Source: Sinorhizobium fredii (lineage in GTDB: Bacteria; Pseudomonadota; Alphaproteobacteria; Rhizobiales; Rhizobiaceae). From it: DNA of 64,000 nt. The stretch spans positions 1,550,001-1,614,000 of the forward strand of contig NZ_CP024310.1 of assembly GCF_002944405.1 (NCBI RefSeq), read 5' to 3'. The position numbers were made by a program, and so were the translations under genes. Positions 1-64,000 of this stretch are shown piece after piece. Each line of letters begins with the position of its first letter. The stretch's first letter is position 1. The notes beneath the pieces are model-generated. The model did not search any database, was not told the origin of the DNA, and saw nothing but the letters and a program-made list of their open reading frames with translations.

Positions 1-407
1 GCCACCGATGTGTTTCTGTTCAAGAATGGTTTGAGGTGGCTGGCAGCGGCACCATGCGCTAGAAGCGCATGACCATGCTTGCCACCGATTGCTTCGATGC
101 TATCCAGCGTACTCGTCAGCCAAGCATCGCCCTCCTCCGGCACCGCTTGCAGAGCCCTCGCGGCTCGCTCAGCCGGGATTACTTCTTTGAGATGGGATTG
201 GATCGCCTCGAGTTGTCGGGCACCAGCCTCGCCCGCAAGGAGCACTGCTGCAAGACCGTAGACGTAATGGGCAAGCAGCAGGTCCCGTTTGGCTTCGGAT
301 AGCGCGCTTCCGTAACGCTCTTCGAGCGTCTGCAGTGCTCGCCGCACCGATTGGTCAACGGCTTCGGCAAGTGTTTGCCACATGTTGGGGGCCGCTTCGC
401 CGCTCAT
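1..407 (-). CDS. Hypothetical protein, 3' end cut by window edge
   Basis: An open frame on the minus strand starts at an ATG at 407 and runs without a stop to base 1, giving about 135 residues. An AGGAGG Shine-Dalgarno lies about 8 bases upstream (415-420), which supports this start over the in-frame ATG at 383. The product begins MSGEAAPNMWQTLAEAVDQ and is rich in Ala, Leu and Glu, with an amphipathic helical stretch around HYVYGLAAVLLAGE (residues 45-60). I recognise no family. It has no signal peptide and looks cytosolic and helical. The C terminus lies outside the window, so full length and partner genes cannot be judged. Codon use and the strong ribosome site make it more likely real than the short overlapping plus-strand frames. 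Confidence 0.6.
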   Translation of the reverse strand, partial: MSGEAAPNMWQTLAEAVDQSVRRALQTLEERYGSALSEAKRDLLLAHYVYGLAAVLLAGEAGARQLEAIQSHLKEVIPAERAARALQAVPEEGDAWLTSTLDSIEAIGGKHGHALLAHGAAASHLKPFLNRNTSV

Positions 408-802
408 CCCCGAAGCCTCCTAGCCAGGACGTCGAATGCCGCCCTGCGGCTGAAGACCCGCGTCCAGCCTCGCGGTATCGTTCCCCATCCCCCGGCACTC
501 CAGTTCTCCATCGTCATCCAGCCCCACCCGGACGCAAGCCTCGCGAAATAACCTCTGCTGCCATGTGGCACCCCTCACGCAGCACCGTCTGTCGTTGCAT
601 CCAGCCGCTCAAACATCGACAGTTCGGCGCTTCATGCGTGTCACACGCCGGGCCGGCGGTATTTCAGGAAATTGCTCCGCATATCAGAAGATTGCTGGAA
701 AGACGCCTTCAATGAAAACTCGTCACCTTTTTATCACACTGATTTTATGGGGGATTTTCTTTAGAAGTTGCTTTATCAGTAATGTTTTGGTCGTAGCAGG
801 AG
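408..802. other. Intergenic stretch, no gene recognised
   Basis: Nothing coding is supported here. The left part is GC-rich and should hold the promoter of the leftward gene that starts at 407. The right part (about 715-800) is clearly AT-richer and lies just downstream of the AraC stop codon. No convincing hairpin-plus-T-tract terminator is visible. Confidence 0.5.
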
Positions 803-1798
803 CTAGAGTCTCATCCGTATTTCCGTCGGGGTAATGTCCCGGTGTTTCCGCATAACGGCAGTAAGGTGGCTTTGGCTCGAGAAGCCGCTGAGATAGGCGA
901 CTTCGGCGATCGTCAAATTGTTGTCGCCCAGCAATTTTTCCGCAAACGACAGCCGTAGCGCCAGCACATATTGGTGCGGCGGCTGCCCGAATGTCTTGGT
1001 GAAGGCTCGAATGAAATAGTATGGCGACAGCCCGGCTATCGCAGCAAGCTCCGCCACTGTCATTTTACGGGTGAAGTTCTCATGCAGGAATTCCCGGATT
1101 CTGCGAGCGCCTGCAGCGGAAAGACCGCCCTTCACGTCCGCAGGTTGCTTGCGCGCCGCCGAGTAGCCTCTCAGCAGATGAATGCCGAAGAGGGTGACGA
1201 GCGAGTCCACATAGATTTCGCTTGGCGGCTCCTGCTGTATCAGTTCCATTTTCAACAGTTCGGCAAACCGCAGAGCTTTCAAGTCGACGGTCCCGAATGC
1301 CGGCGGCTGAAGTGCTACCTCGCCAAGCTCCAGTTCACGCATGGCGAGATCAAGAAGGCTTTCCGACCTGAAGGCAACAATCAGCTCTTCTCGCGTGCTC
1401 GTCCATTCCGCCCTCACCTCAACATGCGGCGGCTGGATGACGATAGCACCCACGGGAGCGTCGTATTCCTGCATCCGGTCGCTGCCAAGAGCGGCTCGGA
1501 TCCGTTGCGCCGGCGCGAGCATCACGGCGGCAAAGTGATTCTCGGCTACCAGCGTCTGCGATCCGGGAGGCCGGATAGCATGGATCGCCCCGCCTCTGGC
1601 CGTTGCCAGTCGCGGCCCAGCCGACGCCGGAATGACGTTGAGGATCTCAGAGTCCCCGCTTGCGTGAACGATCGTTTCGCTTTGCTGCACGTCTGTATCT
1701 TCTATCGTTGAGTCGGATATTTGCGGTGCAGTCCTCAATTGTAACGCGATAAGGTTGCGATGAGCGACCGAAGAGCAATTCGACGTTAGCCGGGTCAA
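803..1798 (-). CDS. AraC-family transcriptional regulator
   Basis: The 331-residue product ends in a typical AraC/XylS DNA-binding domain. The first helix-turn-helix is near residues 245-275 (MTVAELAAIAGLSPYYFIRA). The second is near 293-320 (LTIAEVAYLSGFSSQSHL), followed by the usual TPTEIR-type end. The N-terminal 220 residues should be a sensing and dimerisation domain of unknown ligand. The start is uncertain. The frame given opens with TTG at 1798 and no ribosome site. An ATG at 1802 in another frame opens a protein-like stretch (MIDPANVELLFGRSS...) that runs to about 1650, so the true N terminus may have been split by a frameshift near 1700. No target operon is adjacent on its strand. 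The regulator call is secure, the regulated pathway unknown. Confidence 0.8.
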   Translation of the reverse strand: MTRLTSNCSSVAHRNLIALQLRTAPQISDSTIEDTDVQQSETIVHASGDSEILNVIPASAGPRLATARGGAIHAIRPPGSQTLVAENHFAAVMLAPAQRIRAALGSDRMQEYDAPVGAIVIQPPHVEVRAEWTSTREELIVAFRSESLLDLAMRELELGEVALQPPAFGTVDLKALRFAELLKMELIQQEPPSEIYVDSLVTLFGIHLLRGYSAARKQPADVKGGLSAAGARRIREFLHENFTRKMTVAELAAIAGLSPYYFIRAFTKTFGQPPHQYVLALRLSFAEKLLGDNNLTIAEVAYLSGFSSQSHLTAVMRKHRDITPTEIRMRL

Positions 1799-2094
1799 TC
1801 ATAGCGATCGATCTTGACCGAGGAGTCTTTGGTTGAGTACGCAACGACCAGCAGAGTCGGCTCCCATATAGAACAAGCATGACAGAAGCTTCAAAATCCG
1901 TTACGGACCATGCTTTCGGCTGTACATGTTGCGAGGATCTTATCCGCAAGACGCAGAAATCGGACGGGCGCCCAGCACGTGGCGTCTGGCAGAGGCGCCC
2001 TTGCATCAGAGGCGCCGCCATCGAGGCCCCTTGCCCTTCGCACAACGGCCAAGGGCTTGCCGACCGAAGATGACGACGCTGCAGAGCGTGCGAT

Positions 2095-2451
2095 TCACCC
2101 GGCGTATGTTTCTCGGCCGAAACCCAGTTTCCGCAGGACCACTTGTGCACGTTCAAAGGCGGCCACAAGGGCGCATTCAGCCTCGATCAATTGCTGTATG
2201 AGCGTGCAGCGTTGTTCGGCTATTATCCGAGATTGGGATAGTAGTGCGTCCAGCTCTACGGCCGGCACCTTCTGCGCCTTAAGATCAACCCATTGCTGCA
2301 GTATGGCTCGTCCTCGCCTGTCGAGTTCGTGCTTCTGCTGCCGAAGTCGGTCGGCACGGCAATGCGCCTTATTATACTGTCTGAGCACCATCGCGGCTTC
2401 AAGCCTCAACCTCATCGGGAGAGGCCGGACAACCGGGTTTGCGTTTCTCAT
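2095..2451 (-). CDS. Coiled-coil hypothetical protein
   Basis: A 118-residue frame with an ATG at 2451. The product is strongly helical and charged, with heptad-like leucine spacing from about residue 20 to 105 (RLRQQKHELDRRGRAILQQW, then LIQQLIEAECALVAAFERAQ). It has no signal peptide or membrane segment. I recognise no family. The start is weak: no good Shine-Dalgarno precedes 2451, and an internal ATG at 2391 has a GAGG about 13 bases upstream. It stands alone between the AraC gene and a decayed TPR gene. Amino-acid composition supports real coding; function is unknown. Confidence 0.5.
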   Translation of the reverse strand: MRNANPVVRPLPMRLRLEAAMVLRQYNKAHCRADRLRQQKHELDRRGRAILQQWVDLKAQKVPAVELDALLSQSRIIAEQRCTLIQQLIEAECALVAAFERAQVVLRKLGFGRETYAG

Positions 2452-2751
2452 GGAGGCAACTTTTTCAGGAGGGGCCCTCGTTCAAACAATCCGCTTATCA
2501 TGCTGCCGGCCACATTGCCGGCGAAACACGTCATCCATCTGAATGCTTAAATCAACATGTTTGTGCAACCAAGTTTCCTCCATCACCGCAACGCATCGTC
2601 AGGCGTCCGTCACCGCACTACGACTTGGACAGGCTGCCTTGTGCAAGGACACAGAGCGAGGCAACCATGAGGGGCGCTCTGAAAAGCGTCCTAGTTGCAG
2701 TGCATAAGCGCCCGCTGCCCGCCGCCCGCCCCGTCGCGAGCTTCGTCTCTC

Positions 2752-3335
2752 TTACCCGAGTAGTTCGAGCACCTGCGGGAAGCGTGGATGCTACGAATCC
2801 AACGAGATCCGAGTCGTATTCAACCCACCTCATTGTTTCATGGATGGCGCTCGGGAGGAGCTCAAGCAGCAGGTCGACCGCTCGATCAGCTTCACCCTCA
2901 AGGGAATAAAAGCAAGCGACGTTGTATTTGGCCAGACAGTCGTCCCGATCGATGGCCAAGCGCGGGCTGCCCATTCTTTGGCACGATCAAGCTCGCCAAG
3001 CGCCGCGAGACCCACCGCGCCTAGATACGCGGCTCTCGAGTTTTCCGGGCGCAGCATGAATTCACGCTCGGCGCGCGCGACACCTTCCCGCGCCGCCACT
3101 TTCATTTCCTTCTCCTGCTTGAGCGATCGGAGAACGTTTACCAGCACGAGCAAGGACTGGTAGTCGTCAGGTTTGATCTCTGCGGCGCGTTGGAAATGCC
3201 TGGCCGCTTCGTCCAGTTTCCCTTGGGTAAAGCAAGCGCGGGCATAGAAGTAATATGCTTAGAACAGATTGGGATCGAGGTCGATCGCCTGGTCGAACTC
3301 CGCCATTTCTGCTGCTACTGCGACGGCATGACGGC
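2752..3335 (-). pseudogene. Decayed TPR C-terminal region of an adenylate-cyclase/TolB-type protein
   Basis: Piecing together frames on the minus strand gives a recognisable TPR tail: AEMAEFDQAIDLDPNLF, a stop codon (TAA, 3259-3261), then AYYFYARACFTQGKLDEAAR, VLVNVLRSLKQEKEMKVAA, LRPENSRAAYLGAVGLAALG, a frame change near 2950-2970, then YNVACFYSLEGEADRAVDLL. Near 2790 the frame changes again, to D-S-stop-HPRFPQVLELLG and the stop at 2752-2754. These blocks match the C-terminal repeats of rhizobial adenylate/guanylate cyclase-like or TolB-TPR proteins. At least two premature stops and two frameshifts show the gene is dead. No catalytic or DNA-binding N-terminal part was found upstream. Three intact relatives of this architecture occur elsewhere in the window. 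Confidence 0.75.
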
Positions 3336-3694
3336 AAAGCCTAAAGCCGCGGCGGGTCCCCGCCCCGCACTGATCCGACGCGACCAGGACCCTACTGCGA
3401 CGAGGGGGAACGGGGATGGTCGACCCGTTGCGCTAATCCGGCCCAAGTACCGAAAGACAAAAAAGGCACGTCAAGCCGGACTTTGATTTCTGCCCTAAGT
3501 CGGCTTCAAGCAGTCACCCCGAAATTCGATGAAGCGTTGCGTCGTTGCCATTCGATGGCGGGCGAAGACAGAGCGGCGGCGACGATTCCCTCCGCCAGAA
3601 GCGCGATGCCTAACGTCGGTGTTGAGCCGGCGCTCTCATCGCATCGGATGCAAGGAGACGCGAAGGGCGAGCAGGAGGTCACATTACTCAGGCG
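3336..3694. other. Intergenic stretch, nothing recognised
   Basis: Between the decayed TPR gene and the stop codon of the oxidoreductase at 3695 I see no protein-like frame, RNA gene or clear terminator. Confidence 0.4.
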
Positions 3695-4732
3695 TCAGTT
3701 CAACTCGATACGTTCACCCGTTGCCGCAGCGCGTTTTACCGCATCGACTACCCTCAAGGTTTCGAGCCCCTCACGCCCGCTGACAAGCGGCGGTTCGTCT
3801 CCGCGGATCACCTTGCAGAATTGCCTGATCTGCAGAACGAGCGGGTCCTCGTCGTCTACCTCGATACGCGTTTGGTCAAATGGCTGCCACCAACTCCGTT
3901 TACCAGGATTGCGCCAGACCTCGAGCGACGGAACAGCCAACGACCCGTGCGTTCCTCCGATCATGTAACAGGATTGCTCGGTTTTGGGGTAAGCCGGATT
4001 CTCTCCGGTTGTCATCTCCCAGCTCCACGGTGCGACCACCGCGTCCGAGACTGTCGCAGTTCCCAAAACTCCATTCTTGAACTCGATCAGGATCACAGCC
4101 GTTTCCTCAACTGCGTTGCCGCGCACCGCGTTGGACTCGCGTGCCTGAACCGCAGCCACATCGCCGAAAAGGTAGCGCAGATTATCGACGTCGTGGATGA
4201 GATTGAGGAAAACCGGCCCCGCACCGCGCTCACGACGCCACGAGATGTCGAAGTACTCGTCGGGCTTGAATAGCCAAAACATCGCATTGACAACAAGAAC
4301 GCGGCCGAGCTTCCCGCTTTCGATGATTTCCTTTGCCTTCTGCGTCACCGGATTGTGTCGGCGATGATGGCCGGTCAATAGAGGAACACCTTTTTCCTCA
4401 GCCGCTGCGATCAGCTTTTCCCCGGATATAATGTCGTCGGCGATAGGTTTCTCGATGAGTGCGGGAACGCCGGCTTCAACGGCTTCCAACCCGTTCTGGA
4501 CGTGAGCCTGGTTGGGCGTAGCCACGATTATCCCGTCAGGTCGGTCTGCGGCAATCATGTCCGCGAAGCTCGTAAACCACTTCACGCCGGCTTCCTTGGC
4601 AATAGTCTCGCCAACCGGCGTGGGATCGACCACCGCAATGAGTTGCGCCAAGGGCTCGGCCAGGACGTGTTGAATATGGCGCTTACCGATGAGGCCTGCG
4701 CCAAGTACGGCCAGCTTAACCCGTTGGGTCAT
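3695..4732 (-). CDS. Gfo/Idh/MocA-family oxidoreductase
   Basis: The 345-residue product starts at ATG 4732, 8 bases after the aroQ stop. A TTG two codons earlier is less likely. The N-terminal Rossmann fold carries AVLGAGLIGKRH near residues 8-19. The family EKP motif (ALIEKPIADD) lies near residue 95, and GHHRRHNP follows around 120. These mark an NAD(P)-dependent dehydrogenase of the family that includes inositol and sugar dehydrogenases. It is the last gene of a leftward operon of dehydroquinase, shikimate dehydrogenase and ABC importer genes. I infer that it oxidises a cyclic polyol or hydroxy acid, perhaps a quinate-like or inositol-like substrate, feeding that pathway. Substrate specificity cannot be read from the sequence. 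Confidence 0.85.
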   Translation of the reverse strand: MTQRVKLAVLGAGLIGKRHIQHVLAEPLAQLIAVVDPTPVGETIAKEAGVKWFTSFADMIAADRPDGIIVATPNQAHVQNGLEAVEAGVPALIEKPIADDIISGEKLIAAAEEKGVPLLTGHHRRHNPVTQKAKEIIESGKLGRVLVVNAMFWLFKPDEYFDISWRRERGAGPVFLNLIHDVDNLRYLFGDVAAVQARESNAVRGNAVEETAVILIEFKNGVLGTATVSDAVVAPWSWEMTTGENPAYPKTEQSCYMIGGTHGSLAVPSLEVWRNPGKRSWWQPFDQTRIEVDDEDPLVLQIRQFCKVIRGDEPPLVSGREGLETLRVVDAVKRAAATGERIELN

Positions 4733-4739
4733 GGTCAAC

Positions 4740-5189
4740 TCAGCTCTTGCTCGCCGCCTTGATCATTGTCGCGGCGCGCCGGATGCCAAGCTGGTATCCT
4801 TCTGTTCCAAGGCCGCAGATCACGCCGTCCGCGCGGTGCGAAACGAACGAATGGTGTCGGAAGCTTTCGCGCTTGTGCACATTGGAGATGTGGATCTCGA
4901 TCACAGGTCCTTCAAATGTGTTCAGAGCGTCGAGGATGGCGAGTGAGGTATGGGTAAAGGCTGCCGGATTGATGACGATGCCCGCACCGTCCTCGCGCGC
5001 CTCATGAATCCAATCGATGATCTCGTATTCCCGGTTGCTCTGATGAAAGCGGATTTCATGACCGAGTTCGGCTGCCAGTTTGCGGCAGTCCGCCTCTACG
5101 TCTGCGAGCGTTTCATGCCCGTAGATGTGCGGCTGGCGTTTGCCAAGCAGGTTGAGGTTTGGTCCATTGAGAACGTAGATCAGGCTCAT
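4740..5189 (-). CDS. aroQ: Type II 3-dehydroquinate dehydratase
   Basis: The 149-residue length is typical of the small dodecameric type II enzymes, which interconvert 3-dehydroquinate and 3-dehydroshikimate. All signature blocks are present: NGPNLNLLG (8-16), the flexible-loop Tyr23 in [22 protein letters not shown] (48-62), [10 protein letters not shown] (73-82) with Asn74, and [17 protein letters not shown] (98-114) with the catalytic His100. The start ATG at 5189 has AAGGA upstream. Because it lies between a tautomerase gene and an oxidoreductase gene in an operon with an importer, a catabolic (quinate-use) role is more likely than a housekeeping one. The biosynthetic copy should lie elsewhere in the genome. 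Family assignment is secure; the catabolic role is inferred from context. Confidence 0.93.
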
Positions 5190-5222
5190 AGCATAGTGTC
5201 CTTCTCGAGCACGTCGTCCTGG

Positions 5223-5591
5223 TCAGACGAACGTGATTGCTTGAACAGCAAAATCAGGGTCCGACTCGTAGAGATCTGCGCGCAAGCCGAGCCTTCCCGC
5301 TTCGAGAGCAGGCGCGGCGATCGTCCGCGCGGCGTCGAGAACGGCAGTGAGGAGCTTCTGCTTGGTCTCTGCAGTACGACCCGGTGCCATCCGCACGATG
5401 ATTTGGATGAAATGACTATCGACATGCTCATCGCCCACGCAGGAGTGTGTCGCCTCCCGCGCAAGCGTGCGCACGGCGGAAGGTTTCACTAGGCCGCCGT
5501 CGCGAACGCAGCGATGCACGGTCAGCGTGAGCCGGTCCATGGCTACGTGCTCGCCTGCGCCCCGACTATAATCGATGATGATATGCGGCAT
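5223..5591 (-). CDS. 5-carboxymethyl-2-hydroxymuconate isomerase-family tautomerase
   Basis: The 122-residue product begins MPHIIIDYS. The residue after the initiator is proline, the catalytic amino-terminal base of the tautomerase superfamily. Length and end-to-end pattern (HFIQIIVRMAPGRTAETKQ near residue 60) fit the CHMI (HpaF) family. In homoprotocatechuate degradation that family isomerises 5-carboxymethyl-2-hydroxymuconate before hydration and aldol cleavage. A GGAGAG ribosome site precedes the ATG. Homologues of the next two pathway enzymes (HpaH and HpaI types) are encoded in the divergent operon of this locus, so the three probably act in series on a ring-cleavage product. The exact substrate is not known. 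Confidence 0.82.
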   Translation of the reverse strand: MPHIIIDYSRGAGEHVAMDRLTLTVHRCVRDGGLVKPSAVRTLAREATHSCVGDEHVDSHFIQIIVRMAPGRTAETKQKLLTAVLDAARTIAAPALEAGRLGLRADLYESDPDFAVQAITFV

Positions 5592-5604
5592 TGGGATCTC
5601 TCCA

Positions 5605-6465
5605 TTAAGCCGACAGGCGGCACAAGTCCATGAAGTGACGGGACATGCGCTCTGCGTCGGGTGCTATCCCGGTGAACAATTCGAAAGCCGCTGCTGCCTG
5701 GTAGACGGTCATGCCGCCGCCACGAAGGGTCCGGCAGCCTTTTCTTTCGGAGAGAGCAAGGAGCTCTGTGACGAGCGGCATATAGACGATGTCGGCGACC
5801 CAATGCCGTGGCAGAAGCCATTTTGGGTCGATCGGCAAGCCAGGATGGCTCTTCATACCCGTGGGCGTCGCGTGGATAAGGCCGTCCGCGGAGCCCAGGG
5901 CGCTGCCGACATCCGTCGTGGCGCGCGCACAACCCCTTGAGAACCGATCATTCAACTGCCCAGCCAAGTTTTCTGCCCGTGTCGGATCCTGGTCGAAGAT
6001 CGATAGTCTCTCAATACCGAGCTTCATTGCGGCATGCGCCACGGCGACACCGGCGCCGCCGGCGCCAAGCAGGACGGCATGCGACTTCGCGACGTCCGGA
6101 AGGCCGCGCCGGAAATTCTCGTAGAAACCGTACCAATCAGTGTTGTGGCCGATCCTCTCGCCGTCACGAAACACCACGGTGTTGACCGCACCGAGCATCT
6201 CTGCATCCTCGGAAAGGCGATTGAGGTGGGCGATCACCGACTGCTTGCACGGATGTGTAATGTTGCTCCCGGCAAAACCGCGCCGCTCCTCCTCGTCTAG
6301 GAGGTCCGGCAGCGCCGAGGCAGGAAGGCCTCGCTCGGCCAGGTCGAGAAGCTCGTAGCGGTAATCGAGGCCCTGATGTCGAGCTTCCGTTTCGTGGAGA
6401 GCCGGGGACTTCGACATTTGAATGTCGGCCCCGATCAGTCCCACGAGGAATTTCTTGTCGCGCAT
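5605..6465 (-). CDS. Shikimate/quinate dehydrogenase, AroE family
   Basis: The 286-residue protein has the AroE two-domain layout. The substrate side carries SKSP (18-21), NITHPCK with catalytic Lys74, and NTDWYGF with Asp110. The nucleotide side carries GAGGAG (134-139). The second Rossmann strand ends in SIFDQD with an acidic residue near 158, where biosynthetic NADPH-dependent AroE usually has an Arg-containing NRT motif. By family knowledge an acid there favours NAD+, as in catabolic quinate/shikimate dehydrogenases. GAAGG precedes the ATG. It sits 13 bases from the tautomerase gene and 18 bases from the ABC ATPase gene. I infer oxidation of quinate to 3-dehydroquinate or shikimate to 3-dehydroshikimate. 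A biosynthetic AroE cannot be excluded without assay. Confidence 0.88.
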   Translation of the reverse strand: MRDKKFLVGLIGADIQMSKSPALHETEARHQGLDYRYELLDLAERGLPASALPDLLDEEERRGFAGSNITHPCKQSVIAHLNRLSEDAEMLGAVNTVVFRDGERIGHNTDWYGFYENFRRGLPDVAKSHAVLLGAGGAGVAVAHAAMKLGIERLSIFDQDPTRAENLAGQLNDRFSRGCARATTDVGSALGSADGLIHATPTGMKSHPGLPIDPKWLLPRHWVADIVYMPLVTELLALSERKGCRTLRGGGMTVYQAAAAFELFTGIAPDAERMSRHFMDLCRLSA

Positions 6466-6483
6466 TGGTATCGCCTTCGGACG

Positions 6484-7245
6484 TCAGTGGTGGGCAAGGA
6501 TTTCGCCGAGGAAGGTTTTTGTGCGTTCGTGCTTGGGAGACTTGAAGAAGACCTCCGGTTCGGCCTCTTCGACGATTTCTCCGGAGGCCATGAAGATGAC
6601 GCGGTCAGCGACCTGACGGGCAAAGCCCATTTCATGAGTGACACAGATCATCGTCATGCCGTCACGGGCGAGGCCGATCATGGTGTCGAGCACCTCCTTC
6701 ACCATTTCGGGATCGAGGGCAGAGGTCGGTTCGTCGAAGAGCATGACCTTCGGCTCCATGCAGAGCGCGCGAGCGATGGCAACGCGTTGTTGTTGCCCGC
6801 CGGATAGCTGCGCAGGATACTTTTCAGCCTGGTCAAGGATTCGAACGCGTTCGAGATATTTTCGAGCCAGTCGCTCTGCGTCAGCGTGGCTTGTGCCTCG
6901 AACACGCATCGGGGCGAGTGTACAGTTCTGAAGTACGGTCATGTGCGGGAAGAGATTGAAGCTCTGGAAGACCATTCCCACTTCGCGCCGTATCGCATCG
7001 ACGGATTTGGTGCTTCCGTCCAGTACCTGACCCTCGACGACAATCTTGCCGTCCTCGATCGTTTCGAGGGCATTGATGCAGCGGATTAACGTCGATTTTC
7101 CGGAGCCTGACGGCCCACAGAGGACGATTTTTTCGCCTTTGCGGACCGACAGACTGATGGATTTCAAGGCATGGAAAGCGCCGTACCACTTCTGCACATC
7201 CTCAAGGGAAATCAGCGTCGGTTGATCGTTTGCGGAATTGAGCAC
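6484..7245 (-). CDS. Polar amino acid-type ABC importer, ATP-binding subunit
   Basis: This is a complete ABC ATPase of the GlnQ/HisP group. It has Walker [10 protein letters not shown], a Q-loop ([16 protein letters not shown]), the signature LSGGQQQR, Walker B VMLFDEP and the H-loop histidine in VTHEMGFA. I place the start at a GTG at 7245, because GGAGG lies 5-6 bases upstream. An ATG at 7257 adds four residues but has no ribosome site, and longer in-frame extensions would run into the solute-binding protein gene. It lies directly downstream of that gene and of two permease genes, forming a full importer. By family the substrate is a polar amino acid or small hydrophilic acid. Its place among quinate/shikimate-type enzymes suggests that the substrate of this operon is imported. 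Confidence 0.92.
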
Positions 7246-7264
7246 GGAACCCTCCATTTGGGCT

Positions 7265-8089
7265 TTAATTGACGGTGAACGGGATGTTCGGAATGGATTC
7301 AGGGAACTGCGGCAGATCGATCGCCATCCACTTCTTGGTGATGGCGGCAAGCTCACCATTGGCCTTGATCTTCTCGATGAAGGCGTTGACGGCTTCGTTC
7401 CAGTCCTTCTCGCCGAGACGGGTCCCGACTCCGTTGTAGGTCGTCAGAAAGTTAATCTTGCGCTCAAAGGTGCCGGCACTCGCCGCATCCAGCCGCTGAC
7501 CATAGAACTGGTTGCCGCCAACCGCCTTTACCTGTCCGGAGATCAAAGCCTGGATGGTTGCGGCGTCATCATCAAACCGGCGAACCGTTGCGGTGGATCC
7601 GACGGCGTCCGTTACTGCCTTATCCTGCGAACTGGACTTCGGAACGCCGATCTCCCATCCCGCAACGTCTTCAGGCTTCGTAACCGTGTCGGATTTCGCG
7701 GCATAAAGCGAAATCGTGTTGGCGGCGTAGGGCTTGCTGTATTGAATTGATTTCGCTCGCTCTTCCGTCATTGCCATCGTTGCGAACAGGATGTCGACTT
7801 TGCCGGTCGTTAGCGCGGGAATGCGGTTGGCAACGGCGAGCGGCTGGAATTGAACCTTAACGCCCAACTCCTTTGCAAAAAGGTTGGCGACGTCAGCGTC
7901 GAAGCCGTCCTGCTGGCCGCTCGTATTGACGAAACCCCAAGGCGCGTTGTCGCCCTGGATGCCGACGACCAGCGTGCCCTTTGCCTTGATTTCTTCTACA
8001 GTTGCCGCAGAGGCGGCGGCAGCGCCGACGGTTGTGAAGGCAACAGTTGCCAGTGCAAGTCCGAGAAAATTCCGACGATTGGTATGCAT
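7265..8089 (-). CDS. ABC transporter solute-binding protein, family 3, with Tat-like signal
   Basis: The 274-residue protein starts at ATG 8089, preceded by GGAGGAGG. Upstream in-frame extension would overlap the permease gene and is rejected. The N terminus has a twin-arginine-like motif ([11 protein letters not shown]) and an alanine-rich hydrophobic segment ending ASAATVEEI, so export, possibly through Tat, is likely. The mature part is a typical SBP_bac_3 protein: [14 protein letters not shown] near residue 47, [16 protein letters not shown] near 71, [15 protein letters not shown] near 110. It is the binding component for the adjacent ATPase and permeases. The ligand is unknown; from context I infer a shikimate-, quinate- or aromatic-acid-like compound, although the family mostly binds amino acids. 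Confidence 0.9.
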
Positions 8090-8130
8090 AAGTATGCTCC
8101 TCCTCCAGGGTTTTGCTTCCAGCGAAGCGG

Positions 8131-8781
8131 TTAGCGGGCGGCTTTCGCCATCCGTTTTTCGAGGCCACTTCCGGCATGGGAGAGGGGCCAGCAAATGATG
8201 AAGTAGATTGCGGCGACGATCCCGAAGACGAGCAGCGGACGATAGGTCTGGTTTGAAATGATCTGGCCGGCGCGAGTCAGTTCAATGAAGCCGACGATTG
8301 CTGCTAGCGACGTGCCCTTGATGAGCTGGACAAGGAAGCCGATCGTGGCCGGCATCGAGATTTTCAGGGCCTGCGGCAGGATGACGTCTTTCATCCGCGA
8401 GACATAATGCAGACCGAGGGCGTTGGCGGCTTCCGTCTGGCCCTTCGGCACAGCCTCGATGGAGCCGCGCCAGATCTCTCCCAGGAAAGCACTGGCATGG
8501 AGCGTGAAGGCGATTGCGACCGCGATCCACGCGTTGACCTCGATGCCCAACAGAGCAACGCCGTAATAGACAACGAAGAGCTGCATCAGAAGGGGCGTGC
8601 CCTGGAAGATGCCGATATACCCTGCGGTGATCGTCCGGAAGACCTTCTTCTTCGAGGTGCGCAGCAGCGCTATCAGGATTCCGAATATACCCCCACCGAT
8701 GAAGCCCACGATCGCGAGCAACACGGTCCACTTCAAACCCTGCATCAAAAAGAAGAATTCATTTTCGCCGATGGGACCCAT
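8131..8781 (-). CDS. Polar amino acid-type ABC importer, permease subunit
   Basis: The 216-residue inner membrane protein has about five predicted hydrophobic helices (for example LLAIVGFIGGGIFGILIALL near residue 20). The EAA loop that contacts the ATPase appears as EAANALGLHYVSRMKDVILP (residues 117-136). The length and the FQGTPLLMQLF segment are typical of the HisM/GlnP family. The start ATG has GGAGG upstream. It is paired with the second permease gene 10 bases away, so the importer is likely a heterodimeric channel. Confidence 0.92.
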   Translation of the reverse strand: MGPIGENEFFFLMQGLKWTVLLAIVGFIGGGIFGILIALLRTSKKKVFRTITAGYIGIFQGTPLLMQLFVVYYGVALLGIEVNAWIAVAIAFTLHASAFLGEIWRGSIEAVPKGQTEAANALGLHYVSRMKDVILPQALKISMPATIGFLVQLIKGTSLAAIVGFIELTRAGQIISNQTYRPLLVFGIVAAIYFIICWPLSHAGSGLEKRMAKAAR

Positions 8782-8790
8782 GGCTGCCTC

Positions 8791-9459
8791 CTATCGCGTC
8801 GGGTAGTTGAAGTAGTGGCGAGAAATGAGGGCAAAGAGGCCCATCATCAGCGTCGAAATAACCAGGTAGATTGCGGTCACCGTGAAATAGACTTCGAAGC
8901 TGCGGAAGGTGTCAGATTCAATGCGCTGAGCGGCCGAGGTCAGTTCGTAGGCGGCGATTGACGTGCAGACAGACGTTGTCAGTGTCAGCATGATGAACTG
9001 GCTTGTGAGCGAGGGATAAATCGCCCGCAGCGCCGGCTTGAGCACGATGAGCCGGAAAACGTCCGCCTTGTGCAGACCAAGTGCGAAACCTGCCTCGATC
9101 TGGCCGCGCGACACGCTCTCGACCCCGCCTCGGATGATCTCGATTGCGTACGCCCCGCCATTGATGCCGAGGGCAATGATCGCAGTGACGGTCGGATTGA
9201 GGCGTATGCCCATGAGAGGAAGGGCAAAATATATGAAGAAGATCTGCACCAGGAATGGCGTATTACGCACGACCTCGACGAAGAGGATCACGGGAGTGCG
9301 TGTCATCTTGCTCTTGGAAGACCTTGCAACAACGCCCAGGAGTCCTATGACGAGTGCGAGGACCATCCCAGCCAACGCAAGGCCAAGCGTTCCAAGCGAG
9401 GCCCATAGCAATTCCGGGGCGCGGTCGAGGACCGCACCGAAATCAAACGTATAAGTCAT
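8791..9459 (-). CDS. Polar amino acid-type ABC importer, second permease subunit
   Basis: The 222-residue membrane protein is homologous in layout to its neighbour. It carries VVRNTPFLVQIFFIYFALP near residue 62, the EAA loop EAGFALGLHKADVFRLIVL (121-139) and a C-terminal membrane helix near 195-210. A very strong GGAGGGAGGA site precedes the ATG at 9459. The order permease, permease, binding protein, ATPase in the direction of transcription is common for this importer class. Confidence 0.92.
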   Translation of the reverse strand: MTYTFDFGAVLDRAPELLWASLGTLGLALAGMVLALVIGLLGVVARSSKSKMTRTPVILFVEVVRNTPFLVQIFFIYFALPLMGIRLNPTVTAIIALGINGGAYAIEIIRGGVESVSRGQIEAGFALGLHKADVFRLIVLKPALRAIYPSLTSQFIMLTLTTSVCTSIAAYELTSAAQRIESDTFRSFEVYFTVTAIYLVISTLMMGLFALISRHYFNYPTR

Positions 9460-9505
9460 GTAAGACTTCCTCCCTCCGACCGGCTTACGCCGCGTCGGCG
9501 CCGGA

Positions 9506-10327
9506 TCAATGATCCGGTTTCAAAATTCCCAGTGCGCTGTCATGCAGATGTTTTAGATGTGCCTCCGGGTCCACCGGCCCGACGAGTGGCACTTCAACCG
9601 AGATAGCAGCGCCGTATTCGGTTGCCGCCCAGAGGTCCTTCAATGGCAATTCGCCTTCTCCAGGAGCGAGCCTACCGCTTCTCGCCTCGGCGATCATTGC
9701 GTCCGTTGTTTTGGGAGCAGGCCCGCGGACGTCGCAAAGCTGGACGTGTTTTACCTTCCCTGCATTTCCGCGAAGCTCGTCGATCGAAGCGCCGTTTCGG
9801 AAGAAGTGAATCCCATCAACGAGGGCACCGGCGTTCTCTGCTCCACAGGAATTCACGACCGCAACACTGTCGCCAAAGGTTCTTACCGTCCGCCAGCCCA
9901 TGTTTTCGATGTCGACTGACATTCCATATCGCGCCGCGAGGGCGCAAAACTCAGAAAGGTTTGTGGCAAGACGGTCGCCGTCTCGATCATCGCCGCAAAC
10001 ACTCAGCCGGCGCGCTCCTATGTTCGCAGCGGCTGCCACGGTCGCCTCATGGGAGGCCGCAACGAAGCTCTCATCGATCACGAAGAACTCGATATCAAAC
10101 ACCTTGATGCCTTCGCCATCGGCAATTGCCTTGAACTCCTGGGCACTTTGGCTGCCCACCGGCAACTCGTAGAAAGGGGCTCCGGGAAAGGCGGGGTGCA
10201 GACGCAGACCTATCGACGCAAAACCCGCCCGAGCAGCTATCACGGCGAATTCTTTGGGCGGCAGCGCGATGGATGAAAAATGCGCCACGCCCAGTTCAAG
10301 GCCCGGTCTTGGCTTCGCGACGGTCAT
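9506..10327 (-). CDS. TIM-barrel sugar phosphate isomerase/epimerase-like enzyme (candidate 3-dehydroshikimate dehydratase)
   Basis: The 273-residue product belongs to the xylose-isomerase-like TIM barrel (AP_endonuc_2) superfamily. Visible marks are GLELGVAHFSSIALPP near the start, FDIEFFVID near 75, MSVDIENMGWRTV near 150 (metal-binding Glu region), KHVQLCDVRGP near 205 and ISVEVPLVGP near 240. The superfamily includes sugar isomerases and the AsbF/QuiC-type 3-dehydroshikimate dehydratases that make protocatechuate. With dehydroquinase and shikimate dehydrogenase genes in the same operon, the dehydratase role is attractive but inferred. The start is ATG 10327, whose first base overlaps the GntR stop codon (TGATG), and AAAGGGGA provides the ribosome site. 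Confidence 0.78.
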   Translation of the reverse strand: MTVAKPRPGLELGVAHFSSIALPPKEFAVIAARAGFASIGLRLHPAFPGAPFYELPVGSQSAQEFKAIADGEGIKVFDIEFFVIDESFVAASHEATVAAAANIGARRLSVCGDDRDGDRLATNLSEFCALAARYGMSVDIENMGWRTVRTFGDSVAVVNSCGAENAGALVDGIHFFRNGASIDELRGNAGKVKHVQLCDVRGPAPKTTDAMIAEARSGRLAPGEGELPLKDLWAATEYGAAISVEVPLVGPVDPEAHLKHLHDSALGILKPDH

Positions 10328-11064
10328 CACAAGATCCCCTTTGTCGCGAGGTGATTGCGCAGATTGGTTCCCGTGCGGTGAATATGTTGACGCAACATAT
10401 CGCACGAATAGTCCAGATCCCGCGCGACGGCTCCCTGAGCGATCTCGCTGTGCTCCTGGCTGACGTTGCGGTCACCCGACGTGCGGGTCAGAAACACCCG
10501 GCGATAACGGTCGTTGAGATTAAGAAGCAATTTGCAGAAATGGAGCAGGATCGGCTTCCCGCAGCCAGATATGAGTGTCAGATGAAATTCGCGGTGGAGC
10601 TCTTCCCAGCGCTCCAGTGTCTCTGGCCGAGCCGCGTCACGCTCGGTGCGGTTAAGGCGATGCAGCGCGCGCATGACGTTGCCTTCCCACTCCACATCGC
10701 CGAGCCGCATGGACTCGCGAAGCGCAAAGACTTCAAACTCTTCGCGCAGGGTGGTGATCTCTTCCAGATTGGCCAAGGAAATTGATGAAACGCGGTAGCC
10801 GCGATTGTCCTCGAACTCCACTAGACCGTCCGATATCAGCCGCGCCAACCCTTCACGCAGCGGACTGAGGCTTACGTTGAACGTCTTGCGCGCCTTGTCG
10901 AGATTGATCTTGCTGCCGGCCTGAAGCTCGCCGGAGATGATCGCTTCACGCAGACGGGATGCAAGCTGGCTCCCAATTGTGTTTTTGCCGTCATCGAGAA
11001 AGCCAGAAGACGATGGAGCATCTTCTGCCGTCGGAGCAAATGCGCCGTCGTCATCCGGTATCAT
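10327..11064 (-). CDS. GntR-family (FCD subfamily) transcriptional regulator
   Basis: The 245-residue protein starts at ATG 11064 behind GGGAGGA. An N-terminal winged helix (about residues 30-95; SQLASRLREAIISGELQAGS, then LSPLREGLARLISDGLVEF) is followed by a helical FCD ligand-binding domain (about 105-235) with histidines typical of metal-supported acid binding (HREFHLTL, QEHSEI, RQHIHRT). It is the first gene of the leftward operon and diverges from the dioxygenase operon. Each of the two promoters has a near-identical 15-bp element in its spacer. It therefore most likely represses both operons and its own gene until a pathway acid binds. Confidence 0.92.
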   Translation of the reverse strand: MIPDDDGAFAPTAEDAPSSSGFLDDGKNTIGSQLASRLREAIISGELQAGSKINLDKARKTFNVSLSPLREGLARLISDGLVEFEDNRGYRVSSISLANLEEITTLREEFEVFALRESMRLGDVEWEGNVMRALHRLNRTERDAARPETLERWEELHREFHLTLISGCGKPILLHFCKLLLNLNDRYRRVFLTRTSGDRNVSQEHSEIAQGAVARDLDYSCDMLRQHIHRTGTNLRNHLATKGIL

Positions 11065-11108
11065 TGTTCCTCCCAAAGCTCCTGAACTAATTGTCGATGA
11101 TCGATATA

Positions 11109-11129
11109 ATAAACGATTATTCGTGTCAA
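11109..11129 (-). promoter_or_regulatory. Promoter -35 and operator of the leftward catabolic operon
   Basis: On the minus strand TTGACA (11129-11124) is followed directly by CGAATAATCGTTTAT (11123-11109), which fills most of a 17-base spacer before a weak TATCGA-like -10. The 15-mer matches the element in the divergent promoter in 14 of 15 bases, so I read it as an operator for the GntR protein. Repression would follow from overlap with the polymerase contact region. Confidence 0.6.
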
Positions 11130-11264
11130 TCTGAGTGCACTGAAATCTGCAAAAAAGCCAAGCCTATCTTCCCTGATGCAGATAATACGTAATAATATCA
11201 ACGCATCGCGTGCCGCTGCGCTTCTTCTCTCGGCTTATTGGCGCCGCGATAATGTACGGAGCGC

Positions 11265-11293
11265 TTGACAGATAATCGATTATTCGGATAGTC
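11265..11293 (+). promoter_or_regulatory. Promoter and operator of the dioxygenase operon
   Basis: TTGACA (11265-11270) and an imperfect -10 (ATAGTC, 11288-11293) are 17 bases apart. The spacer holds ATAATCGATTATTCG (11272-11286), whose first 12 bases are a perfect palindrome. The same element, inverted relative to its promoter and with one change, is at 11109-11123. The transcript would start about 15-20 bases before the dioxygenase ATG at 11317, whose ribosome site is GGAGGT. Confidence 0.6.
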
Positions 11294-11316
11294 GGGGAAA
11301 TCGGGAGGTAGCCCAC

Positions 11317-12210
11317 ATGGTGATCAAAACTGAGAGCGATCTGACGCCAGCCGTCCTTGCTGTGATGCATCGCACTGAAGACCCCCGCCTGCGAGAAATC
11401 CTTGTGGCGATCGTCAAGCATCTTCATGCCTTCGTGCGCGAGGTTCGACTGACGGAGGTCGAGTTTCGGGAGGCTACAGCCATGCTGAATGAGATCGGGA
11501 AGCTGCATACTGATCACCACAACGAGTTTGTGCTGATGGCGGGTTCTCTTGGCGTGTCTTCACTTGTCTGTCTGCTGAACAATGGCGACAGAGGACAGAC
11601 TGAGACCTCCCAGTCGCTGCTCGGCCCATTCTGGCGCCTCAACTCTCCGCGAGTCGAAAATGGCGGGACGATTATCCGATCCGAAACGCCGGGCACTCCC
11701 TTGTTCGTGCATGCCAAGGTCGTTGACCGCGACGGTAAGCCAATTGCCGGCGCCGAAGTGGATGTGTGGCATGCATCTCCCGTCGGTCTTTATGAAAACC
11801 AGGACCCGGACCAGGCCGAGATGAACTTGCGCGGCAAATTCATGACCGACGAGCAAGGCCGGTTCTGGTTCAGGACCGTCAAGATGGTTGGCTATCCGAT
11901 ACCGGTCGATGGCGTGGTCGGACGCCTGCTCAAAGCTCAGGGACGCCATCCATACCGACCAGCGCACCTGCACGCACTGATCTTCAAGCACGGATACAAG
12001 ACGCTGATTTCCCAAGTCTTCGACCCCAGCGACCCGAACATCGACTCCGATGTTCAGTTCGGTGTCACGGCAGCGCTGACCGGCGACTTCACTCGTCATG
12101 AGGAGCCTCATCCGACCGAAACGGATATTCCTGGTCCGTGGTTCTCGCTCGACTACACCTATGTCATGGAGCCCGGCGAAGCCGTTTTGCCGCGTCCCCC
12201 GATCAAATAA
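11317..12210 (+). CDS. Intradiol ring-cleavage dioxygenase (hydroxyquinol/catechol 1,2-dioxygenase type)
   Basis: The 297-residue protein has the N-terminal helical dimerisation domain of catechol and hydroxyquinol dioxygenases (about residues 20-95), then the beta-sandwich catalytic domain beginning LLGPFW. The four non-haem Fe(III) ligands are visible: Tyr159 (GLYENQ), Tyr193 (VGYPIP), His217 and His219 (RPAHLHAL). The layout fits single-subunit 1,2-dioxygenases rather than the two-subunit protocatechuate 3,4-dioxygenase. It opens the rightward operon opposite the GntR regulator. Intradiol cleavage normally yields a muconate or maleylacetate, yet the next two genes are meta-pathway-like, so the substrate is open. 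A GGAGGT ribosome site supports the start. Confidence 0.9.
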   Translation: MVIKTESDLTPAVLAVMHRTEDPRLREILVAIVKHLHAFVREVRLTEVEFREATAMLNEIGKLHTDHHNEFVLMAGSLGVSSLVCLLNNGDRGQTETSQSLLGPFWRLNSPRVENGGTIIRSETPGTPLFVHAKVVDRDGKPIAGAEVDVWHASPVGLYENQDPDQAEMNLRGKFMTDEQGRFWFRTVKMVGYPIPVDGVVGRLLKAQGRHPYRPAHLHALIFKHGYKTLISQVFDPSDPNIDSDVQFGVTAALTGDFTRHEEPHPTETDIPGPWFSLDYTYVMEPGEAVLPRPPIK

Positions 12211-12234
12211 ATCACAATCAGCAGAGCAAACGAT

Positions 12235-13017
12235 ATGATCACCGAAGAAGAACGCCTGGCCGCGGCAGACGCGCTGCTCAAAGCTGAAATCGAGCGCAAG
12301 CCGATCATACAGCCTAGCGAGACCTACCCGAACCTCGAACTCGAGGACGCCTACCGGATTCAGGCTTTGTGGGCGGAGGCGAGGGTGGCCAAGGGCGCAC
12401 GGATCGTCGGGCATAAGATCGGCCTGACGTCACGCGCCATGCAGATGGCCTCGAAAATGACGGAGCCGGACTACGGCTGCATTCTTGACGATGCGCTTTA
12501 TAATGACGGAGCGCAGATCAAGGCTGACTTGTTTATCAAGCCGCGCCTGGAGGTCGAGCTGGCCTTTGTTATGGGTGAGGATCTCGTCGGGCCCGGCACC
12601 AGGATCTATGACGTCCTGCGTGCGACCGAGTTCGTTGTCCCGGCACTCGAGATTATCGACTACCGGACCGAAGTCCCCCGAGCGATCACCGACACCATTG
12701 CGGACAACGCGGCTTTCGGCGCCATCGTCGTTGGCGGTCGTATAATTCGACCGATGGACATTGATATCCGCTGGGTCGGAGCGACTCTTTCCAAGAACGG
12801 CATCATCGAGGAGTCGGGCGTGTCGGCGGCGATCATGGGACATCCGGCAGCTGGCATCGCTTGGCTGGTCAACAAACTTCATGCTGTGGGCGGTGGCCTG
12901 AAGAAGGGACAAATAGTCCTGGCCGGCTCCTTCACGCGTCCTGTCGATATCGCAAAAGGTGATGTCATTCAGGCCGACTATGGCCCTGTTGGCTCCATCG
13001 GCGTGTCATTCGTGTGA
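12235..13017 (+). CDS. 2-oxo-hept-4-ene-1,7-dioate hydratase-like protein (HpaH/MhpD family)
   Basis: The 260-residue protein belongs to the 2-hydroxypentadienoate/2-oxohepta-4-ene-dioate hydratase family. Visible blocks are GHKIGLTSRAMQ near residue 60, PDYGCILDD near 78, KPRLEVELAFVMGEDL near 100 (metal-binding Glu residues), EIIDYRTEVPRAITDTIADN near 138 and the C-terminal VLAGSFTRPVDIAKGD. These enzymes add water to a dienoate left by meta cleavage, just before an aldolase. It lies 24 bases after the dioxygenase gene and 8 bases before the HpaI-like aldolase gene. A decarboxylase of the same fold is an alternative function. The ribosome site is weak (cagagca). Confidence 0.88.
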   Translation: MITEEERLAAADALLKAEIERKPIIQPSETYPNLELEDAYRIQALWAEARVAKGARIVGHKIGLTSRAMQMASKMTEPDYGCILDDALYNDGAQIKADLFIKPRLEVELAFVMGEDLVGPGTRIYDVLRATEFVVPALEIIDYRTEVPRAITDTIADNAAFGAIVVGGRIIRPMDIDIRWVGATLSKNGIIEESGVSAAIMGHPAAGIAWLVNKLHAVGGGLKKGQIVLAGSFTRPVDIAKGDVIQADYGPVGSIGVSFV

Positions 13018-13025
13018 GGTGCTAG

Positions 13026-13817
13026 ATGGAACATCCTGTCAATCGGTTCAAGCGGAAGCTCCTTGCTGGTCAAAGTCAGATCGGCCTGTGGTGTGGCTTG
13101 CCGGGAAGCTACGCCGCAGAAATCGTCGCGCCTTCAGGTTTCGATTGGCTCCTGTTCGACACGGAACATTCTCCGGCTGACGTTCTGACCGTGCTGCCGC
13201 AATTGCAAGCGGTCGCACCATACGACGTTTCCCCAGTCGTCCGCCCGGCCATCAACGACCCCGTTCTCATCAAGCGTTTCCTGGATATTGGCGTTCAGAC
13301 ACTGCTCATTCCCTACGTTCAGAACGCGGAAGAGGCGAAAGCCGCAGTCGCGGCCGTGCGATATCCTCCGGATGGTATCCGTGGTGTTTCTGCCTTGACG
13401 CGCGCCACTCGTTTCGGCCGAGTTGCGAACTATGCGCAAAATGCGGAACGGGAAATTTGCCTGTTGCTGCAAGTTGAGACGCGGGAAGCGCTTGGCAACC
13501 TCGAGTCGATTGCGTCGGTAGAGGGAGTGGACGGCGTATTCGTAGGACCGGCAGACCTGGCAGCGAGTTTCGGACACAGGGGCCAACCGAGCCACCCGGA
13601 GGTGGTCGATGCAATTGTCGACGCGATTGAACGCCTGAAAGCGTTGGGCAAGCCTGCAGGCATTCTTACCCCGGATGAAAAGTTCGCGGCACGGTGCATC
13701 TCGCTCGGAACACTATTTACTGCCGTTGGTGTCGATGTCGCTGTTCTAGCAAGGGGATCGGAAGCACTCGCCGCACGATTTGCATCTCAGGGAGCGTCCC
13801 ACGATGTCGCAACGTGA
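13026..13817 (+). CDS. HpaI/HpcH-family class II aldolase
   Basis: The 263-residue protein matches the metal-dependent pyruvate aldolases such as 4-hydroxy-2-oxoheptanedioate aldolase (HpaI). It has [10 protein letters not shown] with catalytic His48, Arg73 in VVRPAIND, metal ligands Glu151 ([11 protein letters not shown]) and Asp177 ([11 protein letters not shown]), and the conserved PPDGIRGVS near 114-122. Enzymes of this family split 4-hydroxy-2-oxo acids into pyruvate and an aldehyde. Following a hydratase gene, it completes a hydrate-then-cleave module. GAGGTGC precedes the ATG. The last 14 bases overlap the next gene. Confidence 0.92.
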
Positions 13818-14487
13818 TGAAATCCTTACTGAAATCGCACCGACAGGAGTCATCAGAGCGGCGGTCAACATGTCGAATGCCGCACTTGTCCAACTCGATC
13901 CAGTGACAGGCGTTTTAACAGGGCCGAGCGCGCAGATCGCGATCGCACTTGCGGCAGAACTCGACTGCAGTTTGTCGCTGGTCCGATACGGATCGGCAGC
14001 TGACATTCTTGCGGCTGCCGAAGACAATGAGTGGGACGTTGCATTCATTGCTTCCGATCCGTCACGTGCCGACAGGTTCTCCTTCTCGCCCCCCTATACC
14101 ACGGTGACCGCCAGTTTTCTGGTGTCAGACAGTAGCCCGCTAGGCAGCGTCGAGCATGTCGACGTCAAAGGAGTACGCATTGCCGCCGCCAGAACCGCTG
14201 CGTATACAAAGCAGCTTGAGCGACAGGTTAGAAATGCAATTGTCCTCCATGCCGAAAATCCCGCCTCCGCCCTGGACATGCTTGTATCCTTCCGGTGCAA
14301 TGCGGCTGCGGGCTTGACCGAGTCTCTGTCACGCTTCTGCGAAGAGAATCCAGGTTTCCGCATTGTTGATGGGACATTCTCGAAGGTGCCTCAGGCGATC
14401 GCTGTGCATCGGAGGTGCGTTCACGCTTCAACCTTCCTGTCGGACTTCATCCAACAGCATTGCCGTGCGGGTAAGTTTAGCAATTGA
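13804..14487 (+). CDS. Solute-binding-like protein without signal peptide
   Basis: The 227-residue product (ATG 13804, GGGAGC upstream, overlapping the aldolase 3' end) has the two-lobe pattern of family 3 solute-binding proteins: [14 protein letters not shown] near residue 14, [20 protein letters not shown] near 36, [20 protein letters not shown] near 77-96 and [19 protein letters not shown] near 120. It begins [13 protein letters not shown] with no hydrophobic leader or lipobox, so it should stay in the cytoplasm. It is translationally coupled to the catabolic operon, while the exported binding protein of the locus lies in the other operon. It may sense or buffer a pathway acid, or have adopted an enzymatic role, as a few cytosolic members of the fold have. 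Function is inferred only. Confidence 0.75.
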
Positions 14488-15271
14488 AGCAGTTGGCGGC
14501 ACATGCGAGGGAGCCAGGTCGAGGGGACGCGACACGTTAACTCCCGAACAGTCAATTGGAATCCTCTTTCCTCTCAAGCGTTCAGACTCGGAAGTTCATG
14601 TTTCGTTGAGCCTTTGAGTAGGATGTCGAGCAACTCTTGTCCCTAAGGGTTGGTGGTGGCCGCCCCCTTGGGCGTGTGCTTCGTGGTGCTGGCGCAGCAA
14701 ATCCTTGCCTAGTCGTTGCCATACGGCGGTGATGACGACTGCATGGATGTGCCCGCGCGTCGGCCACGCCCCGCCGCGAGAATGGCCTAGATCGGCGCTC
14801 CTCCCCCACAGCACCATGACCGCGCCAGGTAAACTGCGAGCTCCATCCGACCGACTGGATGAGCATCATCAGGCGACGCGCAAGCCGGTCGGCGGTCTTT
14901 TTTGCCGAGTTGTACCATCCCGTCAGGAGTACCAGCTTCATGCCTGGACGATCACTACCGCCATCAGCTTGCCGGGAAGAGCTTCGACGCAAGCAACAGG
15001 GCGGCAGTTAAAATTCGTCCTAGTACGGCCGACACGAATGGCTGAAAGGTCCCCGCTTAGCGGCCGATTCGCTCGTTCGCTCGAATTTCGGCTCCCCACC
15101 CGACTGAGACAATCGAAAGCCGGCAACATGCCAAAAGCGGGATGTCGACTTCTATCCTTCGCCGAGAACGGATTCGGACCGGCGACCGTGGATGAATTGA
15201 GATTGTGATTTCAACCCTCTGCGCCGGCGGACAGATTGGAGCGATGACTGCATCTTCGTTCGCCATCAACC
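14488..15271. other. Long stretch without a recognisable gene
   Basis: The minus strand from about 14600 to 14990 keeps an open, Arg- and Gly-rich frame (MKLVLLTGWYNSAKKTADRL...), but it has no family pattern and no ribosome site, so I do not call it. A 21-base segment at 15083-15103 recurs with one mismatch at 46344-46364. The composition suggests old mobile-element or gene debris next to the toxin-antitoxin pair. Confidence 0.4.
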
Positions 15272-15300
15272 TTGAGAAGCCCGCCCTGTTGCTCTATATG
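15272..15300 (+). promoter_or_regulatory. Promoter of the vapBC pair
   Basis: TTGAGA (15272-15277) and TATATG (15295-15300) are separated by exactly 17 bases, 34 bases before the antitoxin ATG. Just downstream, two GATGCG copies at 15299-15316 could be part of the site for VapB/VapBC autorepression. This is a consensus reading only. Confidence 0.5.
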
Positions 15301-15333
15301 ATGCGTGATGATTGATGCGTAAGTGGAGCGGAT

Positions 15334-15561
15334 ATGAGAACGACCCTGGCGATCGACGATGATGTTTTGATCGCAGCGAAGGCGATGGCAGCCCAGCAGC
15401 GTCGAAGCGTCGGCGAGGTCATTTCCGAGCTGGCGCGGCGTTCTCTGCGCCGGCCGCGCGGTGGCGGCGAGCGCAATGGAATTCCTCTCCTGTCACCCCG
15501 GCCGAATGCGCCACCGGTGACGCTCGAAATCGTCAACGCCTTGCGTGACGAACTGCCGTGA
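15334..15561 (+). CDS. vapB: VapB-type antitoxin, ribbon-helix-helix
   Basis: The 75-residue protein begins MRTTLAIDDDVLIAAKAMAA, the usual RHH/CopG-like N terminus that binds operator DNA as a dimer. RSVGEVISELARRSL follows as the second helix. The Pro-rich C-terminal tail (IPLLSPRPNAPPVTLEIVNA) is the type that wraps around a PIN toxin. GGAG lies about 8 bases before the ATG. Its stop overlaps the toxin start in GTGA, so the two are translationally coupled and probably autoregulated through the promoter just upstream. Confidence 0.9.
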   Translation: MRTTLAIDDDVLIAAKAMAAQQRRSVGEVISELARRSLRRPRGGGERNGIPLLSPRPNAPPVTLEIVNALRDELP

Positions 15562-16001
15562 CTTTCCTGCTCGACGTCAATGTGGTGATCGCCCTAATCG
15601 ATCCGGGTCACGTAGCGCATGATGACGCGCACGAGTGGTTCGCGTCCAATGGACAGACCGCGTGGGCCACTTGCCCCACTACCGAAAATGGTGTCATCCG
15701 GATCGTCGGAAACCCCAAATATCCCAATTCTCCCGGTTCGCCGTCACTCGTGATGGAGGTAGTCGGAAAATTGCGGTCGCTCCCCGGTCATAGCTTTTGG
15801 CCGGATGATGTGAGCCTTGTCGGGTCAGGTGATATCGCTCCCGCGAAGATCCTGACTTCGGGGCAGGTAACTGACACCTACCTACTTGCCCTCGCCAAGG
15901 CGCGTGGGGGCAAGCTGGCGACATTCGATCGCAAGCTATCAGCAGCGGCGGTCACAGGGGGCAATTCCGCCTTGCACCTGATCACTACGAAGAGGTCGTG
16001 A
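15558..16001 (+). CDS. vapC: VapC-type PIN-domain ribonuclease toxin
   Basis: The 147-residue protein starts at a GTG within the antitoxin stop (GTGA). It has PIN-domain acidic residues: Asp6 in FLLDVNVVIALID, Glu43 in CPTTENGVIRI, Asp105 in VTDTYLLALA and Asp123 in LATFDRKLS. This is the pattern of the TA-system VapC subfamily that cleaves tRNA or rRNA in growing cells. The pair sits at the edge of a decayed region, as expected for a stabilising addiction module. Targets cannot be deduced from the sequence. Confidence 0.9.
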   Translation: MTFLLDVNVVIALIDPGHVAHDDAHEWFASNGQTAWATCPTTENGVIRIVGNPKYPNSPGSPSLVMEVVGKLRSLPGHSFWPDDVSLVGSGDIAPAKILTSGQVTDTYLLALAKARGGKLATFDRKLSAAAVTGGNSALHLITTKRS

Positions 16002-16149
16002 GTTCCCGTTGAGACGTTATGCAATCTTCTGTAACGGGCTTTGCGTCAATCCCTTGTGAGCTTAGTCCCTCGCCGAGTGCTTTCTTCTGTCCGCAGTCGG
16101 CGCCGGGCAGCTGCTCTATGGGTCAGCTGAGGACCGGTTGGCCAATCTT

Positions 16150-16330
16150 TTTTGAGGCGCAGTCACCGCGTGCCGCCTTGCGGCTTTGACCGAGGCGGGC
16201 GTCACCCCAGAAGTCGCCACAGCTCTCCTCGACATGTATGCATCGCGCGCGGGCGCGTCACCCGCCAGGAGAACAATGAGCATTGGCACGGCTCAACACC
16301 TTTGGCAGTCGCGCTCAAGCCACAGACGCT
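16150..16330 (+). pseudogene. Fragment of an NmrA-like NAD(P)-binding protein C terminus
   Basis: Two plus-strand frames joined by one frameshift read LTEAGVTPEVATALLDMYAS and then ARGRVTRQENNEHWHGSTPL, resembling the C-terminal end of NmrA-family NAD(P)-binding proteins (a conserved PEVA...MY...GRV...G.TPL pattern). No Rossmann N terminus is found upstream. The identification rests on a short pattern and is tentative. Confidence 0.4.
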
Positions 16331-16659
16331 CGCTCAACCCGGGGGATGTGCCTATCGAAGATGGAGCAGCGACGGATTTGAATTCGACGTGATCGAGCAT
16401 GGCCCGATATTCGGCGCCGTGATCCGTTTTTAGCTGCGCTATGGTTGGTGTACGCATTTTCGGCTGCACGCCTGTCGGCTTGGCTCTCCGCTCATTCGAC
16501 TGAGGAAAGAGCCGACCCATCCCGGTTATTGCGATGTACGAGGGCCTGGGCCATTAGTCGACGATACCCGATGGCGAAGGACCAAGTGATTGTGATCCTA
16601 TGTTCGCTCTGAAAAATAGCATAGCTGCTCGACGCCCGGACGTGTGATGCGGATCGACT

Positions 16660-17130
16660 TTTAGCAGCGGGCCGCGTTAGGCAAGCCAACGATCTACAGC
16701 CATTGGCGAACGCCTCCGAACTCGCTATGGCCGCCTTGATGTCCGGAGATCCGGGCATCTTCTCAGGAGTCGGGACAAGCCTGCGAGCGGCGCTCGCGGG
16801 GCAGATGCGATCGCTGAACCAGGCCTTTAAGACCACCAGAGGGGCGCCAAATCGCCACGACGCTCGTGCCCGCCGACTCCAAAGCGAATTCACCAAAACC
16901 TTCCGCAACCAGGTCATCCTCTCGAGCCGCGAGGCCGGTCGCGCCTTGTTGCCCCAGGTGCCGCGCGAGGAGAGATTATGTTGCAGCACGACCTCGAGGT
17001 ACTGCTCGACATGAATTACGGACCCGTCTTCTACCGGCTGCTTGTCGGGCATCGTTCACTCGACACGGGCTTCGCCGACAGCATCGTCGCGATTGCCTTG
17101 GAAGCAGTGGCGACCCGCGAAGAAAGGTAG
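16660..17130 (+). pseudogene. Decayed TetR/AcrR-family regulator
   Basis: Reading across plus-strand frames gives LGKPTIYSHW (end of the TetR helix-turn-helix), ASELAMAALMSGDPG, LRAALAGQMRSLNQAFKTTR, GRQIATTLVPADSK, SEFTKTFRNQVILSSREAGR, GEIMLQHDLEVLLDM and FADSIVAIALEAVATREER, with a stop at 17128-17130. The blocks are in order but need frame changes near 16706, 16850, 16880 and 16960, and most of the N-terminal DNA-binding part is missing. It is a dead TetR regulator. With the NmrA-like fragment just upstream it may once have formed a regulator/oxidoreductase pair. Confidence 0.7.
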
Positions 17131-17562
17131 AAAACGAAGCGGAACCAAATCCGCTCGCACAACCGATGTTACCGGTCCGTTGCGGCGAGTACCGACTAAA
17201 AGGCGACCGATGTCTTCCTCGTAGATCGTGCAGAGCGCGTTGCCTTCGTTGAGATCCAGGTCCGTCAAGGCCAGCAGCGAGGCGCGGACAAGCGTCCTGG
17301 TTGGAAAGTCTCAGCTTCGCTTCTGGACAGAAAGCGTAAAGCTCGTCGTCGGAACGGCACCGCGCGTGGCTCCCTCGAGCCAGGCTTCGTATACTCCGCA
17401 TTGGACTTATATTAGACCCCTCATGGTGGCGGATGGTTCCAATCAAAACGGCGACAGAGCCTGCACAGAGGGGCTAGTCATGGCGGGCTAGTAAAGCCGC
17501 GCAAGTCCTCCCGTTCCCCGCCAGCAATTTGGATGCTGCCGGCGACGTGGCCAACCGGTTAT
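17131..17562. other. Stretch with no supported gene
   Basis: A minus-strand frame at 17056-17268 (MTDLDLNEGNALCTIYEEDI...) looks partly protein-like but matches no family I know and overlaps the TetR remnant. I leave it uncalled. The rest appears non-coding or degraded. Confidence 0.35.
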
Positions 17563-18117
17563 TTATTTTGATCTTCGGCGCGGAGCCGATGCTTTCGTCG
17601 CCAGTCGGCGGGCAGCCGGCTCAACCGCTCTGGCTTGTTCGGCGTCCCCGCTAGCGGCCGCCATCTCGGTGTGCGCCTCGGCCATGATCTCGCCTTAGCC
17701 TTCACCGAGGTCCGCAACAGCGACCCTGCCTTGATCATAGGCAACCAGTCCGGGCACAACTCTTCTACCCGTAGGCTGAGCAAGGAACTCGATCCGTTTC
17801 ATAAATGCGCTTCCGTCGAACCTTTTGGACATTGTCAATGGCCCGTCGCCGGAAGGCGCTGCGTGGAAGAAAATCTCAAGATTGACTACAGGTATCGGAC
17901 GCATGCTGCGCAGAAGATCAATCTCCGGTCGCGTCGTTACGGCCAAGGAGCAATTATCAGAACGGAGTGCTTCAAAGACTTCCGGCACCGTCGACACTGC
18001 GATCGACTCATGCCCACGCTCCGCCAGTTTCGTGGCGATCATATTGGCCGCCGCCTTGGGCAGAAACACAAGGATTTTGTTGGGACGAATGGCTTCCAAA
18101 GATGGCGAGTTCCTCAT
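17563..18117 (-). pseudogene. Conserved-looking protein with an internal stop, response-regulator-like
   Basis: From ATG 18117 a good frame runs to a TAA at 17695 (140 residues: NKILVFLPKAAANMIATKLA, then VSTVPEVFEALRSDNCSLAV). In the same frame after the stop, protein-like sequence continues (MAEAHTEMAAASGDAEQ, PAARRLATKASAPRRRSK) to a stop at 17563-17565. I read this as one gene of about 185 codons interrupted by a single nonsense codon. The hydrophobic-strand and helix alternation resembles a receiver domain, but the phosphate-accepting aspartate is not evident. The first 140 residues could still be made. Family and function are unknown. Confidence 0.5.
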
Positions 18118-18320
18118 ACGGAGACGAAGAATTTAGCCTTTGCCTGTGCAAGAGTGTGTTTGGTTTTGTGTGATTTTGTTGCGGGCCTCGCCCACTCGTC
18201 CCAAAGGACGGGACCTGGCGACTTAGCGGGCTCGATGATTTGCCACCCCGAACCGCTCCGGAAGCACCCGGTCGCTCTCGCGCGCCTCGTTGACGCGATC
18301 GGGTATAGGGGCTTGTGGGA

Positions 18321-19715
18321 TCACACAGCGCAGCCAACGTGGCCAGTCGTTCGCTTAGGCGCGGCGCCGCTCGCCGCATGCCCTTCGGTAGGAAAATCCA
18401 TCTGTGCCGCGAGACCTTGCGGCGCTCTGTTCAGGAGTTCGATCGTGCCGCCATGTGCCCGCACGATGTCGTCGACGATCGAGAGCCCGAGACCGAACCC
18501 CCCGCGGTCGGTCGATGTTCGCGCCGTATCGGCCTTGAAGAAAGGTTCGAGCACCCGGGTACGCAAACTGACGGGAAGGCCCGGGCCGTCATCGATGACG
18601 CATATTCTCAGGCTCCCATTTCCAAGGATCGAAAGCTCCACCGATATTTCGTGAGCGAACTTGGTGCTGTTTTCGACGAGGTTGGTGATCGCACGTGCCA
18701 GTGATCTCGGCTTGCAGCGATAGGCAAAGCGCTCCGGTCCCACATATCGCACATTGAAGCCGACGTCGGAGAAATCGGAACAAACAGTCGTCAACAGACT
18801 GGGCAGGTCGGCATTGACCGGTTTCTCGGCCGCCATCTCCTTGCTGAGATAGCTGAGCGTATCGTTGACCATGTCGCTGAGAGCTGAGATATCGTTCAGC
18901 AACGCTGCTTTCAGCTCCGGCTGCGTCGAGCGCTCCGCCCGCAGCCGCAGTCGCGTCAGTGGTGTACGGAGGTCGTGGCTTATTGCGCGCAGCATGCGCG
19001 TGCGGTCATCGATCATGCTGCGAACGCGGCTGCGCATGTCATTCAATGATTTCGCTAGGGTTCGGATTTCGGCCACTCCGCCTTCGTTGAAAGGCCTGTC
19101 GGGCCCGTCATCGGGCTTCAAGGTTTCTGCGGCCTGCGCAAATTTAAGAAGGGGAGCCGCAATCACCCGTGCCGCATAGAGCGACAGAAGAACCACGGGC
19201 AGGACAAGACCCATCAGTTGCAGGACGATGCTGACTTGCTGATCGCTGATCCATGCATCCGGAGGCGGTGGCGCAGGGAGGAACGCCAGAGCCCGGTCAT
19301 CACCGACCCCGACGACCAGCACATCGTGTAGTTTTCCAGCGGAAGTCTTCGCCCGGAAAGCCGTTGCGAAGCTGGCTGGCAGATTGTTCTGCACAAGATG
19401 GCGGACATCCTCAAAGGAGATGTCCGTATCTGCCTGCTTCAAAAGCTCCGCTGCCGAAACCTGTTCGACCCGAAGCCCTGTCCCGGACGTGGCGTCTAGA
19501 ATCGCCGCTCGTTGCTCTGCGGACGTGGACGCTCGAACCTGATCGACGACCGTCTCGATCTTCAAGGCCGTCGTTCTGGCATACGAAACACTCTCCAGAT
19601 CGTCACGCAAGAGCAATTCGGAAATTACACCCAGCATGACGAGGCAGATGACGGGGCCGACAGCCAGGGCCGCAATCTGTCGGCGGATCGACCCAGCTTG
19701 AAAGCGTGCAAACAT
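18321..19715 (-). CDS. Two-component sensor histidine kinase
   Basis: The 464-residue inner membrane kinase has a first membrane helix at about 15-35, a periplasmic region of about 120 residues and a second helix at about 163-188. A HAMP domain follows (to about 240), then the phosphoacceptor His247 in RAISHDLRTPLTRLRLRAE and an HATPase domain. The latter has NLVENSTKFA (N box), DDGPGLP (G1) and GGFGLGLSIV (G2). It is complete. Its ATG shares a base with the stop of the response regulator gene (TGATG), so the two are coupled. The sensed signal is unknown. The divergent MipA-like outer membrane protein and TTAAG-type sites near the efflux operon suggest an envelope stress or drug cue. Confidence 0.93.
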   Translation of the reverse strand: MFARFQAGSIRRQIAALAVGPVICLVMLGVISELLLRDDLESVSYARTTALKIETVVDQVRASTSAEQRAAILDATSGTGLRVEQVSAAELLKQADTDISFEDVRHLVQNNLPASFATAFRAKTSAGKLHDVLVVGVGDDRALAFLPAPPPPDAWISDQQVSIVLQLMGLVLPVVLLSLYAARVIAAPLLKFAQAAETLKPDDGPDRPFNEGGVAEIRTLAKSLNDMRSRVRSMIDDRTRMLRAISHDLRTPLTRLRLRAERSTQPELKAALLNDISALSDMVNDTLSYLSKEMAAEKPVNADLPSLLTTVCSDFSDVGFNVRYVGPERFAYRCKPRSLARAITNLVENSTKFAHEISVELSILGNGSLRICVIDDGPGLPVSLRTRVLEPFFKADTARTSTDRGGFGLGLSIVDDIVRAHGGTIELLNRAPQGLAAQMDFPTEGHAASGAAPKRTTGHVGCAV

Positions 19716-20452
19716 CAGTACGCCTCGACTTTGGGCGTGAACACGTAGCCGCCGAGCCGGACCGTCTTGATCAGGGTCGGCTCCCGAACATTGAATTCGA
19801 TTTTCTGGCGAACTCGGCTGATGTGAACATCTATACTGCGTTCGACCGGACCTGCAGCACCGGCATGGGTCAGCCGGAGAAGCTGCTCACGCGTCATGAC
19901 GCGACCGGGATTCTGGCAGAATGCGAGGAGAATATCGAACTCGGCCGTCGTCATCGAAACGTGCACGCCCTCCGGATTCACGAGTTGCCGCAGGATCGGA
20001 TCGATCTGCCAACCGGCGAACTGCATGGCTGTCTGCTGCGGGGGGGAGATCGCTCCGTATGAGGCGCGCCGCAACAGCCCTTTTATTCGCGCCATCAATT
20101 CCCGCGGATGAAACGGCTTGGTAATGTAGTCGTCAGCTCCAAGCTCGATGCCTACAATGCGATTAATTTCATCGCCAAGTGCTGTGAGCATCACGATCGG
20201 AATGGTCGACGAGGCCCGCAGCCGCCGGCATATGCTGAACCCGTCTTCTCCCGGCAGCATGCCATCGAGCACAACCAGATCGAAGGACTGCTTCTTCAGG
20301 ATTGCATCCATGTTAGCGGCTGAGCCAACCGCAGCAGCTTCGAAACCATTCTCCGTCAACATTTCGATGACCATCGCAGCGATCTCGTCGTCGTCCTCGA
20401 CAAGAAGAATGCGAGGCACTGTCTCTGGCGCGATGAGATGTTGAGCTGTCAT
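19715..20452 (-). CDS. OmpR-family response regulator
   Basis: A receiver domain (RILLVEDDDEIAAMV, phosphoacceptor Asp in LVVLDGMLPGEDG, Lys in YITKPFHPRELMARI) is followed by an OmpR/PhoB winged helix (GVHVSMTTAEFDILLAFCQN; HAGAAGPVERSIDVHISRVR; TVRLGGYVF). I choose the ATG at 20452, giving 245 residues; an in-frame ATG at 20506 would add 18 residues. Neither has a strong ribosome site. It precedes and is coupled to the sensor kinase gene. OmpR-type regulators bind tandem direct repeats with about 10-bp spacing. Such repeats of TTAAG/CTTAA type occur before the first RND operon, and single copies occur near this gene and mipA. Confidence 0.92.
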   Translation of the reverse strand: MTAQHLIAPETVPRILLVEDDDEIAAMVIEMLTENGFEAAAVGSAANMDAILKKQSFDLVVLDGMLPGEDGFSICRRLRASSTIPIVMLTALGDEINRIVGIELGADDYITKPFHPRELMARIKGLLRRASYGAISPPQQTAMQFAGWQIDPILRQLVNPEGVHVSMTTAEFDILLAFCQNPGRVMTREQLLRLTHAGAAGPVERSIDVHISRVRQKIEFNVREPTLIKTVRLGGYVFTPKVEAY

Positions 20453-20515
20453 GTGGTTGCTCTTCAAGGGTGTGATCGAAAGCTGGGTTGAGGCACGATG
20501 TTTCATTGTCGCCAA

Positions 20516-20947
20516 AACACACCCAAAGTCACGGGTGAAGATATTTTGATATGTTAAGCTAAAGCTGGACCGTAGCGAGGCGCCACCACTCCGTCGGCCG
20601 CGCGACGATCATCGATACCGAAATCACCGGCTGGCCACACCATGACGAGTATTGGACCGAGCTTGTCTGAACGGATGGCTGGCCTTGAATTGTTCGGGTG
20701 CAGACAACTGGTCTGCACACTCACGCGGAAGCTGTGCGGACTGTTGCGAATGAGTGTCGTTCTGCACTCATTATCTGCGTTTCGCTCTGTTAGGCAGGAC
20801 CCGCGGGGCCAGCGGCATCGCCACGCCAACATTTCTTAACATCAGAAAACCCAAGTTAACGACGTCGTCCGGGATAGTGCGGCCGCGAGAGGTATGACGC
20901 ATTCCGCGTTGAACACTCTCTCGATCAGCCCCCAGGAGCGAGTTCGA
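20516..20947. promoter_or_regulatory. Divergent control region between the two-component genes and the MipA-like gene
   Basis: There is no gene here. GTTAAG occurs at 20553-20558, CTTAAC at 20835-20840 and GTTAAC at 20855-20860; the last two are 20 bp apart on the same helix face. These hexamers resemble the tandem TTGTTAAG repeats before the RND operon at 23548. They are candidate sites for the adjacent OmpR-type regulator. No clear -35/-10 pair was identified. Confidence 0.35.
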
Positions 20948-21811
20948 ATGTCATTGACCAAGTCCTTTTTAATCCGGCCGCGTGTCGCCATAGCTGCGGG
21001 TTTCGCGGTGTTTGCTTGCCCCCTGTTGCAGGCACGCGCTGCCGACCTTTACGAGAGCGAGGCGGCCGCCATTCCACCGTCAGGGAGCTTCGACAACGGA
21101 CGCTTCGGTGGGATACGCCAGAAGCTTTCGGACTGGGACGTTATGGTCGGCGCCGGAGCCATCTATGCGCCAAAATTCGAAGGATCCGACGAGTTTGAAC
21201 TCGTCCCCATTCCTATGATCTCCGCAACCTTCGGTGATCGCGTCACCGTCGATCCTGGCGGGGTGGCCGTCGACGTGTTCAAGTCCAACGGTTTCAAGTT
21301 CACGGTGAAGGGCGGCTACGACATGGGAGGGGGGCGCGATGAAGACGATTCCCCTCACCTTAAGGGCCTCGGTGACATCGACGCCGGCGCTGTCGTTGGA
21401 ACGCAGATCTCGTATGAACTGGGGCCCATGGAACTTTATGCGTCTGTCGACAAAACGATTGGCGGCAGCGACGGTCTGCTCGGTGAAGTCGGAGCGAATG
21501 TCTCCCATCACCATGATCGCTTTATCCTTTCCGCGGGCGCTTCCGCGACATTCGCCGACGACAACCATATGGAGAGCTACTTTGGGGTAACGGCTGCCCA
21601 GTCCGCACGGTCAGGCTTGCGGCAATACGATGCAGGCGCGGGTCTCAAGCGCGTCGACCTCGAAGCCTCCGTGACCTACATGGCGACGGAAAACTGGCTG
21701 ATCCGAGGCCAAGCAGGTGTCGGCTTCCTGACCGGCGACGCGAAGGACAGCCCGATCGTTCAGGACGATGTGCAGCCGTCAGCGATGTTGGTCGTCGGTT
21801 ACAAGTTCTAG
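20948..21811 (+). CDS. MipA/OmpV-family outer membrane protein
   Basis: The start is ATG 20948, with AGGAG about 10 bases upstream. The 287-residue precursor has a Sec signal (IAAGFAVFACPLLQARA, cleavage before ADLYES) and then a beta-barrel pattern. The MipA/OmpV signature is visible in DWDVMVGAGAIYAPKFEGSD and ELVPIPMISATFGDRV (mature residues about 40-75), and the protein ends VVGYKF with an aromatic last residue, as outer membrane barrels do. Family members act as porin-like or scaffolding proteins and are often controlled by a neighbouring two-component system, as seems to be the case here. The substrate is unknown. Confidence 0.9.
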   Translation: MSLTKSFLIRPRVAIAAGFAVFACPLLQARAADLYESEAAAIPPSGSFDNGRFGGIRQKLSDWDVMVGAGAIYAPKFEGSDEFELVPIPMISATFGDRVTVDPGGVAVDVFKSNGFKFTVKGGYDMGGGRDEDDSPHLKGLGDIDAGAVVGTQISYELGPMELYASVDKTIGGSDGLLGEVGANVSHHHDRFILSAGASATFADDNHMESYFGVTAAQSARSGLRQYDAGAGLKRVDLEASVTYMATENWLIRGQAGVGFLTGDAKDSPIVQDDVQPSAMLVVGYKF

Positions 21812-22174
21812 GAGACCAGCAGACAACAGCAATTCCGCTGGTCTCCCTGCATCGGGATCGGCGGAATTTCTGTGGCCGGCACAGCGCGACCCAGATCGTC
21901 GCGTTCGGCGACCAGCGTGCCTGGCGTCCCTGCCTTCGGCCTCCACAGAAAGACCGCTAGCCGTGCGGCAGTCTCCGGACGAGCACCGGAACCACGAACG
22001 AGGCTGCGAGCCGCAGTCGACAGACCGGCGACCGTGGCATTGGCCGGCACGATGCGGGTGATGGTCGCGTGAACAACGAGATCGATATTCTCTTTCCTTT
22101 CCATAACACGGTTGAATACTTATCAGGGCAATGCGGGGAAGCGCCCCCTGCTAAGTGAGGGAAGACGGGTGCGG
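21812..22174. other. Convergent intergenic stretch
   Basis: This lies between the stops of the MipA-like gene and the patatin gene. A minus-strand frame (22104 down to 21808, MERKENIDLVVHATITRIV...) begins with an ATG and a protein-like 30 residues, then becomes Arg/Pro-rich. It may be a short remnant but is not supported by a ribosome site or a known family. Confidence 0.35.
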
Positions 22175-23344
22175 CTATCGCCACTGCGCCATCTGTGTGG
22201 CTGCCGGCGTGTCGGTGAACGAGGGCCTGTCTTTCCACAGGCTGTCGCTTGCCATTCTTGCGTACCCCAAGTTGTAGACCGAGCGCATGTAATTCGTATT
22301 GAATGGGTCGGTCATGTCGTAGGAAACCTGCGCATCGATCGAAGCCATCCGAAACCGAATGCCGGTCTTTTGGGCATAGGCGTAGGTAGCCAGCAGCGCG
22401 CTGCGTGTCTGTGCCTTGATGAGGAGTGAACTCGCCCTCGCCATGACGATCAACGTATTGTTTGTGGTCATGGCGAATTCCGGCATGAGGGCGTTGTTGA
22501 CGAGAATGTACATGTTGAACTTAGGCCCTTTGGGCCATTCGTCCTCTTCTGCATTGGCAATCCACCCCTCCGGGATGGTCAGGATCTGGGAGGCTGCGCC
22601 TCCGTCGGAGTGCATCTCCTCAAACATTCGCCCACCGGCTTGGGCCTTGATGAGCACAGCGGGATAGAGGCCCGGGATGCTGGCCGATGCGATGATGATG
22701 TCCCGGAAGAGTTGCAACGCGTCGGGCCGGTTGCTGTCGGCGATGGCACCCATGTTCCAGATCACCGCTCTTTGGGAATCGAGGTTCGAGGTCAAAACGA
22801 GCAAGCGCCGTCCTTTGCGATGCTCCACGGCGATTCTCGCCAGTGTGTCGTGCGTCAGATACCGTTCGACCATTTTCCGAAGCGGTTCCTGGTTGAGGAG
22901 ACTTGCGCCCAGCAGCCCCCTGGGCAGAAATCTCACGTCGACCAACTCCTGGGCGACGCCGCTTGTATAAAGATCGACCAGCGCCTTGTCGTAGGCCGGC
23001 CCGAGAAAGGCATAAGGTGCAATCAACGCACCCGTGCTGACGCCGCTGACCATGTCGAATTCGGGCCGTTGTCCCTTGTCCGACCAGGCCTTCAGCGCTC
23101 CGACACTGAACGCGCCCCCGGCCCCTCCGCCCGACAATACGAGGTAGTTGATTTCCTTGTGTCTCAGGATAGGAAGCCAAGCACGTCCCTGGGGCAAACT
23201 TCCACGCGAATCCGCGTAAATGCGGATATCGCCAAACCCCTCGACACTGGCTGCCGATGCGGCTTTTGGCCCGTAAGGAATACGGCCCGGCGCCATACAA
23301 CCAGCAAGAAACGCCAACAGGAGGATAGCCAGCAGTCGAGGCAT
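22175..23344 (-). CDS. Patatin-like phospholipase lipoprotein
   Basis: The 389-residue precursor starts at ATG 23344 (AGAGG upstream). A lipoprotein signal is present, MPRLLAILLLAFLAGC, with the acylated Cys16. The patatin domain shows the oxyanion loop SGGGAGGAF (71-79), nucleophile Ser103 in GVSTG, and the Asp of the catalytic dyad in HSDGGAAS near 250. Patatins hydrolyse acyl chains from lipids. As a lipoprotein it likely acts on envelope lipids from the periplasmic side. The C terminus (DPFNTNYMRSVYNLGYARM) resembles other proteobacterial members. It is monocistronic and divergent from the RND operon. Confidence 0.9.
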   Translation of the reverse strand: MPRLLAILLLAFLAGCMAPGRIPYGPKAASAASVEGFGDIRIYADSRGSLPQGRAWLPILRHKEINYLVLSGGGAGGAFSVGALKAWSDKGQRPEFDMVSGVSTGALIAPYAFLGPAYDKALVDLYTSGVAQELVDVRFLPRGLLGASLLNQEPLRKMVERYLTHDTLARIAVEHRKGRRLLVLTSNLDSQRAVIWNMGAIADSNRPDALQLFRDIIIASASIPGLYPAVLIKAQAGGRMFEEMHSDGGAASQILTIPEGWIANAEEDEWPKGPKFNMYILVNNALMPEFAMTTNNTLIVMARASSLLIKAQTRSALLATYAYAQKTGIRFRMASIDAQVSYDMTDPFNTNYMRSVYNLGYARMASDSLWKDRPSFTDTPAATQMAQWR

Positions 23345-23547
23345 ATCTGTAGCCTCTACCTGCAATTCCGACGAGACATCAAAGCGTCCGCCAGCCGTCC
23401 ACCAGCCGCCGTGAATGCCGCTTCCGCTTCGAAGCCTGTTCGCCCGACTTGGTGACCGCAGTAGCAAACCTTCATAGTTCACAGCCAGATTTCTTCGAGA
23501 TATCTCTGGCGGAACTAATCGATTCTGTCGTTGGCTTGGGTTTCCTC

Positions 23548-23674
23548 TTGTTAAGAGTTGTTAAGCCGCATCCGCAGGAGCAACGGCGGATAATACGATT
23601 GCACGAGTAACTCTGGAGCCCGGAGTGCCTTTCTGCCCGGTACCGCCCGACATCAAACTTAATCTATCTTAATC
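23548..23674 (+). promoter_or_regulatory. Two tandem direct-repeat sites upstream of the first RND operon
   Basis: TTGTTAAG occurs twice, at 23548-23555 and 23558-23565, with a 10-bp period. CTTAATC occurs twice, at 23658-23664 and 23668-23674, also with a 10-bp period. Head-to-tail repeats with helical spacing are typical OmpR/PhoB-class operators. The efflux operon starts at 23746. The nearest such regulator is encoded at 19715-20452. Confidence 0.5.
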
Positions 23675-23745
23675 GATCTTCGACCCCGCCTCACATTCGA
23701 TCCGCTACATCCCGTGCAGAAAGTAAGGGATTGTGAGTGCAGTAA

Positions 23746-25191
23746 ATGAAGGCGGCCCATCGTAGAATCGTCGACATCGGCAGCATTGCGGCCTGCCTAG
23801 TCGTCTCAGGCTGCACGGTCGTAGCCGATCTCAGGAAACCCGACGTTGAGATCGCAAATGTCTGGCATGCGACTTTCCCGCATGGCGGCCGGACCAGTGA
23901 TCTTGTGTCCTGGTGGTCGACCTTCAGCGATCCGTCGCTGACAACGCTCGTCGCAATGGCACAAGCCAAAAGCCCCGGCCTGGAAGCCGTAGCAGCTGAG
24001 ATCGAGAGCGCCCGTGCCACGCTGGCGTCCACACAATCGAACCTCTTTCCGGGGCTCAGCGGCTCGGCTTCGCTCGCGCGCTCGGGCGCTGGCGGCAACG
24101 GTGCCAGCGAAGCTGCGGCCTCCACGATGACGAGCGGCAGCCTCGACGCCGCCTGGGAGCTCGACCTGTTCGGCAAAGTGCGGCAGAAAAGCGAGGCAGC
24201 ACGGTTGAGGGTTGACGAAAGGATCGCCGATTGGCACGGCGCGCGCGTATCGCTCGCCGCCGAGGTGGCGGACTATTATGTGCAATACCGTGCCTGTCGG
24301 CAGCTAGAGCGTACCTATACTGCCGAAGTAGCCTCGCAGCGCGAGACGATCCGGGCAACCGAGACGGCGGCGGCCTCTGGCTTCACGTCGAGCAGCGACC
24401 TTGCACTGGCCCGGGCGAGCGCTGCGGCCTCAGCCTCGACACTCACTGCGCAGCGCGCCGAGTGCGAACTTCTTATCAAGTTACTCACCCGCCTTACCAG
24501 CGGCGACGAGCCTCGTGTGCGCAATCTTCTGGCGAAAGGCTGGTCGGACATTCCGACGCCGAAGACCTTCAGCGTCACGGCCGTGCCAGCCGATGCCCTG
24601 CGGCAACGCCCTGACATCAACGCGCTGGAACTCGAGGTCGCCGCTTCACTCGCCGAGGTCGGAGCGGCAAAAGCAGACCTCTATCCGAGCCTCAGCCTCG
24701 GCGGCTCCGTGACGATCGGCAGTTCTTCGCTGACGGGAACTTCGGCGCCCTGGTCCTTCGGCCCGGCCCTTTCAATCCCGCTCTTCAACGGCGGTTCGCG
24801 CCGCGCGGCGGTGGCAAGCGCGGTAGCCGCCTACGATCTGGCAGTGGCCGCCTACAAATCAGGCGTGCTGGATGCAGTCGCCGAAGTCGAAGCCGCGCTC
24901 GTGCGGATCAACAGCACGCGACGGCGCATCGGCGACGCGACGGTCGCGGCGCGCAACTACCGCGCCTATTTCAACGCCGTGGATTCAAACTGGAAAGCGG
25001 GCGGCGCGAGCCTTCTCGACCGTGAGACCGCCCGGCGGTCGGCGCAGTCGGCAGAACTCTCGCTCATCGAGATCCGCCGCGACTCGGTACGCTACTGGAT
25101 CGCACTCTACAAAGCACTCGGCGGCGGCTGGAATACGAGCGCCGCGGCCTCCGGAACTCTCCAGAAAAAATCAAAAGGAAATCAGCTCTGA
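23746..25191 (+). CDS. Outer membrane efflux lipoprotein (NodT/OprM family)
   Basis: The 481-residue precursor has a lipoprotein signal (ACLVVSGC, Cys23) and two repeated outer-membrane-factor units. The first covers about 55-250 (WWSTFSDPSLTTLVAMAQAK, SLDAAWELDLFGKVRQKSEA). The second covers about 275-460 (RQRPDINALELEVAASLAEV, LSIPLFNGGSRRAAVASAV). This is the trimeric TolC-like channel of the NodT/CusC type. It opens an operon with an adaptor and a pump gene, and its stop overlaps the adaptor start (ATGA). The ribosome site is weak. The second RND operon has no channel gene and may share this one. Confidence 0.92.
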   Translation: MKAAHRRIVDIGSIAACLVVSGCTVVADLRKPDVEIANVWHATFPHGGRTSDLVSWWSTFSDPSLTTLVAMAQAKSPGLEAVAAEIESARATLASTQSNLFPGLSGSASLARSGAGGNGASEAAASTMTSGSLDAAWELDLFGKVRQKSEAARLRVDERIADWHGARVSLAAEVADYYVQYRACRQLERTYTAEVASQRETIRATETAAASGFTSSSDLALARASAAASASTLTAQRAECELLIKLLTRLTSGDEPRVRNLLAKGWSDIPTPKTFSVTAVPADALRQRPDINALELEVAASLAEVGAAKADLYPSLSLGGSVTIGSSSLTGTSAPWSFGPALSIPLFNGGSRRAAVASAVAAYDLAVAAYKSGVLDAVAEVEAALVRINSTRRRIGDATVAARNYRAYFNAVDSNWKAGGASLLDRETARRSAQSAELSLIEIRRDSVRYWIALYKALGGGWNTSAAASGTLQKKSKGNQL

Positions 25192-26291
25192 TGCGAGCGA
25201 AACCCCTTGTTGTTGCCCTTTTCCTCGGTGTGAAGCTCGTTTCGGCCGCGGCGCCTGTGCTCGCGCAACAGAACGAGGCAGCAGCGCTTACCGTCGCCGT
25301 AGCAAAGCCTGCAGAACGCCAGTGGCCTGAGACGATACCGGCCAGCGGCTGGCTGAAACCATGGCACGAGGCGGTCATCGCTGCGGAGATCGATGGCCTG
25401 CGTGTGACCGATGTCCTTGTCGATGTCGGATCGGTCGTCTCTCGAGGTCAGCCCCTCGGCCGACTTGCCGACGAATCGGTGCGCGCTGAACTGCATTACC
25501 AGGAGGCGGCGCTGGCAAGCGCCAGGGCCGACCTCGCCAAGGCGAGGGCGAATGCCGGCCGGGCACGCAAGGTGGAGGGAAGCGGCGCGCTTTCGGATGA
25601 GAAGATCAACGAATACCTGATCGCCGAGCAGACGGCGATCGCCGGTGTCGAATCCGCCGAGGCCTCGCTGGAAAGCCAAAAGATCAAGCTTGCCAAGACA
25701 ACCATCCTGGCCGCGGACGATGGGCTGATCACATCCCGCTCGGCCCAGCTTGGCGCGGTCGTCTCCTCCGGCACGGAACTGTTCCGCATGATCCGCCAAC
25801 AGCGCGTCGAATGGCAGCCGGAAGTGTCTGCACGCTATTTGCCGCGCATCAAGGAAGGCCTGGCCGCTACGTTCGTCGGTCCCGGTGACCGACGCGTCAA
25901 AGGGACAGTTCGGCTCGTCGGCCCGACCGTCAGCACCGATACCGGACGGGCACTCCTCTATGTGGCGCTGCCGCAGGAGGCGCGCCCTCCCATCGGCCTT
26001 TACGTCACCGGTCAGATCGAACTTGACACCACGGCGGCGCTAACCGTGCCCGAGACGGCGCTGATCCTGCGTGACGGCATCTCTTACGTCTTCACCGTGG
26101 ACGCAGATAAGCGCGCTTCCCGCGTTCGTGTGGAAACCGGCCGCCGCAATGGTAGCGAAGTGGAGATCCTCTCGGGCCTCGACCGCTCGGCCGAGGTCGT
26201 GATGGCGGGCGGCGCTTTCCTTTCAGACAAGGCCTTCGTCCGCGTGGTCGGTGACGCGCTCGTTCAGCTCGAAGAGGGAGAAGCCCGATGA
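25191..26291 (+). CDS. RND efflux periplasmic adaptor (membrane fusion protein)
   Basis: The 366-residue precursor has an N-terminal signal (LVVALFLGVKLVSAAAPVLA). It shows the usual adaptor layout: a lipoyl half (AEIDGLRVTDVLVDVGSVVS near 65-85), an alpha-helical hairpin (about 100-165), the second lipoyl half (KTTILAADDGLITSRSAQLG near 170), then beta-barrel and membrane-proximal domains (GLYVTGQIEL, VPETALILRDG). Start and stop overlap both neighbouring genes (ATGA), and AAAAGGAAA precedes the ATG. It should link the pump encoded next to the NodT-type channel encoded before it. Confidence 0.92.
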   Translation: MRAKPLVVALFLGVKLVSAAAPVLAQQNEAAALTVAVAKPAERQWPETIPASGWLKPWHEAVIAAEIDGLRVTDVLVDVGSVVSRGQPLGRLADESVRAELHYQEAALASARADLAKARANAGRARKVEGSGALSDEKINEYLIAEQTAIAGVESAEASLESQKIKLAKTTILAADDGLITSRSAQLGAVVSSGTELFRMIRQQRVEWQPEVSARYLPRIKEGLAATFVGPGDRRVKGTVRLVGPTVSTDTGRALLYVALPQEARPPIGLYVTGQIELDTTAALTVPETALILRDGISYVFTVDADKRASRVRVETGRRNGSEVEILSGLDRSAEVVMAGGAFLSDKAFVRVVGDALVQLEEGEAR

Positions 26292-29200
26292 ACTTTTCCG
26301 CCTCGTCGATCCGCAATCCGGTTCCCGCCATCCTGCTGTTCATCCTGCTGACCGTCGGCGGCCTGCTCGCCTTTGACCGGCTCGCGGTGCAGAATTTTCC
26401 CGACATGGACCTGCCGACGATTCAGGTCAGTGCCACGCTTGAAGGTGCCGCACCGGCCCAGCTCGAAACGGACGTCGCGCGCAAGATCGAAGACAGGCTC
26501 GCCTCACTGAGCCTCCTCGACCACATCACGACGAAGGTCTCGGACGGGAGCGTCACCATCAATGTCTCGTTTCAGCTCGGAAAGAGCAGCGAGGAAGCAT
26601 TGAGCGAGGTGCGCGATGCCGTCGACAGCGCGAGCGGCGACCTGCCTTCCGAGATGCAGGCACCGGGCGTGACCAAGGCGACGGTGCAGGGCTCCGCTCT
26701 CCTCACCTATGCTGTGCGCTCCACGCGCCTCAACGAGACGGAACTCTCCTGGTTCGTCGACAACGACATGACGAAAGCCCTGCTTTCCGTACCCGGCGTC
26801 GGCGAGGTCAGCCGGATCGGCGGCATCGACCGTGAAGTGCACATCGACCTCGACCCCCCGATCATGAGCGCGCTCCGCCTCAGCGCGGCGACAGTTTCCA
26901 CACAGCTCAAGTCCGTGCAGTCGGACACATCGAGCGGCCGGGCCGAGATCGGCGGCGGCAAGCAGGGGATACGCACGCTCGGCGCGGTTTCCTCGATCGA
27001 GGAACTGAAGGCGCTCGCGATCCCGCTTCCGAGCGGCGTGTTGGTGAGGCTGGACGAGATCGGCGCAGTGACGGACAGTTTTGCCGACCGGTCGTCGATA
27101 GCCTATCTCGATGGCGAACCCGTGATCGCTGTCGAGGTCAAACGATCGAACGGCTTTTCGGACACGGGGGTTGCGGCCGCCATCGACGCGGCCATGCAGG
27201 ATTTTGCTGCCTCCAATCCCGATGTCGAGATCGTCGAGGCTTATAGCACGGTCGGGCCGATTGTCGAAAATTATGCTGGCTCGATGCACATGCTCTACGA
27301 GGGCGCGATTCTCGCGGTCGTGGTGGTCTGGCTCTTCCTGCGCGACTGGCGGGCGACTTTTCTCTCGGCGGTGGCGCTGCCGCTATCGGTCATTCCGACC
27401 TTCCTTGTAATGTATCTGGCGGATTTCAGCCTCAATACGGTCACGCTGCTGGCGCTCTCGCTCGTGGTCGGCATCCTCATCGACGATGCCATCGTCGAGA
27501 TCGAGAACATCGCGCGCCATCTGCAAATGGGAAAGCCGCCGAAGGAGGCTGCGCTCGAAGCTGCCGATGAAATCGGCCTTGCCGTCATCGCCACGACCTT
27601 GACGCTCGTCGCGGTCTTCCTGCCGACCGCCTTCATGAGCGGCATTCCAGGCCTGATCTTCCGCCAGTTCGGCGTGACGGCAGCCGTGGCGGTTCTCGCC
27701 TCACTGGTCGTCGCGCGCCTGCTCACGCCGATGATGGCCGCATACATCATGAAGGCGCACCCCGTCGAGGCAAAGGATGGCCGGATCATGCGTGCCTACA
27801 TGACCGTCGTCAAAACCTGCCTGCATCATCGCAAGCTGACCATTCTCGGCGTTTGCTTGTTTCTCGGGCTCTCCCTCTCGATGATTCCCATGCTCAGCAC
27901 CGGTTTCCTGCCTCCGTCGGACGACGCGCAGACGCAAGTCACCCTGACACTGCAACCCGGCAGTACGATCCAACAAACGGACGCGACCACACGGCGAGCG
28001 GCGGATATCGTTTCCGATCTGCCGGACGTCACACGCGTGTTCTCCGCGGTCGGTAGCGCCTCGTCAGGCGACCTTATCGCTTCCTCGGCGACAATCGACA
28101 CGGCGACCGCCGCACTCGTCGTCGACCTAAAGAAGATCGGCCAACGCAGCCGCAAGCAGGCCGAGATCGAAAACGACATCCGGCAGGCGCTTGCCGTTGT
28201 TCCAGGCGCCAGGATCGAGGTGGGCACGGGCGGCAATGGCACGACGCTGGACATCACGCTCGCGAGCGACGATTCCAATGCACTCGACCGGGCGGCCACA
28301 ACGCTCGAAGAGCAACTGCGCACCCTCCAGGGCATCGGCGCGGTGTCCTCCAGTGCCTCCCTCCAGGCCCCGGAAATCCAGATCGTCCCGGATCTCGACA
28401 GCGCCGCCGCCCTCGGCGTCACGGCAGAAGCGATTTCAGAGGCGGTCCGCGTGGCAACGAACGGAGATTATTCTTCCGCGCTCGCCAAGCTCAACTTGCC
28501 ACAGCGCCAGCTTCCGATCCGCGTCCGATTCGATCCCAGAAACCGGACGGCACTCGACGACATCGCCAATCTGCATGTGGCCGGCGTCAGGGGCAGCGTC
28601 GATCTCGGCTCGGTCGCCGACATCCGCGTCGACGGGAGCCCGTCGCAGATCAGCCGCATCGACCGCTTGCGAAACGTCACGCTGTCGGTCGAACTCAACG
28701 GCCGCATCCTCGGTGAGGTCTTTCGCGAGGCGCAGGCATTGCCCGCCCTGCAGAACCTTCCGGACGGTGTCAAGCTTGTCGAACAGGGGGAACTGCAGCG
28801 AAGCTCCGAACTCTTCGACAACTTCGCTATCGCAATGTCGATCGGCGTGTTCTGCATCTATGCCGTGCTGGTTCTGCTGTTCCATGACTTCTTCCAGCCG
28901 TTGACGATCCTGACGGCGCTTCCGCTGTCGCTGGGGGTGCCTTGCTGCCTCTGGTGCTGACCGGCACGAGCTTTTCGATGCCGGTGGTGATCGGCCTACT
29001 CATGCTGATGGGCGTCGTGACGAAGAATTCGATCCTGCTCGTCGAATACGCGATTATGGGGCGGCGCGGCGGCATGTCTCGGTTCGACGCCCTCGTCGAT
29101 GCCTGCCATAAGCGAGCCCGCCCAATCGTGATGACGACGATCGCCATGAGCGGCGGCATGTTTCCGGTGGCCGTGAGCCTTAGCGGGGGCGATGCGAGTT

Positions 29201-29406
29201 TCCGTCAACCGATGGCGATCGTCGTCATCGGCGGCCTCATGACCTCCACGGTACTCAGCCTCATCGTCATCCCCATCATCTTCACCCTCGTCGACGACTT
29301 CCTGCTGCTTCTCAAGCGGATCTTCCAAGGAAGACTAGAGGAAGGACCGTTTACCTGCTCAATTCCTCTCAAAAAATTCAAATCTTACACGGAAGTAGAT
29401 CAATGA
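26288..29406 (+). pseudogene. RND efflux pump gene interrupted by a one-base frameshift
   Basis: The first frame (26288-28960, 890 codons) encodes an HAE-1-type RND pump: N-terminal membrane helix, periplasmic porter domain (QNFPDMDLPTIQVSATLEG), the proton-relay Asp pair in GILIDDAIVEIEN near residue 400, and a second porter half. It ends abruptly after LTALPLSLGV. The missing C-terminal 150 residues (LLPLVLTGTSFSMPVVIGLL, VVTKNSILLVEYAI with the relay Lys, GGLMTSTVLSLIVIP) continue in the next frame to a stop at 29404-29406. The frame is lost in a run of five G (28935-28939); six G restores LSLGGALLPL. Without correction the product lacks the last membrane helices and should be inactive. 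Sequencing error, recent inactivation and slippage-based switching are all possible. Confidence 0.85.
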
Positions 29407-30032
29407 CCCACTCTGCAACACGGCCGGAACGGCCATTCAGACAGAAGGTGAGAATTCTGCTGCTCTGGGCGCTCGCGACGGCCTTCGTGATCCTCAATCT
29501 CATCAGTCGCCCCGTTCGCCCAGGCTATAGCCTGCTCGAAAGTATTCTTGAGCAGGCCGGTACCTTGTTAGTCATCGTTGGGGTGATCGGCCGGATCTGG
29601 TCGATCCTCTACGTGGGCGGAAGAAAGAACGCCGAGCTCGTGACCCAAGGCCCTTACTCGATCACCCGCAACCCCCTTTACTTCTTTTCTCTGATGGCGA
29701 TCTTCGGAGTTGGTCTGGTGTTCGGTTCAATTATGGTAGCGGCATTTTTTACCATTCTGGCGTATTTCATTTTCTTGTATACCGCGAACCGAGAGGCGGC
29801 ATATCTGTCGCGCGTCTTTGGTAAGGAATTCGACGACTACGCCCGTGGCACGCCGCTGTTTTGGCCGGACTTTTCAGGTTTCCAATGGGGCCCGGAACGG
29901 AGCTTTTCGCCCAGAGCGCTACGAGTGACCGTGCGCGACGCACTCTTCATTGTGGCGCTCGTGCCGGTTTCCGAGTTCTTCGAGTACCTCCACAGCCAAG
30001 GCTATTTGTTGGCCGCGGTCACCTTACCCTAA
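29403..30032 (+). CDS. Isoprenylcysteine carboxylmethyltransferase-like membrane protein
   Basis: The 209-residue integral membrane protein has about four to five hydrophobic segments. The ICMT/PEMT-type SAM-binding pattern is present: VTQGPYSITRNPLYFFSL near 80-97, then TANREAAYLSRVFGKEFDDY near 125-145. In bacteria such proteins methylate lipids or small molecules at the membrane; true isoprenylcysteine is absent. The start codon overlaps the stop of the pump gene (ATGA), so it belongs to the efflux operon and is translated from the end of the shifted frame. That implies that this frame was under selection recently. The role in efflux is unknown; it might modify a lipid or an exported substrate. 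Confidence 0.82.
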   Translation: MTHSATRPERPFRQKVRILLLWALATAFVILNLISRPVRPGYSLLESILEQAGTLLVIVGVIGRIWSILYVGGRKNAELVTQGPYSITRNPLYFFSLMAIFGVGLVFGSIMVAAFFTILAYFIFLYTANREAAYLSRVFGKEFDDYARGTPLFWPDFSGFQWGPERSFSPRALRVTVRDALFIVALVPVSEFFEYLHSQGYLLAAVTLP

Positions 30033-30478
30033 TCAGCCGTCGGACGCCCAAAGCCTCCCCGTGTCACGTGCAGGGGCGGCTTCAAGGCCAGAACTTGGCG
30101 CATCATGCCCATTCAGCTCCCGTCGTCCGACTTCCGCTGTCCACCCGACTGCGACGTGACCCTGAACCGGACCGATCGACCCGTTGCGGTCGATCAACTA
30201 TCTTTTGGCAATCGTCCGTTCTGCACCTTGTGGCGGACCTAAATGCGTTCAACTGCCGAAACCGCTGCCTCCACTGCCAGCGCGCTTATTGGCATTCCCG
30301 TCCCTCCTGATGCCATTCATGAAGACATCAGATTTTTTTCAGATTCCGATCGGGATTTCGGTCCTACCCTCCGGCGATAACTGATGACGCGAGGTGCGCA
30401 GCGCGCCTCAGTTTTCCAGATCGTTTGGGGTGTAACGCCGGACAGCAATGACCGGCGACAGCCTCTCTTGGGGGTTAT
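30033..30478. other. Gap between the two RND operons
   Basis: No supported gene was found in either strand. It should hold the promoter of the second efflux operon, whose adaptor ATG at 30479 is preceded by a GGGGG run. I could not pick a clear -35/-10 pair or operator. Confidence 0.4.
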
Positions 30479-31621
30479 ATGCCGAATAGCCGCATCAAAA
30501 GCCGCCGTTCATTGGTCCTCTCTACCCTTGCGCTTTGCCTTGCCTCGGCCGGTTTCGTTGGTTGGTCTAACGCAAACAGCAGCGACGGCAACGTCGTCAC
30601 GACGGGCAATTCGGACGGGCGCGAGGTCCGGATCGTCAGGACGCTGACGGTAGAGCCCAGGGCGATGCCCGTCCGCAACAGCGCCGTCGGGGAAATCCGT
30701 CCGCAGCGCGAGAGCGATTTTGCTTTCCGGCTCTCCGGCAAGCTCGTGTCGCGAACTGTCGAAGTCGGGGCGAAAGTCAGGAAAGGCGATGTGCTCGCAC
30801 GGCTCGATGATCAGGAATATCGCAATCGCCTGAGAAGCGCCAAAGCCGATCAGCAGGCGGCCGAGGCCGCCGTCTTCGAGGCGCGGGCGAGCGAGGTTCG
30901 CATCAGAAGATTGCTGGAGCACGGATATACGACGCGCGCCAATCACGATGCTGCCTTAAAGAACTTGCGTTCGACCGTCGCCAAGCTCGAGGCGATGACT
31001 GCCGCCTTCGACATGGCCAAGGATCAGCTCGCCTATACCGAACTCCGGGCCGATTTCGACGGCATCATCACCGCCGTGGGCGCTGAGGAAGGCCAGGTCG
31101 TCAATGTCGGGCAGATGGTCGCGCGTATTGCCAATCCGGCCAACAAGGACGCCGTTTTCTCGATCGCCGAGGCGATGTTCGCGGCCCACCCGGCCGAGAG
31201 GGCAGGCGCTCGGATCACAATCTCGCTCCTCAGTGATCCTTCCGTTGCCGTCCTCGGTTTCGTGCGCGAGGTCGCGCCGATGGCGGATGCGGCGACGCGC
31301 ACCTATCAGGTCAAAGTGGCGCTGCAAAATGCGCCCGAGGCAATGCGCTTCGGCGCCAGCGTGGCCGGCCGGGTGGAGCGGCCCGGCGATCCGGTTGTCA
31401 CCATTCCCGGAAGTGCCCTGTTCGATCTGCGTGGCGAGCCCGCGGTTTGGGTTGTGGGCGCAGACGACACGGTCGCGCTGAAGCCGATAGTCGTTGCCCA
31501 TTACGAGCCCGACCGTGTCGTTGTGAGCGACGGTCTGACCAAGGGAGACATTGTCGTTACGGCCGGCGTTAGCCGGCTGCGTGACCGGCAGAAAGTCCGC
31601 ATCGAAGGAGACGGCAAATGA
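30479..31621 (+). CDS. RND efflux periplasmic adaptor, second system
   Basis: The 380-residue precursor has an N-terminal hydrophobic anchor or signal (LVLSTLALCLASAGFVGW). The adaptor core follows: GEIRPQRESDFAFRLSGKLV near 68-87, VEVGAKVRKGDVLARLD (lipoyl), a helical hairpin near 110-185, LRADFDGIITAVGAEEGQVV (second lipoyl half), then the barrel with VTIPGSALFDLRGEPAVWVV. It is of the MexH/AcrA kind that pairs with the CusA-like pump gene two positions downstream. The stop overlaps the next gene (ATGA). No outer membrane channel gene is in this operon. Confidence 0.92.
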   Translation: MPNSRIKSRRSLVLSTLALCLASAGFVGWSNANSSDGNVVTTGNSDGREVRIVRTLTVEPRAMPVRNSAVGEIRPQRESDFAFRLSGKLVSRTVEVGAKVRKGDVLARLDDQEYRNRLRSAKADQQAAEAAVFEARASEVRIRRLLEHGYTTRANHDAALKNLRSTVAKLEAMTAAFDMAKDQLAYTELRADFDGIITAVGAEEGQVVNVGQMVARIANPANKDAVFSIAEAMFAAHPAERAGARITISLLSDPSVAVLGFVREVAPMADAATRTYQVKVALQNAPEAMRFGASVAGRVERPGDPVVTIPGSALFDLRGEPAVWVVGADDTVALKPIVVAHYEPDRVVVSDGLTKGDIVVTAGVSRLRDRQKVRIEGDGK

Positions 31622-33186
31622 ACGCTCTCGATACTGAAGTCCTGATCGTCGGCGCCGGCCCGACGGGCCTGACCCTTGCCCTCTGGCTCGCTCGCCTGGG
31701 CGTCGACATCCGCGTCATCGACAAGTCGGCCGGGCCCGGCGAAACGTCGCGCGCCCTTGCCGTGCAGGCTCGGACGCTCGAATTCCACCGGCAGATCGGC
31801 GTCGTCGATGACGTGCTTGAGGCCGGCATCCGCCTCGAGCAATTGACCGCCCGCACGCCGCGGAAAGTAAGCGCCATCATCCCCTTGAGCAGGTTCGGCG
31901 AAGGCGTCAGCCGCTATTCCTATGCCTTCGCGCTGCCGCAGGACATCCATGAGCGCGTGCTTATGGCTCACCTCGAGGAGGCCGGTGTCCACATCGAACG
32001 GCAGACCGAATTTGTGGCGTTCGAGGAAAAGAATGACGGCGTGACCGTCACGACTATTCGCGAGGGCGTCGAGAGGACCTTCAAGACCCGCTACATCTGC
32101 GGCTGCGACGGCGCGCGCAGCACCGTTCGCCATGCCCTCGGAATCGGCTTTCCCGGCGGCACCTACGACCAGTCCTTCTATGTCGCCGATGTCGACGGCG
32201 AAGGGGAAGTGACGCGGAACGGCATGGACGTCTGCCTTGGCAGCTACGGCTTCGCCCTGGTCATGCCGGTGCGGCAGACTGGCAGCATCAGGTTGATCGG
32301 CGTGGTTCCGGAGGCGCATCAAAGAGACCCTGTCATCACCTTTGAAGCCATTCGTCCGGAAATCGAGTGCCACACCGGCATTGCAATCAAGGCGCTCAAC
32401 TGGTTCTCGACCTATCGCGTGCACCATCGCGTCGCGGAGCGGTTCCGCGTCGGCCGTGCCTTTCTGCTCGGAGATGCTGGACATATCCATAGCCCTGCCG
32501 GCGGCCAAGGGATGAACACCGGCATTGGCGACGCCGTCAACCTCGCATGGAAACTCGCAGCCGTGCTGCAAGGTCGCGCCGCCGCTTCACTGCTCGACAC
32601 CTACGAGACCGAGCGCCTCGCCTTCGCCCGCGTGCTGATCAAGAGCACAGACCAGGCCTTCAAGCTCGTATCGGGTCGCTCCTGGCTCCTCGGGCTGTGG
32701 CGGCGCTACGCAATGGCAAAGGTGATCTCGGCGATCACCCGCACGAAGATCGGCTCCCGCGCCTTCTTCGCGCTCATCTCTCAGACCGGCATCACCTATC
32801 GAAACAGCGCCCTCAGCTCCGGCCGCTCCGGTGCTGTCCAGGGCGGCGACCGGCTGCCATGGGTGCCATTTGGACAAGGCGATAACCATGCATGTCTCAC
32901 CACCCTCGACTGGCAGGTCCATGTCTATGGTGAGGTCGAGCCGGCGTTCGGCGCAGCGATTTCGCTCGCCGGCATCCCGCTTCACCGTTTCGACTGGAGC
33001 ACCGCGGCATGCCGGGTCGGAATAGTCAGGAACACGGCCTATCTCGTGCGGCCGGACGGCCATATCGCGATCGTCGCGAAGCAGGACGCAACTGCCTTCG
33101 AGCGCTTCATCGAGACCTATGCAATCAAACCGAGGCACGTCGAACCGTCGACGATCGAGCGCTTGTGCTCGCTCGCTGCGATCTAG
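31618..33186 (+). CDS. FAD-dependent aromatic hydroxylase-type monooxygenase
   Basis: The 522-residue flavoprotein belongs to the PHBH-like class A monooxygenases. It has an N-terminal dinucleotide-binding GAGPTG (12-17), the central RYICGCDGARSTVR (DG motif, near 160) and LGDAGHIHSPAGGQGMNTG (GD motif plus FAD contact, near 284). A C-terminal thioredoxin-like region follows, as in phenol, MhpA and RdmE-type enzymes. It is coupled to the adaptor gene by ATGA and lies 29 bases before the pump gene. Relatives hydroxylate phenols, polyketides, rifamycins or tetracyclines. Enclosed in an efflux operon, it most likely modifies the compound that the pump exports. Substrate unknown. Confidence 0.88.
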   Translation: MNALDTEVLIVGAGPTGLTLALWLARLGVDIRVIDKSAGPGETSRALAVQARTLEFHRQIGVVDDVLEAGIRLEQLTARTPRKVSAIIPLSRFGEGVSRYSYAFALPQDIHERVLMAHLEEAGVHIERQTEFVAFEEKNDGVTVTTIREGVERTFKTRYICGCDGARSTVRHALGIGFPGGTYDQSFYVADVDGEGEVTRNGMDVCLGSYGFALVMPVRQTGSIRLIGVVPEAHQRDPVITFEAIRPEIECHTGIAIKALNWFSTYRVHHRVAERFRVGRAFLLGDAGHIHSPAGGQGMNTGIGDAVNLAWKLAAVLQGRAAASLLDTYETERLAFARVLIKSTDQAFKLVSGRSWLLGLWRRYAMAKVISAITRTKIGSRAFFALISQTGITYRNSALSSGRSGAVQGGDRLPWVPFGQGDNHACLTTLDWQVHVYGEVEPAFGAAISLAGIPLHRFDWSTAACRVGIVRNTAYLVRPDGHIAIVAKQDATAFERFIETYAIKPRHVEPSTIERLCSLAAI

Positions 33187-33215
33187 CGCCGGTGGTTTAT
33201 CGTGGGAGGAATATC

Positions 33216-36200
33216 ATGACGAGTTGCAACCTTTCCGACTGGGCACTGCGCCACAAAAGCATCGTCGTCTACATGATGGTGGTGGCCGCGCTTGCCGGTC
33301 TCTGGGCCTATTCGACCCTGGGGCGGGAAGAAGACCCGGCCTTTACCATCAAGACGATGGTGGTGAAGACGCTGTGGCCGGGTGCCACCGCCGTCGACAC
33401 CGTCAACCAAATCACCGATCGCATTGAGAAGAAGCTGGAGGAACTCCCGAACCTCGACTACGTGAAGAGCTACACCAAGCCTGGCGAATCCGTCGTCTTC
33501 GTCAACCTCAAGGACACGGTACCGGCGGCCGAGGTGCAGCCTCTCTGGTACCAAGTCCGCAAGAAGATGGACGACATAAAGTCCACGTTGCCCTCCGGCG
33601 CGATGGGTCCCAACTACAATGACGAGTTCGGCGACACTTATTCACTAATTTATGCACTGACCGCGGACGGCTTGTCGCATCGTGAGCAGAAAGACCTGGC
33701 GCTCAGCCTCAGGGCCGATTTTCTGCAGGTTCCGGACGTCGCCAAGGTCGATCTGATCGGCCAGCAGGACGAGAAGATCTATCTGGAGTTCTCGACGGAG
33801 AAGGTGGCGGCGCTCGGACTCGACGTAGGCACTATCTCGCAGGCTCTGCAGGCGCAGAATGCACTTCAGCCTAGCGGAACCGTCGACGCCGGACCCGAAC
33901 GCATCGCTATCCGCGTCTCCGGCGAGTTCACCTCCGAAGAAAGCCTGAAGGCGATCAATCTCTATACCGACGGCAAGTACTTCCGTCTCGGAGACGTCGC
34001 CGAAGTCAAGCGCACCTATTCCGACCCGCCGCAGCCGCTATTCCGCTTCAACGGACAGCCGGCGATCGGCATCGCCATCTCGATGACATCAGGTGGCGAC
34101 GCGCTCGCGCTCGGCGAACACCTGAAGGAAAAGGTCGAGGAATTGAGGCGCGACCTGCCGATCGGTGTCGAACTTTCGCTGACCGCCGACCAGTCGCGCA
34201 TCGTCGAGGAATCTGTCGGCGAGTTCACCAAGAGCCTCGCCGAGGCGGTGGCGATCGTGCTTGCGGTTTCCTTCCTCGCCCTTGGCTGGCGACCGGGCAT
34301 CGTCGTGGCGGTGGCCATTCCCCTGGTGTTGGCGATCACCTTCGTGCTGATGGGTTACTTTGGCATTTCGCTGCAGCGCATTTCGCTCGGCGCCCTGATC
34401 ATCGCATTGGGTCTTCTCGTCGACGACGCGATGATCGCTGTCGAGATGATGATCTCCAAGATGGAGGAGGGGTACGATCGGGTCTCCGCTGCCACTTACG
34501 CCTATTCATCCACGGCATTTCCGATGCTGACAGGCACTCTGGTGACGATTGCCGGCTTCGTTCCGGTGGGTTTCGCCAAGAGCGGCGCCGGCGAGTACTG
34601 CTTCTCGCTCTTCGCCGTGGTGGGCATCGCGCTGATTGTCTCATGGGTTGTCGCCGTGCTCTTTACGCCGCTTACCGGCGTCGCCATCCTGCCGGAGCGC
34701 ATCGCGACACATGGCGCGCACGAAAGCTCACCCATGCTCCGCTGGTTCCGTCGCGTGCTGGAGCAGTCCATGCGGGCGAAGTGGACCGTGCTCGGTGCCA
34801 CTGCCGGCCTCTTCGGACTTGCAGTGGTGGCGATGAACTTCGTGCCGCAGGAATTCTTCCCAAAGTCCGACAGGCCCGAAGTCATGGTCGACCTTACCCT
34901 GCCCCGCACCGCCTCCATCGATGCGACGCGCCAGGTCGTCGGCCGTGTGGAAGAGATCCTGAAAAAGGATCCAGACATCGAACATTGGACGTTCTATGTC
35001 GGTCAGGGCGCGGTGCGGTTCTATCTGCCTCTCGACGCCCAACTTGCGAACGACTTCTTCGCCCAGGCCGTGGTCGTGACTAAGGGGCCCGGAGTCCGCC
35101 AGGGCGTGATCGCTCGGCTGGAGGCGGCGCTTTCGGAAGATTTCGACGATGTCATGTCTCGCGTGACGCCGCTCGAAATGGGCCCGCCCGTCGGCTGGCC
35201 GCTGAAGTTCCGCGTATCCGGGCCCGACATGAACGCGACGCGCAGCTACGCGCACGAGTTTGCCCAGGTGATCGGCGCCAACCCGCATGTCCGCAACATC
35301 AACTACGACTGGAACGAGCCGGCCAAGGTGATCAAGGTCAGGGTCGACCAGGATCGCGCGCGGGCTCTCGGCATCAGCTCGCAGCAGCTCTCGGAAGCGA
35401 TCAACACGGTGCTGAGCGGATCAACGATCACGCAAATGCGCGACAGCGCCCACCTGATCGATATTGTCGCGCGAGCCGTGCCGGAGGAACGGGCGAAGCT
35501 CGACACGCTCCGCAACCTGACCGTCACCGCCTCCGGTGGGCGGCGCATCCCGCTCGCCCATGTGGCCACCCTCGCCTATGCGACGGAGCCGCCACTGATC
35601 TGGCGCCGCGGCCGCGTGCCCACGGTCACGGTCCAGGCCGACGTCACGCCCGGCAGTGACCCGACTGCCATCGTCAAGGCACTCGACTCCGATATCAAGG
35701 CCTTCGAAGGGCGGTTGCCGCACGGCTACCACATTGCGCTCGGCGGCGTCATGGAGGACAGCGCCAGGGCGCAGACCAGCATCTACGTGGTCTTCCCGAT
35801 GATGCTGCTGCTGATGACTACGGTGCTGATAGTTCAGCTCAAGAGCTTCCAGCGCCTCATCCTCGTGTTCATGACGGCACCACTCGCCCTCATCGGCGTT
35901 GCCGCGGCGCTGCTTCTCTCCGGGGCTCCGATGGGGTTCGTCGCGATCCTTGGCGTAATGAGCTTGATCGGCATGGTGATCCGCAACTCCGTGATCCTGA
36001 TCGCCCAGATCGACCAGCACATCGCCGACGGTGAGGAGCCTTGGTCGGCGGTGATCAGCGCCACGGAACACCGCCTGCGGCCCATCCTGCTGACTGCCGC
36101 CGCGGCGATTCTCGGCATGATCCCAATTGCGCCGACGGTGTTCTGGGGTCCGATGGCCTACGCGGTCATGGGCGGCTTGGTGGTGGCGACGCTGCTCACG

Positions 36201-36326
36201 CTAGTCTTCCTGCCGACGCTTTATGTCGCTTGGTTCCGGATCAAGGCGCCAGAGCCAAGCTCGCAAAAATTGCATGAACTGGCCATCAAGCCGCCGGCCC
36301 AGCCCATGCCGATCTCGGCCTATTGA
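33216..36326 (+). CDS. RND multidrug efflux pump, inner membrane subunit
   Basis: I place the start at ATG 33216, with GGGAGGA 6-12 bases upstream; a longer in-frame extension would overlap the monooxygenase gene. The 1036-residue product is full length for the AcrB/MexF superfamily. It has an N-terminal helix (IVVYMMVVAALAGLWAYS), the first porter domain, the relay Asp pair in IALGLLVDDAMIAVEMM near residue 400, a second porter half and a C-terminal helix bundle. There SLIGMVIRNSVILIAQIDQH has Arg-Asn where many members have Lys-Asn. It resembles the TriC/MexK group of pumps more than AcrB itself. With the upstream adaptor it forms a pump lacking its own channel gene. Confidence 0.92.
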   Translation: MTSCNLSDWALRHKSIVVYMMVVAALAGLWAYSTLGREEDPAFTIKTMVVKTLWPGATAVDTVNQITDRIEKKLEELPNLDYVKSYTKPGESVVFVNLKDTVPAAEVQPLWYQVRKKMDDIKSTLPSGAMGPNYNDEFGDTYSLIYALTADGLSHREQKDLALSLRADFLQVPDVAKVDLIGQQDEKIYLEFSTEKVAALGLDVGTISQALQAQNALQPSGTVDAGPERIAIRVSGEFTSEESLKAINLYTDGKYFRLGDVAEVKRTYSDPPQPLFRFNGQPAIGIAISMTSGGDALALGEHLKEKVEELRRDLPIGVELSLTADQSRIVEESVGEFTKSLAEAVAIVLAVSFLALGWRPGIVVAVAIPLVLAITFVLMGYFGISLQRISLGALIIALGLLVDDAMIAVEMMISKMEEGYDRVSAATYAYSSTAFPMLTGTLVTIAGFVPVGFAKSGAGEYCFSLFAVVGIALIVSWVVAVLFTPLTGVAILPERIATHGAHESSPMLRWFRRVLEQSMRAKWTVLGATAGLFGLAVVAMNFVPQEFFPKSDRPEVMVDLTLPRTASIDATRQVVGRVEEILKKDPDIEHWTFYVGQGAVRFYLPLDAQLANDFFAQAVVVTKGPGVRQGVIARLEAALSEDFDDVMSRVTPLEMGPPVGWPLKFRVSGPDMNATRSYAHEFAQVIGANPHVRNINYDWNEPAKVIKVRVDQDRARALGISSQQLSEAINTVLSGSTITQMRDSAHLIDIVARAVPEERAKLDTLRNLTVTASGGRRIPLAHVATLAYATEPPLIWRRGRVPTVTVQADVTPGSDPTAIVKALDSDIKAFEGRLPHGYHIALGGVMEDSARAQTSIYVVFPMMLLLMTTVLIVQLKSFQRLILVFMTAPLALIGVAAALLLSGAPMGFVAILGVMSLIGMVIRNSVILIAQIDQHIADGEEPWSAVISATEHRLRPILLTAAAAILGMIPIAPTVFWGPMAYAVMGGLVVATLLTLVFLPTLYVAWFRIKAPEPSSQKLHELAIKPPAQPMPISAY

Positions 36327-36354
36327 GTGAAACGCACTCCGAAGGAACATCAAC

Positions 36355-37146
36355 ATGCTTGCCTACAGAAATTTTCTCCTACGCTTTGACGCAGCCTTCC
36401 TGCTCATTGCTTCGACCGGCGGCATGATGGTCGACATTGCGGGCTCCTTTCTTGCAAGAGGGCCGGAAGCGCTGCTCCTGAACGGGGTGCCCGGTGCCGC
36501 AATAGGTTTCATCGACGCCCATGGTCTTGCCTTCATACTAGGGGTGATGCTGTGGCGAGCGGGGAGCAGTTTGCACGTCGTCGGGGCAGCGGTGCACCTG
36601 CTGCTCGGCACCGCCAATCTCCTGTTCTGGCAGTTTTTCATTCTGACCGGAACGCTTGCAGCAGGCTACATGACTGCCGGCCTGCACGGCTTCTTCGTCC
36701 TCGCCCATCTCGCCGCGTTCAATGCCGTTCGCTGGGAGGTGGCCGCTCGCTCATCCGCGCTCAACCCTGCGAATTCATTTTCCGGAAGCAACCCGACCAA
36801 CCCGGATAAGGAACCTTCAATGACTGGAGCAAAATTTCACGCCTCCCGCGCGTTTGGGATCGCGATCGCCCTTACGGTCGCGTTGACCGATCTGACGGGG
36901 CTCCCGCCCGCCTTTTCCTTCGTCGGCAGCGCCCAGGCCCGCATTGGGCGCCCCTTGACGCCGGTAAGCGTTGCCGGCGTCACCCGCCGCACCACGCGCC
37001 GCGTGATCCGCCGCACGGCCGTCACCGTTGCGGCACTCCCCACCGGCTGCGCCCTCACATATGTCAACGGCACCCCTGTCTGGCGGTGCGGCAGCGCCTT
37101 TTATCAACCCTACCGGAGAGGTTATGTGGTGGTCGTGATCGATTGA
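36355..37146 (+). CDS. Membrane protein fused in frame to a small secreted Arg-rich protein
   Basis: One open frame of 263 codons starts at ATG 36355 (GAAGGAA upstream). Residues 1-130 form four hydrophobic segments (FDAAFLLIASTGGMMVDIAG, HGLAFILGVMLW, LLFWQFFILTGTL, LHGFFVLAHLAAF). Residues 156-263 look like a separate small exported protein: an internal ATG at 36820 has AAGGA upstream and begins a signal-like stretch (AFGIAIALTVALTDL). A cluster TRRTTRRVIRR and a Cys-containing tail (GCALTYVNG, VWRCGSAFYQPYRRGY) follow, a pattern of short rhizobial periplasmic proteins. It is 28 bases after the pump gene. Either a genuine fusion, lost stop codon, or two overlapping translation products is possible. 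Function unknown. Confidence 0.7.
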   Translation: MLAYRNFLLRFDAAFLLIASTGGMMVDIAGSFLARGPEALLLNGVPGAAIGFIDAHGLAFILGVMLWRAGSSLHVVGAAVHLLLGTANLLFWQFFILTGTLAAGYMTAGLHGFFVLAHLAAFNAVRWEVAARSSALNPANSFSGSNPTNPDKEPSMTGAKFHASRAFGIAIALTVALTDLTGLPPAFSFVGSAQARIGRPLTPVSVAGVTRRTTRRVIRRTAVTVAALPTGCALTYVNGTPVWRCGSAFYQPYRRGYVVVVID

Positions 37147-37198
37147 TTTGGCTCACGCGGCGGTGGCGCTCGACGGACCTACCGGGACTATGCTGGCT

Positions 37199-38698
37199 TC
37201 AGGTGCTGCCGAGAGCCAGCAGAACCCCGTCTGTCAGATGCTCGGCATCGCCGCGATGCTCGAAGGGTATGCCGCTCCTGGTGTAGTCGAGCGGGGAGAA
37301 AGAAGGGTCGCGTTCCCTGGCGCTGGCAAGCTGACGCCTTGCGTCCTCGATCCGGCCGAGCTGGGCATAGCAGGCCGCCAGCCGCGTCGATATCCACGGC
37401 GCCGGCCGCGTCGCCATTTCGAGCGCCTCCGCTGCCGCCCGATACTCGCCGATCAGATAGAGCGCGAGCGAGCGGTCGTACTGGCACCAGTGCGGCTGCA
37501 GCGGATCGATGCGGATCGCCCGGTCGAGCCAACCAAGCGCGTCGACGTGACGTCCTCGCATTGTCAGCACATAGCCCATCTGCTCGATCGAGTCGGCGTC
37601 GTAGGGATTGAGCGTCAAGCCGATCCTGAGGTGGCGCTCCGCCGCCTCGTGTTCCCGCATGTAGAGTCTCACCAGGGATTGCACGCGTCGGCAGGGGGAC
37701 TGATCCGGCGCGAGCGCCACGGCGCGCTCGACGAGATCATGCGCCTCTGCCAGCACTACCGGGCTGGCGCGCCCGAACTCGGCGATGACGATCCGCGACA
37801 GCGCCAGGTAGGCAAGGCCGAGGCCGTAATTCGGGTCCTTTTCCAAGGCTGCGAGGAAAAGGGTTTCCGCCCCCTGGAAATCGCTCTGAGCCGGATCGCG
37901 CAGCAAGGCAAAGCCACGAAGCACCAGTTCATAGGCGGCAAGGCTCGTGACGGGCTTCCGAATGGCCTGCTGCAGCCCGGCATTGTCGACGCGCGCCACC
38001 AAGCGGCCGACGATCGCTTCGACGATATCGCTTTCGGCAATAAAGAGGCCGGTCCCTTCGGTCACGTAGCGTTCGCCCCAGAGCTGGGTTCCGTTGGACG
38101 CATCGGCGAGACTGACAGCGGCGGCGATGCGGTCGCCATGTCGATTGACCGAGCCCTCGACCACATAATCAGCGCCAATGCGCGCGCGGATCTGCTGCCA
38201 TTCCGGAGCGACGTAGGAAGCAAAGGAAAAACTCGAATTGCGCGCCAGCACCGTGAAGGTACCGAAGCGTGCGAGACCGTATATGATGTCCTCCGCAAAA
38301 CCATCGACGAGCGCGTCGTCCGTCGGATTTCCGCTGTCATTTCGAAAGCGTAGTACGGCGACGATCGGCTGGCGTGACAGGTCCGGCATCTCCTCCGTGC
38401 CGACCGCGAGCATGTAGCCGCGTTTCGACACTGTCCGGATCATGCTTTCCCCGAGCGTCTTGCGGATTTCCCTGATCGACTGGGTCAGCGAATCCTCCGT
38501 AACATAGATCCCCGGCCAGGCTGCGTCCATTAGCTCGGATTTCGGAACCACGCGTCCTGAATTTTCCGCAAGATGGGCAAGGATCGTATAGGCTTTGGGC
38601 CGCAGGAAGACAGGGTCGGCGCCCCGCCGCAGCGTGCCTTGGGCCAGGTCCAGCGTAAAGCTGCCGAACCGGAAAACTGAGACGGTTGATTCCGGCAT
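37199..38698 (-). CDS. Winged-helix/TolB-like/TPR transcriptional regulator (CadC-type N terminus)
   Basis: The 499-residue protein starts at ATG 38698. An OmpR/CadC-like winged helix (residues 5-100: SFTLDLAQGTLRRGADPVFL, EDSLTQSIREIRKTLG, VSKRGYML) is followed by a TolB-N/FlgO-like domain (112-240: IVAVLRFRNDSGNPTDDALV, GADYVVEGSVNRHGDRI). TPR repeats fill the rest (about 280-480). No membrane helix is apparent between the domains, unlike CadC. Such proteins are often annotated as adenylate cyclases, but no cyclase domain is present. It converges on the efflux operon end. Target genes are not known. Confidence 0.85.
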   Translation of the reverse strand: MPESTVSVFRFGSFTLDLAQGTLRRGADPVFLRPKAYTILAHLAENSGRVVPKSELMDAAWPGIYVTEDSLTQSIREIRKTLGESMIRTVSKRGYMLAVGTEEMPDLSRQPIVAVLRFRNDSGNPTDDALVDGFAEDIIYGLARFGTFTVLARNSSFSFASYVAPEWQQIRARIGADYVVEGSVNRHGDRIAAAVSLADASNGTQLWGERYVTEGTGLFIAESDIVEAIVGRLVARVDNAGLQQAIRKPVTSLAAYELVLRGFALLRDPAQSDFQGAETLFLAALEKDPNYGLGLAYLALSRIVIAEFGRASPVVLAEAHDLVERAVALAPDQSPCRRVQSLVRLYMREHEAAERHLRIGLTLNPYDADSIEQMGYVLTMRGRHVDALGWLDRAIRIDPLQPHWCQYDRSLALYLIGEYRAAAEALEMATRPAPWISTRLAACYAQLGRIEDARRQLASARERDPSFSPLDYTRSGIPFEHRGDAEHLTDGVLLALGST

Positions 38699-38844
38699 GC
38701 GGATCCCTCAATTGGAAGACGATACTCCGAAAAGGCAACGGATGTCAGACACAAAGCGCGTTGGTTGACCAGCCACCGCCGACGTCTTCGGTCACCGCGG
38801 GAAAATCAATGAAGTCGGTGGCCCTTCGGGAGTGAGTTTCTTTA

Positions 38845-39011
38845 CCGAGATTTGGGCCTGCGCACTGCCGCATCTGTCGACGCGGCAATATAGCAGGGTC
38901 GTCGAAAGTTGGGTGTTGAGCATCGGACTTGATCCGAAGCGCTACGGCACGCACTCGATGAGACGGACGAAGGCGGCGCACATGGCCATCTCTGAGCAGG
39001 TCGAGCTGTAG
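38845..39011 (+). pseudogene. Tyrosine recombinase fragment with internal deletion
   Basis: The plus strand reads HLSTRQYSRVVESWV, IGLDPKRYGTHSMRRTKAA and then ISEQVEL before a stop at 39009-39011. The GTHSMRRTKAA block is the conserved Arg-containing box of rhizobial phage-type integrases. In full-length relatives it is followed by about 30 residues holding the HxxxR-neighbour histidine and the catalytic tyrosine. Here that part is missing and the C-terminal EQVE end follows directly. Not functional. Confidence 0.65.
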
Positions 39012-39017
39012 TACTTA

Positions 39018-39048
39018 ATGGCGGCGCTTCAAAGAGAAGCGCCGCCAT
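39018..39048 (+). terminator. Perfect 13-bp hairpin after the integrase fragment
   Basis: ATGGCGGCGCTTC (39018-39030) and its exact complement GAAGCGCCGCCAT (39036-39048) flank a 5-base loop. It lies 7 bases past the integrase-fragment stop. There is no T tract, so it is terminator-like at best, or a relic of the element end. Confidence 0.45.
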
Positions 39049-39209
39049 CTTGCTACGCGGAAGTCCAAATTCGAGCTAAGGACGAAGCCGCTCGCGCGGC
39101 ACTGGCGCCTGTGGTGAGGGTGCAGCAATGAACTGAACGCCGTGCGTTTGCGGGTTTTGCGGTCCTGGCTGACGATTGGGGTGTTCTCAATCTTCAGACA
39201 GGAGGTTGC

Positions 39210-39482
39210 ATGACGGAGGATAGGACCTCCCCGCTACGCGAGCGGATGATCGAAGACATACGCATCCGTGGACTGGGCGACAAAGCCCAGCAAGCCCATA
39301 TTCGGGCGATCAAGAATGTCGCCGGGTTTCTCAAGCGATCACCAGATCCGGCGACACCCGATGACCTGAGCGCCTACCAACTGCACGGTGGTGCGCAGGA
39401 GCATCAGAAGAGCTCGAGAGGTGACCTCTGTCGCCACGATTTTCGGCCAAGCCTGTCACGCGTTCTGGGCCGAGACTTTTAG
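39210..39482 (+). pseudogene. N-terminal fragment of a tyrosine recombinase
   Basis: The 90-codon frame begins MTEDRTSPLRERMIEDIRIR and continues GLGDKAQQAHIRAIKNVAGF, LKRSPDPATPDDLSAYQLH. This is the N-terminal SAM-like core-binding domain of the same rhizobial integrase family as the fragment at 38845. After LSAYQLH the frame no longer resembles an integrase. The catalytic domain is absent. The two fragments lie in reverse order (C-terminal piece first), so they come from two insertion events or a rearrangement. Confidence 0.7.
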
Positions 39483-39782
39483 GGACACGCACGTGAGGAG
39501 CCGCCGAGTAGAAGTCGGCTGGGAAGGCTCACGATAGTCCTGGCGATATTCCGAAGCTTCCATCGGCCGTTGGTCGGTTCCACGACGCCTTCATTTAACG
39601 GTTCAGCTTGCTCGCGATGCTGGTCGCGAGACGGGATATGGATGTTGCCTTGGTCTCGGGAAAGGATCGTGAAAGTGGTAAGCATCTGCTCCGTCCTCTG
39701 TGCGGTGTGAGAGCAGGCTCGATCAACAAGGCTCTTTCTGTCCTAAATCTCCCTTCGAAAAATTCCGAAATCTTCTAAATCG
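39483..39782. other. Intergenic stretch, no gene seen
   Basis: Short minus-strand frames here show no protein pattern. The right end is AT-richer and adjoins the stop of the TPR regulator at 39783. Confidence 0.4.
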
Positions 39783-41330
39783 TCAGCCTTCCTCGAGGCC
39801 CGCCTTCCGCAGCCCTTCGAGCAAGGCAGCCATCCTCGTCGGGTCCTTGGCAGGCTGTCCGGCCTCGATGCGGGCGATTGTAACTGCCGGAGTAATGCGC
39901 TTGAGCGCACGCAGATAGCTATGCGCTTCCTCTATGCGGCCGAGATGGGCATTGGCAGCGATCAGCACCCATAGGGTCGGGTCAAAGTTGGGATTGCTTG
40001 CGAGTGCGCGAGCAGCCCAGGATTTAGCTTCGGCGTATTCGCCGCGGATCAGGTGCACGTCCGCGATCCCGCAAAGCGAAAAATGGGCGCCCCGATCGCC
40101 GGGACTCAAACGGTTGGCCCGATGGAAGTGGGCGAGCGCCTCATCAAGGCTCCCACAATGAAGATGCGCAAGGCCGGCCCTGACCAGGACCATCAGATTT
40201 TTTGGGTTGGCTTCTGCCGCGGATTGCAGAACCGCCACAGCCCAGTCGTAGTCCTTTGCTGTCTGGAGCAACGCGACACCGCAATGCGCCATCACCATCG
40301 CGTCTCCCGCTGCATGTTCGAGGCCGCGGCGCGCGAGCGCCGCACAATCTCCCACGTCGTCCCTGCCGAGCGGTGCCCAGCCCATCGTGTGACGATGTTC
40401 GAGGGCCCAGGCCGCATGCGCGAGCAAAAGGGCATTGTCAGGCTCCGCCTCCAGGCCTTTCATGAGGAGCGCGTACGCCTCGGCGTTGTCGGTTTCGCAC
40501 TCTGTCGAGATCTTTGCCAGAGCTCGCAAATAGATGTCGTAGGTCGCGATGCTTCCCGACCGAGCCAGACGCGACCGCTCGATCTCTGCCGTCTGGATAT
40601 GCGGTTCGATCAACGTCGCGACGCTTTCGGTGATCCGGTCCTGGAAATCAAAAAGGTCGCCGACCAGGCCGTCGAAACTCTGCGCCCAGAGGTGTATCCC
40701 ACTGCCGCCGTCGACGAGTTGCGTCGCAATCCTCAATCGATCTCCCGACCGTCTTACGCTGCCTTCGAGCAAATAGCCCACCCCGAGTTCTTTCGCGACC
40801 AAGCGCACGTCCGGGAGACTTCCATTGTATCCGAACGAGCAATGTCGGGCGACCACTGCGAAGCTCTTGAAGCGGCTCAACGCCGTAATGAGGTCGTTCA
40901 CCACGCCGTCTGCGAAGTAACCCTGGTCAGGACTACCCTCGAGATTGGTGAAGGGTAGAACCGCGAGTGTTGGCCTTACCGGCATCACTGCCATGCCTCC
41001 TTCGCCCGCGGATGCGATCGCAAAGCGATAGCCAGTGCGCGGTATGGTCGCGATCCATTCCCGGCCATCAGGAGCCGTGCCGAGCACCTTGCGCAAGGCC
41101 GCGATCTGAACGGTAAGATTGCTTTCTTCGACGACCGTATTCGGCCAGCATCGCTCTATCAGGTCGGCCTTCGACAGGACCTTTCCTCGGGCCTCCAGCA
41201 GCGCCTGAAGGAGCGCAAGGCCGCGGTGACCAACAACGACGGCCTTGCCGTTCCGCTGCAGCAGAGAGCGGCCGGGATCAAGCACGAAGTCACCGAAGGC
41301 ATACAGCGGCTCCACCATGCCGGGAACCAT
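39783..41330 (-). CDS. Winged-helix/TolB-like/TPR transcriptional regulator, second copy
   Basis: The 515-residue protein has the same architecture as the one at 37199. A CadC-type winged helix spans residues 5-105 (YAFGDFVLDPGRSLLQRNGK, VEESNLTVQIAALRKVLG, IPRTGYRFAI). A TolB-like domain lies near 118-245 (TLAVLPFTNLEGSPDQGYFA, GVGYLLEGSVRRSGDRLRIA), and TPR repeats near 270-490. ATG codons at 41330 and 41318 are both possible starts. The phrase DQGYFADGVVNDLITALSRF is typical of the cyclase-associated TolB module, but no cyclase domain exists. A perfect 20-bp palindrome lies in its upstream region (41384-41403). Confidence 0.87.
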   Translation of the reverse strand: MVPGMVEPLYAFGDFVLDPGRSLLQRNGKAVVVGHRGLALLQALLEARGKVLSKADLIERCWPNTVVEESNLTVQIAALRKVLGTAPDGREWIATIPRTGYRFAIASAGEGGMAVMPVRPTLAVLPFTNLEGSPDQGYFADGVVNDLITALSRFKSFAVVARHCSFGYNGSLPDVRLVAKELGVGYLLEGSVRRSGDRLRIATQLVDGGSGIHLWAQSFDGLVGDLFDFQDRITESVATLIEPHIQTAEIERSRLARSGSIATYDIYLRALAKISTECETDNAEAYALLMKGLEAEPDNALLLAHAAWALEHRHTMGWAPLGRDDVGDCAALARRGLEHAAGDAMVMAHCGVALLQTAKDYDWAVAVLQSAAEANPKNLMVLVRAGLAHLHCGSLDEALAHFHRANRLSPGDRGAHFSLCGIADVHLIRGEYAEAKSWAARALASNPNFDPTLWVLIAANAHLGRIEEAHSYLRALKRITPAVTIARIEAGQPAKDPTRMAALLEGLRKAGLEEG

Positions 41331-41383
41331 AGCCTATACACAATGCCATAGGAATGTCGTTGAAGCGACCAAGACCTTATGCG

Positions 41384-41403
41384 GCCGAACGAGCTCGTTC
41401 GGC
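41384..41403. promoter_or_regulatory. Perfect 20-bp palindrome upstream of the second TPR regulator
   Basis: GCCGAACGAGCTCGTTCGGC reads the same on both strands. It lies 54 bases before the regulator start (minus strand) and 235 bases before the GNAT gene (plus strand). Without a loop it is a better candidate for a dimeric protein site than for a terminator. It could be autoregulatory; no second copy was noticed in the window. Confidence 0.45.
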
Positions 41404-41638
41404 ATCACAGACTGTAGGACATCCAAAGGCAACACGTAAAATCGACCCTTACGCCAGGGGACGAGGACGAGCCCTAGGCATCTTCCAGGTGTCGCGTTCA
41501 GCGGCCCAGATGCGCCAACAGCGGACGAACCACGAACTGACTAGGGCGCGCCGAAACGATACAATCAGGAAATATGGGTGACATGGTTTGCCTGCCGATA
41601 TGATGGCGCGCAAGCGAACCGACGGATGAAGGGCCTCC

Positions 41639-42130
41639 ATGTCTCCGCAGATCAAGACCAACGCGCGTGACGACGCCTTTGCGGTGCGGCGCACTGTCTT
41701 CATAGAAGAGCAGGGCTATGAGAATGAGTTCGACGGCATCGACGACCACCCTTCCTGCGTGCACGTGACGCTTTATATCCATGGCGAGCTGGCCGGGTGC
41801 TCACGCCTGTTTCCCGAGCTAGTTCAGCGCGCACTCGCGCCCGAGAGCCCTCAGTCGCCCCCATGCACGTTCGATGAGGGCGTGACGGCAGGGGAGACGT
41901 ACCTGCTGGGCCGCGTAGCCGTGATGCCGGCGTTTCGCCGCCGGGGTTTGGCGAGTGTGATCATTGCCGCGAGCGACGAGGCCGCGCGCGAGGCCGGCGC
42001 TAAACTGGTGAAGTTGCATGCCCAGGAATACGCGCACGATCTATACGCCAAGCAGGGCTATACGCAGATCAGCGATGTCGATTACGAGGACGAGGGCCAG
42101 CCGCACCTTTGGATGGCCAAGCGGCTGTGA
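41639..42130 (+). CDS. GNAT-family N-acetyltransferase
   Basis: The 163-residue protein (ATG 41639, GAAGGGC upstream) has the ElaA/GNAT layout. AVRRTVFIEEQGYENEFDGI is near residues 15-34, and the acetyl-CoA motif YLLGRVAVMPAFRRRGLASV near 88-107 contains the Q/RxxGxG/A-type loop as RRRGLA. KLVKLHAQEYAHDLYAKQGY follows near 124-143. Such enzymes acetylate an amine of a small molecule or protein. No neighbouring gene suggests a substrate. Family call strong, role unknown. Confidence 0.88.
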   Translation: MSPQIKTNARDDAFAVRRTVFIEEQGYENEFDGIDDHPSCVHVTLYIHGELAGCSRLFPELVQRALAPESPQSPPCTFDEGVTAGETYLLGRVAVMPAFRRRGLASVIIAASDEAAREAGAKLVKLHAQEYAHDLYAKQGYTQISDVDYEDEGQPHLWMAKRL

Positions 42131-42426
42131 ATGCGGACGGTTGCGTCAGCAGCAGATGAGAGACTACGTGTTCCCCAGAGGCGAGCGAGCTTTGGAGCCC
42201 ATAGCTGAAATTAGGAGTCAACCGTGAGTTTATGATGGCGGTTCAGGGACATGGAGGCAGTCGGCACGTTCCGGTCATCGAACCTGTCGCAAAAGTCCGT
42301 CGCGAGATTCCAACGTTTGCAAGGGTATTCTTGCGGCAGAATTTTACTGAAAAATCAGCTCCGCGATTTTGTCGCGAAATTTAGGATCTGTGCGGCGAAC
42401 CATCCTTGTGGAAGGGCAACACCGGC
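42131..42426. other. Short convergent intergenic gap
   Basis: Nothing coding is recognised between the GNAT stop and the AAC(6')-like gene stop. There is no clear terminator. Confidence 0.4.
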
Positions 42427-42879
42427 CTAAAGTGGCTTTCGGAAGAACACGACGCGCTCTGTCTCCTCAAATCCTAAAGCGGCATGGAGCGCATGGCTGG
42501 CTGAATTCTCAAGCAGCGCGTCAGAGCCAAACTCGACACACCCAAACGGCTTTCCCCAATCGGCAACGGCATTGCAAAGCAATCGTGCGATACCCTTTCG
42601 CCTGTCAACGGGCCGAACATAAATTCCTTCGAGGAATAGAACGGGCGAGCTGCTGCATCCATTCACATAATCATGTCGCAAAGTGGCCTCGGCAAACCCG
42701 ACAGCTTCATTCTCAGCATTTCGAGCGATGAACGCGACGGCTTCTCCACTTTCTGAAAGAAACGCCCGGCTCAACTCAGCTCGATGATCTTCGAGCGAGT
42801 GATGCGGCCACAGCGCAACGCGAAGCTCCGCCCACGACTCGATATCTTTTATGGTCCCAATCTCGATAATCGTTTCCAT
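42427..42879 (-). CDS. Aminoglycoside 6'-N-acetyltransferase, AAC(6')-I-like
   Basis: The 150-residue product (ATG 42879, AAGAGA upstream) follows the AAC(6')-I enzymes closely in length and motifs. It has IESWAELRVALWPHHSLEDH (13-32), the very characteristic RHDYVNGCSSSPVLFLEGIY (68-87), RKGIARLLC for CoA binding (94-102), ENSASHALHAALGFEETERV (124-143) and the end VFFRKPL. These enzymes acetylate the 6'-amine of aminoglycosides such as tobramycin and amikacin. Longer in-frame extensions upstream read into a LigD remnant and are rejected. No integron or IS was seen next to it, so it is probably an intrinsic rhizobial copy. Actual resistance is not shown by the sequence. Confidence 0.87.
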   Translation of the reverse strand: METIIEIGTIKDIESWAELRVALWPHHSLEDHRAELSRAFLSESGEAVAFIARNAENEAVGFAEATLRHDYVNGCSSSPVLFLEGIYVRPVDRRKGIARLLCNAVADWGKPFGCVEFGSDALLENSASHALHAALGFEETERVVFFRKPL

Positions 42880-42889
42880 ACTGTGGTTC

Positions 42890-43140
42890 TCTTTGGTCGC
42901 GAAGTTCCCGATTGCAGCGACCCTTGTTTGCCTGACTTTTGCAACGTCGCAGAATAGACGGTTTTGCGACGGCCGCAATGAACGCTGTTGGCGACCAGCA
43001 CAGGCTCGACAAAGACGGCCCTCTTCTTCTTCAGGTTCACCGCCGGCGAATCCGTCCGGATTGCCTCGAGCAATTCGCGCAGCTTGGCCGACTCCGCGCA
43101 TGTCCAGCCGGTTGCGCAGCCGCCGACATAGACAAGCCCA
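42890..43140 (-). pseudogene. Remnant of an ATP-dependent DNA ligase (LigD-type) C terminus
   Basis: The minus strand reads GLVYVGGCATGWTCAESAKL, RELLEAIRTDSPAVNLKKK and RAVFVEPVLVANSVHCGRR, then loses similarity. This matches the OB-fold end of bacterial NHEJ ligases (pattern GLVYVG..GTG...LR..L..IRTD.P......VFVEP.L.A). Only about 70 residues remain and no start or stop of its own is preserved. It lies directly upstream of the AAC(6')-like gene. Confidence 0.55.
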
Positions 43141-43436
43141 CCCCTCCTCCTTGCCGCCAGCAGCGGCCGCGAGGTTCCAAGGGCGGCTTCTATCCCACCG
43201 GGATGAACGGAAAGATCAAGATCCCGACCGGGGCCGCGAGACCGTCTGCGGGCGATCGCGCCGCTAATACAGCACGCTTCCCCATCACTCCTTCAGACCA
43301 AAGACTGATGGGCGACCGGACCTCTGGCGGGGTGCCTGCAGGGTCCGAAGTCCTATGCCGGAACAGGTTGTGATCGTTCGAGTTTGAAGGGCAGGTTGCA
43401 GCCTCGAGTCTCTCAACGTGAGGAAAGGAACTCCGA

Positions 43437-44003
43437 ATGCGGTATTTCATAAGGGCAGCCCTCGCAGCGGGCCTTCTTGCAGGCACCACTCTGGGCGCCT
43501 ACGCACAGTCGAGTAGTACGGTCGGAACGGGCGGCACCAGCGCGGGCGGTGGCACCTCGAGCAGCACCGTCGGAACGGGCGGTAGCTCTGCGGGCGGCAA
43601 TTGCGACCCGAACACCACCAATTGCCAATCCGGCTCCGCATCAACGCTCGGGACGGGTGGTTCTTCGGCGGGTGGCGGCACATCAAGCAGTTCTGTCGGT
43701 ACGGCCGGATCCGCGGCAGGTTCAGGTAACGCCGGCTCGGCTTCCACGCTTGGTACTGGCGGTTCCTCGGCAGGTGGCGGGTCCACCAGCAGCTCGGTCG
43801 GAACTGGCGGTTCCGCCGCCGGAACGGGCGGGGCGAATTCGACGACGGGTACCGGTGGCTCAACGTCGGGCGAAACGACAGGTAGCGTAACGGGCGACGA
43901 CAACAGTGCCAGGGATTCCGCCCAGGACAATGAGAGCAACAAGGATTGTCCTCCCGGTCTCGCCAAGAAGGATGGTTCGAAGGGTAAGCGGCCGTCCTGC
44001 TAA
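43437..44003 (+). CDS. Secreted Ser/Gly/Thr-repeat protein (first of three)
   Basis: The 188-residue precursor has a clear Sec signal (RYFIRAALAAGLLAGTTLGAYA, cleavage before QSSSTV). The mature part is six to seven copies of a 14-18-residue unit of the form SS(S/T)(V/L)GT(G/A)G(S/T)(S/A)AGGG. An insert with two cysteines (NCDPNTTNC) lies after the second copy. An acidic stretch (GDDNSARDSAQDNE) and a Cys-containing basic tail (DCPPGLAKKDGSKGKRPSC) follow. It has no known catalytic domain. It is likely an extracellular or periplasmic low-complexity structural or matrix protein. Two similar genes follow within 900 bases, forming a gene family in tandem. The ATG has AGGAAAGG upstream. Confidence 0.8.
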   Translation: MRYFIRAALAAGLLAGTTLGAYAQSSSTVGTGGTSAGGGTSSSTVGTGGSSAGGNCDPNTTNCQSGSASTLGTGGSSAGGGTSSSSVGTAGSAAGSGNAGSASTLGTGGSSAGGGSTSSSVGTGGSAAGTGGANSTTGTGGSTSGETTGSVTGDDNSARDSAQDNESNKDCPPGLAKKDGSKGKRPSC

Positions 44004-44065
44004 CTTTAAATCTGCTGGCTTGGATAGTTTTCCGAGCCAGCGCCTTTTGTGACAGGAGGAGGCCA

Positions 44066-44434
44066 ATGACCTCCGGTTCATCAGCAATCAACCTACTCGC
44101 AGCAATGGGCGTAATGGCCATCATCGCACCAGGTGCCGTGATGGCGGAAGAAATCAAGCTGGACAATGGTTCGACCTGCACGGTTATCGAGCAGAAATCA
44201 TCAGACGGTGGCGTTTCGACTTCGGTTACTGCCGGATCGGGCAGCGTATCTTCATCCACGACGGTCGGCGGAAGCACGGCAAGTGGTGGATCAGCCAGCA
44301 GCGCCGGGTCGTCGGTGACAGCAGGATCGTCCACTGGAGAGAGCTATGCCACTGCAAGCGTTACTCGCCCGGATGGGACGACCGTAACGCGCAGGTCGGA
44401 CGGGACCTGCGCAATCATCAAGCCGAAGAAGTGA
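44066..44434 (+). CDS. Secreted Ser/Gly-rich protein (second of three)
   Basis: The 122-residue precursor starts at ATG 44066 behind GGAGGAGG. A signal peptide (INLLAAMGVMAIIAPGAVMA) precedes EEIKLDNG. The middle (about 50-90) is Ser/Gly/Thr/Ala-rich (TTVGGSTASGGSASSAGSSV). Two cysteines flank the repeat part (STCTVIE and GTCAIIK), which could close a disulfide around it. The ends (TRPDGTTVTRRSDGTC) are more ordered. It resembles its neighbours in composition rather than by alignment. The stop is immediately followed by the ribosome site of the third gene, so the genes form an operon. Confidence 0.78.
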   Translation: MTSGSSAINLLAAMGVMAIIAPGAVMAEEIKLDNGSTCTVIEQKSSDGGVSTSVTAGSGSVSSSTTVGGSTASGGSASSAGSSVTAGSSTGESYATASVTRPDGTTVTRRSDGTCAIIKPKK

Positions 44435-44445
44435 GAGGCGCTGCC

Positions 44446-44892
44446 ATGCTTGGGAGAACTCTGTTTAGAATTTACGTCGTTGTTGGGGTCACCACAGCAA
44501 TGCCGGTCCATGCTCAAGAATGCAACACGGCTGCGACCGTAGGATCTGGCGGGAGCGCTGCAGCCGGCGGAACTTCGGCAAGTACGGTCGGCACGGCCGG
44601 CACATGCAATACCGATAACGGCACCACCTCATCCATCGGCGTAGGTGGAAGCGCCGCTTCGGCGGACGGAAAGGCGAAAAGCCGGACGACGGTAAAGGAG
44701 AACCCAAACCAATTGCAAGGAAAGGCAAAGGCACAAGCCATGGACCAAGGCACATTCAGCAAGTCGCAGACCAAGACCACGGTCAAAGATGACGAATTGC
44801 AGAGCAGAACGAAGACCATGTCGCATGTGCCCGGCGAAAAGCCGACAAAGAGCAAGTCAAAAGTCATCATCCCTTTGCCAGAGGAGCAATGA
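44446..44892 (+). CDS. Secreted Ser/Gly-repeat protein with Lys-rich tail (third of three)
   Basis: I choose ATG 44446 (GAGAGG seven bases upstream) over a GTG at 44431. The 148-residue precursor has a signal (FRIYVVVGVTTAMPVHAQ). Two repeat-like units follow (TVGSGGSAAAGGTSASTVGT; TSSIGVGGSAASADG) with cysteines at ECN and TCN. Then comes a long polar, Lys/Thr/Gln-rich tail (KSRTTVKENPNQLQGKAKA to IIPLPEEQ). The repeat unit is the same as in the first protein (TVGTxG, GGSAA), linking the three by descent. No family name is known to me. The tail may bind an anionic surface or polymer; that is inference. Confidence 0.75.
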   Translation: MLGRTLFRIYVVVGVTTAMPVHAQECNTAATVGSGGSAAAGGTSASTVGTAGTCNTDNGTTSSIGVGGSAASADGKAKSRTTVKENPNQLQGKAKAQAMDQGTFSKSQTKTTVKDDELQSRTKTMSHVPGEKPTKSKSKVIIPLPEEQ

Positions 44893-44946
44893 CAGCGAAC
44901 TGATTCGCACTGCTCTTTTGCTATCATCGACCACGGAGCAACTGGA

Positions 44947-45039
44947 ATGAGTTCTGACCAGCGGACCATGTTGTCAATCGCGCTTACTGCGGTGATCGCT
45001 ATTTTCGCGGCGACTATGATCGGATTATTCTTGGCTTAA
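44947..45039 (+). CDS. Thirty-residue single-helix membrane peptide
   Basis: ATG 44947, with GGAG about 8 bases upstream, encodes a 30-residue peptide: MSSDQRTMLSI followed by one hydrophobic helix (ALTAVIAIFAATMIGLFLA) and TAA. It lies 54 bases after the repeat-protein genes on the same strand. The ribosome site and the clean hydrophobic segment ending at the stop make it a credible small membrane protein. Function unknown. Confidence 0.5.
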   Translation: MSSDQRTMLSIALTAVIAIFAATMIGLFLA

Positions 45040-45722
45040 TTAATCTGCAGGTGACCTGAAGCGACGGTAACCGCCAAGGCGAAGCCCACTCCGCCGCTGC
45101 GATGTCTACCACCAGAAGAATTACGGAAAAGCGAGAGCTGCGAGGAACCGCAGCCTCCGCCGTTGGCGCCGAATGGCGATCGTCAGGTTTCGTTTCTGCT
45201 GGTCCTCGAGTATTCACACAAGCAAAGCGCCCGCTGATCAGCAGCACGGGCGGCTTCATCGTGCGCCCAGCCGCCCGAGATCGCGATCAGTCCAAGTACA
45301 GCCGCGCCAGTATCGACCGCAATTCTCGCCTCGCTCTCTGCTTCGTGTCGCGAGCACTCCTCCTGTTGGCGCCGGATGCAAGGCGCTTGTTGACCTGGAT
45401 CTGCTCCACGTGCACTGCCGCCCTCGCCTGCCTGTCTTCAGTAGGGCGGACGACCAGTCCTTCCGTTGCAGCAGCCCCGACCGAGCAACTGCCACGCAGC
45501 ATCGCACAACTCCCCCTGCCCTACCTGACCTCAAAGGGATTTTAGTCTGGTGCCGGCAGCATGCTGAGGCGGTCAAAGGTCTGACGCGCCACCAATTCTT
45601 TTGCTCTAAGAGAGACCGCCGTTGAGTGGCTACACTCCTAACTCCGTTTCCCGGCGAGCTGAAGCCAGCTTCGTTGAGGCGACGTGCGCAAGCGCATCCA
45701 ATTCACCTTCAGGGAGAACTGA
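45040..45722. other. Long stretch without a supported gene
   Basis: Both strands have moderate open frames, for example minus-strand 45576-45256, with no recognisable domain, ribosome site or codon pattern. Probably degraded sequence; no repeats or RNA genes seen. Confidence 0.4.
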
Positions 45723-46111
45723 TTGCTCAGCCGTCCACTGGAGAACAGAAAACCAGACCCGATTGATCTTCAAGTTGGCCGAAGAATCCGAGCGCGGCGT
45801 CTCTTGACGGGCATGACACAGAGCGCGCTCGCGATGGCCGTTAGCGTGACATATCAACAGATACAGAATACGAAAACGGCCGCAGCAAGGTCGGCGCAGG
45901 TCGACTTCAGGCAATTGCCCATGCTCTCGATGCCCCGCTGTCATACTTCTTCGAAGTAGCTCTCGCAGAAGATGACAGGAGCACCCCAGATCGCCAGCCG
46001 GATCGAGCGTTGGCCCAGTTTGTCACTAGCCCAATGGGCATTACACTCAACAGGTCCTTTCATCGAATCGGCGACGAGAGGGTGAGGATCGCGTTCCTCC
46101 AACATGGTTGA
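45723..46111 (+). pseudogene. XRE-family regulator broken by one frameshift
   Basis: Frame one reads PDPIDLQVGRRIRARRLLTG and MTQSALAMAVSVTYQQIQ, a cro/cI-type helix-turn-helix. At about 45865-45870 one base appears lost. The adjoining frame then continues YENGRSKVGAGRLQAIAHAL and DAPLSYFFEVALAEDD, ending RVRIAFLQHG and a stop at 46109-46111. Joined, this is a normal-length XRE regulator similar to the PraR/SinR-like rhizobial group. Without a shift the product would be 78 residues with a truncated DNA-binding domain. Confidence 0.75.
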
Positions 46112-46545
46112 ACGAGTTGCTGATCGGGACGAGGTGCAAGATTTACCCGCACCCAGTGACCAACACGCACGCGGAGCCAGCGAATAAGATCGGGCGATGT
46201 TGTCTATCGCAAAGGTGATCGCGATTTTCGCCGTTTGTTGCATGCTACCCTGAACGGCCGCGGGTCACCGTCTCTGTTGTCACGATCGTGCCCGCGCCGA
46301 CTTCCGCATTGTGGCATTCAGCGGTCATTCAGTGCCATCCCAATGAATTTCGGCTCTCCACCCGAAGCGGGAGTGAACGTCATGTATCGAGCGTTGGATG
46401 TTCACTGCCGAATATAGAGGCGCGCTTTGAACCGCCCCGTTAAGTTCGGATTCAATCTTTGTTGGTAATTTCCCGTTAGCACTTCCGATCAGTCGCGACG
46501 GCACCATGCTCCCGCCGTCGACAATGTTCTGCGTACGGGTCTCCA
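46112..46545. other. Intergenic stretch before the GH25 gene
   Basis: No gene seen. It contains the second copy (46344-46364) of the 21-base segment found at 15083-15103, and should hold the promoter for the lysozyme-like gene. No clear promoter hexamers chosen. Confidence 0.35.
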
Positions 46546-47598
46546 ATGCGTTTGTCGGCTGCGCCAGCAATTGTCCTCACCTGCCTTGTTCTTTCGGGCT
46601 GCGCTTCCAGTTCCGGTCCGGAAGCGGTCTTGTCGCCACGGCCGTCGCGGGAAGTGACGAGTTCGGTCGCTCCGCCTGCCGCGCCTGTGGTTTCGGTGCC
46701 CGGCCCGGTTCCGTCCGGCGATGTCGGCCTGGCCGAAGCGGCAAGCGAGCCGCCGGAAGAGCTCGCCTGGGCCGGCCAGGTGCCGCAGCCGGAAGCCTTC
46801 ACGACGATGGAGAGCGAAGCCGGCATGCCCGTTCCGATGGAGCGGCCAATCGCAATGGTCGTTCCCGACAATCCCGCCATGGAGGAGGCGCCGCGCACCC
46901 GGTCGCGCGTCTACAGCCATCGTTTCCGCGACGCCAAGCCGATCAATTTTGGCAAGCGGTCGCCGAGGAAGATGGCCGTGCACGGCGTCGACGTGTCGCG
47001 CTGGCAGGGGAATATCGACTGGGAGAAGCTCCGGACTCAAGGCGCGAACTTCGCCTATATCAAGGCGACCGACGGCGGCGACCATCTCGACCCGATGTTC
47101 AAGAAAAACTGGCGCCGGGCCGAGCAAGCCGGGATCAAGCGCGGCGCCTACCATTTCTTCTACTGGTGCCGGACGGCCGGCGAACAGGCCGACTGGTTCA
47201 TCCGCAACGTGCCGCGCGAGGCCAATGCCCTGCCGCCGGTCATCGACGTCGAATACAACGGCGAATCGAGCTGCAAGCGGCGCCTTTCACCCGAGCGGGT
47301 GCGGGAGAAGATGCAGGTCTTCATGGACAAGTTGGAGCGGCATTACGGCCAGCGCCCGGTCATCTACACCGCGCCGGATTTCTATCGCGACAATCTGAGG
47401 GACGCGTTCCCCAACCATCCCTTCTGGCTGCGCTCTGTCGCCGCCCATCCGTCGAAGGTCTATCCGGGCCGCAAGTGGCTGTTCTGGCAATATTCCGGCT
47501 CCGGCCTGTCGCACGGCGTCGACGGCCGCATCGACCTCAATGTTTTCCACGGCAGCGAGGCCGAATGGCACCGCTGGACGGCGGGGAGTTCGACCTGA
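46546..47598 (+). CDS. GH25 lysozyme-like lipoprotein
   Basis: The 350-residue precursor has a lipoprotein signal (LTCLVLSGC, Cys19), a Pro/Ala-rich linker to about residue 140, and a complete glycoside hydrolase family 25 domain. Visible motifs are VHGVDVSRWQGNIDW near 145-159 (catalytic Asp), FAYIKATDG near 168, AGIKRGAYHFF near 196, PPVIDVEYNG near 228 (the DxE pair) and WLFWQYSGSG near 317. Such enzymes cleave N-acetylmuramic bonds of peptidoglycan. As a lipoprotein it probably remodels the cell wall. The rhizobial DUF-free linker is long. The start has only a weak ribosome site. It is convergent with the lactonase gene. Confidence 0.9.
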   Translation: MRLSAAPAIVLTCLVLSGCASSSGPEAVLSPRPSREVTSSVAPPAAPVVSVPGPVPSGDVGLAEAASEPPEELAWAGQVPQPEAFTTMESEAGMPVPMERPIAMVVPDNPAMEEAPRTRSRVYSHRFRDAKPINFGKRSPRKMAVHGVDVSRWQGNIDWEKLRTQGANFAYIKATDGGDHLDPMFKKNWRRAEQAGIKRGAYHFFYWCRTAGEQADWFIRNVPREANALPPVIDVEYNGESSCKRRLSPERVREKMQVFMDKLERHYGQRPVIYTAPDFYRDNLRDAFPNHPFWLRSVAAHPSKVYPGRKWLFWQYSGSGLSHGVDGRIDLNVFHGSEAEWHRWTAGSST

Positions 47599-47620
47599 CG
47601 GGCGCGGGCAGCGTCCCGTA

Positions 47621-48517
47621 TCAGGGATGCTGCACGCCTTTGCGGTTGAGCGCGATCGTATAGACGCTGGTCGTCGCCGTGATGAACAGCTGATGCTTGG
47701 CGCGGCCGCCGAAGCAGATGTTCGAGACCCGTTCCGGCACGAGGATCTTGCCCATCAGATGTCCGTCCGGGGCGATGCAATGCACGCCGTCGCCGGCCGA
47801 GGACCAGAGGTTCCCGTCGCTGTCGACGCGAATCCCGTCTGCGGCGCCGGGCGTGATCGCGTGGAACACCTCGCCGCCCGAAAGCGCGCCATCGGCGCCG
47901 ACGTCGAAGGCGCGGATATGCTGCGGGTCCGAGGAGAACATGCGGCCCGTGTCGGCGACGTAGAGCCGGGTCTCGTCCGGGCTGAAGGCGAGGCCGTTCG
48001 GGCAGTTGAAATCCGTCAGGACCGCCTCGATCGAACCGGATGGGCGCACCCGGTAAACCTGGCAAGGCAGTTCCTGCTCGGCGCGGAAGCCCTCGTAGTC
48101 GGTCATGATCCCGTAATGCGGATCGGTGAACCAGATCGAACCGTCCGACGTCACCACGACATCATTGGGCGAATTCAACCGCTTGCCCTGGTAGCTGTCG
48201 GCAATGACCGTGATCGATCCGTCGAACTCCGTCCGCGTCACGCGCCGCGTGCCGTGCTCGCAGCTGACGAGCCGCCCCTCGCGGTCGCGCGTATGGCCGT
48301 TGGCATAGTTCGAGGGGCTGCGGAACGTCGAGATGCCGACCCCCGGCAAAAAGCGGAGGATGCGATTATTGGGGATGTCGGAGAAGAGCAGGCAGCCGGC
48401 GTCGCCGAACCAGACCGGCCCTTCGACCCAGTCGAAGCCTGTCGCGATCTGCTTGAGAGGGGCATTGCCCATGACAAAGGACTTGAAGCTGGGGTCGACC
48501 GCCTCGAAGAACGACAT
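47621..48517 (-). CDS. SMP-30/gluconolactonase-family lactonase
   Basis: The start is ATG 48517 with GGGAGGA upstream (298 residues). The six-bladed beta-propeller pattern is clear: EGPVWFGDAGCLLFSDIPNN near 30-50 (metal-binding Glu), LNSPNDVVVTSDGSIWFTDP near 113-132 (Asn-Asp ligands), CPNGLAFSPDETRLYVADT near 172-190 and ADGIRVDSDGNLWSSAGDG near 227-245 (catalytic Asp). Family members hydrolyse sugar lactones such as gluconolactone. Next to L-idonate dehydrogenase and gluconate kinase genes it would supply the free sugar acid from its lactone. Confidence 0.9.
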   Translation of the reverse strand: MSFFEAVDPSFKSFVMGNAPLKQIATGFDWVEGPVWFGDAGCLLFSDIPNNRILRFLPGVGISTFRSPSNYANGHTRDREGRLVSCEHGTRRVTRTEFDGSITVIADSYQGKRLNSPNDVVVTSDGSIWFTDPHYGIMTDYEGFRAEQELPCQVYRVRPSGSIEAVLTDFNCPNGLAFSPDETRLYVADTGRMFSSDPQHIRAFDVGADGALSGGEVFHAITPGAADGIRVDSDGNLWSSAGDGVHCIAPDGHLMGKILVPERVSNICFGGRAKHQLFITATTSVYTIALNRKGVQHP

Positions 48518-48627
48518 TCCGATTTTCCTCCCGATTTTCGCCTGCGGTTTCCTCGCAGCCGAGTGTTGCATCGATACAGAGTGCTATAGCACCTGGGTCG
48601 GCCAGCGTACGGCGCTTCACTTCAATC

Positions 48628-48737
48628 CTCATTCCTGTGCTTGTCACAGGTGCCAGCCAGCCAAGTCCTTGGCTGAAAGAGTCAGCCGCGCCGCAGACGC
48701 GGCGCTGCTGGATCCCTGTGACAAGCACAGGGATGAG
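48628..48737. repeat. RIME-like intergenic palindromic repeat
   Basis: A 110-bp element has terminal inverted arms of about 23 bases with one mismatch (CTCATTCCTGTGCTTGTCAC... and its complement ...GTGACAAGCACAGGGATGAG). It contains inner hairpins (CCAAGTCCTTGG; GCGCCGCAGACGCGGCGC). Length and structure fit the RIME elements described between genes in Sinorhizobium and relatives. It lies between the lactonase and idonate dehydrogenase genes and may form a stable RNA structure when transcribed. Confidence 0.7.
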
Positions 48738-48853
48738 GGCGGAGGGAATCAGCCAAGCTCCATTCCCTATGATCGTGTGCCACGACATCTGGCGGCGGCG
48801 CATCTTCCGGTTGCCCGCAGATTGCCTCGCCGTCGCGGCGACGGCAGCGTCCG

Positions 48854-49885
48854 TCAGGAAAAGGCGATCTGCGCCTTCAGCGCCTGGCTGCGGTCGCTCG
48901 CCAGTTCGAAGGCGCTGACTGCGTCCGCAAGCGGCACCGTGTGGGTGATAAGCGGCTTGACGTCGATCAGTCCCTTCTGCATCAGCCCGACGCCGGTCGC
49001 GAACTCCTCGTGGAAGCGGAAGGAGCCGCGCAGATCGAGCTCCTTGGCGGTGATCGCCATCATCGGCAGGCTCATGTCGCCGCCGAGCCCGAGCTGGATG
49101 ATGATGCCGCGCGGGCGAAGCGCGGCGATGCCGGCGGCAAGCGCTGGTGCTGCACCGGAGCACTCATAAAGGACATCGAAACGGCCCTTGTCAGCGCCGT
49201 AGGGAGCGAGCGCATCCGGCTCGCTCTTCATGTTGATGACCCGATCGGCGCCGGCTTTCTTCGCGAGCGCCAGGGTGAAGTCGGACAGGTCGGTGGCGAC
49301 GATCTCGGCCGCGCCGGCGCGGCGCGCCGCGAGGATCGCAAGCACCCCGATCGGTCCGCAGCCGGTGACGAGAACCCGCTTGCCGAGCACTTCTCCGACC
49401 CGCCGCGTCGCATGCAGCGCCACCGCCAACGGTTCGGCGAGCGCCGCCTCGCCCGGCGTCAGGCCCTCGGCTGGCACGCATTGGATTGCATCGGCGACAA
49501 GCACCTCGCGGAAGGCGCCCTGGATATGCGGGAACGGCATGGCGCTGCCGTAGAAGCGCATGTTGAGGCACTGGTTGTGAAGCCCCTCCTGGCAATAGCG
49601 GCAGGTCCGGCAGGGCCGCGACGGCGATACGGCGACGAGCTGGCCTGTCTTCAGACCGTCGACGCCAGGTCCCAGCGCTTCCACATAAGCCGCGACCTCG
49701 TGGCCGAGGATCATCGGCTCGCGCAGCCGCACGGTGCCGAAACCGCCATGATTGTAATAATGCAGGTCGCTGCCGCAGACGCCGCCGACGGCAAGGCGAA
49801 GCTGGACTTCGCCCGCGCCGGGCGCCTCGACGGCCCGCTCCTCGATGCGCAGGTCCTTTGCGCCGCGAACGACGATCGCTTTCAT
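48854..49885 (-). CDS. idnD: L-idonate 5-dehydrogenase (zinc alcohol dehydrogenase family)
   Basis: The 343-residue enzyme is a medium-chain zinc dehydrogenase. Catalytic zinc ligands are Cys37 (GGVCGSDLHYYNHGG) and His62 (LGHEVAAYVE). The structural zinc cysteines are in CRTCRYCQEGLHNQC (91-105), and the cofactor loop is TGCGPIGVLA near 175-184. The HYYNHGGFGTVRLREPMILG stretch is typical of L-idonate/D-sorbitol dehydrogenases. It would oxidise L-idonate to 5-ketogluconate, the substrate of the gluconate 5-dehydrogenase encoded divergently. It is 10 bases downstream of the 2-ketoacid reductase gene in a leftward operon controlled from the 50.87-kb operator. Confidence 0.9.
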   Translation of the reverse strand: MKAIVVRGAKDLRIEERAVEAPGAGEVQLRLAVGGVCGSDLHYYNHGGFGTVRLREPMILGHEVAAYVEALGPGVDGLKTGQLVAVSPSRPCRTCRYCQEGLHNQCLNMRFYGSAMPFPHIQGAFREVLVADAIQCVPAEGLTPGEAALAEPLAVALHATRRVGEVLGKRVLVTGCGPIGVLAILAARRAGAAEIVATDLSDFTLALAKKAGADRVINMKSEPDALAPYGADKGRFDVLYECSGAAPALAAGIAALRPRGIIIQLGLGGDMSLPMMAITAKELDLRGSFRFHEEFATGVGLMQKGLIDVKPLITHTVPLADAVSAFELASDRSQALKAQIAFS

Positions 49886-49895
49886 CGGAGGCTCC

Positions 49896-50843
49896 TTACA
49901 ATACAGGCGTCAGCAGCGGCTGGCCGGCGAAATGTGCGGCGAGATTGTCGCGCACCAGCTTACCCATGGCCTTCCGCGTCTCGATCGTACCGGAGGCATG
50001 GTGCGGCTGAAGCAGGACGTTGTCGAGGGTTAGAAAACGGGGGTTCAGCGCCGGCTCGCCTTCGAAGACATCGAGCGCCGCCGAACCGAGCGTGCGGTTT
50101 TCCAGCGCTTCCACAAGCGCCTCCTCGTCGATGTTGGAGGCGCGGGAAATATTGACCAGCATGCCCTCGGGGCCGAGCGCGGCGATTACCTCTCGGCCGA
50201 CGATATGGCGGGTCGCGGCCGAGGCGGCGAGCGTCACGAACAGGAAGTCCGAGCGGGCGGCAAGCGCCACCGGGTCGGCGACAAATTCCCATTCGGATGC
50301 GTAGGACTTCGCCTCGACGTCGGAATAGGCAATGTCCATGTCGAAGCCCTTGAGGCGCTTGGCGACCTCGTAACCGATCCGGCCGAGGCCGAGCACGCCG
50401 GCGCGCCGGCCCCAGACGCGACGCTTCAGCGGATAGAGGCCCTGTGTCGCCCAGCTGCCGTCCTTCACCCAGCTTTCCGCGCCGATCATTCCGCGCGACA
50501 GGCAGAGCATCATCGCGACGCCGAGATCGGCGACGTCGTTGGTGAGCACGTCAGGCGTGTTGGTGACGCGCACACCGCGCTCGCGGCAGGCGGCAAGGTC
50601 GACCGCATCGAAGCCGACGCCATAGACGGATATCACTTCGAGCCCCGGGCAGGCCTCGATCATCGCACGGGTTGCGCCGAGTTCGCCACGGGTGGCGATC
50701 GCCTTCACGCTCGGCCCGACCTCGGCCAGGAAGCGCGTCTTGTCGACGGCATCGAAATAGCGGTGCACGGTGAAGGCGTCGTTCAGCGGCACCTCGTCCC
50801 ACTCCGGATAGGGGCCGACCTGGAGAATATGCGGCTTGTTCAA
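49896..50843 (-). CDS. D-isomer-specific 2-hydroxyacid dehydrogenase (ketogluconate/hydroxypyruvate reductase type)
   Basis: I choose the TTG at 50843: GGAG lies 8 bases upstream and the product then begins MNKPHILQVGPYPEWDE, a usual family N terminus. An ATG at 50867 would start 3 bases from the operator. The 315-residue enzyme has the NAD(P) loop GVLGLGRIGYEVAKRL near 150, the substrate Arg in NISRASNIDEEALVEAL near 228, the Glu region DVFEGEPALNPRF near 253 and catalytic His in LLQPHHASGT near 277. Related GhrB-type enzymes reduce 2-ketogluconate, glyoxylate or hydroxypyruvate. Its place in an idonate/gluconate locus favours a ketogluconate substrate. Confidence 0.88.
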   Translation of the reverse strand: MNKPHILQVGPYPEWDEVPLNDAFTVHRYFDAVDKTRFLAEVGPSVKAIATRGELGATRAMIEACPGLEVISVYGVGFDAVDLAACRERGVRVTNTPDVLTNDVADLGVAMMLCLSRGMIGAESWVKDGSWATQGLYPLKRRVWGRRAGVLGLGRIGYEVAKRLKGFDMDIAYSDVEAKSYASEWEFVADPVALAARSDFLFVTLAASAATRHIVGREVIAALGPEGMLVNISRASNIDEEALVEALENRTLGSAALDVFEGEPALNPRFLTLDNVLLQPHHASGTIETRKAMGKLVRDNLAAHFAGQPLLTPVL

Positions 50844-50870
50844 TTCAGAAACTCCGTCCCTTGACATTGA

Positions 50871-50886
50871 ATGTTATCGATAACAT
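50871..50886. promoter_or_regulatory. LacI/GntR-type operator between the divergent idonate operons
   Basis: ATGTTATCGATAACAT is a perfect 16-bp palindrome. It differs only in the central bases from the E. coli GntR/IdnR consensus ATGTTACCGGTAACAT (established knowledge). It lies 28 bases before the reductase start and 45 bases before the idnO-like start. A 13/16 match is at 56153-56168 next to the LacI regulator start. Confidence 0.8.
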
Positions 50887-50930
50887 AAACAGATGAATTC
50901 GAGTTGTCGAGACGAAATGCCGGAGGAAAA

Positions 50931-51686
50931 ATGGCCCTTGAACTGTTCGATCTGAAAGGCCGGCGGGCGCTTGTCACCGGCTCTTCGCAGGGCATCGGCT
51001 TTGCGCTCGCCCGCGGCCTCGCCGCTGCGGGGGCAGAAGTCGTCCTCAACGGGCGGGATGAGACAAAGCTCGCCGAAGCCACCGCCTGCATTGCCGGCGC
51101 TAAAAAACTCGCCTTCGACGCCACCGACCACGGAGCCGCGCGAAGTGCCGTCGACGGTTTCGAGGCCGAGGTCGGGCCGATCGACATTCTCGTCAACAAT
51201 GCCGGCATGCAGCACCGCACGCCGCTCGAGGACTTTCCCGCCGACGCCTTCGAGAAGCTGCTCAGGACTAATATTTCGACGGTTTTCAATGTCGGCCAGG
51301 CGGTGGCGCGGCACATGATCAAGCGAGGCGCCGGCAAGATCATCAACATCGCCAGCGTCCAGACTGCCCTTGCCCGCCCGAGCATCGCCCCCTACACCGC
51401 CACCAAGGGCGCGGTCGGCAATCTCACCAAGGGCATGGCGACCGACTGGGCGAAATACGGCCTGCAGTGCAATGCGATCGCGCCGGGCTATTTCGATACG
51501 CCGCTCAACGCCGCCCTGGTCGCCGATCCGGACTTCTCGGCCTGGCTCGAAAAGCGTACGCCCGCTGGCCGCTGGGGCAAGGTGGAGGAGCTGGTCGGCG
51601 CCTGCATCTTCCTCGCCTCGGATGCTTCCTCTTTCGTGAACGGACACGTGCTCTATGTCGACGGCGGCATCACCGCATCTCTCTGA
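50931..51686 (+). CDS. idnO: Gluconate 5-dehydrogenase (SDR family)
   Basis: The 251-residue short-chain dehydrogenase starts at ATG 50931 behind GGAGGAAAA. It has the cofactor loop TGSSQGIGFALARGLA (residues 16-31), NNAG near 88, catalytic Ser in INIASVQTALARPSIAPYTA, and YTATKGAV with the Tyr-x-x-x-Lys pair near 156-160. The C-terminal DASSFVNGHVLYVDGG is standard. The N terminus MALELFDLKGRRALVTGSSQ is typical of IdnO/Gno enzymes, which reduce 5-ketogluconate to gluconate. It is first in the rightward operon and directly downstream of the palindromic operator. Confidence 0.9.
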   Translation: MALELFDLKGRRALVTGSSQGIGFALARGLAAAGAEVVLNGRDETKLAEATACIAGAKKLAFDATDHGAARSAVDGFEAEVGPIDILVNNAGMQHRTPLEDFPADAFEKLLRTNISTVFNVGQAVARHMIKRGAGKIINIASVQTALARPSIAPYTATKGAVGNLTKGMATDWAKYGLQCNAIAPGYFDTPLNAALVADPDFSAWLEKRTPAGRWGKVEELVGACIFLASDASSFVNGHVLYVDGGITASL

Positions 51687-52191
51687 TATCCCGCAGCGCA
51701 TGGTGCTGATGGGGGTCGCCGGCTGTGGCAAGTCCTCGGTCGGCGCCGCACTCGCCACGCGCCTCGGCGCCGTCTATTTCGACGGCGACGACCTGCATCC
51801 GGCGGCAAACATCGCCAAGATGAGCCAGGGCATCCCGCTTCAGGACGAGGACCGCTGGCCATGGCTGACCCGTGTCGGCGAGGCGCTTGCCGCCGGAACG
51901 GGCCCCACGATCATCGGCTGTTCGGCGCTGAAGCGCGCCTACCGGCAACATATTGAAAATACAGCCGGCGGGCCGGTCACCTTCATCCATCTCGCCGGAA
52001 CGGTCGAGGTGATCGAGAGGCGGATGAAGGAGCGGCAGGGCCATTTCATGCCAGCGGCGCTGCTTGCCAGCCAGTTCGCGGCGCTCGAGCCGCCAGGACC
52101 GGACGAAAATGCCATCAGCGTCGATATCGACCAGCCGCTCGAGGCGGTCGTCGAGGCGATCGCTGCCCAACTGGGAGGACTGCGAGAATGA
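51655..52191 (+). CDS. idnK: Gluconokinase
   Basis: The 178-residue kinase of the thermosensitive GntK/IdnK family has the P-loop MGVAGCGKSSVG (19-30), YFDGDDLHPAANIAKMSQGI near 41-60, LQDEDRWPWL and CSALKRAYRQHI near 91-102. The last is the phosphate-handling region. It converts gluconate to 6-phosphogluconate, feeding the Entner-Doudoroff or pentose phosphate pathway. The ATG at 51655 overlaps the idnO end by 32 bases. An ATG at 51700 would leave only three residues before the P-loop strand, so I prefer the first, though neither has a good ribosome site. Confidence 0.92.
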   Translation: MSTAASPHLSDIPQRMVLMGVAGCGKSSVGAALATRLGAVYFDGDDLHPAANIAKMSQGIPLQDEDRWPWLTRVGEALAAGTGPTIIGCSALKRAYRQHIENTAGGPVTFIHLAGTVEVIERRMKERQGHFMPAALLASQFAALEPPGPDENAISVDIDQPLEAVVEAIAAQLGGLRE

Positions 52192-53075
52192 CGAACAGGG
52201 TTGCGTTGATCGGTGCCGGAGCCATGGGCGGCGCCATCGGGACGAGGCTCGTCGAAACCAGCAATCAGTTGACGGTCTTCGACCTCGACCGGGCCAAAGT
52301 CCAGGAACTGGTCGACAAGGGGGCACGAGCGGCGGCGAGCGCGGCGGAAGCGGCGGCGGCATCCGATACGGTCATCCTCAGCCTCAACTCGGCGAAGATC
52401 GTCCATATCGCCGTCTTCGGCGAGACCGGCGTCGCCAAGGGCGCCAAAGCCGGAACCCTCATCATCGACATGTCCTCGATCGATCCGGAAGCCACCAAGG
52501 CGCTGGCGGCGGAAGCCGCCGAACACGGCTTGCGCTGGGTCGACAGCCCCCTTTCCGGCGGCGCGCCGAAGGCGCTCGTCGGGCAGCTGACGCTGATGGC
52601 CGGCGGCAGGGAGGAGGACGTGGCGGACGCCCATCAGGTGCTGAAGCACGTCGCCTCCAACTATACCCATATGGGGCCGTCCGGAGCCGGTCAGACCACC
52701 AAGCTGATCAACCAGGTCCTTTGCGGCCTGAATTTCCTCGCCGTCGCCGAGGCGACGCAACTGGCGCTCGACGCGGGCGTCGACGCGGCGAAGATCCCGC
52801 AGGCGCTGAAGGGCGGGAGGGCCGATAGCGCCATCCTGCAGGAATACATGCCGCGCTTCGTCGCCAGGGATTACCGGCGCACCGGCCGGATCGACAACAT
52901 GGTCAAGGATCTGAACGGCGCGCAGGACCTCGCCCGCCGCACCAACACGGCCATGCCGCTCACCGCAACCTGCGCGGAAGTGCACCGGATGCTGACGGCG
53001 GCCGGCCTCGGCGGCGAGGACCAGGCTGCGCTGATGGAATATTTCAGGGGACCCAACAAGGAGATTGTCGAATGA
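52188..53075 (+). CDS. Beta-hydroxyacid dehydrogenase (3-hydroxyisobutyrate dehydrogenase family)
   Basis: The 295-residue enzyme has the N-terminal NAD(P) loop IGAGAMGGAIGTRL (8-21), the substrate motif VDSPLSGGAPKALVGQLTLM near 117-136 and the catalytic Lys in GAGQTTKLINQVLCGLNF near 165-182. The family includes tartronate semialdehyde reductase and 3-hydroxyisobutyrate and 6-phosphogluconate-related dehydrogenases. Start and stop overlap neighbours (ATGA), so it is an integral part of the gluconate operon. The exact hydroxyacid is unknown; a sugar-acid breakdown product is likely. Confidence 0.88.
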   Translation: MTNRVALIGAGAMGGAIGTRLVETSNQLTVFDLDRAKVQELVDKGARAAASAAEAAAASDTVILSLNSAKIVHIAVFGETGVAKGAKAGTLIIDMSSIDPEATKALAAEAAEHGLRWVDSPLSGGAPKALVGQLTLMAGGREEDVADAHQVLKHVASNYTHMGPSGAGQTTKLINQVLCGLNFLAVAEATQLALDAGVDAAKIPQALKGGRADSAILQEYMPRFVARDYRRTGRIDNMVKDLNGAQDLARRTNTAMPLTATCAEVHRMLTAAGLGGEDQAALMEYFRGPNKEIVE

Positions 53076-53404
53076 TCACCCGCTACGCGCTGTTCGAGGG
53101 AAAGGTGAAGGAGGGCGAGACCGATGCCTTCCGGGCCGCGGTGCTGGAAAACATCCTGCCGAAGTGGAAGGCCTTCCCGGGTGCGCTCGACGTGCGCGTC
53201 ACCTTCGCCGAGGCGCGCGACGAAGGGGCGCCGGAGATCCCGATGATCCTGGCGATCAATTATCCGGATCTCGCAACGGTCGAGAAGGCGCTGGCGAGCC
53301 CGGCGCGGGCGGCGGCGAGAGCCGCGACCGAAGAGGTGCTGGCGCGCTTCTTCGAAGGCCGCATCCACCACCACGTCACCCAGGCGAACGAATACCGCCT
53401 TTGA
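53072..53404 (+). CDS. Small dimeric alpha/beta-barrel protein
   Basis: The 110-residue protein is coupled by ATGA to the preceding dehydrogenase gene. The pattern MITRYALFEGKVKEGETDAF, then ENILPKWKAFPGALDVRVTF, and a late FFEGRIHHHVTQANEYRL suggests an EthD/ABM-like ferredoxin-fold dimer. Such proteins often act as mutarotases, isomerases or accessory factors in sugar or aromatic breakdown. The His cluster near 99-101 may be functional. I assign no activity. It ends the gluconate operon. Confidence 0.75.
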   Translation: MITRYALFEGKVKEGETDAFRAAVLENILPKWKAFPGALDVRVTFAEARDEGAPEIPMILAINYPDLATVEKALASPARAAARAATEEVLARFFEGRIHHHVTQANEYRL

Positions 53405-53494
53405 GCGACCCGCGAGCGGCACCCGCCACGTGCCGCTCCGTGCTGGCCTTCCCAGTTGCAGCCTTGATCTCCGGACGCACCAATCAAGGCCAGA

Positions 53495-53562
53495 AAATGA
53501 CGACGGCCGCTGCGCATTATGCTTGAGAGGAAGGTGTGTGCGCAGCGGTCCAGACGTCATTT
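53495..53562. terminator. Inverted repeat between convergent operons
   Basis: AAATGACG...CCGCTGCGCA (53495-53515) pairs imperfectly with TGCGCAGCGG...ACGTCATTT (about 53539-53562). The right arm overlaps the stop codon of the leftward oxidoreductase gene. A possible bidirectional terminator hairpin without a T tract. Confidence 0.35.
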
Positions 53563-54558
53563 CACAGTGACGACGACCTTCCCCTTCGCACGACCCGTGT
53601 CGACATAGTCCAGTGCCTCGTTGGTTCTCTCGAACGGGAAGACCCGGTCCAGCACGGGACGTATGACACCCGCCTCGATCAGGGAAGTGATCTTTCCGAG
53701 CTGCCCGCCGTTCGCTGTCATGAAGAGAAACGAATAGCTGATCCTCCGGCGCTTCGATTGTCTCCTGATGCCAAAGCTCAGCAGGCGCATGACCAGTTGA
53801 AGCAGCCAGCCAGAGCCGTTCTGCGTCGCGAAATCCGGATCGGGTGGACCGGAAATCGAGATCAGCTTCCCGCCCGGCTTCAGCACGCGGAGGGATTTTT
53901 CCAGCGTCTCCTTCTCGAGGCTGTTCAGCACGACGTCGTAGCCCTGCAGCACTCTCTCGAAGTCGTCGTTCTTGTAATCGATCACGACGTCTGCGCCGAG
54001 ACTTTTCACAAGGGCGATATTTGCTGTGCTCGCGGTGGTGGCGACATATGCTCCGAGATGCTTGGCAAGCTGGATCGCGATCGTCCCCACGCCACCCGAG
54101 CCGGCAAGGATCAGGACCTTGTGTCCCTTCTGCACGTTGGCCCGCTCGACCAGCGCCTGCCATGCTGTCAGCGCGACAAGCGGAATGGACGCGGCCTCTT
54201 CCATGGTCAAATTGTTCGGCTTCATTGCTACATCGGCCTCGTCGATGGCGATATACTCTGCGAATGTCCCGATGCGATCCTGGGCCGGACGTGCATAGAC
54301 CGCGTCACCGGCCTTGAATTGCCGGACCTTGGCTCCGACCCGGACTACGATGCCCGCTACATCGTTGCCCAACGCGAGTGGAAGGCGGTAGGGCAGGATG
54401 AGCTTGAACTCTCCGTCCCTAATCTTGTTGTCCAAGGGGTTCACGCCGGCGGCATGAATCTCGACCATGACGTCGTTGTCACGCAACTCCGGCTCGGGAC
54501 CTTCACCGAACCGCAGTGCGCCGCCTTTCGTGTAGCGATCGATGAGGAATGATTTCAT
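53557..54558 (-). CDS. NADP-dependent quinone/alcohol oxidoreductase (MDR family, zinc-free)
   Basis: I use ATG 54558 (333 residues); a longer frame upstream is Pro/Ser-rich noise. The medium-chain fold shows HAAGVNPLDNKIRDGEFKLI near 37-56, ALGNDVAGIVVRVGAKVRQF near 65-84, the nucleotide loop ILAGSGGVGTIAIQLAKHLG near 150-169 and the end GRAKGKVVVTVK. Zinc ligands are absent, as in quinone oxidoreductase-like members. It is 52 bases downstream of the SDR gene and both diverge from an HxlR regulator gene, a common arrangement for electrophile- or aldehyde-responsive genes. Confidence 0.88.
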   Translation of the reverse strand: MKSFLIDRYTKGGALRFGEGPEPELRDNDVMVEIHAAGVNPLDNKIRDGEFKLILPYRLPLALGNDVAGIVVRVGAKVRQFKAGDAVYARPAQDRIGTFAEYIAIDEADVAMKPNNLTMEEAASIPLVALTAWQALVERANVQKGHKVLILAGSGGVGTIAIQLAKHLGAYVATTASTANIALVKSLGADVVIDYKNDDFERVLQGYDVVLNSLEKETLEKSLRVLKPGGKLISISGPPDPDFATQNGSGWLLQLVMRLLSFGIRRQSKRRRISYSFLFMTANGGQLGKITSLIEAGVIRPVLDRVFPFERTNEALDYVDTGRAKGKVVVTVK

Positions 54559-54610
54559 CAGTCTAACTTTCGTTTCTTTAGGTGAGCCGGCAGCGCCAGC
54601 AGTTGAAAGC

Positions 54611-55423
54611 TCAATCGGGAAGTCTGTTGAACTTCCGAAGGCTCTTGTCGACGAAGGACTCGGGCAGGAAGCGGCGCATGAAGCGGACCTGTCCTGCCGC
54701 TTTTCCGGCGGTGTAGCGTCGTTTGGGCGATGCCGCATTAGCGGCCTTTACGACGGCTCTAGCTACCACCTCGGGTTCATCGCCCTTCGCGACGATCTCG
54801 CGCATCAGCCTCTCCGCGCCAGCGCGAGCCTTATCATAGACGGCAAGTGGCCGGTCCGGTCGCGTGATGTTCTCTTCGAAGGACGTGCGGGTCACGCCGG
54901 GCTCGACCAGCACGACGCGGATTCCCTGCGTTCGCACTTCGTGGTCGAGAGACTCCGTATAGCCTTCGATGGCGTGCTTAGTCGATGCGTAGAGTGCGTT
55001 ATAGGGGGCGGGGATCAGGCCGAGTATGGAACTGAGATTGACGATTCGGCCACTGCGCTGCCGCCTCATCAGGGGCAAGACCGCGTTCGTCATGCGCATG
55101 GTCCCGAATACATTCACGTCGAATACGGCCTTCGCCTGTGTCGTCGTGGATTCCTCGGCACCGCCAAGTAGCCCAATCCCGGCATTGTTGACGAGAAGAT
55201 CGATCCGCCCAGCGCGGTTCAGAACCTCGTCGACGACCCGCTCTACGGATGCATCGTCGGTCACGTCGCAAACCAGCATCGTAATGCCATCGGAGGTACC
55301 GGGCATCGGCTTTCGGCTGGTCCCGAAGACATGGTAGCCATCGCGCCGCAGCGCCTGTGCCGTCACCAGCCCGATGCCGGAGGAAGCACCTGTAACCAGG
55401 GCGATGCCGCGTTCTGTCTTCAT
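54611..55423 (-). CDS. Short-chain dehydrogenase/reductase
   Basis: The 270-residue classical SDR has TGASSGIGLVTAQAL (11-25), NNAGIGLLGG near 80, Ser in VNLSSILGLIPAPYNALYA, and YASTKHAIEGY with the active-site Tyr and Lys near 150-154. A C-terminal basic region (RRYTAGKAAGQVRFMRRFLP) is typical of the oxidoreductases paired with HxlR regulators. Transcription runs away from the HxlR gene across an 89-bp gap. Substrate unknown. Confidence 0.88.
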   Translation of the reverse strand: MKTERGIALVTGASSGIGLVTAQALRRDGYHVFGTSRKPMPGTSDGITMLVCDVTDDASVERVVDEVLNRAGRIDLLVNNAGIGLLGGAEESTTTQAKAVFDVNVFGTMRMTNAVLPLMRRQRSGRIVNLSSILGLIPAPYNALYASTKHAIEGYTESLDHEVRTQGIRVVLVEPGVTRTSFEENITRPDRPLAVYDKARAGAERLMREIVAKGDEPEVVARAVVKAANAASPKRRYTAGKAAGQVRFMRRFLPESFVDKSLRKFNRLPD

Positions 55424-55512
55424 CGGTGTCCGCTTTCATTTTGTCATGGAAGATCGATGTGCGATCAGTTACTATCAAATTCGTATCAAGTCACTACTAA
55501 AAAGATATCGAC

Positions 55513-55944
55513 ATGAAGAATTTTTCGGACCAACCTTGTCTGATCGCTCGCAGCCTGGCGCTTGTGGGGGATGCATGGAGCATGCTGATCATGCGCGATG
55601 CCCATGCCGGGCTGACCCGCTTCGATGACTTCCGCAAGAGCCTCGGCATCGCACCGACGATGCTAACGGGGCGGCTTTCGGCACTGACCGACGAGGGGCT
55701 GTTGGAGAAACGCCGCTATTCCGATCGTCCGCCACGGGACGAATATGTGCTGACGGAAGCCGGCCGCGACTTTTTGCCCGTTCTGTTTGCGATCGGCGCC
55801 TGGGGACGCAAGCACCGCGGCGGGGGTGACGTGACTCGTTTCTTCGACGCCGAGACGGGCACGGAGATCGATCCCATTACGATAGACCGCGCGACCGGAG
55901 CTCCGGTCGGAACACGTCCCATTCGCATCGCCGCACCCAAATGA
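55513..55944 (+). CDS. HxlR-family transcriptional regulator
   Basis: The 143-residue regulator begins with the family pattern CLIARSLALVGDAWSMLIMR (residues 9-28). The winged helix follows: RFDDFRKSLGIAPTMLTGRL near 36-55, and YSDRPPRDEYVLTEAGRDFL near 69-88. The family Cys9 near the start may be redox-active, as in QorR/YodB-type members. It diverges from the SDR and quinone-oxidoreductase-like genes and probably represses them. The gap contains TATCAA twice (about 55478-55496), a possible operator. Confidence 0.9.
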   Translation: MKNFSDQPCLIARSLALVGDAWSMLIMRDAHAGLTRFDDFRKSLGIAPTMLTGRLSALTDEGLLEKRRYSDRPPRDEYVLTEAGRDFLPVLFAIGAWGRKHRGGGDVTRFFDAETGTEIDPITIDRATGAPVGTRPIRIAAPK

Positions 55945-56152
55945 GCCGCACCGCAGCAGATGATGCGCCGACCGACAACGCCTATTGAAGGCGCGCTTCC
56001 GGCGCAAAGTTGCCCCTGACGCGCCGTTGTCGAGCTGGCGGCTGCGGGCGAATTAATGCCAAACTGATTGGTCCTGAACCTAGAGCGTGATGCGACAGAA
56101 TATGGCATGCACGAGAGGCTTGCATTCCGTCGAAAATCCGGGTGTAGTTGGA

Positions 56153-56168
56153 TTGGTAACGATAACAT
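56153..56168. promoter_or_regulatory. Second GntR-type operator, at the LacI regulator start
   Basis: TTGGTAACGATAACAT matches the perfect palindrome at 50871-50886 in 13 of 16 bases. It ends 3-9 bases before the candidate start codons of the LacI-family gene, as expected for autorepression. Confidence 0.6.
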
Positions 56169-56176
56169 GGATGTCG

Positions 56177-57193
56177 ATGCACAATATCCGCAAGCCCCCG
56201 ACGATGGCCGACGTGGCCCGGCGAACCGGCGTTTCGCCGATGACCGTTTCGCGCGCCTTCAAGCGTGACAGTTCCGTCAGCCAGGAGACCCGCGAGGCGG
56301 TGCTGCGCGCCGCGGAGGAGCTCGGCTATGTGTTCGACAGCACGGCTTCCAATCTGCGTTCGCAGCGCACCGATTTCATCGCGGTGACGATCCCGTCGAT
56401 CAACAACGCCAACTTCGCCGACACGGTGCGGGCGCTTTCCGACGGGGTCTCGGAAAGAGGCCTGCAGATCCTGCTCGGCTACACCAATTACGACGTCAGT
56501 GAGGAAGAGCGGCTGATCGAGCAGCTGCTGCGGCGCAAGCCCGAAGCGATCGTGGTGACCGGCGGAAAGCATACGCCGCGGGCCCGCAAGCTTCTCTCCA
56601 ATGCCGGCATCCCGGTGATCGAGACCTGGGACCTGCCCGAGGAACCGATCGGCCATGTCGTCGGCTTCTCAAACGCGCTTGCCGTCCGCGAAATGGTCGA
56701 TCATTTCGTCAGCGTCGGCTATCGGAAGATCGCCTTTATCGGCGGCGACGCCGACCGAGACACGCGTGGCACCGATCGCCGCGCAGGCTTCATCGCTGCC
56801 ATGAAGGATCACGGGCTCGAGGCGCCGCGCCTGATTGCCGCCGGCCCGCCGCCGATCTCCATGCGCGAAGGCGCGAACGCCATGGGGCAATTGCTCGAGC
56901 GCTTTCCGGATACCGAGGCGGTAATCTGCGTCTCCGATCTTTCCGCCTTCGGGGCGCTCACCGAATGCCAGCGTCGCGGCATCGCCGTGCCTGACAAGGT
57001 CGCAATCGGCGGATTCGGTGACTACGAGATCGGCGCAATCTCCGTGCCGAGCCTCACCACGATCAACGCCTTTGCCAGCGAGATCGGCGCCAAGACGGCT
57101 GAGCTGATCCTGGATGTGCTCGACGGCAAGCTCGACCGGCCGGGCCGGGTGACGATCCGCCCCGACCTGATCCTGCGCCAGACCAGCCGGTAG
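56177..57193 (+). CDS. LacI-family transcriptional regulator of the gluconate/idonate genes
   Basis: The N-terminal helix-turn-helix MADVARRTGVSPMTVSRAFK and hinge (YVFDSTASNLRSQRT) are followed by a periplasmic-binding-like effector domain (DFIAVTIPSINNANFADTVR; GYRKIAFIGGDADRDTRGTD; VAIGGFGDYEIGAISVPSLT). Starts at 56171, 56177 and 56204 are possible; none has a ribosome site, and I use 56177 (338 residues). The recognition helix and sequence are of the GntR (gluconate) branch, whose operator is ATGTTA-N4-TAACAT. Both matching sites in this window lie at the idonate promoters and at this gene. Gluconate or a ketogluconate is the likely inducer. Confidence 0.88.
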   Translation: MHNIRKPPTMADVARRTGVSPMTVSRAFKRDSSVSQETREAVLRAAEELGYVFDSTASNLRSQRTDFIAVTIPSINNANFADTVRALSDGVSERGLQILLGYTNYDVSEEERLIEQLLRRKPEAIVVTGGKHTPRARKLLSNAGIPVIETWDLPEEPIGHVVGFSNALAVREMVDHFVSVGYRKIAFIGGDADRDTRGTDRRAGFIAAMKDHGLEAPRLIAAGPPPISMREGANAMGQLLERFPDTEAVICVSDLSAFGALTECQRRGIAVPDKVAIGGFGDYEIGAISVPSLTTINAFASEIGAKTAELILDVLDGKLDRPGRVTIRPDLILRQTSR

Positions 57194-57202
57194 CGCACAA
57201 TC

Positions 57203-57300
57203 CTACAGCGCCGTGCGCCTTATCCGACGCACAAAAGACGCTGTAGCACTTTGGATTGCTGGATGTGTCCTCAAATGGCGTACGATTTAAGGGCACATGC
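57203..57300. repeat. Intergenic palindromic repeat with two inverted-repeat arms
   Basis: CTACAGCG (57203-57210) pairs with CGCTGTAG (57239-57246). Downstream, ATGTGTCCTCAAAT (57263-57276) pairs with ATTTAAGGGCACAT (57285-57298) with two mismatches. The structure resembles a repeated intergenic unit found often in Sinorhizobium genomes. It lies between the stops of the LacI and FixK-like genes and may also act as a bidirectional terminator. Confidence 0.5.
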
Positions 57301-57312
57301 AGTCGTCAGGAC

Positions 57313-57957
57313 CTAAAGGCACAAGCGCTCAAGCATGCCATATTCCACGATCTCGATGCCGCGGGCACCGTGTAATTTAATAATGCCCTTGTTCTTCAAT
57401 TTTGTAAGCGAACGCGAAACGGTCTCGATCGTCAACCCGAGGTAATCGGCGATGTCGACACGCGGCATGAACAATTCGAATCGATGCGAAGGACCGGAAC
57501 GCTGCGACATCTCGAGCAAGAAGGCGGCGACCCTTTCGACTGCACTTTGGCGGCCGATGACGAGTTGGTGTTCCTGGGAAGATAGGAAATTCTCCAGCAC
57601 CGCGGGCAAAAGCCCCTGCCAAACATGCGGATTTTTCTGGAGATTGATGCTCTTTACACCGGTGCTGCCGATCGCTTCGGCGGTGGAACGGTGCCGGCAC
57701 TCGTTCTGCAGGCCAAACCAGCTCCCCCCGAAATAGAATGCAAGAATCTGTCGCCGGCCGTTCGCAAGTACACGGTACACGCGGACGGCCCCATATTCGA
57801 CCCGATAGGCTTGGCCGGCAGTCTCCCCGGAAGAGTAAATGCTCTCTCCGTCCAGGAAACTGCTTAGCGGCCGCGATTCCACTTCGCCCTGATCACGAAG
57901 CCTTACGGCGACGCCACTTATTTGCCGCCCCGACGGCGCCAATACCGGACTATGCAT
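57313..57957 (-). CDS. Crp/Fnr-family regulator, FixK-like
   Basis: I use ATG 57957 (GGGAG upstream, 214 residues); the in-frame upstream extension is Arg-rich and unlike the family. A cyclic-nucleotide-binding-like sensor (GESIYSSGETAGQAYRVEYG; RQILAFYFGGSWFGLQ) is followed by the winged helix with recognition segment DIADYLGLTIETVSRSLTKL. That segment is the FixK/FnrN class expected to bind TTGAT-N4-ATCAA. The N-terminal cysteine cluster of oxygen-sensing FNR is absent, so it is probably FixK-type, controlled at expression level. No matching box was noticed close by. It is 141 bases from the next leftward gene start. Confidence 0.88.
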   Translation of the reverse strand: MHSPVLAPSGRQISGVAVRLRDQGEVESRPLSSFLDGESIYSSGETAGQAYRVEYGAVRVYRVLANGRRQILAFYFGGSWFGLQNECRHRSTAEAIGSTGVKSINLQKNPHVWQGLLPAVLENFLSSQEHQLVIGRQSAVERVAAFLLEMSQRSGPSHRFELFMPRVDIADYLGLTIETVSRSLTKLKNKGIIKLHGARGIEIVEYGMLERLCL

Positions 57958-58098
57958 TGTTCCACTCCCAACAATGTGCCCCTGCGCAGGACGACCTCTG
58001 CGAACGGCGAATCTTACTTGTGCTCCGCGAGCGCTGAACCACTGGACACACTGTCCCGGCTTCGGCTCTGACATCGAGGCCAAGGGCCGACCCGGAAC

Positions 58099-58377
58099 TT
58101 AGATGAGACCCTTCGCCAGCCCGAGCGCTTGCTCGATCTCTGCCGCCAGGCTCTCTACCAGGCTCTTGAACTCCGCACGGCGTTCCTCACGAACATGGAA
58201 AGGAAGCTGATCGGTGTGAGCAAGCGCGCTTTCAGCAGCTGCGAAGTCCTCGCACATTCCTCTGAAGCTCTCGTCACGGATCGACAACTCCCTGATCTGC
58301 AGCGAGCGCGCCGGAAATCGGCGCAGTGCCGCTGCCAGGCCGTGTTGGTCGTCGCCTTCCGCCGATCGCCTGATCAT
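58099..58377 (-). CDS. Small conserved-looking cytosolic protein
   Basis: The 92-residue protein begins at ATG 58377. It contains the pattern LRRFPARSLQIRELSIRDES (18-37), FRGMCEDFAAAESALAHTD and REERRAEFKSLVESLAAEIE. It is helical and charged. Similar short proteins occur in rhizobia near genes for low-oxygen response, but I know of no function. It is upstream of the FixK-like gene on the same strand. No membrane or signal segment. Confidence 0.65.
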   Translation of the reverse strand: MIRRSAEGDDQHGLAAALRRFPARSLQIRELSIRDESFRGMCEDFAAAESALAHTDQLPFHVREERRAEFKSLVESLAAEIEQALGLAKGLI

Positions 58378-58525
58378 TTCGCTCCACCCCTCGAGTCCGA
58401 AATGAAATACAACTTTAATTTATCCTCTCAGTATATTGCGCTTTGCCCGGGTAAGGACGTAGAATACAGGAGCTTACAGCGCCGCCGACACAATCATACG
58501 TTGTGAGCGACTTGGGGGGGCGGAC

Positions 58526-60283
58526 ATGGTAATCGCGGGCCACGGTCGCGTCCGGGTCGAACCGAGTACTGCTCTACCCACTGACGCGGAAATTCGTGCA
58601 CAGCTCGATCGAATTCGGCTCAGCGCCGAGTTCGATGCACCGGATCGCGCTCGAAAATTCCTTGCCTATGTCGTCGAGGAAACGGTTGCAGGCCGTTCCG
58701 ACCGCATTAAGGCCTATTCGATAGCAACCGAAGTCTTTGGCCGAGACTCCTCCTTCGACGCTCAGACGGACCCGGCCGTCCGCATCGAAGCTGGCCGTAT
58801 ACGGCGCGCGCTCGAACGCTATTATCTGGTCGCAGGCCGCGACGATTCCATCGTTATCAAGATACCGAAGGGCGCCTATGTGCCGACATTCGAAAGGCAC
58901 GTCGACGCGCATACCGAAACCTCTCTTCGCTCTTCTGCGTTTGCCGGACCGATTTCTTCAATAGAGCCCTCCCGGCAGCCATGGATCCGGGTCGGGATAG
59001 CAGCCATCGCCTTTGCCCTCGGCGGTCTTGCGGCATATGCCCTGCTTCAACCCGGCACTACTACAGGAAATGGCTCGAATACGGCCCGTGTCAGGCCGAA
59101 CATCCCGACATTGGTCGTTCTGCCATTTGAGGATCTCTCCGCGACGCCGCAATCGGCAATGATCACGCGGGGTCTCGCCGACGAGGTCGTCGACAAGATC
59201 GCCCGGTTCAAGGAGATCGTCGTCGTCACTCGTGATAATCCGGATCACCTGCGACAAGCGACCGATGGTCCAGCTTATGCGCTGGAGGGGCGGGTCCGGC
59301 TCGATGGCGACAGGCTGCGGCTGGGGATCAGACTCATGAAGCGTTCCGACGCGTCGGTGGTGTGGGCCAACAATTACGACGAAAGCCTCGAGACGCATAA
59401 GATCATCGACCTGCAGGAGAAAGCCGCCGCTGCTGTGGCGACCGCAGTGGCACAACCATATGGCGTCGTCTTCCAGGCAAACGCCACGCAGTTCACCCAG
59501 TTCGTTCCGGACGACTGGAAAGCCTATGCATGCACGCTCGCCTATTACGGCTATCGCAGCGATCTGAACCCGCAAACGCATGCCTCGGTTCAAGAATGCC
59601 TGGAGCTGGCGACCCGGGAATTCCCCAACTACGCTACGGCCTGGGCGCTTTTGTCGATGACCTACATCGACGAGCTCCGGTTCCGCTATCGTCTCGATCG
59701 GACGTCGCCGGTCTCGCTGGAGCGGGCGATCGAGGCAGCGGTGCGCGCCGTGGAACTCGATCCGCAGGACGTGCGCGCCCTGCAGGCGCAGATGCTCACC
59801 CTCTACTTCCGGGGCGAATTCGATGCTGCCCTGGCCGTCGGAGCTCGCGCCTTTGCCATCAATCCCAACGACACCGAGCTTGCCGGCGAGTACGGTTTTC
59901 GGCTCGCCCTGTCGGGCCAATGGCGGGTCGGCTGCGCGTACCTGTCGCAAACAGTCACGAGAAATCCCGGCCCGGTCGGATATTTCGAGGCAGCCCTGGC
60001 AGTCTGCTCCTATATCGAGGGCGATTACGCGGACGCGGAGCGCTGGGCACGCTTGGCCGACCTTCGTGCCAATCCGATTTATCGGGTCATCTTGCTTGCA
60101 ATTCTTGGGAAACTCGGCAAGACGGACCAGGCACACGAAGAACGAAAATGGCTCGAAGCAAACGTTCCGGGCTTCCTCGACAATATCCGAAAGGAGGTCG
60201 CCTTGCGGATTCGTCGCCCGGAGGACCAGCAGCACTTCATCGAAGGCTTGCGCGAGGCCGGCGTGTCAGTTCCGAGTAACTGA
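58526..60283 (+). CDS. Membrane-anchored TolB-like/TPR protein (adenylate-cyclase-associated architecture)
   Basis: The 585-residue protein starts with a domain of about 120 residues (QLDRIRLSAEFDAPDRARKF, TDPAVRIEAGRIRRALERYY, IKIPKGAYVPTFE) common at the N terminus of rhizobial cyclase-like proteins. One membrane helix follows (VGIAAIAFALGGLAAYALL, near 153-171), then a TolB-like domain (TLVVLPFEDLSATPQSAMIT; ALEGRVRLDGDRLRLGIRLM) and TPR repeats to the end. No nucleotide cyclase domain is present. It may transmit a periplasmic cue to the cytosolic N terminus, like CadC-type regulators. The 3' end overlaps the convergent permease gene by 18 bases. Confidence 0.82.
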   Translation: MVIAGHGRVRVEPSTALPTDAEIRAQLDRIRLSAEFDAPDRARKFLAYVVEETVAGRSDRIKAYSIATEVFGRDSSFDAQTDPAVRIEAGRIRRALERYYLVAGRDDSIVIKIPKGAYVPTFERHVDAHTETSLRSSAFAGPISSIEPSRQPWIRVGIAAIAFALGGLAAYALLQPGTTTGNGSNTARVRPNIPTLVVLPFEDLSATPQSAMITRGLADEVVDKIARFKEIVVVTRDNPDHLRQATDGPAYALEGRVRLDGDRLRLGIRLMKRSDASVVWANNYDESLETHKIIDLQEKAAAAVATAVAQPYGVVFQANATQFTQFVPDDWKAYACTLAYYGYRSDLNPQTHASVQECLELATREFPNYATAWALLSMTYIDELRFRYRLDRTSPVSLERAIEAAVRAVELDPQDVRALQAQMLTLYFRGEFDAALAVGARAFAINPNDTELAGEYGFRLALSGQWRVGCAYLSQTVTRNPGPVGYFEAALAVCSYIEGDYADAERWARLADLRANPIYRVILLAILGKLGKTDQAHEERKWLEANVPGFLDNIRKEVALRIRRPEDQQHFIEGLREAGVSVPSN

Positions 60284-61411
60284 CGAAAGCCGTGAAGACT
60301 CGGGCAGAGGCTTTCCTGCCGCTGAATCCGGATGCATCCACATCATCACCAGGTCGTAGAACACACTGAGAATGATCGGCCCAAGGAAGAGGCCGATCAG
60401 CCCGTAAGAGAGTGTGCCACCGAGCACCCCGAGTAGAATGACAAGCGTTGGGGTCGACAGTCCGCGCGCCACCAGGATCGGCTTCATGACGTTGTCGATG
60501 ATGAGAAGCGGCATCAGCAAGAGTGTGAGCAGGATGGCCCGGCCGAAATCCATCTCCAGCCAGGCCCAGGTCATTACCGGCAGCAAGACCAGTGCGGGCC
60601 CGATTTGAACGATACAGAGGATGAGGACGACGAAGGCTATTGCGCCGGGTGCCGGAACATCGAACAGACTCAGCACCAAGGCGCAGAGAAAGGCCTGTAG
60701 CAGCGCAACGCCGATGACGCCGCGGGCGACGTTGCGGATCGTCGCCGCCGCCAGGCGCACGAAGCCGATGCCCCTGTCGCCACCCATCCTGCTGGCGAAA
60801 CCCTCCGCCATTTCGGCAAGACGCTCTCCGGACCGGAAAAGAAGGCCGGCGACAAGCACTGAAATCACGAAGCCGAGCAAGTCCACGCCCAGGCTGGCGA
60901 TCTTACCGAGAACTTTGCTCCCCGCGTGCAGCAGCGACGGCTCGAACTGTCTCAAAACGGTTTCGAGGTTGCCGGCCGTCATGCTCCAGGCAGCATGGAT
61001 GCGCTCGCCGACGAGCGGCCAGTTGCGGACACTCTCGGGTGGTACTGGCAGTTGCAACGCACCATCGTCGAGCCTTGCGAGCAGCGCCTGGACTCCTTCC
61101 GCAAAGCTGAGGGCAATGGCCGCGAGCGGACCGACGATGATGACCAGACAGACCATCGTGATCAGGCCCGCCGCCAGCCGCGGCCAGTCACCGAGCATGG
61201 CCGAAATGGCGGAGTAGGCCGGATACAGTGCCACGCACAGGATCGCCGCCCAGACGAGAATAACCGCGAACGGCGCGATCAACGTTAGGGACCAATAGGC
61301 GAACAGCCCGATGATGCCGATCCTGGCGATCTCCGTGATCTTAGCCTCGACGGATGATCGTCCGACCATGTCGTCGCTGACCGGATTCACTCGGGATGGA
61401 TCGACATCCAT
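60266..61411 (-). CDS. AI-2E-family (PerM-like) membrane transporter
   Basis: The 381-residue protein has about eight hydrophobic segments and the family layout: a two-helix N-terminal unit (SLTLIAPFAVILVWAAILCV), a periplasmic region, then LPVMTWAWLEMDFGRAILLT and the C-terminal signature DNVMKPILVARGLSTPTLVI, LGVLGGTLSYGLIGLFLGPI. AI-2E/PerM proteins are exporters or ion antiporters; AI-2 export is not proven for most. No operon partner on its strand. Its stop overlaps the convergent TPR gene. Confidence 0.88.
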   Translation of the reverse strand: MDVDPSRVNPVSDDMVGRSSVEAKITEIARIGIIGLFAYWSLTLIAPFAVILVWAAILCVALYPAYSAISAMLGDWPRLAAGLITMVCLVIIVGPLAAIALSFAEGVQALLARLDDGALQLPVPPESVRNWPLVGERIHAAWSMTAGNLETVLRQFEPSLLHAGSKVLGKIASLGVDLLGFVISVLVAGLLFRSGERLAEMAEGFASRMGGDRGIGFVRLAAATIRNVARGVIGVALLQAFLCALVLSLFDVPAPGAIAFVVLILCIVQIGPALVLLPVMTWAWLEMDFGRAILLTLLLMPLLIIDNVMKPILVARGLSTPTLVILLGVLGGTLSYGLIGLFLGPIILSVFYDLVMMWMHPDSAAGKPLPESSRLSSVTRN

Positions 61412-61747
61412 TTTCGTTTCTCACGGCTCCAACGCACTCCGGGAGATGCTACGCCGACTAGGGCGCCATGGCAGTAACATACCGTAGCATACGCCATTCG
61501 ACGTTCCCCATCCGAGTCTCTGCTCTTACAGATAGCAATGAGAAGAGCCGGCTCCGCATCGATGCTGATGGAGAAGGCTGGCCACGGGGGAATATTGACT
61601 GCGATCAATGCCCAGCGGGCACATCTCGCGTATCATTATGCTTGAATAATCAAGGCCATCCGTCCCGAGCTTTCTCTATTCGTATTCGAGCGTACCGCTT
61701 TCGCGCAGCAACCGAATACATGGCCTTTCTTCAGGAGGAGCGCATAG
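61412..61747. other. Divergent intergenic region
   Basis: This lies between the starts of the AI-2E-family gene and the membrane protein gene at 61748. It must carry both promoters. No clear hexamers, operator or RNA gene was recognised. Confidence 0.4.
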
Positions 61748-62245
61748 ATGGAAGAATCTTTGCATCCGGCCGCGGCTGACCATTTGCCGCCTTTCATCAC
61801 CGCGCCGGGGCAGACCGACGTCCTCTTCAACGTGATGGCCGTCTTCGTCCTGCTGATGATCTTCCTTGTCGGCATTCTGTACCTCCGCCTGCACGCGCTT
61901 CCGGAGCACATGGCGCATGGTGCCAGCAAAGCGCAGTTGCAGATCGTCGGCGCCTTGGGCCTGATCGCGCTCTTCACCCACAATCATCTCTTCTGGATCG
62001 CGGCCCTGCTGCTCGCCATGATCGAGTTCCCGGATTTCTCGTCCCCGGTCAGATCGATGGCCCGTTCGCTGGCGAGGATTGCCCGTCGCGACGGGGAACT
62101 GGAAGAGGCGGAGGCAAGCCAACCCTATTCCGAGGCGGCGCCGATCGAACCCCGACCGAACAACCCGCCATCGGAGCCGCCGCAATGGGTGCCGCTCGAA
62201 ATCAAGCCAGCCACGGCCGACGAAAAGGCGGAGCGGAGGGGCTGA
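61748..62245 (+). CDS. Inner membrane protein of unknown function
   Basis: The 165-residue protein (ATG 61748, AGGAGGAG upstream) has two membrane helices: MAVFVLLMIFLVGILYL (30-46) and IVGALGLIALFTHNHLFWIA (66-85) continuing into ALLLAMIEF. The C-terminal tail is cytosolic and Pro/Glu-rich (EPRPNNPPSEPPQWVPLEIK). It is three bases before the HlyD-like gene, and the SulP gene follows, so all three form one operon. I recognise no named family; it may be a subunit of a small-molecule or anion transport unit. Confidence 0.72.
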   Translation: MEESLHPAAADHLPPFITAPGQTDVLFNVMAVFVLLMIFLVGILYLRLHALPEHMAHGASKAQLQIVGALGLIALFTHNHLFWIAALLLAMIEFPDFSSPVRSMARSLARIARRDGELEEAEASQPYSEAAPIEPRPNNPPSEPPQWVPLEIKPATADEKAERRG

Positions 62246-62248
62246 ACC

Positions 62249-63478
62249 ATGCTCGAATTCCTGATCTGTTCGCTGCTCACCATCTTTCCGGACTTCCTGT
62301 TTCGCCGCTATGTCCAGGGCAAGCGCATCGGCCGGGAGATCAATCTTTACTCGATGTGGTTCGAGCTGCGTTACGGCATTACCGCCTGCGTGATCCTGAC
62401 CGTCTCGCTGATCACGATGATCTTTTACTTCCATCCTTCGACCACCAACGTCACCGCGGTGTTCCGCACCGTTACGATCCTACCCGAATCCAACGGCCGC
62501 GTGGCGGAGGTGTTTGTCGGCACCAACGAGAAGGTGGCGTCCGGCGCGCCGCTCTTCCGCCTCGACAACAAGGAGCAGCAGGCAGCGCTCGAGACCGCAC
62601 GCCGCCGCGTTGCGGAAATCGACGCCGAGATGACCGTGGCGCAGAGCGAACTTGCCTCGGCCGATGGCCTGATCGCTCAAGCCGAGGGCGCCTATCTCCA
62701 GGCGCTAAACGAACTCGAGACGCAGGTCGAACTGAACACGCGCAATCCCAATATTGTTGCTAGGCGGGAAATCGAGCGGCTGCAGGTCGCCGCGGATGGC
62801 CGCAAGGGCGGGCTTGCCGCCGCTGTCTCGAACAAGCAGACGCTGGAGACGAAGATCGCCTCGCTTCTGCCGGCGCAGAAGGCGAGCGCGGAAGCGGCAC
62901 TTGCCCAGGCTCAGGTGGAACTGGACAAGACGACTGTACGTGCCGGCGTAGCCGGCACCGTGCAGCAATTTACGCTCAGGCCCGGCGACATCGTCAATCC
63001 GATGATCCGCTCGGCCGGTATCCTCGTGCCGGAGGACCGGCGCATTGGGCTAATCGCCGGCTTCGGTCAGATCGAGGCGCAGGTGATGAAAGCCGGGATG
63101 ATCGCCGAGGCGACCTGCGTCGGCAAGCCGTTCACCATCATTCCGATGGTGGTCACCGAGGTTCAGGACGTCATCGCCGCCGGACAGTATCGGCCGACGG
63201 ACCAGCTCGTCGACGTACAGCAGCTGGCGCGCCCCGGCACCCTGACCACCTATCTGGAGCCGCTTTATCGGGGCCAGCTTGCCGGAATCCCGCCGGGCAG
63301 CAGCTGCATCGCGAACGCCTACACCAGCAATCACGACGAATTGCATGCGCCGGGGATCAGCACGACGCGCTGGCTGTATTTGCATATCGTTGACGCGGTG
63401 GGGCTTGTGCACGCGGCCATCCTCCGCCTGCAGGCGCTGCTCTTGCCCGTCCAGACGCTGGTCCTGACGGGACATTGA
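62249..63478 (+). CDS. HlyD-family membrane fusion protein
   Basis: The 409-residue protein has a hydrophobic N-terminal segment (GITACVILTVSLITMIFYF, near 43-61). A lipoyl/barrel half (VTILPESNGRVAEVFVGTNE), a helical hairpin (about 105-225, KEQQAALETARRRVAEIDAE) and the second half (KTTVRAGVAGTVQQFTLRPG) follow. This is the EmrA/YibH-type adaptor. A further C-terminal hydrophobic helical region (IVDAVGLVHAAILRLQALLL) is unusual. GCGGAGGGG precedes the ATG. No outer membrane channel or MFS pump gene is adjacent in the window; the partners are a small membrane protein and a SulP transporter. Confidence 0.85.
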   Translation: MLEFLICSLLTIFPDFLFRRYVQGKRIGREINLYSMWFELRYGITACVILTVSLITMIFYFHPSTTNVTAVFRTVTILPESNGRVAEVFVGTNEKVASGAPLFRLDNKEQQAALETARRRVAEIDAEMTVAQSELASADGLIAQAEGAYLQALNELETQVELNTRNPNIVARREIERLQVAADGRKGGLAAAVSNKQTLETKIASLLPAQKASAEAALAQAQVELDKTTVRAGVAGTVQQFTLRPGDIVNPMIRSAGILVPEDRRIGLIAGFGQIEAQVMKAGMIAEATCVGKPFTIIPMVVTEVQDVIAAGQYRPTDQLVDVQQLARPGTLTTYLEPLYRGQLAGIPPGSSCIANAYTSNHDELHAPGISTTRWLYLHIVDAVGLVHAAILRLQALLLPVQTLVLTGH

Positions 63479-63494
63479 TGCGGAGGTGACGGGG

Positions 63495-64000
63495 ATGCAA
63501 CTCACCCTCCCTCGCCTGCCACTCATTGCCAACCTTGCTGGCTATCAGGCGAACTGGCTGCGCAGCGACCTCTCGGCCGGATTGGCGATCGCAGCGGTCG
63601 GCCTGCCGAGCGCCATCGCCTATCCGGCCATCGCCGGCCTGCCGCCGGAGACCGGCCTTTACGCAAGCATCACGCCGCTCGTCGCCTACGCCCTCTTCGG
63701 CCCGTCGCAGCGCCTGATCGTCGGGCCGGACGCGGCGACCATGACAGTGCTGGCCGCGGTGCTCACCACGGTCTACGCCACGCCCGGCGTGACCGAGGAT
63801 CGGGTGACTGTCGCCGCGTTGCTGGCGCTTGCCGTTGGCGCCTTGTGCCTGATCGCACGGGTCGTGCGGCTCGGCGTGCTTGCGACGTTCCTGTCGCGCC
63901 CGATCCTGATCGGCTTTTTTGCCGGCATCTCGCTTTCGATCCTGATCGGCCAGATCGACCGGGTCACCGGCGTCGATATCGAAGCTGACGGCCTCATCGC
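63495..64000 (+). CDS. SulP-family anion transporter, 3' end cut by window edge
   Basis: From ATG 63495 (GGAGGTGACGGGG upstream) an open frame of 168 codons runs off the right edge. It shows the SulP N-terminal pattern: LRSDLSAGLAIAAVGLPSAI, AYPAIAGLPPETGLYASITP, LVAYALFGPSQRLIVGPDAA and FLSRPILIGFFAGISLSILI. SulP proteins carry sulfate, bicarbonate or dicarboxylates. The usual C-terminal STAS domain cannot be checked here. It is 16 bases after the HlyD-like gene and probably in the same operon. Confidence 0.9.
   Translation, partial: MQLTLPRLPLIANLAGYQANWLRSDLSAGLAIAAVGLPSAIAYPAIAGLPPETGLYASITPLVAYALFGPSQRLIVGPDAATMTVLAAVLTTVYATPGVTEDRVTVAALLALAVGALCLIARVVRLGVLATFLSRPILIGFFAGISLSILIGQIDRVTGVDIEADGLI

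Follow-up and report, generated by a model that had tools for sequence, protein, structure and literature searches.

An intradiol dioxygenase clade linked to quinate/shikimate and HpaH/HpaI genes in Sinorhizobium and other bacteria: a candidate route for hydroaromatic and galloyl-type compounds

Introduction

How can an intradiol ring-cleavage dioxygenase serve a hydratase and an aldolase of meta-type cleavage? The question is raised by a locus at positions 3695-14487 of a 64,000-nucleotide stretch of Sinorhizobium fredii DNA (hereafter the window), on a contig that matches Sinorhizobium megaplasmids. A sequence-only reading had proposed either a new way of opening the ring, followed by tautomerisation, hydration and cleavage of the product to give pyruvate, or an unusual hydroaromatic substrate. 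The present analysis partly supports this proposal, the new route being its better half. It suggests catabolism of hydroaromatic and galloyl-type compounds, the dioxygenase opening a vicinal trihydroxybenzene (most likely gallate, with pyrogallol second), a reading for which we judge the case evenly balanced.

Results

Organisation of the locus

All the genes named in the sequence-only reading were recovered by ORF and family profile searches, and form two divergent operons around a single GntR gene, with about 250 bp between the operons and same-strand gaps of -14 to +46 bp between genes. Leftwards, on the minus strand, lie the GntR/FCD regulator (10327..11064; PF00392, PF07729), a TIM barrel of the dehydroshikimate dehydratase/IolI type (9506..10327; AP_endonuc_2), two ABC permeases (8791..9459 and 8131..8781; PF00528), a periplasmic binding protein whose N-terminus looks like a signal peptide (7265..8089; SBP_bac_3, PF00497), an ABC ATPase of the polar amino acid type (6484..7257; PF00005), an AroE-family dehydrogenase, putatively for quinate/shikimate (5605..6465), a CHMI-family tautomerase (5223..5591), the type II 3-dehydroquinate dehydratase AroQ (4740..5189) and a Gfo/Idh/MocA oxidoreductase (3695..4732; PF01408, PF22725 and PF02894, all above cut-off). 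Rightwards, on the plus strand, are the dioxygenase (11317..12210; PF04444 and PF00775, Dioxygenase_N and _C), an HpaH-family hydratase (12235..13017), an HpaI-family aldolase (13026..13817) and SBP2 (13804..14487), an SBP_bac_3-like protein of SBP fold that is close to AncCDT-1 and further SBPs; no signal peptide is visible in it. The Gfo/Idh and SBP2 genes are additions to the earlier gene list.

AroQ scores 227.9 bits against NF003806 (cut-off 171) and 189.7 against the type II dehydroquinase equivalog TIGR01088 (169.85). The AroE-family protein reaches 443.7 bits with NF009201/PRK12549 (cut-off 235) and 237.9 with the NAD+ quinate/shikimate dehydrogenase equivalog NF010631 (cut-off 515); its best PDB match, 3jyo, is a quinate/shikimate dehydrogenase. 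The TIM barrel is homologous to a characterised 3-dehydroshikimate dehydratase, and may provide either a protocatechuate side branch or an aromatisation step. HpaH and HpaI, both known from the homoprotocatechuate pathway, exceed their NCBIfam cut-offs, HpaH barely (TIGR02312, 352.8 against 351.5) and HpaI at 416.3 (TIGR02311, 368.8); a 7-residue segment of the solved 2-oxo-hept-3-ene-1,7-dioate hydratase 2eb4 is missing from the hydratase of the locus. The tautomerase passes Pfam CHMI (PF02962, 69.8 bits, cut-off 26.5), has a proline following the initial Met, and keeps Pro1, Arg40 and Arg71 in alignment with CHMI 1otg, but does not reach the NCBIfam CHMI equivalog (20.2 against 215).

The ORFs searched in the window include no gene for a maleylacetate reductase, for PcaGH or for a semialdehyde dehydrogenase, and those of the locus none for HpaD, HpaE or HpaBC. 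The absences previously noted are confirmed for the window, but elsewhere the contig carries PcaH (367.6 bits, over cut-off) and, next to it, a match that is presumably PcaG (C4:523947-525247).

Conservation and linkage across genomes

Thirteen Sinorhizobium plasmid records match the full 11 kb with at least 94% identity and a coverage of 95-100%, and the identical gene order is found in Shinella and R. ruizarguesonis. The wider survey comprised 120 rows (L003-L088 and L094-L132 minus exclusions), genome loci being the best 80 of 158. Excluded were own-genome or flank pieces that are not loci of this family (L001, L002, L089, L090, L092, L093, L109, L110 and L133), the window itself (L091) and L047 (same record as L005), and, without need, the Sinorhizobium rows L085 and L108, both with HpaH; the remaining rows are partly non-independent (L063 and L114 share an identical dioxygenase).

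Seventy-eight loci, chosen via the dioxygenase and mutually related, have HpaH within 10 kb of it. GntR is present in 77 of them, the TIM barrel in 75, HpaI in 74, AroQ in 66, any AroE type in 60, SBP2 near HpaH in 60, Gfo/Idh in 51 and CHMI in 47; the TIM barrel is therefore found at more of these loci than AroQ. At 27 loci, of which 16 have AroQ and some have short flanks, no Gfo/Idh gene was seen nearby. This linkage is not due to chance, and the unlinking of the two operons in most genomes that had been set beforehand as evidence against a joint function is not what is seen: 66 of the 78 loci have AroQ no more than 10 kb away, and in six loci of the survey it shares one co-stranded run with the dioxygenase. 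Five of these (L094, L096, L097, L118 and L119) have the order TIM-AroQ-dioxygenase-HpaH-HpaI on a single strand, and the sixth, from Sagittula (L137), reads TIM-AroQ-Gfo/Idh-dioxygenase-HpaH-HpaI-SBP2. The Gfo/Idh homolog and the dioxygenase gene have a 4-bp overlap in Sagittula and lie next to each other in L096.

The two halves are linked, yet not obligatorily tied. Kin003 and the Agrobacterium pAt plasmids inspected have the right half without AroQ or AroE, the TIM barrel being kept beside the dioxygenase in these plasmids, Kin003 excepted. Conversely, G172 has AroQ, TIM, AroE and CHMI without the dioxygenase (the one such case for CHMI), the contig start lying 1.6 kb away. Among 247 family genomes, 13 have a dioxygenase match of at least 59%, a count that omits the Asp/Val dioxygenase of G101 and in which most, not all, are pocket-typed; each of the 13 also matches TIM with an E value of 1e-42 or lower. 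G172 is the single genome with so strong a TIM match and no dioxygenase, and weaker matches to TIM turn up in another 23. The idea that TIM and CHMI substitute for each other is weakened by L067, L083 and RW1, which have neither, and by G172, which has both and no dioxygenase. In Kin003, a close homolog of vanillate/3-O-methylgallate O-demethylase (818.9 bits) begins 119 bp past SBP2 on the same strand. In M. nodulans, an aromatic-acid symporter gene lies 1.5 kb beyond HpaI on the same strand, which favours an acid substrate, i.e., gallate.

A dioxygenase clade with an altered pocket

By sequence, the closest solved structures to the dioxygenase are PnpC and hydroxyquinol dioxygenases (1TMX, PnpC 3N9T, 8R2X), with which it shares fold family, domain order and aligned iron ligands (Y159, Y193, H217 and H219). 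However, Asp83 and Val251 of 1TMX, which lie in the substrate pocket, are kept in three hydroxyquinol dioxygenases and aligned with Gly76 and Gln247 here, likewise in the other clade members aligned, so that the hydroxyquinol pocket signature is absent. A distant intradiol homolog of the same genome (C1:2946730), probably CatA, has Pro/Ala at the two positions. The dioxygenase also falls short of the NCBIfam equivalogs for catechol 1,2-dioxygenase (136.6 and 127.2 against 392 and 404.4) and chlorocatechol dioxygenase (139.8 against 359.25).

In a tree of the 94 rows left after thinning out near-identical ones, Gly/Gln dioxygenases form one clade (support 100/96) nested among Asp/Val rows. Gene partners follow the pocket: among 100 Gly/Gln loci, 78 have HpaH, 14 pca/lig genes and 8 neither, and none has BKACE; among 20 Asp/Val loci, 17 have BKACE and 3 none, and HpaH is absent from all. 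Four named records added later fit the same pattern, and the match counts as a single evolutionary event. The 14 Gly/Gln loci without HpaH/HpaI sit by pcaF, pcaHG or lig genes, the ten named ones all being Bradyrhizobium; some of the remaining 8 are at contig ends. The Asp/Val group, which comprises the dioxygenase's nearest relatives, is neighboured by BKACE and SDR genes, and these fit a 3-oxoadipate-type product.

A proposed pathway

That an intradiol enzyme does not normally make substrates for CHMI, HpaH and HpaI, as had been objected, is true only of rings without a third neighbouring hydroxyl. With a hydroxyl next to the bond that is cut, intradiol opening leaves an enol alpha-keto acid whose skeleton is also that of the extradiol product; a ring with three vicinal hydroxyls would thus yield an acid of the 2-hydroxymuconate type, the kind of substrate that these enzymes take, and the paradox would dissolve. 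One report describes such a conversion of pyrogallol to 2-hydroxymuconic acid by the yeast enzyme Acdo1p, which does not accept gallate (PMC9204233). Pseudomonas putida PcaHG, according to another, converts pyrogallol to 2-pyrone-6-carboxylate (PMC6628648); release of the open acid is therefore not a necessary outcome of intradiol cleavage.

The left operon would import quinate or shikimate and oxidise it (AroE), and AroQ would dehydrate the product to 3-dehydroshikimate (C7H8O5). The Gfo/Idh enzyme, proposed here as a 3-dehydroshikimate dehydrogenase (or AroE), would remove two hydrogens to give gallate (C7H6O5), which the dioxygenase would open to 4-carboxy-2-hydroxymuconate, the enol of 4-oxalomesaconate; pyrogallol would instead give 2-hydroxymuconate. 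After ketonisation, possibly by the CHMI-type tautomerase, HpaH would add water and HpaI would release pyruvate, together with oxaloacetate in the case of gallate or with malonate semialdehyde in that of pyrogallol. The formula balance computed for each proposed step supports the pathway. That quinate and shikimate are burned in this way, via gallate and not protocatechuate, is put forward tentatively, as less likely than not. If true, the route would mirror in intradiol form the extradiol gallate pathway already known, with a new dioxygenase subfamily that arose from ancestors resembling hydroxyquinol dioxygenases when a single change of the pocket replaced Asp by Gly and Val by Gln.

Several observations count against the proposed pathway. 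The known CHA aldolase is LigK/GalC (RraA-like), and HpaI would have to act on a CHA-type tertiary alcohol, a step without documented precedent here; the TIM barrel's likeness to dehydroshikimate dehydratase, whose product is protocatechuate, may likewise speak against gallate. The orthologs lacking HpaH/HpaI, among them those of Bradyrhizobium, the Gfo/Idh gaps, G172 and the single origin of the pocket/partner match weigh against it too.

The LigB domain (PF02900) of GalA/LigAB-type gallate dioxygenases was not found in the S. fredii genome, a point for the proposal; against it, five of the 18 genomes asked do carry the domain, including G029, G031 and G232, whose loci are of the HpaH type. 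UbiD genes occur in 4 of the 18, S. fredii not among the four, so decarboxylation of gallate by this family is not general, and it was rejected as the source of pyrogallol. LigJ, LigK and oxalomesaconate-tautomerase neighbours in L076 and L130 were likewise rejected as proof of gallate, both genomes having LigB; in G620, LigB is 1.4 kb away from the lig genes. Oxalomesaconate-tautomerase genes lie beside the locus in L012, L015, L050 and L054, and 9 kb off in G138, and lend weak support because NF033377 matches so widely: it hits 106 of the 247 family genomes, two controls (one above cut-off) and, in S. fredii, a gene on contig C1 that is not linked to the locus.

Alternative explanations

The locus might instead hold two chemically independent pathways that share a regulator, with an ordinary left half turning quinate and shikimate into protocatechuate for PcaHG elsewhere, and the right half degrading another co-occurring plant aromatic (gallate or pyrogallol), as in galloylquinates. 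The resemblance of the TIM barrel, PcaH above cut-off in 16 of the 18 genomes asked (S. fredii among them), the right half standing without AroQ/AroE in the inspected pAt plasmids and Kin003, and the left-half genes of G172 all agree with this. We nevertheless regard it as rather unlikely, given the six co-stranded loci, the TIM barrel staying by the dioxygenase in those plasmids except Kin003, and G193, which has AroQ-dioxygenase-HpaH-HpaI with neither PcaH over cut-off nor LigB.

That the enzyme is simply a hydroxyquinol 1,2-dioxygenase, with HpaH and HpaI serving something else, appears improbable. Its closest solved structures, the BKACE and SDR genes by its nearest relatives and the pcaF beside Bradyrhizobium orthologs would suit this assignment; yet Asp83/Val251 are replaced throughout the clade, maleylacetate reductase, the usual partner, is absent among the locus ORFs, and hydroxyquinol cleavage yields maleylacetate, not an alpha-keto enol acid. 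More improbable still is action on protocatechuate, or another substrate, by unforeseen chemistry, HpaH and HpaI having drifted to new reactions: the TIM-AroQ-dioxygenase runs would be directly explained if TIM makes protocatechuate, but 3-carboxymuconate has no alpha-keto function for HpaH/HpaI, and PcaH already exists in those 16 genomes.

Comparison with known systems

The locus enzyme and hydroxyquinol 1,2-dioxygenases differ in partners as well as pocket: HpaH/HpaI here, maleylacetate reductase or BKACE there. With the homoprotocatechuate (hpa) pathway the locus shares HpaH, HpaI and a CHMI-family gene, whereas its ring opening is intradiol and not extradiol. Gallate pathways (GalA-B-C-D, LigJ/LigK) would have the same intermediates, but use a LigAB-type dioxygenase, their own hydratases and an RraA-like aldolase. 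Quinate/shikimate utilisation systems (qui, qsu) likewise combine an AroE-type dehydrogenase, AroQ, a dehydroshikimate-dehydratase-like TIM barrel and an importer, to which the locus adds the intradiol/HpaH/HpaI module and the Gfo/Idh enzyme. Acdo1p of Blastobotrys, a broad catechol 1,2-dioxygenase with top affinity for catechol (PMC9204233), resembles the locus enzyme in the pyrogallol cleavage proposed for it.

Judged from its genes, this conserved cluster of soil and plant bacteria probably serves the use of quinate- and gallate-like plant compounds. In the open-access literature, no paper was found on the cluster, on a bacterial intradiol gallate dioxygenase, or for the RW1 locus tags Swit_5040 to 5043. 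A 2019 paper on syringol conversion seeks a dioxygenase giving a further-metabolisable product from pyrogallol (PMC6628648), and the 2022 yeast paper leaves the enzyme for further 2-hydroxymuconic acid breakdown unidentified (PMC9204233). If the trihydroxybenzene reading is true, the clade would define, at the sequence level, a family of intradiol enzymes for vicinal trihydroxybenzenes that comes with its downstream route, and the paradox is reduced to a simple enzyme assay. Many family members among the matches listed (120 rows) are deposited as 'catechol 1,2-dioxygenase', a label that would then need correction.

A conserved divergent locus couples an intradiol dioxygenase to meta-type enzymes

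Two operons with short intergenic gaps diverge from one GntR/FCD regulator gene in the 6.56 Mb genome of S. fredii (window at contig C4:1550001-1614000). Family searches of the ORFs place in the leftward operon a dehydroshikimate dehydratase/IolI-type TIM barrel (TIM), two ABC permeases, a binding protein, an ATPase, AroE- and CHMI-family proteins, AroQ and a Gfo/Idh/MocA protein, and in the rightward operon an intradiol dioxygenase, HpaH, HpaI and a second SBP-fold ORF (SBP2). The 11 kb locus is found over 95-100% of its length and at 94% identity or higher in 13 Sinorhizobium plasmid records. Outside its left end lies an AraC-family regulator (803-1798), and positions 15558-16001 encode a PIN-domain protein of the VapC family (TIGR00028, above cut-off).

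Scanning named genomes yielded 158 loci, of which the best 80 were kept (orthologs 75-99% identical); the window genes were mapped over 120 homologous loci, 78 of which have HpaH within 10 kb. These 78 contain GntR (77), TIM (75), HpaI (74), AroQ (66), SBP2 (60), AroE (window type 48, any of three types 60), CHMI (47) and a Gfo/Idh gene (51: the MocA ortholog in 49 and another type in 2), the last not being found in 27. The genes named in the sequence-only reading and their linkage are confirmed. TIM, AroQ, dioxygenase, HpaH and HpaI share one strand in L094, L096, L097, L118 and L119, where the dioxygenase is 59-61% identical, and the annotated order in Sagittula sp. P11 (FCD regulator, TIM, AroQ, Gfo/Idh, dioxygenase, HpaH, aldolase, SBP) forms a run in which adjacent genes overlap or lie no more than 6 bp apart. 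Two Agrobacterium pAt plasmids carry only TIM-GntR-dioxygenase-HpaH-HpaI, A. vitis these plus SBP2, and strain Kin003 CHMI-GntR-dioxygenase-HpaH-HpaI-SBP2. About 7 kb past SBP2 in Shinella, the L005 annotation (18951-24891) shows another AroE-type gene, accompanied by a separate set of polar-amino-acid ABC genes and adjoining MaoC-like and CoA-transferase genes; related clusters occur at L083 2854-8827.

The dioxygenase pocket changed once and tracks the neighbouring genes

Aligned to the hydroxyquinol 1,2-dioxygenase structure 1TMX, the window dioxygenase keeps the four iron ligands and has Gly76 in place of Asp83 and Gln247 in place of Val251, positions with contact roles in 1TMX and in chlorocatechol dioxygenases. 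Gly/Gln is also present in the other clade members aligned, Asp/Val in three hydroxyquinol dioxygenases and more distant homologs, and Pro/Ala in an own-genome homolog (C1:2946730) that is probably CatA. Pocket type tracks neighbour genes over the 120 loci with no crossing between groups: the 100 Gly/Gln loci comprise 78 with HpaH, 14 with pca or lig genes and 8 with neither, and the 20 Asp/Val loci 17 with a beta-keto acid cleavage enzyme (BKACE) and 3 without; four further records fit the same pairing. In a tree of 94 rows, all 69 Gly/Gln rows form one clade (support 100/96) nested among Asp/Val rows, so that the pocket switched once and was inherited, without many independent changes. Fisher values disregard this shared descent and are not to be relied on. 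An SDR gene adjoins BKACE in the ten Asp/Val loci with BKACE that were inspected (L095, L101, L121-L126, L132 and L138), which look like a hydroxyquinol route with the SDR as putative maleylacetate reductase and BKACE cleaving 3-oxoadipate.

Among 247 family genomes, TIM matches of E 1e-42 or better occur in all 13 with a dioxygenase match of at least 59% (the Asp/Val dioxygenase of genome G101 being omitted from this count) and in one further genome, G172, which has no dioxygenase; weaker TIM matches occur in 23 more.

A vicinal trihydroxybenzene is the likely class of substrate

Catechol, protocatechuate and hydroxyquinol are opened by intradiol enzymes to muconates or maleylacetate, for which no use by HpaH or HpaI is known. 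A hydroxyl beside the cleaved bond instead gives an enol alpha-keto acid. The dioxygenase would open a ring with three vicinal hydroxyls, and the meta-type HpaH and HpaI would process the resulting enol alpha-keto acid. The new ring-opening route proposed from sequence is likely at the level of substrate class, a vicinal trihydroxybenzene; the other proposal, an unusual hydroaromatic substrate, is compatible. Intradiol and meta-type lower enzymes are each of a known kind, and the novelty lies in an intradiol subfamily coupled to the latter.

Gallate would be our first choice. It equals 3-dehydroshikimate minus 2 H and could arise by that loss; gallate-forming activity is described for Eucalyptus dehydroquinate dehydratase/shikimate dehydrogenases (PMC7752791). 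Elemental balance closes from gallate plus O2 to oxalomesaconate, with H2O to 4-carboxy-4-hydroxy-2-oxoadipate, and on to pyruvate and oxaloacetate; it closes equally for the pyrogallol analogue, ending in malonate semialdehyde. With gallate, HpaI would have to act on a tertiary alcohol; the secondary alcohol from pyrogallol would be nearer to its known reaction. Yeast Acdo1p converts pyrogallol to 2-hydroxymuconic acid, the same account giving no conversion of gallate (PMC9204233), and P. putida PcaHG yields 2-pyrone-6-carboxylate from pyrogallol (PMC6628648), so that the proposed route runs the risk of its product cyclising.

Gene neighbourhoods also enter the choice of gallate. In Sagittula the genes for Gfo/Idh and dioxygenase overlap, and in L096 they are adjacent. 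Kin003 encodes, 119 bp downstream of SBP2 on the same strand, a close homolog of vanillate/3-O-methylgallate O-demethylase (818.9 bits), which would fit vanillate as well, and M. nodulans has an aromatic-acid symporter 1.5 kb past HpaI (TIGR00895, 419.9 against a cut-off of 418.55). UbiD genes occur in 4 of 18 genomes; LigB was not found in the own genome and is present in 5 of 18 others queried. In R. wittichii RW1, a Gly/Gln dioxygenase and HpaH come after genes for an FAD monooxygenase, an aldehyde dehydrogenase and a benzoylformate decarboxylase, a set suggestive of an arylglycolate-type feed; this locus (L135, pSWIT02, Swit_5033-5048) is surrounded by transposases.

TIM, CHMI, relatives and SBP2

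Several features sit poorly with the proposed route, among them TIM, the HpaH loci lacking Gfo/Idh, the distribution of CHMI, the presence of PcaH and the Bradyrhizobium orthologs. TIM is similar to QuiC (5hmq) and, to much the same degree, to Lmo2234 and IolI. The AsbF metal ligands Glu142, Asp172 and Glu253 (PMC9324987) correspond in TIM to Glu141, Asp171 and Glu245, plus Gln196, as matched by order and by QuiC numbering. TIM may make protocatechuate, which leaves its tie to the dioxygenase without explanation. PcaH is above cut-off in 16 of 18 genomes queried, and protocatechuate therefore has its own outlet; G193 (assembly 98% complete) has neither PcaH above cut-off nor LigB. CHMI, which keeps Pro1, Arg40 and Arg71 in the window, was confined, where seen, to loci of the Rhizobiaceae type and of Mesorhizobium. 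Locus L139 of G172 has AroQ, TIM, AroE and CHMI but no dioxygenase, 1.6 kb from a contig start.

Bradyrhizobium Gly/Gln orthologs lack HpaH and HpaI and lie between pcaF and pcaHG (L069, L128, L129, L131 and other Bradyrhizobium-type loci) or adjoin lig genes (L130 and L076). The lig neighbours do not support gallate, LigB being present in G620 and in the L076 genome. One stretch, L140 (G232:C36), carries TIM-like, FAD dehydrogenase-like, LigB, FAD-type, HpaH-like (44%) and HpaI-like (45%) genes, which may represent an extradiol version of this route.

SBP2 (13804-14487), 3' of HpaI, is an SBP_bac_3-fold protein with no signal peptide seen in the N-termini inspected by eye. By profile and model it is nearest to other SBPs and to AncCDT-1, an ancestral binding protein from which cyclohexadienyl dehydratase derives. 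It would be a sensor in the cytosol or else an enzyme with an SBP fold.
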